From a virus, in IMG/VR virus record IMGVR_UViG_3300027833_000112, positions 1-38,258 of that record: a stretch of DNA of 38,258 nucleotides; one strand, written 5' to 3'. The notes below the pieces were generated by a model. The model worked only from the letters and a program-made list of their open reading frames with translations, was not told the DNA's origin and searched no databases. Each line of letters opens with the position of its first letter. Positions within the stretch are counted from its first letter, which is position 1. The position numbers and the translations under genes are program-made. Shown here piece after piece: positions 1-38,258 of this stretch.

Positions 1-1
1 G

Positions 2-397
2 TTGGTAAAAGGTGCTCAGGCGACAACAGTTGCTAATAATAAAACAGACCATATTGGTGGTAAAAACGCTATCACCAGTAAAGGCAAGACACAATTCACT
101 GTTGGTGTTATACCAAATCAACAAGGGTTTGCTGTTACAACTCTAGGTAATATTGACTTGGCTGCAGGTTCGACATCCGCAATCAGCACATCAGCAGGGC
201 AAACGAATATTGCTTCCCTGCTCAACACCAATATTGACACTGGTGCTTTGTTGACAATGGCTACCGTTGGTGCGATGGCTGTTACATCTGCAGCTGCAAC
301 ATATACTCATGCTGCAACAACATTTACGACAGCAACTACAACATACAACGCTGGTGCATTGTTCGATCTGAATGCCGTCGCGATCACGTTGAATTAG
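2..397 (+). CDS. C-terminal part of a baseplate hub/spike-like protein (partial)
   Basis: The frame is open to the left edge of the window, so the gene begins upstream; the TTG at base 2 is only the first codon seen. The 131 visible residues start with a G/N/T-rich stretch (DHIGGKNAITSKGKTQ) reminiscent of the repetitive strands of gp5/VgrG-type spikes, followed by alternating small and hydrophobic residues (Ala/Thr-rich, about residues 80-125), as expected of a beta-structured fibre or needle end. Its neighbours (gp25, PAAR tip, gp6) place it in the baseplate hub group, which fits a gp5-like spike. The assignment rests on context and composition, because no catalytic domain is in view. It could instead be another fibrous baseplate protein. 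Confidence 0.45.
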   Translation: MVKGAQATTVANNKTDHIGGKNAITSKGKTQFTVGVIPNQQGFAVTTLGNIDLAAGSTSAISTSAGQTNIASLLNTNIDTGALLTMATVGAMAVTSAAATYTHAATTFTTATTTYNAGALFDLNAVAITLN

Positions 398-406
398 GAG
401 AGATAA

Positions 407-1042
407 ATGAGCTGTGGCGCACCCCAAGCACTTACTGACCTTGTTGATGGCATCAATGGTGTTGTCGATACTGTAGAGTTGTCAGTTGCATCACTTCCGA
501 AACGTATTGCTAGTATTCCTGGATATACAGAAATTACAATGGGCGTTCAGGTTGCACAAGACCTGAAACTTATGAAGGAATTGCTTGACGATCCCTTTGC
601 ACTAGCTGAAGCATTAGTCCCATCACTACCACAAGAGTTCCAAGACTTCATCGACAAAGGTAATCAGCTTGTCGGTGATACATTAGAATCAGCCGAACTT
701 GTTTCAAGTCTTGCTGATAAGTATGGTGATATCGATTATGGAGACCCAGAAGAACTTTTGGATGCTCTGAATGGATTGGGAGATGATATTGACAAACTTT
801 GTGAGATTATCCCAAACATCCAAGAAAGATATGGTGAACTGGTAGAACTTGGTAAACCACTCACTGGTACTGTCGAACGACCAACCAATCCGATTGCCAA
901 AATTGCTTCTCCATTCATTAAGAGATTCAATGAGGTAAAAGAGGAGTTTACGGACGGGTTTGATACTCCTTCTGAAGAGGAAAAGCCAAAAAGCTGGGAT
1001 GATATTCATAATGATATGTCATCTGACTTTTTAGCACAATAG
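407..1042 (+). CDS. Conserved-context phage protein of unknown function (baseplate cluster)
   Basis: Not recognised. The 211-residue protein is acidic and mostly helix-like, with no signal peptide or membrane span. A hydrophobic/Leu-rich N-terminal half (ALTDLVDGINGVVDTVEL) precedes several Asp/Glu-Gly-Asp stretches (YGDIDYGDPEELLDAL, about residues 105-120). The tail end is charged (PSEEEKPKSWDD). The start follows AGGAGAG nine bases after the previous stop, so translation initiation looks good. Its position between a spike-like protein and gp25 suggests a baseplate-associated or assembly protein, but there is no motif to say which. Confidence 0.7.
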   Translation: MSCGAPQALTDLVDGINGVVDTVELSVASLPKRIASIPGYTEITMGVQVAQDLKLMKELLDDPFALAEALVPSLPQEFQDFIDKGNQLVGDTLESAELVSSLADKYGDIDYGDPEELLDALNGLGDDIDKLCEIIPNIQERYGELVELGKPLTGTVERPTNPIAKIASPFIKRFNEVKEEFTDGFDTPSEEEKPKSWDDIHNDMSSDFLAQ

Positions 1043-1046
1043 GGGT

Positions 1047-1054
1047 TATAAATA
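1047..1054 (+). promoter_or_regulatory. T4-type late promoter core (TATAAATA) overlapping the gp25 start region
   Basis: Exact TATAAATA. With T4 spacing (core at -13 to -6) the transcript would begin at about base 1060, inside the ATG of the gp25 gene at 1059. It therefore more likely feeds the PAAR and gp6 genes downstream than gp25 itself, or gp25 uses mRNA from further upstream. AGGGG at 1041-1045, just before the core, is the only purine-rich ribosome-binding candidate for gp25, about 13 bases from its ATG. Confidence 0.55.
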
Positions 1055-1058
1055 ACAT

Positions 1059-1460
1059 ATGGCTATCGACAACACACCGAAAAGAATTTATAAAGACATT
1101 GATATGTCATTCTCTCCGAATGCACTGACGAAAGACGTTGGTAAAAAATTCGACGTCAATGCAGTAAAACAGGCGATAAAGAATGTGTTGCTCACTCAGA
1201 AAGGTGAAAAGCCATTCAATCCAAATTATGGTTCTGGGGTTTACGATCTTTTATTTGAACCCATGGACTTTTTTGTCTCCAGTATCATGCAGAAAGAAAT
1301 AGAGACAACATTAGAAAATTATGAGCGGAGGGTTAAAGTCATTGATGTTGTCTGCGAACCAAACTTTGACCTCAATCAGTATGAGATACGGGTAGAATTT
1401 TATGTTGTTGGGGTAAAAGAACCACAAGTGTATACAAATATACTCGAGAGATTAAGATAA
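1059..1460 (+). CDS. 25: gp25-like baseplate wedge protein (sheath-initiator family)
   Basis: The 133-residue length matches T4 gp25 (132). The gp25/lysozyme-like fold family signature is visible: KQAIKNVLLTQKGEKPFNPNYGSGVYDLLFEP, at about residues 37-68, where the PFNP-x-GSG-x-YDLLFE core is characteristic. In contractile tails this protein sits at the junction of wedge and sheath and templates the first sheath ring. It is followed without a gap by the PAAR gene (TAATG, one-base overlap), implying translational coupling, and gp6 comes after that, a typical baseplate order. Its ribosome-binding site is poor or distant and overlaps a late-promoter core. Confidence 0.92.
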   Translation: MAIDNTPKRIYKDIDMSFSPNALTKDVGKKFDVNAVKQAIKNVLLTQKGEKPFNPNYGSGVYDLLFEPMDFFVSSIMQKEIETTLENYERRVKVIDVVCEPNFDLNQYEIRVEFYVVGVKEPQVYTNILERLR

Positions 1461-1792
1461 TGCCAGCAGCAGCACACTTAGGGGATCTTACAACAAACAC
1501 ACATGGTTGTAACACATCAGTAGCAATTGATGCTTCGACATACTTGGCAGCAAACACTGCACTTGCTGCAGGTGTCACCATTCAGGGAAGTCCTGCTGCA
1601 GTCGTTGGAAGTAAACTTTCAGACCATACGATATTAGCTGGATCTAGTTGTGTGCCACATCCAAGTCAGGCGGTTACTCAAGGAAGCTCAACTGTGAAGG
1701 TCGGTGGAAAAGCATTAGCATATCAAGGCGCGACAGTATCGTGTCCTGGAACTATAACTGGCGCGGCAGGAACAGTCTCTGTCGGAGTCTAA
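1460..1792 (+). CDS. PAAR-domain spike-tip protein
   Basis: This 110-residue protein is Gly/Ala-rich with the features of PAAR-repeat tips, which cap gp5/VgrG spikes and bind a metal to sharpen them for membrane piercing. Candidate metal ligands are H6 or H15, C17, C64, H67 and C95 (segments HGCN, SCVPHPS, VSCPG). The C-terminal half has the short strand-turn repeats typical of the family (STVKVGGKALAYQGATV). The ATG overlaps the gp25 stop by one base. T4 has a PAAR tip (gp5.4), so a tip gene here fits the hub-like gene upstream. The exact metal ligands are inferred. Confidence 0.88.
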   Translation: MPAAAHLGDLTTNTHGCNTSVAIDASTYLAANTALAAGVTIQGSPAAVVGSKLSDHTILAGSSCVPHPSQAVTQGSSTVKVGGKALAYQGATVSCPGTITGAAGTVSVGV

Positions 1793-1817
1793 TAAATAAA
1801 GAAAAAAGAGACCTAAA

Positions 1818-3737
1818 ATGGCAGTAAGAAAACTAACAGAACTTGAATTTGATCAAATCAAAAACAACTTGAAGACTTTCTTGTCTGATCAGTCACAGTA
1901 TTCTGATTATGACTTTGAGGCGTCTGGTCTTTCTGTTTTGATTGACCTTCTGGCATACAACACTCAATACAATGCATTCTTGGCACATATGGTCGCTAAC
2001 GAAGCATTCCTTGATTCTGCGGTAAAAAGAAACTCAGTTGCCTCGATTGCAAAGACAATGGGTTATACTGCAAGATCAGCACGTGCTTCCTCTGCTGTTA
2101 TAAACTTAAATATAACAAACATCCCATCGACATACACGAGCGGATCGTTTACTTTGAGTAAAGAGAAAGTATTTACTTCTTCTTCGGGTGGCAGAACATT
2201 TAAGTTTTATCCTGATAAGGATTACACAGCATCAAAGACAACTGTTTCTGGTGTGGATGGGTTTTATTTCACAAATGTTAGAATGGTCGAGGGGATTCGT
2301 GTAGACAATTCGGAAATTATTGATTCCACCAGTTTATCTGGACCAGTGCTAATGGCTAATCCAGCTGTTGACACGACCACAGTCACTTGTTCTGTTCAAG
2401 AAAGTGTCTCAGATACTACATCGACGACATTTACCTTCTCAGATAATATTCTTGATGTTAAGTCTACCTCTAATGTGTTCTTTGTTGAGGAATCTCTTAA
2501 TGGTCAATATGAAGTTAGATTTGGCGACGGTGTTGTCGGTAAGAAGTTGTCTTCTGGTAATATTGTTAGATTGAATTATATAGCAGCATCTGGACCAGCA
2601 GCAAATGGCATCAAGTCATTCACTCCCCCGAGTGTGTTTATTGGTTCAGGAGAAAGCGTTTCCTTGACATTGGTGTCACAGTCCTCTGCTGGTTCTGCTC
2701 AAGAAAGCGTTGATAGTATTCGGTTCAATGCCCCGAGGTTCAATGCTACTAAAAATAGAGCGGTGACGACCAATGATTATAAAGCATTAATTCTTTCAGC
2801 AAACCCAAATGTTAAGTCTGTTGCGGTTTGGGGCGGTGAAGATAATACTCCCCCTATTTATGGGAAAGTGTTTGTCTCTCTACAGGCAAGACCAGGATTG
2901 GTTATCACACAAGACGATAAAGATACTTTGCTCCGAGAGACTATTGTACCAAGACAGCCTGTGTCAATAACAGCAGAATTTGTGGATCCTGAATTCACAT
3001 ATATTGGCTTGAATGTGGGTGTTCTCTATGATTCTAAGAACACCACATTTACCGAGGGCGCACTACAATCTGCAGTGAACACCGAGTTGACAAATTATTT
3101 CGATACACAACTCAATTCTTTGGATAAGAACTTCTATTACTCAGTTCTTTCTTCAAGAATAGTAAGTTTGTCTAAATCATTTATTGCTGTCAATTTAGAA
3201 ATTTCGTTGCAGAAAAGAGTTGTTCCTTCGATCAATTCTATTGTTAGGTATGAACTGCCGTTCAATAATAAGATTCAACCATATTCTGTGTCGAGTGTTT
3301 ATTTTAATGCGCAAATCAATAAAGCGACATATTCTGTTTATATCGCAGATGTCCCAGACGAAGGTGTTGTTGCTCCTGCGTATAGCGGAAAGGGTGTTAT
3401 ACAACTCAAAACTTCTGATAAAAATGTTATCGTTGACGCAAATGCAGGGACTGTCGACTATGACACAGGATTGATTGTGTTAAATTCATTACAAGTATCC
3501 TCGATTCAAGGCGCAACAACAACATTAAATGTTTCTTGTCAACCACACGAAAGTTCCAAAGACATTAAAACAGATATCCTGCAAAGGACTTCTGATATAA
3601 GCGAAACAGGAGCGGCAGTTATCGCCAAACCATCTAAAAATTATATCTTGGCGCAAAACACTTCTACTGCTGACATTCCAAATAATGTTAGAGCTGGAAC
3701 AAAAGTAAGTCTAACTGCTAGAGTATCGGATAGTTAA
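1818..3737 (+). CDS. 6: gp6-like baseplate wedge protein
   Basis: At 639 residues it is close to T4 gp6 (660). The N-terminus has the strongly conserved gp6/J-like pattern: MAVRKLTELEFDQIKNNL, a YDFEASGLSVLIDLLAYNT segment near residues 37-55, then NEAFLDSAVKRNSVASIAKTMGY near 68-90. gp6 dimers join wedges into the baseplate ring and reorganise on contraction. A central RFNAPRFNATKNRAVTTNDYKALI segment also matches the family. It follows the PAAR gene by 25 bases. An imperfect late-promoter-like AATAAATA (1791-1798) lies just upstream and the ribosome-binding site is weak (AAGAGA). Confidence 0.95.
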   Translation: MAVRKLTELEFDQIKNNLKTFLSDQSQYSDYDFEASGLSVLIDLLAYNTQYNAFLAHMVANEAFLDSAVKRNSVASIAKTMGYTARSARASSAVINLNITNIPSTYTSGSFTLSKEKVFTSSSGGRTFKFYPDKDYTASKTTVSGVDGFYFTNVRMVEGIRVDNSEIIDSTSLSGPVLMANPAVDTTTVTCSVQESVSDTTSTTFTFSDNILDVKSTSNVFFVEESLNGQYEVRFGDGVVGKKLSSGNIVRLNYIAASGPAANGIKSFTPPSVFIGSGESVSLTLVSQSSAGSAQESVDSIRFNAPRFNATKNRAVTTNDYKALILSANPNVKSVAVWGGEDNTPPIYGKVFVSLQARPGLVITQDDKDTLLRETIVPRQPVSITAEFVDPEFTYIGLNVGVLYDSKNTTFTEGALQSAVNTELTNYFDTQLNSLDKNFYYSVLSSRIVSLSKSFIAVNLEISLQKRVVPSINSIVRYELPFNNKIQPYSVSSVYFNAQINKATYSVYIADVPDEGVVAPAYSGKGVIQLKTSDKNVIVDANAGTVDYDTGLIVLNSLQVSSIQGATTTLNVSCQPHESSKDIKTDILQRTSDISETGAAVIAKPSKNYILAQNTSTADIPNNVRAGTKVSLTARVSDS

Positions 3738-3739
3738 AT

Positions 3740-6700
3740 ATGGCTAGATCAGCCCCAAAGTTTAAGAGATTTATTGAATCGATAACTATTACCAACGCAG
3801 GTAGTAACTATTCATCGATTCCATCAGATACTGAGATTTTTATCTCTGCGCCTGCAGGATCTCCCGAGTCTGATCAAATACAAGCAGTCGCCACTGTAGA
3901 TATTCAAAATGGTAGTATCTCATCTATCACTATGACTGAGGTCGGTGATGGATACGGGAATGGTGCATATAATACTCATCAAGTTTATATACGTTCTGGT
4001 CTTGGCATTGGCACTTCTTCTCTAACAAACACTACAGCTGCTGATACCAGAAGACAAGCTGGAACGTATTCTTCAATTGCAGTCACTTCCATGAAGGCAG
4101 GAACTGGTGCAATAGCAACTGTTGTTGTTGACTCTAATGGTGCTGTAACCTCTGTTGATGTGACAACTTCTGGTTCTTCCTATATGGAAGGCGAAACTGT
4201 CACAATTACTGATAACTCTATCGGTGGCGTGGATAATGCCCCAGATATGACATTCACGGTTGCCCAAAATGTTGGTGGCGGTAATGGTGCTATCCTGACG
4301 CCAGTTCTTCAGACGATTGCTCGCGCTCCTGGATATTATCACGACAGCATGCGCTACATCACCGACAGCCAGATTCCCGATTTTATCAGCGATGAATATC
4401 CAAATTTCGCCAGATTCATTAAAGATTACTATGCGTTTGAAGATCTCGGTCATGAAGATTATACTCGATTGAACCTCGCAAACGGTGAGTCACAATATAG
4501 TCCGAATCACCTCTTACAAGAGATGATCGACAAGATAAATCTTGATCACAACGATCCCGATTTCTTAGAACCAATGCTACGACAATACGCGATCGATTTT
4601 CCGCAGACTGCCTTGGTAGACAAAAGACTATTAATTAAAAACATCTCACAATTTTTTGAAGCAAAGGGTTCAAGGAGAGGTGTTGAAGAATTCTTTAAGT
4701 TGATGTATAACGAGGATGTTGAAGTATTTCTTCCATCTGAGTTTATCCTTCGACCTTCCGATGGTATCTATAACAAAGAGTTGACCATCAAGGCATACGC
4801 TAATACAGAAACATCCCCAGTTCCAGATCCTCTCAGCCTTAGAGGTAAGCGTGTTGATATTCATTATTATGAATCCACAGCATCCATTACCGCAAGAAAG
4901 GTGATCAACAGCTCTGTTACACGTGTTAAACAGATTGCATATAGCGCGCCAGCTGCATTTGAAATGACTCTAGATCTTGCTGGAGATACAATAATTCCAG
5001 GACAGGGTGTTGAAGGTGAATTGACTGCTGTTATTGGCGGTAAGATCGCGACTGTTGGAACGATCGGTGCAGCCGATGTGAGCAGAACAGCAGGAACTTA
5101 TGCGGTCACAACATTTACCACGAGCGGAAATGGTACTGGTGCAGCATTCAGTATTGTTGTAAATGGATCTGGTGCAGCTGCAGTGTCAGTCACAACAGTT
5201 GGTAATAACTATGCACCAGACGAAACCATTACAGTCCAAGATGCACAACTTGGGGGTGGTGGCGGTGCTGCTCTGACCTTCAAGGTCGCAACTATTACAG
5301 AGGGTAAGATCTTCTCAGTAACGATTTCTGATGGCGGTGCTGGTTATTCAGCCAACCCTTCTGTTATTGTGCAACCTAATGGTGCTGACACAATCTCTAC
5401 AACCGCAGTTATTGATACTAGATTGACGAGCGGCTCGATTTCTAATACAGTGTTTGTCAATAATGTGCAAGGTGTTGGTTACAACAATGTCCCTACCCTA
5501 ATTCTGAATACTGATCTTGTTCGTTCTTGGATCGGTCTTGAAGGTGTTACAGACGTTATTGACAATAAAACTGCATTCCTGACAAGAGTTCTAAATTCTG
5601 TTGCGCTAAAAACTAATTCAGCTGCAGCCAATGGCGGGTTTGTTGTTGGTGAAACATTTAAGGTTTCTGAGACTGGTGACATCCTCGGTGTGTATGCCAT
5701 TGACTATTTTGCTGGTGACTATACCATCACTGGTATTGATAATAATGCGCTGGTTAGAGTTAAGACTTTGGATACGAGTAATTACCCGACTGTTGTCGAA
5801 GTAATCTCAACAGGTACTGGTTTCCAAAGAGCATCTTTCGATTTTATTCTTCGTTCATCAACGAATGAAACATCAACAATTACTTGTGCAACTGGTTTCT
5901 CACACACATATCCAGGAAACTTCAAGAACTCTCGTGGATTCCTTTCTGACGCGAACAAGATTCAAGATAATGCAGTTTATCAGAACTTCTCGTATCAGAT
6001 TAAAACTTCTCGACCCAAGACAGAATGGGGTGAGTTGCTAGACCGAATTGCACACCCTGCTGGTATGATTGCATGGACTGACCTGCAAATCAACCAAACG
6101 GTCGATATGGGCACAGGCTTCGATGCTCTACCAGATGTGATTGTATTCCGTCTGTTTGCTGAGGTTGAGACACCACTCGTTCAGGATGCCCCAGCCTTAT
6201 TCTTCCACAAACCAGCAATCACTGATAGTGTTGACTGGTCTGATCAGAGAACTGGCGCGGCAGATGATACGATCTTGTTGTTCCCGAATCTTGGTAAGGT
6301 TGAATCCCCATCAGCTACTGATGCTGTTGACAAGTTTGATGTCACTCTGGCGAAAACTGAGTCTGTTGATTGGTCTGAGGCTGTTGCTAAAGAAAGTCAC
6401 TTATCAGCTGTTGCCGATTCAATTGATTGGTCAGAGCTAGTTATTACGTTGAAGGTTATTCTTCGCGAACCAACTGATGAAGTTGACTGGACAGAAACTG
6501 TTGTCACAGTTGTAGAACTAAATAAGACAGAATCTGTTGATATGTCACAAATTGTTTCTCTGTCTCCTGGACTCGGTAAAACTGACTCTGTTGATTGGAC
6601 TCAGTCTATTGCACGTGAATCTGGTTCAGTAAGAACGGAAGACCCAACTGTTGATGAGTCAAATGTCTTACTATTCACTGGTGCATATACTGATGCTGCA

Positions 6701-6793
6701 GGCTGGGGTGAGGCTGGACAAATTATCGCACAGAATTATGCAGGGGATTACTTTGCTGAAGATTATGTCGGTGAAGTTAGAACTATTTCCTAA
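3740..6793 (+). CDS. gp7-like baseplate wedge/structural protein with repeat modules
   Basis: The 1017-residue length is near T4 gp7 (1032), and the gene starts two bases after the gp6 stop, where gp7-type genes are expected. Residues about 210-350 carry a pattern I associate with wedge proteins of marine T4-like phages: IPDFISDEYPNFARFIKDYY, then LIKNISQFFEAKGSRRGVEEFF and a YNEDVEVFLPSEFILRPSDG segment. Beta-rich modules of the GxGY type occur near residues 14-60 and 522-589. The C-terminal end (about 826-980) has six VDWS-like repeats. Sequence similarity to T4 gp7 itself is not evident to me, so the gp7 assignment rests on size, order and the central pattern. Confidence 0.6.
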   Translation: MARSAPKFKRFIESITITNAGSNYSSIPSDTEIFISAPAGSPESDQIQAVATVDIQNGSISSITMTEVGDGYGNGAYNTHQVYIRSGLGIGTSSLTNTTAADTRRQAGTYSSIAVTSMKAGTGAIATVVVDSNGAVTSVDVTTSGSSYMEGETVTITDNSIGGVDNAPDMTFTVAQNVGGGNGAILTPVLQTIARAPGYYHDSMRYITDSQIPDFISDEYPNFARFIKDYYAFEDLGHEDYTRLNLANGESQYSPNHLLQEMIDKINLDHNDPDFLEPMLRQYAIDFPQTALVDKRLLIKNISQFFEAKGSRRGVEEFFKLMYNEDVEVFLPSEFILRPSDGIYNKELTIKAYANTETSPVPDPLSLRGKRVDIHYYESTASITARKVINSSVTRVKQIAYSAPAAFEMTLDLAGDTIIPGQGVEGELTAVIGGKIATVGTIGAADVSRTAGTYAVTTFTTSGNGTGAAFSIVVNGSGAAAVSVTTVGNNYAPDETITVQDAQLGGGGGAALTFKVATITEGKIFSVTISDGGAGYSANPSVIVQPNGADTISTTAVIDTRLTSGSISNTVFVNNVQGVGYNNVPTLILNTDLVRSWIGLEGVTDVIDNKTAFLTRVLNSVALKTNSAAANGGFVVGETFKVSETGDILGVYAIDYFAGDYTITGIDNNALVRVKTLDTSNYPTVVEVISTGTGFQRASFDFILRSSTNETSTITCATGFSHTYPGNFKNSRGFLSDANKIQDNAVYQNFSYQIKTSRPKTEWGELLDRIAHPAGMIAWTDLQINQTVDMGTGFDALPDVIVFRLFAEVETPLVQDAPALFFHKPAITDSVDWSDQRTGAADDTILLFPNLGKVESPSATDAVDKFDVTLAKTESVDWSEAVAKESHLSAVADSIDWSELVITLKVILREPTDEVDWTETVVTVVELNKTESVDMSQIVSLSPGLGKTDSVDWTQSIARESGSVRTEDPTVDESNVLLFTGAYTDAAGWGEAGQIIAQNYAGDYFAEDYVGEVRTIS

Positions 6794-6810
6794 CTTAGAT
6801 AAACAATCGT

Positions 6811-6818
6811 TATAAATA
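6811..6818 (+). promoter_or_regulatory. T4-type late promoter core (TATAAATA)
   Basis: Exact core in a 62-base intergenic region. The predicted start near 6824 gives a leader of about 32 bases containing AGGAGA before the ATG at 6856. This is one of the cleanest late promoters in the window. Confidence 0.85.
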
Positions 6819-6855
6819 CAAAACAAATAATACAGACATCAACTAGGAGAAAACA

Positions 6856-7317
6856 ATGATTCTTGATGTAGAAAAAATGAATGCGCTGGGGCGTGTTCAG
6901 ATCCAGCTTTTCGACGGACAGGGAAACCTGAAAGAAGAGCAAATGATAAACAACTTGGTTGTCACAACAGGTCTAAACCATATTGCTGATCGCCTTGGTA
7001 ATAGCTCGCCACCAACTCGTATGTCGCATATGGAAGTCGGTACTGGTACAACTTCTCCAGCTGCAGGTAACACTGCTCTGGAAACTGCCATTGCTTCTTC
7101 TCGTGTTGCATTGACTACACAGACTGTTTCAACTAATACTGTTGAATATGTTGGCGACTTCCCTGCTGGTACTGGTACTGGTGCTGTCACAGAAGCTGGT
7201 GTTCTTAATGCCTCTTCTGGTGGCGTTATGCTTTGCCGCACAACCTTTTCGGTTGTGAACAAAGGCGCGGCTGATACACTTAAAATCACTTGGACATTGA
7301 CCGTTTCTGACACCTAA
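6856..7317 (+). CDS. Small virion structural protein, unknown role
   Basis: 153 residues. The N-terminus (GRVQIQLFDGQGNLKEEQ, then NNLVVTTGLNHIADRL) resembles the starts of small tail or fibre proteins annotated in several phages; the rest is Thr/Gly/Ala-rich with alternating beta pattern and ends in a hydrophobic strand (TLKITWTLTV). No enzyme motif is present. It has its own late promoter and a strong AGGAGA site, suggesting high expression late in infection, and lies between two wedge genes. A minor baseplate or tail structural role is inferred; I cannot name a T4 counterpart. Confidence 0.65.
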   Translation: MILDVEKMNALGRVQIQLFDGQGNLKEEQMINNLVVTTGLNHIADRLGNSSPPTRMSHMEVGTGTTSPAAGNTALETAIASSRVALTTQTVSTNTVEYVGDFPAGTGTGAVTEAGVLNASSGGVMLCRTTFSVVNKGAADTLKITWTLTVSDT

Positions 7318-7339
7318 ACCTAACATATAGGAGTTAGAA

Positions 7340-8944
7340 ATGGCACTGTTATTAAGGAAAGCTGCAAGAATAGAAAACGCTCGTTCTTTTTATAGAGATA
7401 TCTTTAATGAGAACGACTTCTTCTATATGTTTGCTTCGAGAGCACGGGCGTGGGTAGATGAAAGCACACCCGAAACTCCTCGTGATTCTCAATATTATCA
7501 GGCTCAATACCGTCGAGATATGTTGTTCGTTAAACGCATTCAGGCTTCAGACGCAGTTCTACTTGCTCCGAGGTATAATTGGACTACTGGAACAGTTTAC
7601 GACCAATACGATGATGAGTATGCAACAGGTCACCCTGCTTATAGTGGGGCGACTAATCTGTCAGAAGCACAATTCTATGTGTTGACAGATGAGTTTAATG
7701 TATACAAGTGTATCGAGAATAATAATGACGGGCAAAGTACTGTTAAACCGACATCTACGTCTACAGATATGTTCAAACTTGATGACGGTTATACTTGGAA
7801 GTTTATGTTCCAAGTTGGTGCAGCTGACAGAACAAAGTTTTTGAACACGAACTTTATTCCTGTTCGTAAAGTTTCTGGTGCGGGCAATCCTGCATTTGAT
7901 GTGAACGGAGAATTAGATAGCATTGCTGTTACTGCTGGTGGATCTGGTTATACCTCTGCCCCAACAGTTGTTATTGAGGGAGACGGTACTGGCGCGGTAG
8001 CAACAGCGACTCTTACTGGTAATGCTGTTACCTCGATCACTATTACCAGCGAGGGCAGAGGATACTCCTTTGCATTCGTAAAGCTGACTGGTGGTGGCGG
8101 CACAGGTGCTACAGCTACTGCGACGCTCGGATCTACTGAAACGCCATCACTACAATCATCTGTAGAGGCTGCAGCAGTCAAGGGAACTCTTGACCGTATT
8201 GTTGTCACCAATGGTGGAGTTGACTATGTTGAGGGCGATGTTACCATTACAGTAAAAGGCGATGGTGGTTCTGCGACTGCATCTGCTACTGTGAACGCAG
8301 CTGGAACGATTACTAGCGTCTCAGTCACAAATCCTGGGGCTGATTATACTTTCGTTGAACTTGTGATCGGGCAGACTGTTGGCTCTGGAACAGGCGCGTC
8401 ATTGAGACCAATTGTTTCGCCAAACTCTGGCCACGGTGGTAATCCACCCAGAGAATTGTTCGCTAAAAATGTTGGTGTTACAACTTCATTTACAAGTGAT
8501 GATAACGATATTATAGTTGACAACGAATTCCGTCAGGTTGGTATCATTAAGAATATGCATAACTTTGCAGAAACAGCTTCATTCACTGATTCTATTGGTA
8601 CACCCTGCCACGTTGTCACAATTAGTTCTAGTAATGTGAGTAAATTTAACCTTGATGACACACTCACTACTGATGACGGTGGGCAATTTGATGTAATTCA
8701 AAGTATTGATACGACTGGTAATGGAACCAAGGATACTGTCTACCTCCTAGAGAAGTTTCCTGGAATCTCAGCCTCGTCAACATTTACAAACGTCACCACA
8801 GGCGACACAGGAATGACTATAAATAGTTTAGTGAACCCAGAAATCAGCAATCACTCTGGCGAAATCCTGTATATTGACAATCGTAGACCTATCACTCGCG
8901 ATGAAAATCAGGTAGAAACGCTTAAAGTGATATTTAACTTTTAA
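7340..8944 (+). CDS. 8: gp8-like baseplate wedge protein with inserted beta-repeat modules
   Basis: The 534-residue protein is longer than T4 gp8 (334). Residues 1-190 carry the pattern of marine gp8-like proteins: ARSFYRDIFNENDFFYMFASR, an NWTTGTVYDQYDD segment, FYVLTDEFNVYKCIENNNDG and DDGYTWKFMFQV. The C-terminal part (SNHSGEILYIDNRRPITRDENQ, near the end) also fits the family, whose members form wedge dimers. Two extra modules lie between: residues about 197-263 (SGYTSAPTVVI) and about 280-360. They account for most of the added length. The ATG follows AGGAG. A late-promoter core lies inside its 3' end. Confidence 0.75.
   Translation: MALLLRKAARIENARSFYRDIFNENDFFYMFASRARAWVDESTPETPRDSQYYQAQYRRDMLFVKRIQASDAVLLAPRYNWTTGTVYDQYDDEYATGHPAYSGATNLSEAQFYVLTDEFNVYKCIENNNDGQSTVKPTSTSTDMFKLDDGYTWKFMFQVGAADRTKFLNTNFIPVRKVSGAGNPAFDVNGELDSIAVTAGGSGYTSAPTVVIEGDGTGAVATATLTGNAVTSITITSEGRGYSFAFVKLTGGGGTGATATATLGSTETPSLQSSVEAAAVKGTLDRIVVTNGGVDYVEGDVTITVKGDGGSATASATVNAAGTITSVSVTNPGADYTFVELVIGQTVGSGTGASLRPIVSPNSGHGGNPPRELFAKNVGVTTSFTSDDNDIIVDNEFRQVGIIKNMHNFAETASFTDSIGTPCHVVTISSSNVSKFNLDDTLTTDDGGQFDVIQSIDTTGNGTKDTVYLLEKFPGISASSTFTNVTTGDTGMTINSLVNPEISNHSGEILYIDNRRPITRDENQVETLKVIFNF
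7933..7962 (+). repeat. 30-base stretch identical to part of the tail sheath gene
   Basis: Bases 7933-7962 in the gp8-like gene are identical to 32301-32330 in the sheath gene; both encode the core of the AGGSGYTSAP module. Similar but not identical DNA occurs near 31879 and 14611. This supports exchange of the module between genes by recombination. Confidence 0.9.
8818..8825 (+). promoter_or_regulatory. T4-type late promoter core inside the gp8-like gene
   Basis: Exact TATAAATA within the coding sequence, about 129 bases before the ATG of the 1995-residue gene at 8954. The predicted start is near 8831. An internal promoter for the large downstream gene is plausible but the match could be chance. 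Confidence 0.4.
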
Positions 8945-8953
8945 GGTAAAGAA

Positions 8954-11900
8954 ATGGCTCTCAATCTAAATACAAGCCCATATTTTGACAATTTTGATAA
9001 GGCGAAGAAATTTTCCCGAATCTTGTTTAAACCAGGAGTCGCTGTTCAGGCTCGTGAGTTGACGCAACTACAAACTATTTTACAAGATACAATCGGTAAT
9101 TTTGCTGAACACATGTTTAATGATGGTGCGCGTGTTAAGGGTTGTAGTGGCGAACCTCTTTTGAGGGATTTCATTAAAATTAATGACCTTGACGCATCTT
9201 CTGCCAGTGTTTCTAACGACACATTAATCAACTATGTTGGTGACACTATAACTGGTGGAACGAGTGGTCTGAAAGGAAAGATTTCTAAAACTGCAACTGG
9301 TCTCGATACCGATGCTGTAGACAAGAAAACACTATATATTGATTACTTCCAAGGAAGTAGCACTGGTTCGTACTTGCACTTTGAGGCTGGTGAAACTCTC
9401 ACCGTAACTTCAACTGATGGTGGACGCAATGGCGACACATTTGTGGTTGATAACGGTACAGACGCCAGTGATGTAACTAGAAATTATTTCGGTAAAGGTC
9501 TTGACTTTGTAATCGAAGATGGTATCCTGTTTATTGATGGCTACTTTGTGTACCACGATAAACAAGAGATTATCCTTGAAAAATATAAAACGAAGGCTGA
9601 CACGTTTGTTGGCGTTAAGTTTACAGATTCAAAAGTAACATCAGACGATGATACAACACTCAATGACCCAGCAACAGGCACGTTCAATTTCAACGCTCCT
9701 GGAGCCGACCGATACAAAACATCTACGACTATCGCTAAACTTGGTCTGACTGCCGCCAACGATGTTGATTTCATCTCTCTATATACAGTTGAAGATGGTC
9801 TTTTGGCGAGGGGCAGTGATATAGAAAACCTAGACTTCTATAACGAGTTGGGAGCAACACTTGCTGCAAGAACAGCAGAAGAAAGTGGCAACTATGTTGT
9901 TCGTAACTTTGAACTTTCTGTCAGAGAGCATTTAGACACGGGATCTAACAGAGGTCTTCTAACTTCTGGTAATGGTGGTTCAGCAGACCACATTGCTATC
10001 GGTGTTGGTCGAGGAATTGCATACGTCAATGGATATCGTCGTCAATTCTTATCTCCTACATATAAGAAAGTTGAAAAGGCGAATGATTCTGTTGTCGAAG
10101 AAGGATTCACAGTCTCTACAACATATGGTAACTATATCATTGTTGACGAAGTTGCTGGCAACTGGAATATCAAAGAAGGCGATCTGGTAAAGTTTGGAGA
10201 TACAGCCTCTAATGCTGCGAGTGATAACACTTACTCTGTTCACGCTGCACCCTCTACTATTATTGGACAGGCTCGTGTTCGGCAAATCCGTTATGATAGC
10301 GGAACAGTAAATGATGCAGCATGTAAATATCGCTTGTATCTCTATGATATTAGAATGACCGCTGGTGCATTTTCTAGCATCAAGACGATTTATTACGATG
10401 ATGCAGCAATCAATGGATTCGCTGACCCAGTATTAGAAAGCTCTAAGGCAGTACTAAAAGAAACAAGTTCTAATCAACTCGTGTTCCCTGCTCCATTTTC
10501 TGCAGCCAAGACTCTTGCAACGGATACTGGTAATACGTTTGATAACAACTACACGTACCAGAAAGATTTCTCCACAGAATTCACAACTTCTGGTACGACC
10601 ACCATGACTGTTACTGGAACTGAGACGTTCCCGTATTCAACGACACCAACACAAACTCAACTTGACACTGAATTTTACATGGTGTTCCAAGCTGACTGCA
10701 CATTAGATAGTGTAACTTATAAGGCGGGTGAACCATTCCGCTTGACGTCAGCTATGATCACCTCTATAAGCAATACAGCGATCAATATCGATATCGGTAC
10801 TTCTTTGAGTGGTGCTACGGATGCTACAATAAAAGTCAAAGTAAAACAAACTGACGTGACACCAACTCCGATCAATGCCCTGACTTCACGTTATGTTAAG
10901 ATTAACACTGCAACAAACGAAGAAACAGGTGTTGGTCCATGGAACCTTGGTATCACCAATGGATATAAACTCGAAGCTGTTTATGTTGATGGTTCTGCAT
11001 ATTCTGAGTCTGGTACTAATTACAAAGATCAGTTTGTTTTGGAAAATGGTCAATCAGATAATTACTATGGCCATTCAACGCTGGTTAAAAAACCATCAGC
11101 TACAATAAGCACTGTATCAAAGTTTATTGTTGTTAAGTTCTCACACTTAGAGCCAAACTATGGTGGTTCTGTTGGTACATATTTTGCGATTGACTCATAC
11201 CCAGTTGACGATACTGGTGGTTCTGGTATCTTCACGTATGAGATTCCTATATACCGCTCGAAGAAGCTGGGCACATTTAATCTAAGAGACTGCATTGATT
11301 TCCGTCCTTATGTTAACAATACAGCAACTAGCTCAACCAGCATGGGTGGCGCGACTGAAAATCCACTAGCAACATTTGATTTGAAATCTATTGCTGGTGG
11401 TTATGAGATGCCCATTCCAACAGAATCATATACAACAGATGCTGAATATTATCTCGCACGAATTGATAAAATCGCGATTTCTGAAAAGGGTAATGTTGAT
11501 ATCATCAAGGGTGCTTCTAGAATTGATCCGAGACCACCAGTATCTCCAATTACTGTTATGGAAATTGGTACAATTAGAATTCCACCATATCCTTCTATCT
11601 CTCCACATATCGGCAAGACGACTGGTCGTAAGGATTTGGCTTGTAGTATTTCTGTCAGGCAAAACAGAAGATACACGATGGCAGATATCGGTTCGATTGA
11701 AAAGCGTATCAACCGTCTTGAATACTACACATCTTTGAATCTCCTTGAGAAAGACACTGAGAGTTTAAAGATTACAGATGCAGCAGGTAATGATAGATTT
11801 AAGAATGGTATCTTTATTGATAAATTCGGCGATCACTCTCTTGGTAATTTGAGAGATACAGATTATAATGTTGCCATGGACACTAGACGTAAATTCATGA

Positions 11901-14900
11901 CATGTAATTTCTTAGAAGAAAATGTGGATGTTGTGTATGATAGCACAAACTCTACTGGAATTACAAAAACTGGTAATCTCCTTACTCTTCCATATACATT
12001 GGTAGATAATCAGAGAAATATCAATGCTTCTAAATTCCGTAACTGTATCGGTTCTCTTTTGTTTAACTACAAAGGTGATATCGAACTCTATCCTGCTTCT
12101 GATAACTTTGTCAATATGGCAGATGGCGGTGATTTAGTTGTTGAGAATAATAGTCTTGCAGGTGCTTTGGAGAACGTCACAGGCGCGTTGAATAATGCTG
12201 GTATTGTAAACGGCATTGAAACCACGATGACGGGTAACGAACCAGTAGGGAATCTTATTGAATTCTCAGGTAGTGATTCAGACAGCGACCGTGGCGGCAG
12301 CGGAAATAGAAATACTGTCACGTCAACCGCTTCTTTCGAAGCATCTATGAGAGAAGTGGTTGAGTCTTCAGATTTGAGCCAATCAGTTGATACTATGACA
12401 ATCTCTGCTACTGGATCCACAACAGTCACTGAAGATTATGGAGATCGAATTATCGACATCGGGTTCTCTCCATTCATGAGATCTCAGAACGTGACATTCC
12501 ACGCCACACGATTAAAACCAAATACAAGGTTTTATATTTACTTTGATGGGGATGCTGTTTCCACACATTGTCGTCCTCTGACCTATGCAACATTTGTCAG
12601 TCAACTTGCTGCTGGTGCGACCAACTTCTGGTCAGATTTTAACAATACCGCGAATGCATATGGTGCTTCGATTGTTTCTGACTCCGAGGGTCGGATTGCT
12701 GGTCAGTTTAGAATCCCTGCGTCAACATTCCGAATCGGAGAGAAAGTTCTTCGTATGACAGACGATGTTCTGAACCGCGACGGATTCACAACCAGTTCTG
12801 CTGAAGCAACATATTCTTCGTTTGGTCTAGATGCTGTTAAGCAAGGCACGATTGTCTCTACTCAGGTTCCGACATTCAATACTGGCACAAACCTCGGGGA
12901 TCCAGTGACGGTCGGCAGTATTGTCACTAATGTTCGTACTGAGGATATAACCTCCAGTCTTTCTGTAGATGTTAACTTGACTGCAGACGATCCAACTGCA
13001 CAAACATTTACGGTTGCAAATGCAGAAGGCATGTTCTGTCCAAAGATTGATTTGTTCTTTAGAAAAAAATCAACTACCGATGGAATCACAATTCAGATAA
13101 GGGAAGTGGTGAATGGATATCCTGGATCTAGAATTGTTCCTTATGGTTCCAAATATCTTTCTCCTTCTGATGTGAGTATCTCTACTGAGGCAGCAGACGG
13201 AACGGTAAGTTTCGCAACTACTGGTGTCACCTTCGACTCCCCCGTATTCCTAGAGGGAGGTCGAGAGTATTGTATCGTAACAATGCCACAAGGTAACAGC
13301 CCTGAGTATGAAATCTGGGTATCTGAGTTGGGTGAGAATAAAGTTGGAACCACGCAAAGAATCGTGGCTGAAGATGTTTCAGGCGGTGTTCTGTTTGTAT
13401 CGTCAAACAATAAGACTTGGAATTCTATCCAAGCTGAAGATATGATGCATAGAATCTACCGTTGTGACTTCACTACCGCCACCGATGGTGTTGCTAAGTT
13501 TACCAACAGCACAATTGACTATCTGCAACTAACAGATTTTACTGCTGGTCAATTCCAAGCAGGTGATAACCTCCACGCATTCGACATAACTATTGATAAT
13601 GGTGGTTCTGGTCACGCAGTCGGTAATGTAATAACCTTCGCTGGATTTGGCAACGGAACAGGTCTCAAACTTAAAGTATCATCGGTAAGTACTGGTGCTG
13701 TTACTGGGTTCACAATTGAAGCCATGGGTTCTGGATTTACTGCTGATGGCGTAAATGTTGCTCAATCTGCAACAACTGGTTCTGGTACTGGCTTCATAAT
13801 TGATGTCACAACTAAAACAGGTATTGTTGAGAACTATTCTATATTAAGAGATGTTGCGAGAGTTCTACTCACAAAATCTGACTTTGATGCTGCAGATATT
13901 GTTTCTAATGGAACGACCCAAGCGACTCTTTCCTCGATCGAAAACAAGATCTTCAACAAACTTCAGTTAAACTTCGGTGAGTTGATCCTTCCAAAAACAG
14001 GCTTGGCACACAAATATGCAGGAACTGCATCTACTGGTGTCTCGACGAAAGGAACTGTAGAAAGAAACATAACTAAATTAGAGCAACAAAAGACCACTAA
14101 AGAGTTTGCAGTATACTCTAAGTCTAATGAAGATGCTAATCTGAGCGGGGCTAAATCTTTCAACAGCACCTCTACGTTCACAACTGATAGTAAGTTCGTG
14201 AGTCCAGTCATTGATTTATCAAGATGTAGTTTCATCACCACACAGAATAAGATCAATAATTCTGATACAAATGAAACTAATCCCAATAATGGTTCTGCGA
14301 CTTCAAAATATATCTCTAAGTCTGTCAGACTATCTGATGGTCAAGATGCTGAAGATTTAAAAATCTTCTTAGACCAACTGACCCCATTCGGATCTTCCGT
14401 GAAGGTTTATGGTAAGTTCTTGGCTGCTGAAGACGATGCTGACTTGAGAGAAGAGTTGGATTGGTTTGAAATGGCTGATGATGGTGTTCCTGATTCAGCA
14501 GGATTGAGCCAAACAAAATTCATTGAAAAGAGATACACCATTGCTACTGCAAACCTAAACGGTAGTGACGCTCTAGAGTATTCTGTCAAGAGAGTGAATG
14601 CAACTACTATTACTGCTGGTGGTTCTGGATATACAACTCCTCCGACGGTAACATTCTCTGGTGGAACCGCAACTCGCCAAGCCAAGGGTATTGCAGTTCT
14701 AAGTAGTGGCGCGGTTGCTTCTATTGTGATCACAGATCCAGGAAGGTACTCAACTTCTTCTGCTGCACCGACAATCACTATAACTGGTGGTGGAGGTTCT
14801 AGTGGTACTGCAACAGCAACACTTGGAACGACAACCTACACAAACTTCAAAGAGTTTGCTGTTAAGGTTGTTCTACTGACTGACAATACGTCAAATGTTC

Positions 14901-14941
14901 CACAGTTGAAAAATCTGAGAGCAATTGCTCTTCAAGTATAA
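8954..14941 (+). CDS. Very large DUF4815-type tail/baseplate structural protein
   Basis: At 1995 residues this is the largest gene here. Its N-terminus (SPYFDNFDKAKKFSRILF, then KPGVAVQARELTQLQTILQD, residues 8-45) is the signature of DUF4815 proteins, which are virion proteins in many aquatic myoviruses. Residues about 90-150 contain a GDTITGGTSG-type module also seen in gp13. A region near 880-980 (DIGSIEKRINRLEYYTSLNLLE) is coiled-coil-like. Residues about 1541-1619 and 1881-1969 hold the GSGY/TPPTVTF beta modules. No enzymatic motif was found. Its place after the wedge genes and before fibres suggests a baseplate-peripheral or fibre-anchoring role, comparable in position to T4 gp10; that is inference. 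The start follows AAGG. Confidence 0.8.
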   Translation: MALNLNTSPYFDNFDKAKKFSRILFKPGVAVQARELTQLQTILQDTIGNFAEHMFNDGARVKGCSGEPLLRDFIKINDLDASSASVSNDTLINYVGDTITGGTSGLKGKISKTATGLDTDAVDKKTLYIDYFQGSSTGSYLHFEAGETLTVTSTDGGRNGDTFVVDNGTDASDVTRNYFGKGLDFVIEDGILFIDGYFVYHDKQEIILEKYKTKADTFVGVKFTDSKVTSDDDTTLNDPATGTFNFNAPGADRYKTSTTIAKLGLTAANDVDFISLYTVEDGLLARGSDIENLDFYNELGATLAARTAEESGNYVVRNFELSVREHLDTGSNRGLLTSGNGGSADHIAIGVGRGIAYVNGYRRQFLSPTYKKVEKANDSVVEEGFTVSTTYGNYIIVDEVAGNWNIKEGDLVKFGDTASNAASDNTYSVHAAPSTIIGQARVRQIRYDSGTVNDAACKYRLYLYDIRMTAGAFSSIKTIYYDDAAINGFADPVLESSKAVLKETSSNQLVFPAPFSAAKTLATDTGNTFDNNYTYQKDFSTEFTTSGTTTMTVTGTETFPYSTTPTQTQLDTEFYMVFQADCTLDSVTYKAGEPFRLTSAMITSISNTAINIDIGTSLSGATDATIKVKVKQTDVTPTPINALTSRYVKINTATNEETGVGPWNLGITNGYKLEAVYVDGSAYSESGTNYKDQFVLENGQSDNYYGHSTLVKKPSATISTVSKFIVVKFSHLEPNYGGSVGTYFAIDSYPVDDTGGSGIFTYEIPIYRSKKLGTFNLRDCIDFRPYVNNTATSSTSMGGATENPLATFDLKSIAGGYEMPIPTESYTTDAEYYLARIDKIAISEKGNVDIIKGASRIDPRPPVSPITVMEIGTIRIPPYPSISPHIGKTTGRKDLACSISVRQNRRYTMADIGSIEKRINRLEYYTSLNLLEKDTESLKITDAAGNDRFKNGIFIDKFGDHSLGNLRDTDYNVAMDTRRKFMTCNFLEENVDVVYDSTNSTGITKTGNLLTLPYTLVDNQRNINASKFRNCIGSLLFNYKGDIELYPASDNFVNMADGGDLVVENNSLAGALENVTGALNNAGIVNGIETTMTGNEPVGNLIEFSGSDSDSDRGGSGNRNTVTSTASFEASMREVVESSDLSQSVDTMTISATGSTTVTEDYGDRIIDIGFSPFMRSQNVTFHATRLKPNTRFYIYFDGDAVSTHCRPLTYATFVSQLAAGATNFWSDFNNTANAYGASIVSDSEGRIAGQFRIPASTFRIGEKVLRMTDDVLNRDGFTTSSAEATYSSFGLDAVKQGTIVSTQVPTFNTGTNLGDPVTVGSIVTNVRTEDITSSLSVDVNLTADDPTAQTFTVANAEGMFCPKIDLFFRKKSTTDGITIQIREVVNGYPGSRIVPYGSKYLSPSDVSISTEAADGTVSFATTGVTFDSPVFLEGGREYCIVTMPQGNSPEYEIWVSELGENKVGTTQRIVAEDVSGGVLFVSSNNKTWNSIQAEDMMHRIYRCDFTTATDGVAKFTNSTIDYLQLTDFTAGQFQAGDNLHAFDITIDNGGSGHAVGNVITFAGFGNGTGLKLKVSSVSTGAVTGFTIEAMGSGFTADGVNVAQSATTGSGTGFIIDVTTKTGIVENYSILRDVARVLLTKSDFDAADIVSNGTTQATLSSIENKIFNKLQLNFGELILPKTGLAHKYAGTASTGVSTKGTVERNITKLEQQKTTKEFAVYSKSNEDANLSGAKSFNSTSTFTTDSKFVSPVIDLSRCSFITTQNKINNSDTNETNPNNGSATSKYISKSVRLSDGQDAEDLKIFLDQLTPFGSSVKVYGKFLAAEDDADLREELDWFEMADDGVPDSAGLSQTKFIEKRYTIATANLNGSDALEYSVKRVNATTITAGGSGYTTPPTVTFSGGTATRQAKGIAVLSSGAVASIVITDPGRYSTSSAAPTITITGGGGSSGTATATLGTTTYTNFKEFAVKVVLLTDNTSNVPQLKNLRAIALQV

Positions 14942-14952
14942 GGTAAAATTCA

Positions 14953-15153
14953 ATGGATTTTCATACTGATAAATATACCAGAGACGCAGCCACGAATTCT
15001 CTATTGAGCAATGATAAAGATGGGTTGGCTGCATATAAAGCAAGAAAAAACCAGTCTAGGAAGCTAGACGAAGTTTGCAACGATATAAATAGTCTGAAAG
15101 AAGACTTGGCATTGATTAAAGATGCCATTCAGGTAATTCTAAAAAATAGGTAA
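14953..15153 (+). CDS. Small coiled-coil protein of unknown function
   Basis: 66 residues, very charged. The second half (SRKLDEVCNDINSLKEDLALI, about 35-55) has heptad spacing typical of a short coiled coil. There is no membrane span or enzyme motif. It starts 11 bases after the large DUF4815-type gene with AAGG upstream, and ends six bases before a fibre-like gene, so it is translated with the structural genes. It could be a small structural linker or assembly factor; no function can be read from the sequence. A late-promoter core lies in its 3' half. Confidence 0.7.
   Translation: MDFHTDKYTRDAATNSLLSNDKDGLAAYKARKNQSRKLDEVCNDINSLKEDLALIKDAIQVILKNR
15084..15091 (+). promoter_or_regulatory. 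T4-type late promoter core inside the 66-residue gene
   Basis: Exact TATAAATA. The predicted start near 15097 would give a 63-base leader before the ATG at 15160, with TAGG as ribosome-binding site. It fits a promoter for the two fibre-like genes that follow. Confidence 0.6.
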
Positions 15154-15159
15154 GAAAAA

Positions 15160-16200
15160 ATGTCAACACTTACAACCCGTTCAGGTAAAGGCTCACCCCT
15201 CACGAATACTGAGGTGGATTCAAACTTTACAAATTTAAACACCGACAAATATCAGAGCGGTGATGACGTTGTTGTTGATGATATCACAGTATCTGGTCGA
15301 TTCATTGTTGGTGTTGATGCTTCGGTTACTGCCGCTGGCACAGTACAAGGCGATGCAACAGCGTTGACCAAAACGTATAATATCATCAACACAGCAAGTG
15401 CCAACCAAGGCGTGAAACTTCTTGATGCTTCTGCAGGAACACGTGTAACAATCTTTAATTCTACAACAGCAACTATCAAGATTTATCCATACAGCGGTGA
15501 GTCTATTAATGACCTTTCTGCCAACGCTGCACTATCTCTTGGTCCAGAAAAGGGTCGTGACTTTGTTGCTGTATCCGCAACTCAATGGCAGTCTACGGAC
15601 GAAGGCGACGCGACTGTTGCTACAACTATTAATGCTTCTGGTCTTGCCTCTCTTGATGGCGGTATTGACGTTGATGGGGCATTTACGGTAGCAAATACAT
15701 CAGGTAATATTGACACCTCGGGAACATTGACTGTTGATGGTCTTTCTTCCCTTGATGGTGGCATTGATGTAAATGGCGCAAACTTCACTGTGAGTACTGC
15801 AGGTGCTATTGTTGGTACTGCACTGAGTATTTCGGGAACTACAACTCTCTCAGGAGATCTGAAATATGGTATCACTGCTTCAATCACTGCAGCTGGTTCT
15901 TCTCAGGGTGATGCTACTGCGCTGACAGAAACAATCAATGTCGTGACTACTGCTTCTGCAGCGCAGGGTGTTAAGTTAAAATCTGCTGCGACTGGTCTTA
16001 GATGTGAAATCTACAACACCACAACCAACGATATCAAGGTTTATCCAAATACTTCGGATAAGGTTGATTCTGGTTCTTCTAATGCTGCAAAAGATCTCCC
16101 AGCAAAAACCTCTATGGTTCTGGTATGTAAGGATGCAGAAAACTGGGAAGTGCTAAGACCAATTGCGCTGTATAATTCTTCTGGTACTCTGTTAAATTAA
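15160..16200 (+). CDS. Fibre-like virion protein with duplicated domain
   Basis: 346 residues. The N-terminus (MSTLTTRSGKGSPLTNTEVD, then SNFTNLN) is a common opening in fibre and virion proteins of marine phages. Two copies of a roughly 95-residue beta-rich domain are visible: about residues 47-145 and 238-335, sharing the SxTAAGxxQGDATALT, TASAxQGVKL and IKxYPxxxxxxxxxSxNAA patterns. Between them sit two copies of a LDGGIDVxGAxFTV unit, typical of trimeric shaft segments. The protein ends hydrophilic (YNSSGTLLN). A role in tail fibre or tail-surface decoration is inferred. The start follows TAGGTAAG and the next gene begins 12 bases downstream. Confidence 0.7.
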   Translation: MSTLTTRSGKGSPLTNTEVDSNFTNLNTDKYQSGDDVVVDDITVSGRFIVGVDASVTAAGTVQGDATALTKTYNIINTASANQGVKLLDASAGTRVTIFNSTTATIKIYPYSGESINDLSANAALSLGPEKGRDFVAVSATQWQSTDEGDATVATTINASGLASLDGGIDVDGAFTVANTSGNIDTSGTLTVDGLSSLDGGIDVNGANFTVSTAGAIVGTALSISGTTTLSGDLKYGITASITAAGSSQGDATALTETINVVTTASAAQGVKLKSAATGLRCEIYNTTTNDIKVYPNTSDKVDSGSSNAAKDLPAKTSMVLVCKDAENWEVLRPIALYNSSGTLLN

Positions 16201-16212
16201 GGATATTATAAA

Positions 16213-17268
16213 ATGGCTGGTCCAGTAAAAGTAAAAGTTTCGGGAAGCGTAGAACAGGGTCTTCAGGTTTTAGATTCAGCTGAGATTATCAACTACTCAG
16301 GTCAATTAATGACTGAGAAGTTTGCAGCCACTAATACTGGAACAGCTTCTGTGAATGTTACAACAGGGAGCGTACCTGCAAATAATACATCAATTGGAAC
16401 ATTTACCGACAAAAAGCGCAATGATACAGTTGGAACACACCCAACAGGTGGTGCTCAGACAACTGTAAATACATATAACTTCTATGAAGGCACAGCTACA
16501 AACAGCTCTTCGTTCACAACGCCAGTAAGAGTAAATGCTGACGGTGATGTTTTAGAAATGACGGCTGCTGAAATAAATACAGAACTTTGTGATGTAGTGA
16601 TCGGAGCATATGTTCAACAGAATGCCCATACTGCTGGTCAATATTATCTTTCTGCTTCTGCTCCTTCAGGTGGAACTTGGGCAAGCAGAGGAACAATCTC
16701 TGACACCCAAGTAGATGGAACAACCGTCACTAAAACACTTTGGCAAAAAACTGCTGCAACAACCAATACATCTAGAGTTTCAGGGACTGGTGTTGTCAAG
16801 AAACTTGATGATAATTCTCTACAAGAGATGACAGATGTTGAGATTGAAAGTTTATTTGCCAACTTAGTGAACCGAATTAAAGACAACAATATCGGAAAAT
16901 TTGTTGTGGCGACTTCTGCTCCAGGATCTGGGACATGGCAGCAGATGGGCGAGACCTTGACTGATCAGGTAAAAAATACAGCAACCTATGCTTATGCTGG
17001 TGCGTATACAGGTTCATACACTGGTTCATATGCAGGCTCTTATTCAGGAACTTATATTGGAGCGTATGCTGGAACGTATCGTCCCTCATATAGTGGCTAT
17101 TTAGGTCCATCATACACTGGTGCTTATGTTGGTTCGTATACAGGTTCATACACTGGTTCATATGCAGGCTCTTATTCAGGAACTTATAATGGGTACTATA
17201 ATGGTCTTACCATCATCAGTTCTTCAAGCAGCCAAGAGTCTAAAAAGTTGTTCATGAGAACTGCCTAA
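16213..17268 (+). CDS. Tail fibre-like protein with Tyr-Gly-Ser repeats
   Basis: 351 residues. The first 250 are Thr/Asn/Ser-rich with two similar segments containing an ELCDVVIGAYV or ESLFANLVNRI stretch followed by a YYLSASAPSGGTW or FVVATSAPGSGTW unit, so the body is partly duplicated. Residues about 258-335 are a low-complexity array of Y-x-G-x-Y units (GSYTGSYAGSYSGTY), rich in Tyr, Gly, Ser and Thr, resembling repetitive fibre tips. The DNA of this array contains a perfect 54-base duplication. The start follows AAGGA. A host-contact or tail-decoration role is inferred from repeats and neighbours, not from a recognised receptor-binding domain. Confidence 0.7.
   Translation: MAGPVKVKVSGSVEQGLQVLDSAEIINYSGQLMTEKFAATNTGTASVNVTTGSVPANNTSIGTFTDKKRNDTVGTHPTGGAQTTVNTYNFYEGTATNSSSFTTPVRVNADGDVLEMTAAEINTELCDVVIGAYVQQNAHTAGQYYLSASAPSGGTWASRGTISDTQVDGTTVTKTLWQKTAATTNTSRVSGTGVVKKLDDNSLQEMTDVEIESLFANLVNRIKDNNIGKFVVATSAPGSGTWQQMGETLTDQVKNTATYAYAGAYTGSYTGSYAGSYSGTYIGAYAGTYRPSYSGYLGPSYTGAYVGSYTGSYTGSYAGSYSGTYNGYYNGLTIISSSSSQESKKLFMRTA
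17003..17188 (+). repeat. Perfect 54-base direct repeat in the Tyr-Gly-Ser fibre array
   Basis: Bases 17003-17056 and 17135-17188 are identical over 54 bases, 132 bases apart start to start (44 codons, in frame). Each copy encodes a YTGSYTGSYAGSYSGTY segment. The identity at all codon positions implies recent duplication or recombination, giving a route to change the number of repeat units in frame. Confidence 0.95.
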
Positions 17269-17298
17269 ATAGAATACAATTTACATTATGGAGTAATT

Positions 17299-17754
17299 AT
17301 GGAAGTTATCGCATCCTCATTAGACAAAGAACGCCCACCAGTTTGGAAAGACCCTATCTGGAAAGATAAGGAAAACCGTGCAATCGTTGCAAGGCGTTTG
17401 ACTGGAACAGGCGAATATGCAGTTGTACATATTGATGCATCTGACGGTGTAAACAAAGACTTCGATGAAATTCTAGAAATCTTTGGTGAAGAGGCATTAG
17501 ATGAAGCTACTGCCAAACACAAAGAAGAATCAATTCGTAACGAGAAGATTCATCGAGAACGTCAAGAAGCTGATCAGGCGCGGCACAAACAAGAAGTTCT
17601 TTTTAATATGAAGTTAGAAGCATTTGAGGTCGAAGAAATCAAAAACTCGTCAAACAGAGATCTGAAAAAGCGTCTGAGAAAAGCAAAGTCGCCCATCGAG
17701 ATCCAAGCATTTGCTACCCTGATTATACAGGAAGCATTGGCAAATGAAGAGTAA
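17299..17754 (+). CDS. Charged phage protein of unknown function
   Basis: Not recognised. 151 residues. An N-terminal globular part (about 1-75) is followed by a long Glu/Lys/Arg-rich helix (ATAKHKEESIRNEKIHRERQ, about 74-100), likely a coiled coil, and a C-terminal segment SNRDLKKRLRKAKSPIEIQA. The start follows GGAG. It overlaps the glycosyltransferase gene by 11 bases, so the two are probably translationally coupled. Placed directly after fibre genes, it might be a fibre-assembly helper, but nothing in the sequence demonstrates this. Confidence 0.65.
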   Translation: MEVIASSLDKERPPVWKDPIWKDKENRAIVARRLTGTGEYAVVHIDASDGVNKDFDEILEIFGEEALDEATAKHKEESIRNEKIHRERQEADQARHKQEVLFNMKLEAFEVEEIKNSSNRDLKKRLRKAKSPIEIQAFATLIIQEALANEE

Positions 17755-18454
17755 TGGTTTTGTCTATGTCGCCACAGTAAGAAAAGCATTTTATGAAGCG
17801 GCATTGCACTCTGCTCAATCTCTCTTAGATTTTCACCCCGAAGCAAAAATAACTTTATTCACCCATGAACCGTGGGTGTGTGACGAGGCGAGGGAAATTT
17901 TTGATGAGATTATCACCGATGAAGTTCCCAATCACATAAGAGCGAAACTCTGGGCATTGTCTAAGTCTCCATATGACACGACTCTGTATATAGATTGCGA
18001 CACCTTAATCCAAAGCGAAGAAATATCAGAAGTTTTTGATTTACTCGGTGATAATGACATTCTGTTTACACGCAACCGATCCTACAACGCCAAGATAACA
18101 AAGCTGTCTGAGACAGAGGAAATGATTTGGCATTGTGGATTATTTCTCTACAATACAGAAACAACTAAAGATTTGATGGATTGTTGGTATAAATGGTATC
18201 TTGCACAACAAGACCCTAGTTGGGATCCTTCTCCATACCCAGAAGAAGTAAGACCTTGGGACACATTTACTATGTGGAATCTGTTGGCTAATGGTGATTT
18301 TGATATTAAAGTAGGAGAGTTTCCTTCTCCTGATGCAAAGTGGAACTTTGTAACAGGTTACAGAAAAGAAGAACTCATGGGCGAGGAAGCAGTCTTAATG
18401 CATTACACCATCTCAAAAGATAGGATGATCAGTAGTGAAGTTTATAGACCTTAA
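17744..18454 (+). CDS. DXD glycosyltransferase (nucleotide-sugar type, GT-A like)
   Basis: 236 residues. Features match small GT-A glycosyltransferases of the GT8-like group: an N-terminal strand (GFVYVATVRKAFYEAALHSA), an AKLWALSKSPYDTTLYIDCD segment with the metal-binding D84-C-D86, and a later NCG-like patch (MIWHCGLFLYNTE). Such enzymes transfer a sugar from a UDP- or similar nucleotide sugar using Mn or Mg. It is distinct from the four glycosyltransferases on the opposite strand, lacking their KWGxKYxxxxVN opening. It overlaps both neighbours (11 and 20 bases). Acceptor unknown: fibres, baseplate or host surface glycan are all possible. Confidence 0.8.
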   Translation: MKSNGFVYVATVRKAFYEAALHSAQSLLDFHPEAKITLFTHEPWVCDEAREIFDEIITDEVPNHIRAKLWALSKSPYDTTLYIDCDTLIQSEEISEVFDLLGDNDILFTRNRSYNAKITKLSETEEMIWHCGLFLYNTETTKDLMDCWYKWYLAQQDPSWDPSPYPEEVRPWDTFTMWNLLANGDFDIKVGEFPSPDAKWNFVTGYRKEELMGEEAVLMHYTISKDRMISSEVYRP

Positions 18455-19046
18455 TAGTGAAATACTAGAGATACTCGAGGAACACAGAAAGTGGTTCTTT
18501 GATCAGGATCTCTCGGAACTTTATGTCGACGACCACGGCAATTCTAATACAGAACATTCTCAGTCATATGAGTATCTGAAAGAAATGCTAAACAAACCCA
18601 TGGGCAAAGAAAAGGATGAACACGCTGGTCCACCAGAGGTTATTAGGAACGTGCACTTTGGTGTTGGTGCTAGGTCTCCAGAAAAATTCAAAAAAGAATC
18701 TCAAAGGCTTAATGATACGCTTGTAAAGTTTCTCGGTGCTCGCCACAGTGCTGTCCACGTCTATTATCCAGAAGATGGGTTTATGGGTTGGCATAATAAC
18801 TGGGATGTTCCTGGATATAATATTCTCTTAAATTATAACCTTGGAGATGGATACTTTCAGTTTTGGGATGGTGAAATAATCCACACACTTCCTGATTGGG
18901 AAGGGTGGTCTGCCAAGGTTGGGTATTATGGCGGTAAAGAGGATCCAGTTTGGCATTGCGCTGGAGGTGGTCCAAGAATAACTTTAGGGTTTGTAATCCC
19001 TGACAAGGGAATGTGGGAGATGATGGTAGAGGATATCTCTACTTAG
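18435..19046 (+). CDS. 2OG-Fe(II) oxygenase-like protein with altered iron site
   Basis: 203 residues, starting at a GTG that overlaps the glycosyltransferase gene by 20 bases (TAGGATGA lies upstream). The C-terminal half has the jelly-roll pattern of 2-oxoglutarate/Fe(II) oxygenases seen in aquatic phages: AVHVYYPEDGFMGWHNNWD, then YFQFWDGE, VWHCAGGGPRITLGF. Expected ligands are H120, an acidic residue two positions later, H174, and R181 for 2OG. Position 122 is Asn (H-N-N-W-D), so the standard HxD is replaced, although D124 is close. It may be active with altered chemistry, structural, or misassigned. It could hydroxylate a surface component with its partner glycosyltransferase; that is inference. 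Confidence 0.65.
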   Translation: MKFIDLNSEILEILEEHRKWFFDQDLSELYVDDHGNSNTEHSQSYEYLKEMLNKPMGKEKDEHAGPPEVIRNVHFGVGARSPEKFKKESQRLNDTLVKFLGARHSAVHVYYPEDGFMGWHNNWDVPGYNILLNYNLGDGYFQFWDGEIIHTLPDWEGWSAKVGYYGGKEDPVWHCAGGGPRITLGFVIPDKGMWEMMVEDIST

Positions 19047-19707
19047 AACCGATTACCATGAATCTATCATATTTCTTCTGTCCATCCCAAGAGTAATATG
19101 TTTGTTCTCGATGACCCGAATAATATATCTCATCTAAATCAATCTGTTCTTTCAAGTCTTCAATAGAGTCTACGCAGTTGATACCATACATCTCTTCAAT
19201 AACATTACTATTTTGACAAGCAAACAATGCCATTGGGTTCTTCGTTTGAAGTTCTTTGAGTGGATACATCTGTTCTGTATTAATGGCGATAACAACGTCC
19301 GCGTCAATCTTATTGAGTTCGTCAAACGCAAACGGGATGTCTAGATTGTGGTGGCGAATCTTCACAAACTTCTCTTGAGAGTAATGTTTATGCATTATCT
19401 TAGATAAGTCTAATGCCTCTTTGTCTAGGTCGACTAGGTGCAACTCTCCGATATCGAGGTTCTCGCAGAGGAGGGGGACGAGAGGCATCCCCAACCACGA
19501 ATTTAGTACCAATACCTTAATCTTCTCTTGTCTAGCGCAGTTGTCGACATTCTTCATCAACTCTTCAACGAGCCACGTAGCAGCTTCAACGTGATTGGCT
19601 TCATGACACTGGCGCAGATCGCTGAGTTTGTGTGGTGCTTTTTGTTCGATGAAGTATAATGCCTCACCCCAAAATTTGTAGTTGTTTAGAAAATTTGAAT
19701 TAAGCAT
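19039..19707 (-). CDS. Class I Rossmann methyltransferase-like protein
   Basis: 222 residues, last gene of the - strand block. A Rossmann-like core is visible: KVLVLNSWLGMPLVPLL (about 64-80) in place of the usual glycine-rich SAM loop, GELHLVDLDKEALDLS (about 87-102) with the acidic residue expected to bind ribose, and DADVVIAINTEQMYPL (135-150) for the following strand. The classical GxGxG is not present (only LG), so SAM binding is not assured. It overlaps the desaturase gene by eight bases. Its stop overlaps the stop region of the + strand oxygenase-like gene by eight bases. Methylation of a sugar, lipid or small metabolite is possible. Confidence 0.6.
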   Translation of the reverse strand: MLNSNFLNNYKFWGEALYFIEQKAPHKLSDLRQCHEANHVEAATWLVEELMKNVDNCARQEKIKVLVLNSWLGMPLVPLLCENLDIGELHLVDLDKEALDLSKIMHKHYSQEKFVKIRHHNLDIPFAFDELNKIDADVVIAINTEQMYPLKELQTKNPMALFACQNSNVIEEMYGINCVDSIEDLKEQIDLDEIYYSGHREQTYYSWDGQKKYDRFMVIGSK

Positions 19708-20419
19708 CTTTTATAATATCCACTATGGGTTTTAGTATAAACCCCTTGTCATAATTTTTAGGATAATCGTGGTGATGTTTATGATAACCTTCACCAAGAG
19801 TAAGTATATTTTGCCAACTGCTGTCTTTAGGTTCACCATTAACATGGTTATTTACAGTGATTATCTGCGCTAAAAATGCATGAGCTGTGGGTATAACCCA
19901 TAAATAAAACAGGTAATTAATACCACCAAGCAAATAAACTAATAATGCATAAGTAAATATGATCAGATATTTGTTTTTAAATAGGAACATATGCCATTTT
20001 TTTCTACTTAAACGAGAAGATACTGTTGAAGGTGCAGCAGCATAAGATCTATGAAATATAAAAAACCAATTTTTCCATCCCAAGTATTTAGAACTATGCG
20101 TGTCTAATTCAGTATCTGAATACTTATGATGATGCCAATGAGCAGCAGCCCATTCGAACGGACTTAACCATGTCGACAATACAGCTAGTATAGATAAAAT
20201 TTTTTCTTTTGTGTAAGAAATACGAAACGATCTGTGAGTAAAATATCTATGTGCGCTTACTGCTACACCTATGCAAGTAAACATAAAACACGCTAATAGA
20301 GCTGATAATACGCCTGCTATCGTATGATCTGCCAAAAAAATAAACAATATTGCTGGCAGTATAAAAAACTGACCTACAGTCATCATAGCTTGAGGTGTAT
20401 ATTTTTTAAATTTTAACAT
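19700..20419 (-). CDS. Membrane fatty-acid desaturase (acyl-CoA/delta-9 type)
   Basis: 239 residues with ATG at 20419; a longer reading to 20533 lacks matching family sequence and would overlap the preceding gene more deeply. All three histidine boxes that hold the di-iron centre are present: H57-RYFT-H62, H94-WHHH98 and H213-KHHH217, with N191-H192 before the last. Hydrophobic segments at about 17-30, 35-55, 74-90 and 150-175 fit the membrane-embedded fold. Such enzymes insert a double bond into acyl chains using O2 and a reductant. It overlaps the upstream glycosyltransferase gene by 14 bases. Its DNA is notably AT-rich (about 34% GC by hand count over 19741-20400), unlike its neighbours, suggesting separate acquisition. 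Confidence 0.9.
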   Translation of the reverse strand: MLKFKKYTPQAMMTVGQFFILPAILFIFLADHTIAGVLSALLACFMFTCIGVAVSAHRYFTHRSFRISYTKEKILSILAVLSTWLSPFEWAAAHWHHHKYSDTELDTHSSKYLGWKNWFFIFHRSYAAAPSTVSSRLSRKKWHMFLFKNKYLIIFTYALLVYLLGGINYLFYLWVIPTAHAFLAQIITVNNHVNGEPKDSSWQNILTLGEGYHKHHHDYPKNYDKGFILKPIVDIIKDA

Positions 20420-21080
20420 CTTCACTCTTACCCATTGAATCAAATAAACAAATATATGGCATTTCTCTATAGACGTGCCGCTCGGTGTCTTGTGGATATA
20501 CATAACCCTGATTGAAACTGTAGACCCAACCAAATGGAAACAGCTTCATAGGAATTATGTTTTTATCACAAAGGAAATTATCAATTCCTCTATAGTGCCA
20601 CATAATTTGTTCCTTGTATTTATCAAAGAACTCCCACAGCTTTTTACTGTCGAATGAATCGTTCCACCGCAGAACACTCGAGTTTATGTCGCTGAATTTA
20701 TGAGGGACGTGTTTAGTTTCCTCACGCATCGTTTCAATATCGTGCCACCAAGTCTTCACAATACCCAAACAATCCTCTGGCTCAAAATTTTCAAATACAG
20801 TTATGTCCTGTTGAATAAGAATATCGAGGTCAAAGAAAAGTTTCTCTCCTTCCTGTTCAACCAGAGGTGAAAACAGATACATCTTGTTCCACCACTTCTG
20901 TAAATCATTTCCTTCTGGTATGAGTATTGGCTCAATGAAGTCTTTGAGACCAGTCGGGTCGTCTGTGATGCAATATACTTTGCGGTCTGCCTCTGGGAAA
21001 TCCGCTGCAATATCGTATGCAATCTTGTTTACATATTCAGAGGAGTATTTGTCTCCCCATTTCACTGTGTAGATATTCAT
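20406..21080 (-). CDS. DXD glycosyltransferase, paralogue of the - strand set
   Basis: 224 residues from the ATG at 21080, which overlaps the cytidylyltransferase stop as ATGA; this start aligns with its paralogues, so the longer reading to 21104 was not used. It opens with MNIYTVKWGDKYSSEYVN, then CITDDPTGL, and has the metal-binding FFDLDILIQ (D84, D86). Later conserved parts include INSSVLRW and a PFGWVYSFNQGYVYP segment. It belongs to the same family as the products at 21499, 22290 and 23650. The donor and acceptor cannot be read. ATGA coupling to the cytidylyltransferase suggests coordinated production. Confidence 0.8.
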   Translation of the reverse strand: MNIYTVKWGDKYSSEYVNKIAYDIAADFPEADRKVYCITDDPTGLKDFIEPILIPEGNDLQKWWNKMYLFSPLVEQEGEKLFFDLDILIQQDITVFENFEPEDCLGIVKTWWHDIETMREETKHVPHKFSDINSSVLRWNDSFDSKKLWEFFDKYKEQIMWHYRGIDNFLCDKNIIPMKLFPFGWVYSFNQGYVYPQDTERHVYREMPYICLFDSMGKSEDVKI

Positions 21081-21502
21081 TTGACGAAATCCGATTCTGC
21101 CCATAGAATATTTTTGCGTAAATGTTTGGTGCTGAATCGATGTTCTCGTTTATTGTAGTATATTTCGATCCCTTTCCTATCGCAAATCCAGTCTCCTGTG
21201 AATGAAGATCTCTCATATTCTTCGCCAATTATTCTTACATTGATCGGATATAACTCCAAGATATCTTCTAACTCGTTCTCCGTCGCATAAGGTATAATTT
21301 CATCGACATACTTCACTGCCTTCAGTTGCGTGTATCGCTCAACCATATTCTGGACAGGTTTGCCTTTCTCTGATCTTTGGGTGCTCGGATCTATGTGTAA
21401 TGCACATATCAAATAATCGCATTGAGTTTTTGCTTCCTCTAACATTTGAACATGACCAGCATGTAGTAAGTCGAATGCGCTTGCAGTGAGTCCTATCTTC
21501 AT
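21077..21502 (-). CDS. Cytidylyltransferase, glycerol-3-phosphate type (TagD-like)
   Basis: 141 residues from the ATG at 21502 (ATGA overlap with the upstream glycosyltransferase); TTG at 21508 is a weaker alternative. The HxGH nucleotidyltransferase signature is at 14-17 in AFDLLHAGHVQMLEEA, followed by ERYTQLKAVKYVDEI (R56) and a terminal RFSTKHLRK (about 122-130) standing where TagD has its RTxGISTT loop. Length matches glycerol-3-phosphate cytidylyltransferase (about 130). The reaction is CTP plus a phosphorylated alcohol giving a CDP-linked compound and pyrophosphate. Substrate assignment (glycerol-phosphate versus another polyol or sugar phosphate) is uncertain. It sits between two glycosyltransferases, so it could supply an activated donor. 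Confidence 0.82.
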   Translation of the reverse strand: MKIGLTASAFDLLHAGHVQMLEEAKTQCDYLICALHIDPSTQRSEKGKPVQNMVERYTQLKAVKYVDEIIPYATENELEDILELYPINVRIIGEEYERSSFTGDWICDRKGIEIYYNKREHRFSTKHLRKNILWAESDFVK

Positions 21503-22299
21503 TTCCAATGCTCCAGTAATCTTGGGTCTGCCAATTCGTCTTGTTTTGTTTTACCTCTAGATCCATCTTCAAATGGTAAAAGGTCTACATTAAATACACA
21601 GAGAATACAATTCTCTCTATAGATTCCTACGTTTAAATCATCTTCATCCCAAGAGCGTCCACGGTTGTATGAGTATGCCATCCAACTTGGGAAATAATCC
21701 CACAACTCTTTCCATCTCCAGCTGTGGTAGTTATCAGTGCCGTCTGTGAATGTAAACCAAATCTTTTCCTGATGTTCTAATACATCATTCCATATAGGTT
21801 CACACTGGTCGTCACTCCAAACCTGACAACTTCCGTTTGTGAATGCACCGTGGGAAAGTTTGAAGCGACGAGTATCCATGGGTCTTGGATCTTGCCACCA
21901 AGAACGCATCTTGGTCGGTTGCTCCATATTGTAAGTGATGATTGGTGTTAGATCGCTTTGAATGATAACGTCTAAGTCTAGAAAGACGAAACGCCCGTGT
22001 GGGTTATCGTCTGCGAAATTATGGGTATTAAAAACGAAAGTCTTTGCACGATCCCAACAGCGAGCCATTCCATACTTGTAATCGTCCAAACCGAACCAAT
22101 ACTTAGGATGAATATCAGGAATATCTGGAAAGGGGATGACCTTAATATCAGACTGAAGACCCACACTGTCATCAGTGTAACAATAGAAGTGAAAGTCAAA
22201 CTGATCAGGGCAGTTTCTACGAGCCATGTTACATAGGCGATTGACAAAGTGTGCACCATACTTTGTGCCCCATTTAGCACAGACGAAATTTACACGCAT
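21499..22299 (-). CDS. DXD glycosyltransferase, paralogue of the - strand set
   Basis: 266 residues from the ATG at 22299, overlapping the preceding gene by ten bases; TTG at 22308 is a weaker start. It opens MRVNFVCAKWGTKYGAHFVN and shows a CYTDDSVGL strand, PDIHPKYWFGLDDY, and FVFLDLDVIIQ with D108 and D110 as the metal site. SHGAFTNGSCQVWSDDQ and a TDGTDNYHSWRWKELW segment resemble the counterpart in the fused protein next door, to which it seems closest (both share xIHPKYWFG and WDRxKxFxFN-like parts). Tandem duplication is likely. Donor and acceptor unknown. Confidence 0.82.
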   Translation of the reverse strand: MRVNFVCAKWGTKYGAHFVNRLCNMARRNCPDQFDFHFYCYTDDSVGLQSDIKVIPFPDIPDIHPKYWFGLDDYKYGMARCWDRAKTFVFNTHNFADDNPHGRFVFLDLDVIIQSDLTPIITYNMEQPTKMRSWWQDPRPMDTRRFKLSHGAFTNGSCQVWSDDQCEPIWNDVLEHQEKIWFTFTDGTDNYHSWRWKELWDYFPSWMAYSYNRGRSWDEDDLNVGIYRENCILCVFNVDLLPFEDGSRGKTKQDELADPRLLEHWK

Positions 22300-23690
22300 C
22301 TTCCACAAGTCTCTTTACAAATTTTCAAATGGTCTTTCTTCAGACTATCATTATAACATTCAAAGTCTGCATTATATACAATATCCTTCAATGGGAAGGA
22401 CTTAGCGTTATTGTATTTAGGATTGTATGGGTAGTCTATTGGATGCAATGGAAAGAGTCTACTCTCTAAAACATCTCTAGCCATATACGAACAGGGAAAC
22501 ACGTGTCCCTTTGCATTGATGTAAACCATATTGTCGTTTCTGGCTTCACAATCAACAACCCACTTTTCTTCCTTTACAACATTCCTGTATTCTTCTTTTT
22601 GTTTAAACTTCTTAATGTTCTCTCTTGTTACAAGTTCTTTTTCCTGCTCAACTATTGGTCTGCCCAGTTTATTGATTATGTGCAAACCAAAATCTAGCGG
22701 TGGTTGTATCACCTGTGTGCCTTGTTGCTCGAACCATTCTACAATTTTGAAATAATCCTTACAACGATTAGGTCGGGTGAGTGTCGTGAGTAATGTCACG
22801 TATTCAGGTATGTCAACAAAGATACGTTTCACATCTTCTAGTGTGAGTTCGTCGTCTTCAATGAAAAGGTCGTTAAATTTATTTTCAGTATCATTGTATT
22901 TGTTTGAAAGTTCCAACACAACACGAGTTGGAAACTCTTTATACATGTCGTATTTACCATACCAATGATTAAGGAGAGTTGGATCTTCCAACTCCTCGAT
23001 AGAAATTGACACATCTTTTTCTATCATATTCTGGTTGAATATAGCGAGTTTGGCGAGGAAGTCTGTTTCTTGATAATTGTAACTGTAATACCATTCATGG
23101 GGTAAGAAGTTCCAGAAATTGGTTCCAGCTGGTCGTCTCCATTGATGGTAGTTATCAGATCCCTTGTAAAAAACTTTGAACACATCTGGGTTTTTCACAA
23201 CATCTTCGTATATCTTTTTCGGTTGGTCAGACCACCAAAGCATACAACTAGAGTTGAAATATGTTCCGCGAATATCTCTAAATCTTCTCTCCTTCATCTG
23301 CCCTTCAGGTTGCCAATGAGAATATAGGATATGGGGTTGGAATGCAAGTTCGTAAAACTCATCAATTGAGTCTTGTATGATAATGTCTAAATCGAAATAA
23401 CAGAATGGTCCAACTTCACCGAGCCACTCTTGAGCGTTGAACAGGAGGAATTTAGAACGATCCCAGCAATAGTTCTCCTCGCCAAACCAATACTTTGGGT
23501 GTAGCGGTTCAACATCGGGGATGGGGTGAATATCTACTTCTTCCCGAATCCCATCGGGTTCATCTGTGAAACATACCATTCTAAATTGATTGACATAGTT
23601 CGCGTCAATCATACCATAAAGGTTATTCACATATGATGCAGAGTATTTGTCACCCCACTTTATCGTCAGAAAAGTGAGAATAGTAATCAA
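22290..23690 (-). CDS. Glycosyltransferase fused to a degenerate radical-SAM/SPASM-like domain
   Basis: 466 residues. Residues 1-240 are a glycosyltransferase like its neighbours: IKWGDKYSASYVNN, PLHPKYWFGEENYCWDRSKF, and YFDLDIIIQ with D100 and D102. From about 250 the pattern changes to that of radical-SAM proteins (FPTRVVLELSNKYN, then LTLEDVKRIFVDIPEY and FKIVEWFEQQG), but the CxxxCxxC that should follow LSNK is absent (YNDTENKF). The end retains SPASM-type cysteines: C381-x13-G395-x4-C400 and a C458-x3-C462-x2-C465 tail. No ATG lies near the correct start; TTG at 23690 follows AAGGA too closely, and overlap with the upstream gene is 41 bases, so the exact start is unsure. Confidence 0.75.
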   Translation of the reverse strand: MITILTFLTIKWGDKYSASYVNNLYGMIDANYVNQFRMVCFTDEPDGIREEVDIHPIPDVEPLHPKYWFGEENYCWDRSKFLLFNAQEWLGEVGPFCYFDLDIIIQDSIDEFYELAFQPHILYSHWQPEGQMKERRFRDIRGTYFNSSCMLWWSDQPKKIYEDVVKNPDVFKVFYKGSDNYHQWRRPAGTNFWNFLPHEWYYSYNYQETDFLAKLAIFNQNMIEKDVSISIEELEDPTLLNHWYGKYDMYKEFPTRVVLELSNKYNDTENKFNDLFIEDDELTLEDVKRIFVDIPEYVTLLTTLTRPNRCKDYFKIVEWFEQQGTQVIQPPLDFGLHIINKLGRPIVEQEKELVTRENIKKFKQKEEYRNVVKEEKWVVDCEARNDNMVYINAKGHVFPCSYMARDVLESRLFPLHPIDYPYNPKYNNAKSFPLKDIVYNADFECYNDSLKKDHLKICKETCGRCV

Positions 23691-24342
23691 TCCTTAAATT
23701 GAAGTCATGCCTATCTTGACCGTTTAACAGGCAGATACTTGCTCCCTTATGATGCTTCCTGCCTCTGGGACTCGTATCTGTTTCATAATCAATACCATAT
23801 GCATAAGAGTATATACTGCCCTTGGGAAAATATGCAAAGATATATCCGTGTACATGGTATAAGTATTTATCGTCACAATCTCGGTATCTCAAGAGCCATC
23901 TATCTGGGTCTGCGGAGAAGTGCGTGAACATCGACCGCCCGTTTCCTTTGCTCCAAGCGATAACACTAGAGTTGTAATCGCCACCACCGATATGTGCTTC
24001 GAAACCTTCTGGTTTCCAGTACGTCTTACATATGGTGGGTCTTTCTAATCCTGCGTCAAAAAATTCGTCAAGATTTGGGTTTTGAATGACGACATCTAGG
24101 TCTAAATATAAACATTGATCTACATCACGCCCCTCAAACATCATCACCTTATTGAATGTTCCCAGTTCTGGGTCTATTCCTGTGACTGTCTTGACTTTTG
24201 GATCTAACCCACTAGGTGCAGAGTCACAATACAGAACATAATTATAACCCTGACCGCTAGTTGAGTCAACAATATTATTAACGTCTCGATAAGAATATTT
24301 GCTGCCGTACAGCAACATAAAAATAGTTTTCATATAAGACAT
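23650..24342 (-). CDS. DXD glycosyltransferase, first gene of the - strand block
   Basis: 230 residues from ATG 24342, or 227 from the in-frame ATG at 24333, which I favour because its product (MKTIFMLLYGSKYSYRDVNN) aligns with the paralogues and the promoter's -10 box overlaps the first ATG. It has VLYCDSAPSGLDP, FNKVMMFEG and CLYLDLDVVIQ (metal site D78 and D80 in the shorter numbering), then DYNSSVIAWSKG. It is more divergent and shorter than the next two family members. The acceptor is unknown. No convincing Shine-Dalgarno sequence precedes either ATG, so initiation may be leaderless or weak. Confidence 0.8.
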   Translation of the reverse strand: MSYMKTIFMLLYGSKYSYRDVNNIVDSTSGQGYNYVLYCDSAPSGLDPKVKTVTGIDPELGTFNKVMMFEGRDVDQCLYLDLDVVIQNPNLDEFFDAGLERPTICKTYWKPEGFEAHIGGGDYNSSVIAWSKGNGRSMFTHFSADPDRWLLRYRDCDDKYLYHVHGYIFAYFPKGSIYSYAYGIDYETDTSPRGRKHHKGASICLLNGQDRHDFNLRIDYYSHFSDDKVG

Positions 24343-24369
24343 TATACCTATTTAGTGGGAAAAAGTCAA
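24341..24369 (-). promoter_or_regulatory. Host sigma70-type promoter for the - strand block
   Basis: Reading the - strand, TTGACT (24369 to 24364), a 17-base spacer and TATAAT (24346 to 24341) form a near-perfect sigma70 promoter. The expected start is about base 24334, one base before the ATG at 24333. It is the only element of this strength I saw, and it is placed exactly at the head of the seven-gene block. It implies expression by unmodified host polymerase, probably early in infection. Confidence 0.8.
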
Positions 24370-24384
24370 GTGTTTTTATAATCT

Positions 24385-24392
24385 TATAAATA
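24385..24392 (+). promoter_or_regulatory. T4-type late promoter core (TATAAATA) restarting + strand transcription
   Basis: Exact core in the 72-base region between the divergent - block and the + strand fibre genes. The predicted start near 24398 gives a 17-base leader containing TTGGAG before the ATG at 24415. It lies back-to-back with the sigma70-type promoter at 24341-24369, so this short region switches strand and probably timing. Confidence 0.8.
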
Positions 24393-24414
24393 AGAGCAGC
24401 ATTGGAGCAAACAT

Positions 24415-24744
24415 ATGGCAACGCAAAAAAATATAGTTATTGATCAGGGTACAACATTCTCAGTTGATGTAACAGCCAAAGATAGTGCTGGAGCAGCAAA
24501 AAACCTTACTGGTTATGCGACAACAGGTCAGTTGAGAAAAAGTTACTACAGTTCCACCTCCACGAGTTTCACGACAGCGCAGGTAGACGCAACAGGAGTC
24601 ATTACTCTTTCCCTCACTGCAACTGAAACAGGAAATTTAAAAGCAGGAAGGTATGTATACGACTGCGAATCCGCTTCTGGATCGGAAACGATCCGTGTAG
24701 TTGAGGGTATCGTCACAGTCACACCACAAGTGACAAAGGCATAA
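24415..24744 (+). CDS. Small Ig-like/beta-sandwich virion protein
   Basis: 109 residues with strong strand alternation: IVIDQGTTFSVDVTAKDSAG, NLTGYATTGQLRKSY, GVITLSLTATETGNLKAGRY, VEGIVTVTPQV. The layout (one compact beta-sandwich with a tyrosine before the last strand) resembles small Ig-like or BppU N-terminal-like phage structural domains; family identity was not established. It has its own late promoter and GGAG site, and ends four bases before the long fibre gene. A fibre-attached or baseplate decoration role is inferred. Confidence 0.65.
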   Translation: MATQKNIVIDQGTTFSVDVTAKDSAGAAKNLTGYATTGQLRKSYYSSTSTSFTTAQVDATGVITLSLTATETGNLKAGRYVYDCESASGSETIRVVEGIVTVTPQVTKA

Positions 24745-24748
24745 CTCA

Positions 24749-26659
24749 ATGGATATGAAAGACCTGTTTCAGATGTTGGCTGAAGAAAAAGCCAAGAACT
24801 CTGCCGATCAGAAGAAAACAAAGAAAAAATCGAAAGATCTTCAAGGCGATTTCTTGGAGGCGTTTTCGTCTGAGCTGAAACAGTTGAAGGAAGAGGAAGA
24901 AAAACAAAAGCGCGAAGTCGCTGCCATGGAAGCGTGGTTGACATCACCGACAAACAAAGGCGGTGTTCAGGTTGAGGAGATTGTTGGCGACACAGAAGAT
25001 AAACTCCCTGAAATACAAGAAGTTGTCGAACAGGTCTTTGAAGAAGACAAAGAAATCCTAAAAGAATTAGTAGACACACCCCTTCAAGAACAGGCACTCG
25101 ACTTCTTGAAGACCAAGCGCGTTGAGTTATCTGAAGAACAGGTTAAAATAAAAGGTCTTGAGAAACAGATCGACGATGTGAAGAAATCAATCATGAGTAT
25201 TCGGTTGGGTCTTCAAGGTTCTTCGGGTGGTGGCGCAGTAAAGATAAAAGACATGGACGATTTAGATCGTTCAACTGCTCTTGTAAACAATAAATTTTTA
25301 AAATATAATTCAGCATCAGGTAAATGGGTCGGTGCAGATGCATCTGGTGGCGGGAGTGTAGATTTCTCGGCTGTCGGAGAAAGTATAGTTCCTTCAACAA
25401 CTGAAACATATGACCTCGGAACTGCATCAAAGAGATGGAACGATTTGTTCTTGGCAGGTGAAACTATTGATTTGGGTGGCACAAAGATATCCAAGGATAG
25501 TAGTGGAGATGTTTCATTTAAAGATAGTTCTGATAATCTCAAAAAGATCATAGTGGACGAGTTGCACATTGGTAATGGCGGTAATGTGCTGAAGTTGAAA
25601 TCGTCGGGTGGTAAGTTAAAGGCGGTTGACAATTCAAACTCCAAAGTCAGCCATGACGTTGCCTTCAACGAAATCACATCGACTCCCACCACATTAAGTG
25701 GATATGGAATCACCGACGCACAAGCAGCGTTGGTTTCAGCAACAAATATAAAAACAATCAACGGGACTTCTCTTCTAGGTAGTGGGAACATAACCGTATC
25801 TGGTGGCGGTGGTGGAGATGTGGCGTTTGCAGATGTTACCAGTAAACCAACTACTATCGCTGGATATGGTATCACTGATGCATTCGATGGCGCATATAGT
25901 TCGTTATCAGGTGCGCCAACTATACCAACTGTCTCAAATGATTTCACTAATGCTGACCACACTAAACTTAATGGGATTGAAGCATCTGCTGATGTAACTG
26001 ACACAGCTAATGTGGTCTCGGCATTGACAGCAGGGACTAATGTTACCATTGCAGCTGACGGAACTATTAGTTCGGCTGATACAAATACAACATATTCAGT
26101 GGGTGATGGTGGATTAACCCAAAATAACTTTACAGATGCGTTGAAGACTAAACTAGATGGTATTGAAGCATCGGCTGATGTGACGGATACTACAAATGTT
26201 GTTGCTGCTCTAACAGCAGGGACTAATGTAACAATCGCGTCAGACGGCACAATCAGTTCGACTGACACAAATACTACTTATAGTGTTGGCGACGGTGGTC
26301 TCACACAAAATAACTTTACAGATGCGTTGAAGACTAAACTAGATGGTATTGAAGCATCGGCTGATGTAACAGACACAGCTAATGTAACATCTGCTGGTGC
26401 ATTGATGGATACAGAGGTTACAAACCTCGCGGAAGTGAAAGCATTTGATTCTTCAGACTACGCAACAGCTGCACAGGGAACTAAAGCAGATACAGCGAAT
26501 GGCTGGGGTAATCACGCATCAGCTGGATACCTCACGTCAGCAACCACGTCGACAACGCAGTCAACAGGCGATAATACAACTAAAATTGCAACAACTGCCT
26601 TTGTCCAACAAGAAATTACTGCATTGAAGGCTCTGTTGTATGCTTATGACCAATCATAA
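24749..26659 (+). CDS. Long tail fibre-like protein with coiled-coil base and 62-residue repeats
   Basis: 636 residues. Residues about 1-155 are Lys/Glu-rich and helical (coiled coil), ending in a glycine hinge (GLQGSSGGG). A shaft of TYDLGTASKRWNDLFL and DELHIGNGG segments follows, as in trimeric phage fibres. Next are PTTLSGYGITDA and SKPTTIAGYGITDA units, then three copies of a unit around TKLxGIEASADVTDTxNV, with TAGTNVTIAxDGTISSxDTN (period 62 residues). The end (STGDNTTKIATTAFVQQEI) is a common fibre motif just before the C-terminus. It is likely an adsorption or side fibre; the receptor tip is not obvious. The start has no clear Shine-Dalgarno sequence. Confidence 0.8.
   Translation: MDMKDLFQMLAEEKAKNSADQKKTKKKSKDLQGDFLEAFSSELKQLKEEEEKQKREVAAMEAWLTSPTNKGGVQVEEIVGDTEDKLPEIQEVVEQVFEEDKEILKELVDTPLQEQALDFLKTKRVELSEEQVKIKGLEKQIDDVKKSIMSIRLGLQGSSGGGAVKIKDMDDLDRSTALVNNKFLKYNSASGKWVGADASGGGSVDFSAVGESIVPSTTETYDLGTASKRWNDLFLAGETIDLGGTKISKDSSGDVSFKDSSDNLKKIIVDELHIGNGGNVLKLKSSGGKLKAVDNSNSKVSHDVAFNEITSTPTTLSGYGITDAQAALVSATNIKTINGTSLLGSGNITVSGGGGGDVAFADVTSKPTTIAGYGITDAFDGAYSSLSGAPTIPTVSNDFTNADHTKLNGIEASADVTDTANVVSALTAGTNVTIAADGTISSADTNTTYSVGDGGLTQNNFTDALKTKLDGIEASADVTDTTNVVAALTAGTNVTIASDGTISSTDTNTTYSVGDGGLTQNNFTDALKTKLDGIEASADVTDTANVTSAGALMDTEVTNLAEVKAFDSSDYATAAQGTKADTANGWGNHASAGYLTSATTSTTQSTGDNTTKIATTAFVQQEITALKALLYAYDQS
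26120..26367 (+). repeat. Perfect 62-base direct repeat within the long fibre gene
   Basis: Bases 26120-26181 and 26306-26367 are identical over 62 bases, offset 186 bases (62 codons). They cover the NNFTDALKTKLDGIEASADV part of the repeating unit. Flanking parts of the unit differ at synonymous sites, so this section was probably homogenised recently. Confidence 0.95.
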
Positions 26660-26663
26660 GTCT

Positions 26664-26671
26664 TATAAATA
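26664..26671 (+). promoter_or_regulatory. T4-type late promoter core (TATAAATA)
   Basis: Exact core in the 47-base gap after the long fibre gene. The predicted start near 26677 gives a 30-base leader with AGGGG before the gp13 ATG at 26707. It would start the neck/packaging transcription unit. Confidence 0.85.
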
Positions 26672-26706
26672 GTACCAGACTTTAAACAAATTCATTAGGG
26701 GTTCAG

Positions 26707-27666
26707 ATGGCTCTATCAACTAGACAAGAACTAATAGATTACTGCCTTAGAAGATTGGGATTCCCTGTAATCGAAATAAACGTGGATGAAGATCAGGTTA
26801 GCGATCGCATCGATGATGCATTACAGTTATGGCAGGAATACCATTTTGATGGCGTAGAACGTGTGTATATTAAGAAAGCACTTGAAGGTTCTACTCTAAA
26901 TCTATCCGCTTCTGTTGCATTTATTGACGGGGAAACAGTTACAGGCGGCACATCAGGAGCGAAAGCTACTGTCGATAAAAGCAGTTCGGGTGACAAAGTA
27001 ATCTACGAAAACGTACAAGGTGCTGCAAAGTTCGCTGCAGGAGAGACAATCACTGGTTCTGACTCAGCACTTACTGCAACAATCAGCACAATCGTAAAAG
27101 GCGACATCGAGAACGGTTACATCACTATCGGTAATGAGATACTCGGTGTGACAAAAATGTTTAAGTTTGGTGGTATTGGCTCGACATCTAACTCTGATGG
27201 TCTGTTCGATATCGACTATCAATTTGCTCAAAACGATCTATACAATCTACTCAGCGCAGACGTCACATACTACTCAATGGTGAAGACTCACATGAATCTC
27301 CTTGAGAGTTTGTTTGTGAATGATCGCGCAATCAGATTTAATCGCAAAACGAACAAAATGTATATCGACACGGATATGGACAAGACTTTCGATATCGGTG
27401 ACTTCATTGTAGCAGAAGGTTATGCTCTTGTAGCTGGAGCAGACTACTCAGAAGTCTACAACGACTTATGGTTAAAGAAATATGCTACTGCATTGATAAA
27501 GCGGCAATGGGGAGAGAACATGAAAAAGTTCGGAGGAATCCAACTTCCTGGAGGTGTTACTCTCAACGGTGACGCTATCTTTGGCGAGGCTCTTGCTGAG
27601 ATTGGTCAAATCGAAGAAGAGATGCAAATAAGATACGAATTGCCCCCAACATTTATGACAGGTTGA
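26707..27666 (+). CDS. 13: gp13-like neck (head completion) protein
   Basis: The 319-residue length is near T4 gp13 (309). The family opening is clear: STRQELIDYCLRRLGFPVIE, then DRIDDALQLWQEYHFDGVER (residues 4-52), and the C-terminal half has VNDRAIRFNRKTNKMYIDTD and LWLKKYATALIKRQWGENMK. gp13 and gp14 close the head and join it to the tail. Residues about 70-131 are an extra-looking module (DGETVTGGTSGAKATV, AGETITGSDSALTATI) similar to one in the DUF4815-type protein. gp14 follows after three bases. Confidence 0.93.
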   Translation: MALSTRQELIDYCLRRLGFPVIEINVDEDQVSDRIDDALQLWQEYHFDGVERVYIKKALEGSTLNLSASVAFIDGETVTGGTSGAKATVDKSSSGDKVIYENVQGAAKFAAGETITGSDSALTATISTIVKGDIENGYITIGNEILGVTKMFKFGGIGSTSNSDGLFDIDYQFAQNDLYNLLSADVTYYSMVKTHMNLLESLFVNDRAIRFNRKTNKMYIDTDMDKTFDIGDFIVAEGYALVAGADYSEVYNDLWLKKYATALIKRQWGENMKKFGGIQLPGGVTLNGDAIFGEALAEIGQIEEEMQIRYELPPTFMTG

Positions 27667-27669
27667 TAA

Positions 27670-28413
27670 ATGGCTACCAATTTCTACTTTCAATCGGGCG
27701 ACACATCTGGAACCACTGCTGAACAACGGCTAGTGGAGGATCTTGTTGTCGAGTCGTTGAAGATTTATGGTCATGACATTTTCTATATGCCTCGTACATT
27801 CGTGAATACTGATACTATCTTTGACGAAGATGCATTATCTAAATTCGAACAAGCATACCCAGTTGAAATGTATCTAGAAAACGCAGAAGGGTTTGAGGGA
27901 GATGGAGAATTATTCCAGCGGTTTGGTCTTGAGATAAGAGATCAAGCAACATTCGTTTTGTCTAGAAAAAGATGGAACGATATTGTCAACAACACTGATG
28001 GAAGCACATTTGTCGGTGGCGGTGACAGACCGATGGAGGGAGATCTGTTATATTTTCCCAAAACCAGATCCCTCATGGAAATCAAATTTGTTGAATTCCA
28101 AGACCCCTTCTACCAACTCGGAAAGATCTATGTGTTCAAACTCAAATGTGAGTTGTTCGAGTATGGTTCTGAGAGAATCGACACAGGTAATGCTGCAATT
28201 GATCAAATCGAAGACGACAACACAGTTGATCAACTTCTGTTTGAACTTGTTCTCGAAGATGCTTCAGGTAATCTTACACTGGAAGATGGCGGCTCTCTCA
28301 TCAAAGAAGACTATGCAATCAAACCTTCTGTTCAGGGAGACGATTTCAAAGCAGCAGAGATTGCTAGTAATATCCTTGACTTCACTGAATCTAACCCATT
28401 CGGAGACTTATAA
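27670..28413 (+). CDS. 14: gp14-like neck protein
   Basis: 247 residues versus 256 in T4. It opens MATNFYFQSGDTSGTTAEQR and contains ESLKIYGHDIFYMPRTFVN, FEQAYPVEMYLENAEGFEGD and RFGLEIRDQATFVLSRKRW, the conserved gp14 core. With gp13 it builds the neck below the portal vertex. The TAATG junction (one-base overlap) couples it to gp15. No unusual insertion was seen. Confidence 0.94.
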   Translation: MATNFYFQSGDTSGTTAEQRLVEDLVVESLKIYGHDIFYMPRTFVNTDTIFDEDALSKFEQAYPVEMYLENAEGFEGDGELFQRFGLEIRDQATFVLSRKRWNDIVNNTDGSTFVGGGDRPMEGDLLYFPKTRSLMEIKFVEFQDPFYQLGKIYVFKLKCELFEYGSERIDTGNAAIDQIEDDNTVDQLLFELVLEDASGNLTLEDGGSLIKEDYAIKPSVQGDDFKAAEIASNILDFTESNPFGDL

Positions 28414-29435
28414 TGTTTAAGGGTAAGAATTTTTATCACTCTCATGTCCGTAAAGCAGTCGCAGCATTTGGAACCATATTCAACAACATCATAATAGAGA
28501 GAAAAGACTCTTCTGGTTCTGTCGCCCAGACATTGAGAGTACCCCTTGCGTATTCCACAAAACAAAAATTTATCTCTAGAATTGAGCAAGTCCCGACTGT
28601 CGAAAGTCGTGGTGAAGTCGCTATTGTACTTCCTCGTATGGGGTTTGAAATCATCTCACTGCAATATGATGCAGCAAGAAGGGTCTCTCCCATCCACCAC
28701 CATAAAAAGGGTTCGGGATCGGCAACTTCTGTAAAGAGTGTATTCACATCTACACCGTATGACCTCAGTTTACAACTATATGTGTTTGCAAAAAACCAAG
28801 ACGATGGATTGCAAATAATCGAACAAATTCTTCCTTTCTTCAATCCAGACTTCAGCATCACTGTCAATGATCTACCTGAGTTGGGTATCAAGCGAGACAT
28901 CAAACTTACACTGGATTCAGTTGCGTACGAAGACCAGTCACAAGGAACTTTTGCTGATAGAGCAAGTATCGTCTGGACTCTCACGTTCAATATGAAACTT
29001 AATTTCTATGGTCATGTGGGCGACCAAAATGTTATCAAGAAAGCAGTTGCCAATATATTCCAAAATCCAGATTTGGCTGGTGCACGTACCACTCAACAAT
29101 ATACTGTGGTGGCAGCGACAGCGACTGGAGTTGCAACCCTCATAAGCCAGTCAGTCGATGCAATATCTCTTACATATGCAGGCGGCAACTATGGAGAGAA
29201 TGGACCAAATGTTACCATTTCTGGTGGCGGTGGTTCTGGAGCAAGAGCATCGGTTGTCATGGAAGTCGATCCTATAAATACTGGAAAGTACAGAGTCAAA
29301 AATGTAATTATTAATGATGGCGGTAGTGGATACACTTCCGTACCAACGGTCACATTCGAAGCACCAGATTCAGGGAATCAGAGTGTGGATGATGCATACC
29401 GATTCCTTGAAGAGTTTGATCAGACTTATGAGTAA
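28413..29435 (+). CDS. 15: gp15-like tail terminator/sheath stabiliser with C-terminal extension
   Basis: 340 residues, longer than T4 gp15 (272). Residues 1-225 carry the family pattern: NFYHSHVRKAVAAFGTIFNN, PLAYSTKQKFISRIEQ, IVLPRMGFEIISLQYDAARR, YDLSLQLYVFAKNQDDGLQI and QILPFFNPDFSI. gp15 caps the finished tail and binds the neck. The extra length is a beta-repeat module (about 229-325) with GGGGSGARASV and GGSGYTSVPTVTF, related to those in gp18 and the wedge proteins. The gene overlaps gp16 by eight bases (ATGAGTAA). A late-promoter core lies within it. Confidence 0.92.
   Translation: MFKGKNFYHSHVRKAVAAFGTIFNNIIIERKDSSGSVAQTLRVPLAYSTKQKFISRIEQVPTVESRGEVAIVLPRMGFEIISLQYDAARRVSPIHHHKKGSGSATSVKSVFTSTPYDLSLQLYVFAKNQDDGLQIIEQILPFFNPDFSITVNDLPELGIKRDIKLTLDSVAYEDQSQGTFADRASIVWTLTFNMKLNFYGHVGDQNVIKKAVANIFQNPDLAGARTTQQYTVVAATATGVATLISQSVDAISLTYAGGNYGENGPNVTISGGGGSGARASVVMEVDPINTGKYRVKNVIINDGGSGYTSVPTVTFEAPDSGNQSVDDAYRFLEEFDQTYE
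29273..29280 (+). promoter_or_regulatory. T4-type late promoter core inside gp15
   Basis: Exact TATAAATA in the 3' part of the gp15 gene. The predicted start near 29286 is 142 bases before the gp16 ATG. It could supply extra terminase mRNA. Being intragenic and in the repeat-module region, it is less certain than the intergenic copies. Confidence 0.4.
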
Positions 29436-29874
29436 AAATAAAGTATTTGATGCCTTAGATAAAACCTTCGAGACTTCAACGAAGTCTACTGAGGTCACAA
29501 CACCAGTGGTCACAAATGGTAATGTCGAAGAAGATTTTGAAGAGGCACGTGGTGCGCTAAAAAGAGCCATGGCATACAGTGAGTCGACACTTCAGGGCAT
29601 TGTCAATGTTGCCGAGAACAGCGACAATCCGAGAGCATATGAAGTTGCTGGTCAGTTGATTAAAATGTTTGGTGATCAAGCCAAAGATATTTTAGAGTTG
29701 CAACAAAAGAAAAAGAAAATAGATCAAGCAGATGGAATAAAACCAGCCGCCACCAGCATCGGTCACCAGACCAATGTTCTATTTAATGGAAGCACATCAG
29801 ATCTGATGAAAGCATTGAAACAAGATGACGAGAAAGTCATCGAAGGCGAAGTAAAAAATGGCAATACCGACTGA
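29428..29874 (+). CDS. 16: gp16-like small terminase subunit
   Basis: 148 residues from the ATG at 29428; a longer reading from 29314 was rejected because its first 38 residues are the shifted shadow of gp15. T4 gp16 has 164. The central part (EEARGALKRAMAYSESTLQG, then NPRAYEVAGQLIKMFGDQAK, followed by LELQQKKKKI) is the helical-hairpin/coiled-coil core of T4-type small terminases, which recognise DNA and stimulate the packaging ATPase. The gene overlaps gp15 by eight bases and gp17 by 17, a classical packaging order. Confidence 0.9.
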   Translation: MSKNKVFDALDKTFETSTKSTEVTTPVVTNGNVEEDFEEARGALKRAMAYSESTLQGIVNVAENSDNPRAYEVAGQLIKMFGDQAKDILELQQKKKKIDQADGIKPAATSIGHQTNVLFNGSTSDLMKALKQDDEKVIEGEVKNGNTD

Positions 29875-31495
29875 AGAAACTTCCTATCACGGAAATCCAA
29901 ATTTAAAATCTATTGGTCATCAACACGATTTCACAAAGGAGCAAATAAACGAACTCCTGAAGTGCAAAGATGACCCAATTTATTTCATTGAAACCTATTG
30001 TCAGATTGTAACTCTGGATAAAGGGTTGCAACCATTTAAATTATATCCTTGTCAAAAAGAAAAAGTCGATTTCATTATGAATAATCGACAGACTATCTTG
30101 ATGGAGGGTCGTCAGCAAGGTAAAACTGTAACAGCTGCAGCCTGTATCCTCCACTATAGTATCTTCCAAGAAAATAAAACCGTCGCAATCCTCGCCAACA
30201 AAACAGCAGCAGCGAGAGAAGTTCTTTCTCGATACCAGATTATGTACGAGGGTCTTCCAATATGGATGCAACAGGGCGTAAAGACTTGGAACAAAGGTAA
30301 TGTCGATCTAGAAAATGGCTCTGTTGTATTTACTGCGGCAACAACATCTTCTGGTATTCGAGGAAAGTCGGTAAACTGGCTGTACATCGATGAGGCAGCA
30401 ATCATCCCAAATAATATTGCTGAAGAGTTCTTCACCGCTGTATATCCAACCATTTCTGCTGGTCAAACTACAAAGATTCTATTGACCTCTACGCCACTCG
30501 GGTATAATCATTTTTGGAAATTCTGGAATGAAGCTGAAAATGGCGAGAATGGATTCAAGAGAATGTTTATTCACTATAGTCAAATTCCAGGAAGGGATGA
30601 GGCGTGGGCAGAAGAACAAAATAAACTTCTTGGTGATTTGAAATTTAATCAGGAAGTCCTTTGTGAGTTCTTGGGTTCTACAAATACGCTGATCAATGGT
30701 AAAACATTGGCGGTTATGTCTGCGAAAAACCCCGAATATAGCAAAGATGGCTTAGATCTATATGAGAATCCAATCCCCGACCACTACTATATGATGACGG
30801 TAGACGTGGCTCGAGGAGTTGGTGGTGATTATTCAGCATTTACATTGATTGATGTAACAGAGATGCCATATCGGTTAGTCGGTAAGTATAAGGACAATAA
30901 AATATCTCCGATGTTATATCCCAGTATCATATCCAAAGTCGGAAAAGACTTCAACAATGCATTTGTGTTAGTCGAGGCGAATGATATTGGTCAGCAAGTA
31001 TTAGATATTTTACACCAAGAAGAAGAATATGAGAATATCTTTACAACTCTGACTGAGAACGGAAAACAATATTTGACTCCTGGATTTGGTCGTTCAGCAA
31101 AACTCGGTGTTACAACGTCCAAAGCAGTTAAACGTCAGGGTTGTTTTGCAATTAAATCTCTTGTCGAAGATACCAAATTATTGATCCACGATGCTGAAGT
31201 TATCGGTGAATTATCTGTTTTTACAGAAAAGGGGCAGACGTTCCAAGCCGACGAGGGGTACAATGATGACCTCGCGATGACATTAGTGTTGTTCGGTTGG
31301 GTTACAACCAACTCATTCTTCGCAGATCTAACTAATGTGAATGTTCGGGAAGGGTTATTCAACGCTGAGATGCGTATGATTGAGAACGATTTAACTCCTT
31401 TTGGTCAAATAGTAGATGGAACAGAGGAAGAAGTAGAGATTATGGGCGGTGATATCTGGTATACGATAAACCAAGAGAAAACGTCATTATTATAA
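29858..31495 (+). CDS. 17: gp17-like large terminase (packaging ATPase/nuclease)
   Basis: 545 residues (T4 gp17 is 610). The ATPase part shows the Walker A-like loop EGRQQGKT (83-90), following FKLYPCQKEKVDFIMNNRQT, and Walker B NWLYIDEAA with D178 and E179. A coupling TSTPLGYNHF motif comes next. The C-terminal nuclease has the RNase H-like acidic residues D316 (MTVDVARGVGGDYS), E373 (LVEANDIG) and D470 or D471 (YNDDLAM). The protein pumps DNA into the prohead and cuts headful concatemers. Its stop codon lies within the late promoter of gp18. Confidence 0.97.
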   Translation: MAIPTEETSYHGNPNLKSIGHQHDFTKEQINELLKCKDDPIYFIETYCQIVTLDKGLQPFKLYPCQKEKVDFIMNNRQTILMEGRQQGKTVTAAACILHYSIFQENKTVAILANKTAAAREVLSRYQIMYEGLPIWMQQGVKTWNKGNVDLENGSVVFTAATTSSGIRGKSVNWLYIDEAAIIPNNIAEEFFTAVYPTISAGQTTKILLTSTPLGYNHFWKFWNEAENGENGFKRMFIHYSQIPGRDEAWAEEQNKLLGDLKFNQEVLCEFLGSTNTLINGKTLAVMSAKNPEYSKDGLDLYENPIPDHYYMMTVDVARGVGGDYSAFTLIDVTEMPYRLVGKYKDNKISPMLYPSIISKVGKDFNNAFVLVEANDIGQQVLDILHQEEEYENIFTTLTENGKQYLTPGFGRSAKLGVTTSKAVKRQGCFAIKSLVEDTKLLIHDAEVIGELSVFTEKGQTFQADEGYNDDLAMTLVLFGWVTTNSFFADLTNVNVREGLFNAEMRMIENDLTPFGQIVDGTEEEVEIMGGDIWYTINQEKTSLL

Positions 31496-31498
31496 ATA
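31491..31498 (+). promoter_or_regulatory. T4-type late promoter core overlapping the gp17 stop
   Basis: Exact TATAAATA; the TAA stop of gp17 (31493-31495) is part of the core. The predicted start near 31504 gives a 57-base leader with GAGGAGA before the sheath gene at 31561, as expected for one of the most abundant virion proteins. Confidence 0.88.
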
Positions 31499-31560
31499 AT
31501 TTCAGTAAAAGCAATTTAGCATAATAATAACGATTATCCATAATATCGAGGAGATAAAAA

Positions 31561-33804
31561 ATGGCATTTCAATTAAGTCCAGGAGTTCTCGTAAGAGAAC
31601 AAGACGCGACAGCTGTCGTTCCTGCTGTTGGAACTACAGTCGGTGGGTTTGCAGGCGATTTCGCTTGGGGTCCAGCAAGAGAGTTAGTTTCAATCTCGGG
31701 TGAAAACGAATTAGTTGAGCGTTTCGGCAAGCCAGCAAAAGCAAACAATGTAGACTTCCTTACAGCTTCATCTTTCTTAGCATACGGTTCAAACCTTCTT
31801 GTATCGAGAGAAGTTGGCGCGACTGCTAAGAACGCTGTTGCAACAGCAAGCGGTGGCTTGACTACTACCGCAGTAGTAACTGCTGGTGGTTCTGGTTATA
31901 CCTCTACCCCAACAGTCTCAATCGCTGCCCCAACTGGTGTAATACCAGACAATGGCGGTCGAACTGCAACGGCAACAGCAACTATCACTGGTGACGCTGT
32001 AACAGCAATCACTATCACAGATGCAGGTTACGGTTATGCAATCAATGGCACTGACCCAGTCGTAACCATTTCTGGTGGCGGTGGCTCTGGTGCAACTGCT
32101 ACTGTTGCAATCGATGACGCGAATCCAATCGGTAAGCTGATCAGAAACGATGATGAATATGACGCATCGTATGCTGGTGAAACTAATGGTGTTGGTCCAT
32201 TTGCCGCAAAATATGCAGGCATACTCGGAAACAGCCTGAAGGTTTCTGTCGGTGACATCGGAACATTCGGTGGTAGCGTTTCAATGACTGTCACTATCAG
32301 TGCTGGTGGATCTGGTTATACCTCTGCCCCTACCGTAGCAATCGGTGCCTCGCCTTCCGCTGGCGGTACTGCTGTTGGTGTCGCTACTCTAACTGGCGAC
32401 GCTGTTAGTGGTGTTACAATTGCCTATCCAGGATTTGGGTACACTTCTGCTCCTGCAATCACTTTTTCTGGTGGCGGTGGCACTGGTGCAACTGCTACTA
32501 CAACTTTGGTAACACAGTGGGTATATGAAAAAGAGTTTGATACAGTTCCAGGAACTACTGACTGGGCTGCTTCCAATGGTGTGAACTTTGACGAATTACA
32601 TGTTATCGTAATTGACGAAAACGGTGCTATCACTGGTAAGGCTGGAACTGTTCTTGAGAAGTTTGAAGGACTTTCAAAAATCCAAGGTGCTCGCGCTGAT
32701 GACAACTCCGTAAATTACTACAAAGACGCGATTAATGCAAAATCTAAGTGGATTCGTTTCACTGATCAGGTCGACACAACAGCAACTTCTGTTGGTACTG
32801 CTTGGGGACAAGACTTGGCGACAACATTAGCTAATGAATCAGCTGGTGGTGTGTCACAACCGTATCCAAGAATTCTAACTTCGAATGACGTGGTTGCGTG
32901 GTCTTTCTCTGGTGGTGTACATGTTTCACCGACTAATGGAGATCTCCAGACCTCATACCTGAAGTTCGCAAACGACGAAGAAACTGATGTTAGCTTAATC
33001 TTTGCTGGTGCGCATAGTTCGACTGTTGGTGATTATATCATCGACAATGTAACAGAAATCCGTAAAGACTGTCTAGCGTTTGTTTCCCCTGCAAAAGCCA
33101 GCGTTGTGAATAACTCAGGTTCTGAAGTTACTGATATCACAGCTGAGTTGGCAAACTACACAAGATCTTCTTTCGCTGTCATGGATAGTGGTTGGAAGTA
33201 TATGTATGACCGCTACAACGATGTTTATGCGTGGGTTCCTTGTAATGCTGACACTGCTGGTTGCTGTGTAACTGCTGACCTTGAAGCTGATCCATGGTTC
33301 TCGCCTGCTGGTGTAAATCGCGGTTCTATCAAGAACGCTGTTAAGTTGGCATTCAATCCTAAGAAGTCTGACCGCGACACATTATACTCTGCTGGCGTGA
33401 ACCCAATCGTTCAGTCGTCTCAGCAAGGTATCATCTTGTTCGGTGATAAGACTCTACTGGCTAGATCCAGCGCATTCAACCGCATCAATGTTCGTAGACT
33501 GTTTATCGTTATCGAGAAAGCAGTGGCGGCAGCTGCTAAGTTCCAGTTGTTTGAATTCAACGATGCCTTTACTCGTGCCCAGTTCCGTTCTCTAGTAGAA
33601 CCGTTCTTGCGTGACGTACAAGGTCGTCGTGGTGTTTATGACTTCCGCGTTGTTTGTGATGAAACAAATAACACTGGTCAGGTTATTGACAGCAACGAAT
33701 TCCGCGCTGACATCTTTATTAAGCCAGCGAAATCAATTAACTTTATCACTTTGACATTCGTAGCGACTCGAACAGGTATCTCGTTCGAAGAGCTGGGTGC
33801 TTAA
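31561..33804 (+). CDS. 18: gp18-like contractile tail sheath protein with two inserted modules
   Basis: 747 residues versus 659 in T4. Residues 1-95 match the sheath N-terminus (FQLSPGVLVREQDATAVVPA, then FAWGPAREL and FGKPAKANNVDFLTASSFLA). The C-terminal part has the conserved FNPKKSDRDTLYSAGVNPIV, then KTLLARSSAFNRINVRRLF and FVEPFLRDVQGRRGVYDF-like segments, which polymerise and lock on contraction. Two beta-repeat modules interrupt it at about residues 101-184 and 242-316 (GGSGYTSTPTVSI and GGSGYTSAPTVAI). They probably project from the sheath. A strong leader and its own late promoter precede it. Confidence 0.95.
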   Translation: MAFQLSPGVLVREQDATAVVPAVGTTVGGFAGDFAWGPARELVSISGENELVERFGKPAKANNVDFLTASSFLAYGSNLLVSREVGATAKNAVATASGGLTTTAVVTAGGSGYTSTPTVSIAAPTGVIPDNGGRTATATATITGDAVTAITITDAGYGYAINGTDPVVTISGGGGSGATATVAIDDANPIGKLIRNDDEYDASYAGETNGVGPFAAKYAGILGNSLKVSVGDIGTFGGSVSMTVTISAGGSGYTSAPTVAIGASPSAGGTAVGVATLTGDAVSGVTIAYPGFGYTSAPAITFSGGGGTGATATTTLVTQWVYEKEFDTVPGTTDWAASNGVNFDELHVIVIDENGAITGKAGTVLEKFEGLSKIQGARADDNSVNYYKDAINAKSKWIRFTDQVDTTATSVGTAWGQDLATTLANESAGGVSQPYPRILTSNDVVAWSFSGGVHVSPTNGDLQTSYLKFANDEETDVSLIFAGAHSSTVGDYIIDNVTEIRKDCLAFVSPAKASVVNNSGSEVTDITAELANYTRSSFAVMDSGWKYMYDRYNDVYAWVPCNADTAGCCVTADLEADPWFSPAGVNRGSIKNAVKLAFNPKKSDRDTLYSAGVNPIVQSSQQGIILFGDKTLLARSSAFNRINVRRLFIVIEKAVAAAAKFQLFEFNDAFTRAQFRSLVEPFLRDVQGRRGVYDFRVVCDETNNTGQVIDSNEFRADIFIKPAKSINFITLTFVATRTGISFEELGA

Positions 33805-33826
33805 TCTAGAATTATAGGAGACAAAA

Positions 33827-34342
33827 ATGAATATTGAAGAATTTAAGGCTAGATTAGGTGCAGGTGGAGCGAGACCAAACCAGTTTCGCGTAAGCCTAGC
33901 ATTCCCAAGCTATGTGCCGAATGTTGACACAAGCTATAGTCTTTTGGTAACTGGGGCTGCACTTCCAGCCTCTAACGTAAACCCTGCAATCATCCAGTAT
34001 CGTGGTCGTGAGATCAAACTGGCTGGTGAAAGAATCTTTGACCCGTTCACCGTAACAATCGTGAACGACTCTGGTTTCTCACTACGCCAGCCATTCGAGC
34101 AGTGGATGAATGGTTTGAATAATCGTGAAGATAATACTGGTGTCCTCACTCCAAGCGAATACCAAGCTGACTTGACTGTCGAGCATTTGGATCGCAACGA
34201 TGAAGTGTTGGTTGGAGGTAAGTATACCTTGCGTAATTGCTTCCCAATCAATATGTCGGAAATCACCTTGCAGTATGCACAGAACGATATCTTTGAAGAG
34301 TTTACGGTGACCTTCCAATATACCCATTATGATGTAGTATAA
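33827..34342 (+). CDS. 19: gp19-like tail tube protein
   Basis: 171 residues (T4 gp19 is 163). Typical features are EFKARLGAGGARPNQFRVSL near the start, then ASNVNPAIIQYRGREIKLAG, FDPFTVTIVNDSGFSLRQPF and a C-terminal YTLRNCFPINMSEITL with FEEFTVTFQY. It stacks as hexamers inside the sheath. The start follows AGGAGA. Its TAA stop forms part of the late-promoter core upstream of gp20. Confidence 0.95.
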   Translation: MNIEEFKARLGAGGARPNQFRVSLAFPSYVPNVDTSYSLLVTGAALPASNVNPAIIQYRGREIKLAGERIFDPFTVTIVNDSGFSLRQPFEQWMNGLNNREDNTGVLTPSEYQADLTVEHLDRNDEVLVGGKYTLRNCFPINMSEITLQYAQNDIFEEFTVTFQYTHYDVV

Positions 34343-34345
34343 ATA
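34338..34345 (+). promoter_or_regulatory. T4-type late promoter core overlapping the gp19 stop
   Basis: Exact TATAAATA; the stop codon of gp19 (34340-34342) is inside the core. The predicted start near 34351 gives a 28-base leader with AGAGG before the portal gene ATG at 34379. Confidence 0.85.
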
Positions 34346-34378
34346 ATATAACATCTATTAGGTATAGAGGAAAATATA

Positions 34379-35896
34379 ATGGAATTGTTTGGATTTGAAA
34401 TCAATCGGAAAAAGGAGCCGAAAGCTGCACAGTCTTTCGTTGCTCCTGATTCTGATGGTGCATTGGAAGCCATCCGTGGTGGTGGTTACTATGGCACTTA
34501 TTTCGATGTCGAGGGAGTTGCTAATACTGAAGAGCAACTCATCAAGCGTTATCGGGACATATCAATGTATGCCGATATCGACACTGCAATCGAGGATATT
34601 GTCAATGATAGTATCTCGAACCTTGACGACGAAAAGCCAGTAACGATTGACACAGATGGTGTCCCAGCGTCAACAGCTGTTAAGAAAGCAATCGCTGATG
34701 AATTTGAAAATGTATTATCGTTGATGGACTTTAACAATCGTGCGCAAGATTACTATAGACGTTGGTACATCGATGGAAGAATTTACTTCCACAAAGTTGT
34801 CGATAAAACCAACCCAAGAAAAGGTCTACATGATGTCAGGTATATTGACCCACGCAAAATAAAGAAAGTGCGTGATGTCAAGAAGGAAAAAGATCCTAAG
34901 ACTGGCGTCAGTATGGTCAAAGAGGTAAAAGAGTATTTCATTTATGACGACAAGGGTATCGCTAACAAACCTGGACAGTATAAAGCAGGAAACGCTAACG
35001 ATAAATCTCTGAAGATCTCGAAGGATGCTGTTACCTACATTCCCTCAGGTCTCTTAGATCAAGATAAAAATATCCCGTTGTCATATTTACACAAAGCTAT
35101 CCGTCCAGCAAATCAGCTGAGAATGATGGAGAATGCTGTTGTTGTATACCGTATTACCCGCGCTCCAGAGCGCAGAGTTTTTTATGTAGATACTGGTAAT
35201 CTGCCCACAATGAAGGCAGAGCAGTATCTCAAAGATATTATGAATCGCTATCGTAACAAATTAGTTTATGATGGTGAGTCTGGAGAGATCCGTGATGACA
35301 AGAAGTTTATGTCGATGCTTGAAGACTTCTGGATGCCAAGACGCGAAGGCGGTAGAGGCACAGAGATTCAAACACTTCCAGGAGGTTCTAATCTCGGAGA
35401 AACTGGTGACGTAGATTACTTCCAACGCAAACTTTATCAAGCGTTGAATGTCCCAATCTCTAGATTAGAAGGTGCACAACAAGGTCTTAATTTCGGACGT
35501 AGTGCTGAGATTAGCAGAGATGAATTAAAGTTTACCAAGTTTATCGCAAAACTTCGTAGACGTTTTTCTGCAATGTTTGACGACTTGGTCAAGACGCAGC
35601 TGATTCTTAAAGGCATAATCACAGAAGATGATTGGCCAAGTATCCGTGATGGTCTACAATATAAGTATGCTTCCGATGCATACTACACTGAGTCTAAAGA
35701 GCAAGAGATCTTGCGTAGTCGGGTAGAAGTGTTGAATGGTTTATCTAACTATGTTGGTGAATACTTCTCTAAAGAGTATGTGCAAAAAGAAATTTTAAAA
35801 ATGCGCGATGATGAAATCGACGCAATCAACAAGCAAATAGAAGGTGAGTCCTTGAAGGTCGAGCCGCAACAATATGAAGGTGGAAATGATGAGTGA
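34379..35896 (+). CDS. 20: gp20-like portal protein
   Basis: 505 residues (T4 gp20 is 524). Recognisable parts are YYGTYFDVEGVANTEEQLIK and RYRDISMYADIDTAIEDIVN near the start, the RWYIDGRIYFHKVVD strand, IRPANQLRMMENAVVVYRIT, then APERRVFYVDTGNLP and the EQYLKDIMNRYRNKLVYD segment, followed by RRREGGRGTEIQTLPGG-like sequence and LNVPISRLEGAQQGLNFGRS. The dodecamer forms the DNA gate and starts prohead assembly. Its end overlaps the next core gene by eight bases. Confidence 0.97.
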   Translation: MELFGFEINRKKEPKAAQSFVAPDSDGALEAIRGGGYYGTYFDVEGVANTEEQLIKRYRDISMYADIDTAIEDIVNDSISNLDDEKPVTIDTDGVPASTAVKKAIADEFENVLSLMDFNNRAQDYYRRWYIDGRIYFHKVVDKTNPRKGLHDVRYIDPRKIKKVRDVKKEKDPKTGVSMVKEVKEYFIYDDKGIANKPGQYKAGNANDKSLKISKDAVTYIPSGLLDQDKNIPLSYLHKAIRPANQLRMMENAVVVYRITRAPERRVFYVDTGNLPTMKAEQYLKDIMNRYRNKLVYDGESGEIRDDKKFMSMLEDFWMPRREGGRGTEIQTLPGGSNLGETGDVDYFQRKLYQALNVPISRLEGAQQGLNFGRSAEISRDELKFTKFIAKLRRRFSAMFDDLVKTQLILKGIITEDDWPSIRDGLQYKYASDAYYTESKEQEILRSRVEVLNGLSNYVGEYFSKEYVQKEILKMRDDEIDAINKQIEGESLKVEPQQYEGGNDE

Positions 35897-36176
35897 AGAA
35901 AACGTAGAACGTGAAGTTGAAAATGCACGTGCAGACGCAGTTCGTAATATGATGGATCAGTGGAAAGATGGTAAACTGACAGACGCTCAGGATACATTCA
36001 ATAGTATGATGAATGACCGTGCTGATGCAATGGTAGCTGATAGAAAAGCTGAAGTTGCTGGAAGTATGTTCAATCAACAAATAGAATTACCAGAACCGAC
36101 TGCTGGCGATGTTGATGCTGCAGTTCCAACAGAACCAGAAACGGAAACGGAAGAAGAAAATGAAACCACTACCTAA
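35889..36176 (+). CDS. Small acidic prohead-core-like protein (gp67 position)
   Basis: 95 residues from the ATG at 35889, chosen because AAGGTGG lies seven bases upstream and the ATGAGTGA overlap with the portal stop is typical; an ATG at 35874 gives five more residues. It is a helical, charged protein (EREVENARADAVRNMMDQWK, then TFNSMMNDRADAMVADRKAE) with an acidic tail rich in Glu, Thr and Pro. T4 places gp67, an internal core protein, between gp20 and gp21, so this is probably its functional equivalent. Sequence identity to T4 gp67 is not evident. Confidence 0.65.
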   Translation: MSEENVEREVENARADAVRNMMDQWKDGKLTDAQDTFNSMMNDRADAMVADRKAEVAGSMFNQQIELPEPTAGDVDAAVPTEPETETEEENETTT

Positions 36177-36540
36177 AGATTTAGTTGATGCTGTAAGCCG
36201 AGTAATGCGAGGCGCACATCCACTCCCACCTGTCGTTGAAGAAGAAATCATCCTCACAGAAGAAGAGGAATGTGTCAATAAACCAGAAGCTGAAGAGCCA
36301 ACTGCGAACCATGGTGCAGCAGAGGCAGGTAATCCAGGAGATAAAACTCCTCCGACGCAAGGCAGTTCTGATACGACTAAATTTTACATGGCTCCAAATG
36401 CTCAAGTAATGCACGCCAAAGAAGGCAAGGGAAATGTTCTTGCTACTATGGGCGAAGGCGTTGATGAGGTTGCTGAAGTTATGTTCAAAGAATCATTAAA
36501 ACGTATCCCAGTTTGGGAACTCGAACCTGTAGAGGAATAA
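36160..36540 (+). CDS. Small acidic prohead-core-like protein (gp68 position)
   Basis: 126 residues from the ATG at 36160; an upstream reading from 36109 begins inside the preceding gene with unlikely basic sequence. The N-terminal segment (KPLPKDLVDAVSRVMRG) is followed by Glu-rich linkers, then GDKTPPTQGSSDTTK (TPPTQGSS at 63-70) and a C-terminal helix (DEVAEVMFKESLKRIPVWEL). The position matches T4 gp68 (141 residues), another core protein. The TPPTQGSS motif recurs in the gp22-like scaffold two genes downstream with different codons. It overlaps its upstream neighbour by 17 bases. The gp68 equivalence is inference. Confidence 0.6.
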   Translation: MKPLPKDLVDAVSRVMRGAHPLPPVVEEEIILTEEEECVNKPEAEEPTANHGAAEAGNPGDKTPPTQGSSDTTKFYMAPNAQVMHAKEGKGNVLATMGEGVDEVAEVMFKESLKRIPVWELEPVEE

Positions 36541-36544
36541 TTAA

Positions 36545-36931
36545 ATGGCAGTCACAGTTGACACATTAAAATTGACGCAAACCCATGGCGTGGTCGCTGT
36601 CCGAGGGACTGCCGCTACTGGAACGATTGCGTTGGCTACCACTCTAAAGAAGTCTACAGAAACGCAAGCATCGCCTACTGTGAACATTAAGAATATTCAG
36701 TGGGCATTATCAAGCGGTGCTTCTGCGCAGGTAACAAGGAATTCTAAAGTATTGTACGAACTTCAAGTTACAGGTCGCATGGACTTTTATGGGTTTACAG
36801 ACAACGATGAGAACACATCAGATATCGCAATTGTAATTGCTGGCGGTGCTGGCGGCACAGTTATTGTAGAGTGCGCCAAAGTTTCTGGATATGGTTCTCA
36901 GCAGCATCAGAATCAAGGAGGTCTAGGATAA
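36545..36931 (+). CDS. Small beta-rich head-region protein of unknown function
   Basis: Not recognised. 128 residues with many short strands (THGVVAVRGTAATGTIALAT, then VNIKNIQWALSSGASAQVTR and LYELQVTGRMDFYGFTDND), finishing in IAIVIAGGAGGTVIVECAKV and a Gln/Gly-rich tail. There is no membrane or enzyme motif. It lies between core-like genes and the prohead protease with a TAATG junction to gp21, so it is made with the head proteins. It could be a head decoration or vertex protein, but it has no T4 counterpart at this place. Confidence 0.65.
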   Translation: MAVTVDTLKLTQTHGVVAVRGTAATGTIALATTLKKSTETQASPTVNIKNIQWALSSGASAQVTRNSKVLYELQVTGRMDFYGFTDNDENTSDIAIVIAGGAGGTVIVECAKVSGYGSQQHQNQGGLG

Positions 36932-37584
36932 TGAGACTTATTAAAGAACTCACAGAGGATGTTCAATACATCCTCGAAGAAAAAGACGGAAAGAAAGAAC
37001 TCTTCATCGAAGGTGTTTTTCTACAATCCAACCTAAAAAACCGCAACGGTCGTGTATATCCTAAAGAGATTATGGCGAAAGAAGTTGCGCGTTACACCGA
37101 AGACTGCATTAATAAGAACCGTGCTTTGGGCGAACTGGGACATCCAGATGGTCCAACGGTAAATCTTGACCGCGTTTCTCATATGATTGTCTCTCTTAAA
37201 GAAGATGGAGACAACTGGATCGGCAAGGCAAAAGTCCTTGATACTCCTATGGGTAAGATTGCTGCAGGTTTAATTGAAGCAGGTTGTCAGCTTGGTGTAA
37301 GTTCTCGTGGTCTAGGATCTATCCGCGAGAAGTCAGGCATCAGCGAAGTACAAGACGACTTTATGTTGGCAACTGCTGCTGATATCGTATCAGACCCATC
37401 TGCTCCCGATGCCTTTGTACAAGGTATTATGGAAAGCCGTGAGTGGGTTATGGTTGACGGTATCTGGCAAGGAAGAGAAATGGAAAAGGCTCAAGAGATT
37501 ATCAAAGAAGCCAGTTCCCATGAACTAGAAGCCACCAAGATGGCAGTGTTTAGCTCATTCCTTAATAAAGTATCAAAGATTTAA
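36931..37584 (+). CDS. 21: gp21-like prohead maturation protease
   Basis: 217 residues from the ATG at 36931 (T4 gp21 is 212); a longer reading from 36871 overlaps the preceding gene and was rejected. Conserved parts are LFIEGVFLQSNLKNRNGRVY with YPKEIM, ALGELGHPDGPTVNLDRVSH containing the catalytic H71, and GCQLGVSSRGLGS with the nucleophilic Ser (S124 or S125). The U35/U9-type serine protease forms in the core, cleaves scaffold and capsid proteins and itself, and leaves. The one-base TAATG overlap couples it to the upstream gene. Confidence 0.95.
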   Translation: MRLIKELTEDVQYILEEKDGKKELFIEGVFLQSNLKNRNGRVYPKEIMAKEVARYTEDCINKNRALGELGHPDGPTVNLDRVSHMIVSLKEDGDNWIGKAKVLDTPMGKIAAGLIEAGCQLGVSSRGLGSIREKSGISEVQDDFMLATAADIVSDPSAPDAFVQGIMESREWVMVDGIWQGREMEKAQEIIKEASSHELEATKMAVFSSFLNKVSKI

Positions 37585-37589
37585 GATAT

Positions 37590-37597
37590 TATAAATA
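37590..37597 (+). promoter_or_regulatory. T4-type late promoter core (TATAAATA)
   Basis: Exact core in the 47-base gap between gp21 and gp22. The predicted start near 37603 gives a 29-base leader with AAGGAGA before the ATG at 37632. It fits strong expression of scaffold and, probably, the capsid gene beyond the window. Confidence 0.88.
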
Positions 37598-37631
37598 AAA
37601 CTAGCAAAACGAACTCTACAAGGAGAATAAA

Positions 37632-38258
37632 ATGGCTGTAGAAAGCAAAATCAGAGAACTTCTGAAAGGTAAGCCAGAAATGGTGACTGAAGAAGTCAAT
37701 GAACTAGACGAGTCTGCATCACGTCCCGCAGACAGATCACAAGGCGATGCTTCTGCTCCAGCACAAGGTTCATCAGACGCTAATCCAGAACAAGAAACAC
37801 TGGAAACTGATGAGTTGGGTGCTACTGCAGGAAAATCTGCCACCGCTAAAGCAAAGAAAGACGGCAGCAAGTCCGCTTCTAGTCCTACTGCTGGCGATCA
37901 AACCCCACCAACTCAAGGTTCTTCGGAAAATGCATCTACTGAAGGTCAGGTCAACAAGCCTGGAACTGCAGCTGATGTAAAAGCTGAAGACACTGAGTCT
38001 GAAGACGAAGTTCTTGAAGAAGAAATCACTGACGAAGAAGTTGAAGCTGAACTCGACGAAGAAGTTGACGAAGTTTTGGAAGAAGATACTCTTTTCCAAG
38101 ATGACATGACTAACTTGTTCGCCGATGAAGAGCATCTGTCTGAAGAATTTAAAGTTAAAGCTGCTGGCTTGTTTGAAGCTGTTGTTACAGCCCGTGTTTC
38201 TTCTGAAATTGAAGACATTAAAGCTGAACTTGCTGAAGAAGCCGCTCTAGCACAAGAT
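37632..38258 (+). CDS. 22: gp22-like prohead scaffold protein (3' end outside window)
   Basis: The frame is open to the right edge; 209 residues are visible from the ATG at 37632, preceded by AAGGAGA. An unusual N-terminal part (about 1-120) is rich in Ser, Ala, Pro and Thr with SAPAQGSS (41-48) and TPPTQGSS (91-98), then a very acidic stretch (EDEVLEEEITDEEVEAELDE, about 123-142). From about 160 the LSEEFKVKAAGLFEAVVTAR segment matches the conserved start of gp22 scaffolds, which fill the prohead and are degraded by gp21. The position directly after gp21 supports this. Confidence 0.85.
   Translation, partial: MAVESKIRELLKGKPEMVTEEVNELDESASRPADRSQGDASAPAQGSSDANPEQETLETDELGATAGKSATAKAKKDGSKSASSPTAGDQTPPTQGSSENASTEGQVNKPGTAADVKAEDTESEDEVLEEEITDEEVEAELDEEVDEVLEEDTLFQDDMTNLFADEEHLSEEFKVKAAGLFEAVVTARVSSEIEDIKAELAEEAALAQD

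Follow-up and report, generated by a model that had tools for sequence, protein, structure and literature searches.

A Tyr-Gly-rich array in a phage fibre-like protein reads as two mirror-paired arms of a putative out-and-back beta needle

The DNA analysed here, referred to as the window, makes up the whole of a virus record of 38,258 bases. PHROGs matches cover baseplate wedge subunits, a PAAR protein, a tail-fibre protein, a tail-sheath stabiliser, tail sheath, terminase, portal and head protease; this gene set identifies a T4-like myovirus. Within the baseplate/fibre cluster, flanked by wedge and tail genes, lies the gene for a fibre-like protein that carries a Tyr-Gly-Ser array near its C-terminal end (Table 1). 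Pfam gave this protein sub-threshold matches only, including Gly-zipper matches that reflect composition, and PDB sequence searches (phmmer and profile) returned nothing meaningful and no gp37. Elsewhere in the window, the tail-fibre gene at 24749-26659 contains a direct repeat of 186 bases (25961-26385, 2.3 copies, 80% matches). The middle stretches of the tail sheath protein (31561-33804, 747 residues) match tail-fibre and other virion families, and matches of this kind are also present in 28413-29435, 3740-6793 and 7340-8944.

Relatives of the array protein were collected from IMG/VR in overlapping searches that gave 16, 38, the best 80 of 109, 3, the best 80 of 222, and 10 loci. Phage C48C1 (Kyanoviridae) was the sole match, a weak one, in 50,697 records of named phages. 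A pattern scan of genome contigs yielded 50 stretches that fit the pattern, with no relative among them, and the literature searched (freely readable papers, excluding preprints) held no description of the array.

Table 1 Features of the array locus. Synteny counts are tblastn matches anywhere in the fetched flank of unique relatives or relatives with enough flank; positions were displayed for some of the rows.
Feature	Position	Strand	Basis
Upstream protein kept with the array gene	15160-16200	+	61/65 relatives with enough flank
Fibre-like array-bearing protein, 351 aa	16213-17268	+	ORF; relatives found; no PHROGs, NCBIfam or PDB match
N-terminal base, residues 1-258	16213-16986	+	AlphaFold2 pLDDT mostly 80-96
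Arm 1, Y261-Y293, eight four-residue steps	16993-17091	+	Step count; model strand 249-293
Repeat copy 1, in arm 1	17003-17056	+	Exact 54-base identity with copy 2
Central tip, residues 290-300, RPSYSGYLGPS	17080-17112	+	Highest variability; model strand break 294-300
Arm 2, Y301-Y329, seven four-residue steps	17113-17199	+	Step count; model strand 301-349
Repeat copy 2, in arm 2; in mirror register, almost opposite copy 1	17135-17188	+	Exact identity
C-terminal cap, residues 333-351, conserved	17209-17265	+	Alignments; entropy 0.65 bits per site
151-aa protein	17299-17754	+	70/70 unique relatives with enough flank
GT8-like glycosyltransferase	17744-18454	+	PF01501; 69/69 unique relatives with enough flank
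Conserved oxygenase-like protein (our reading)	18435-19046	+	26/26 relatives with enough flank

The original prediction had placed a Tyr-Gly-Ser array of about 75 residues at this position, and both the array and its coordinates, to within a few bases, proved correct: the 75 residues from residue 257 onwards comprise Y20, G17, S12, A9 and T9. The array proper spans residues 259-331 and is laid out as two arms of Y-x-G-x units flanking an odd centre. Upstream of it, the base is internally repetitive, with 'GTW...DTQ' and 'EMT.AEI' motifs. In a first alignment, array length was constant in nearly all relatives and the middle of the array bore a different motif, such as YRPSYSGYLGPSY in the window. 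This central tip is the most variable stretch of the protein (entropy 1.53 bits per site, compared with 0.97 in the base), and the cap is conserved, with an aromatic residue 18 residues past the last array Tyr in nearly all relatives. The tip changes independently of the base, because the identities of the two parts to the window are out of step: 86% in the base and 36% in the tip for one relative (L002), 67% and 91% for another (L003).

To compare the arms, we parsed 74 of 81 unique proteins, the other seven being truncated or lacking anchors. Arm 1 counts eight and arm 2 seven steps of four residues in 14 of the 22 arrays, including that of the window, that have no six-residue steps. Across the wider family, arm 1 takes 16 distinct lengths, and the lengths of the two arms, ranging from 22 to 178 residues, correlate with r = 0.995 in 68 of the 74 arrays. 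This value leaves out six irregular arrays (L013, L014, L101, L113, L131 and L137), which were also left out of the covariation analysis below; with all 74 arrays, r falls to 0.948. Independent contrasts on a FastTree phylogeny of the base domain (66 arrays) gave r = 0.996 with a slope of 0.98, and about 23 length changes were inferred on the tree in arm 1 and 24 in arm 2. Between relatives, unit number thus does not vary freely by slippage; both arms change in step.

Many relatives carry units of six residues, such as YTGAKNY or YTGTSAY, which are two residues longer than the ordinary unit. In seven arrays we first noted that, with one arm folded onto the other, every AK unit has a TS unit across from it. 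Extending this to the 52 arrays with six-residue units, 122 slots coincide at the same step from both ends. All 116 slots that could be typed are complementary (60 K:S and 56 S:K, with no K:K and no S:S), and the remaining six hold rarer units. Long units without a partner at the same step number 19, of which 13 lie near the tip and six belong to L113, where they are staggered; one further long unit lies past the end of the shorter arm. Grouped into architectures, long units are mirror-placed in 21 of 22, and stand at the index expected of a direct repeat in 2 of 22. The order of unit types can also be read as a direct repeat in 16 of the 22, but in four architectures (L087/L104, L108, L110/L124 and L126/L127/L130) it is at odds with a direct copy, and the units are complementary all the same, as in all seven slots of L108.

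The ordinary four-residue units covary between the arms as well. This analysis used the 40 arrays that remained after filtering at 80% identity, and excluded long units together with their neighbours. The arms covary only where i + j equals the sum of the first and last Tyr, or two less (column-preserving z of 8.7 and 12.5), with z no higher than 2.6 at seven other offsets; the shuffle controls used here and below leave part of the shared-ancestry signal in place. At the stronger offset, Tyr stands opposite Gly. The residue after Tyr (x1; 261 rungs, z = 15.6) follows the rule that T lies opposite S or A: T:S and S:T were seen 62 and 56 times against 36 and 34 expected, and like rungs were depleted, with T:T seen 15 times against 55 expected and S:S 11 times against 22. 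Arrays that, like the window's, lack long units (n = 13) give a weaker and less specific signal, with z of 3.8 and 3.7 at the mirror offsets and 3.6 at +4. Taken alone, the window's array has Gly opposite each of its seven Tyr between 261 and 285, and five of seven x1 rungs read T:(S/A) (permutation P = 0.019). The register that sets first Tyr against last Tyr fits the long units exactly, and ordinary rungs covary most strongly two residues off; because of this two-residue difference, we give the register as near 588-590 instead of as one value. A register of 594, derived from the strand ends of the AlphaFold2 model (centre at residue 297), was also considered; covariation does not favour it and places the centre at 294.

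The pairing rules were written down before further relatives were fetched. The 60 new loci comprised 23 that could be parsed, 22 duplicates and 15 without anchors. In the new relatives, K:S occurred in 30 slots, with no K:K or S:S. Two more kinds of pair came to light: PA:TA in 19 slots, with PA:PA and TA:TA never seen, and SR:SR, one step off, in 25. Exceptions were a PA:TS slot in L166, a TA:PK slot in L183, in which K stands opposite TA, and one unmatched unit in L170. Five arrays (L160, L161, L177, L182 and L190) had been misread in this count, a wrong or broken stretch having been taken, and L160 and L161 came out correct in a separate reading. In the 10 arrays that served as hold-out for the rung rule, the fixed register was the only one to show covariation (z = 4.7; 0 of 1,000 shuffles). 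T:T was seen 6 times against 11.7 expected, a ratio of 0.51 that narrowly missed the forecast of below 0.5. The SR:SR stagger, seen in L113, L160-L163, L166, L170, L171, L173 and L179, always runs in the same direction, unlike the in-register xK:TS and PA:TA pairs.

The perfect 54-base duplication reported in the original prediction is present at the positions given in Table 1. Its copies lie in frame, 132 bases (44 codons) apart, and form the longest exact repeat of the array. Synonymous-codon shuffles within the array (n = 20) gave a longest exact repeat of 17 bases, which argues for recent copying rather than the simple recurrence of residues. The copies fall on either side of the centre, that is, in different arms, and do not constitute a tandem duplication. 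In mirror register, residues 264-281 lie opposite 307-324, and copy 2 covers 308-325. Under the T:(S/A) rule, the x1 residues of the repeat (T, T, A, S) complement themselves, and a single sequence can therefore fit either arm. In the closest relative, L002 (77% identity), the array is equally long and its longest repeat has 20 bases, which suggests that the copy replaced sequence at constant length. Judged from the sequences, the simplest history would be a recent copy from arm to arm with zero net change in length relative to L002. Separately, a 75-base exact repeat at an offset of 66 bases (one 22-residue super-unit) is found in L108, whose arms are about five times longer than those of the window; it is the longest repeat among the 74 arrays.

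An AlphaFold2 monomer model, computed for the window protein with 14 relatives, has a mean pLDDT of 80.9 and predicts two long strands, 249-293 and 301-349, with a turn between them at the centre. The array itself has a pLDDT of 53-63, and the model therefore supports the topology, not the register. For a relative with xK and TS units (L045, 10-row alignment), mean pLDDT was 37. Foldseek searches of the model against the PDB and BFVD gave no match at E = 0.001.

Taken together, we consider it likely that the array forms the stem of a beta needle that runs out and back and terminates a marine phage fibre or receptor-binding protein. Its tip would be variable, and its arms would be mirror-paired unit by unit, somewhat in the manner of DNA strands. 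The mirror symmetry extends across relatives to length, position and residue type, as read from their sequences. The chain would leave the N-terminal base and run outward as arm 1, turn at the central tip (residues about 290-300), return as arm 2 antiparallel to arm 1, and end in the C-terminal cap packed on the base. Tyr of one arm would face Gly of the other, and Thr would face Ser or Ala; aromatic rescue of glycine is known from beta-sheets. In relatives, the longer units would each meet their proper partner, xK with TS, PA with TA, and SR with SR one step off. Given such pairing rules, the arms could change length or pattern only together. The tip would be the likely host contact. The original reading of the protein as fibre or adhesion material is supported by gene context and architecture; assembly as a trimer, location at the fibre tip, contact with a receptor and modification by the GT8-like enzyme are further features that the protein may have.

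Several other explanations bear on the same observations. The original prediction saw in the duplication an in-frame means of length change, by which slippage or duplication would alter the number of units and, with it, adhesion. Relatives do have arrays of different lengths, and the 54-base repeat far exceeds that of synonymous shuffles; but lengths differ only in step on both arms, close relatives keep their length, and the nearest is equally long without a repeat whose copies, in the window, sit in opposite arms. We regard this account as very improbable. A sticky segment that is disordered, silk-like or phase-separating and has no defined pairing would fit the low-complexity Tyr/Gly/Ser composition and the low pLDDT of the array, yet complementarity of distant residues that is specific in position and type is unexpected in a disordered chain, which leaves this reading highly improbable. 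Slighter still is the chance that the arms are a direct, parallel duplication, solenoid-like, whose symmetry records copying history. That idea draws on the 16 architectures with compatible type order and on the existence of inter-arm copying at the DNA level; against it stand the low number of index matches, the four architectures in which the mirror complement holds where a direct copy fails, and covariation with its maximum at a single mirror sum and the one next to it. The arm-length, architecture, covariation and hold-out results reject or disfavour all three readings.

A needle with real mirror pairing might alternatively serve elsewhere than at a host-contact tip, as an internal strut, a whisker or a fibre scaffold, or the pairing might join neighbouring chains. 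The giant version in Phage C48C1 (3347 aa), far larger than a tip needs, speaks for such a role, but no stretch varies more than the tip, which in L002 and L003 has changed independently of the base; we hold this alternative to be unlikely.

The genes downstream raise the matter of modification. By its position, the 151-aa protein may be an assembly chaperone. The next protein, the GT8-like one, scores 24.6 bits against Pfam PF01501, just above the cut-off of 24.3; D84-x-D86 is invariant in its alignment, and 3 of 15 members match PF01501 at E = 0.01. We read the protein at 18435-19046 as 2OG-Fe(II)-oxygenase-like, a reading of our own. H120, H174 and R181 are invariant in it, and there is no relevant Pfam, PHROG or PDB match. 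The hallmark of 2OG-Fe(II) oxygenases is an HxD...H triad; here, position 122 is Asn, not Asp. Further on, the product of 19039-19707 (minus strand) is methyltransferase-like, with a weak Spermine_synth match, and is kept in 20 of 23 relatives with enough flank. Four neighbouring genes (20406, 21499, 22290 and 23650) on the minus strand in 20406-24342 encode glycosyltransferase-like paralogues in a row, all with a 'WG.KY..VN'-like start and a DxD motif of FDLD-like form; the 22290 gene has a weak C-terminal SPASM match.

Glycosylation of the array, as originally proposed, is possible. The recurrence of the GT8-like gene in all 69 relatives with enough flank makes a stronger case than mere adjacency in one genome. 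Accordingly, the stem might be a modified platform, on which the putative GT8-like and oxygenase-like enzymes decorate Tyr, Ser and Thr, or Lys. The cassette of array, 151-aa, GT8-like and oxygenase-like genes recurs wherever flanks suffice (70/70, 69/69 and 26/26) and also in Phage C48C1, and GT8 includes glycogenin, which glucosylates a Tyr. Against this, the GT8 match lies at the cut-off and the oxygenase reading has no library support. We regard the modified platform as a tentative proposal, less likely than not, and it is compatible with the hairpin.

If the out-and-back needle is correct, the array would represent a class of fibre built on a protein-duplex stem whose pairing alphabet is small: Tyr:Gly, Thr:Ser/Ala, xK:TS, PA:TA, and SR:SR one step off. 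We lean towards this broader view, with less confidence than towards the needle itself. Complementary arms would mean that stems lengthen or change by paired changes only. Stem length could then be reset over an at least eight-fold range while the base, the tip design and the neighbouring enzymes stay, and the array would offer a beta-duplex code that can be read and perhaps also programmed. Prediction from sequence is difficult for fibre stems; in this family of arrays, which is absent from the libraries searched, the sequence appears to tell which residue faces which, so that the pairing of strands, the place of the tip and the length of the stem could be taken directly from metagenomes. It also poses an evolutionary question, namely how two arms change length together.

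Phage C48C1 (OQ984149) is among the closest known systems. It shares a related base (26.9% identity), a similar C-terminal ending and the same downstream 151-aa, GT8-like and oxygenase-like genes, but its protein is a giant of Y-x-G/R-x units, with many Arg-containing units and several globular inserts. Its array and those of L015 and L016 were inspected by eye. In the C48C1 locus (L054, 11983-22026), a stretch of about 70 residues occurs twice in tandem near residues 2005-2155 of the array protein. In structural comparison, the best VIA-align score (Z = 7.0; the gp37 needle is not among the structures in its rows) fell to the MABP beta-prism (3tow), which aligns to the base and returning C-terminal strand (rmsd 3.4, 112 aligned, 12% identity). 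The perforin-2 P2 domain (6sb4) aligns to the same part (Z = 6.3, rmsd 5.0, 120 aligned, 5% identity). With Z below 8, these matches may reflect merely a common arrangement, and we treat them as a lead only.

A model for how the proposed needle would work is the distal needle of T4 gp37 (residues 811-1026, domains D10-D11). According to the accessible text of PMC9603124, its chain runs from knob to tip and back, leaving both termini at the knob, with equal stem arms at 882-931 and 960-1009, a receptor-binding tip at 932-959 and the C-terminal 17 residues in the knob; the accessible text of PMC9659904 describes the needle as six-stranded and antiparallel. PDB sequence searches and Foldseek detected no relation in sequence or fold, and the stem here is built of Y-x-G-x units. 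Its complementary unit code and arms of 22-178 residues are not reported for gp37 in the accessible text of these papers. We claim analogy and not family membership or homology: the order of base, arm 1, tip, arm 2 and cap is that of the gp37 needle, as far as those texts describe it, and the array may work in the same way.
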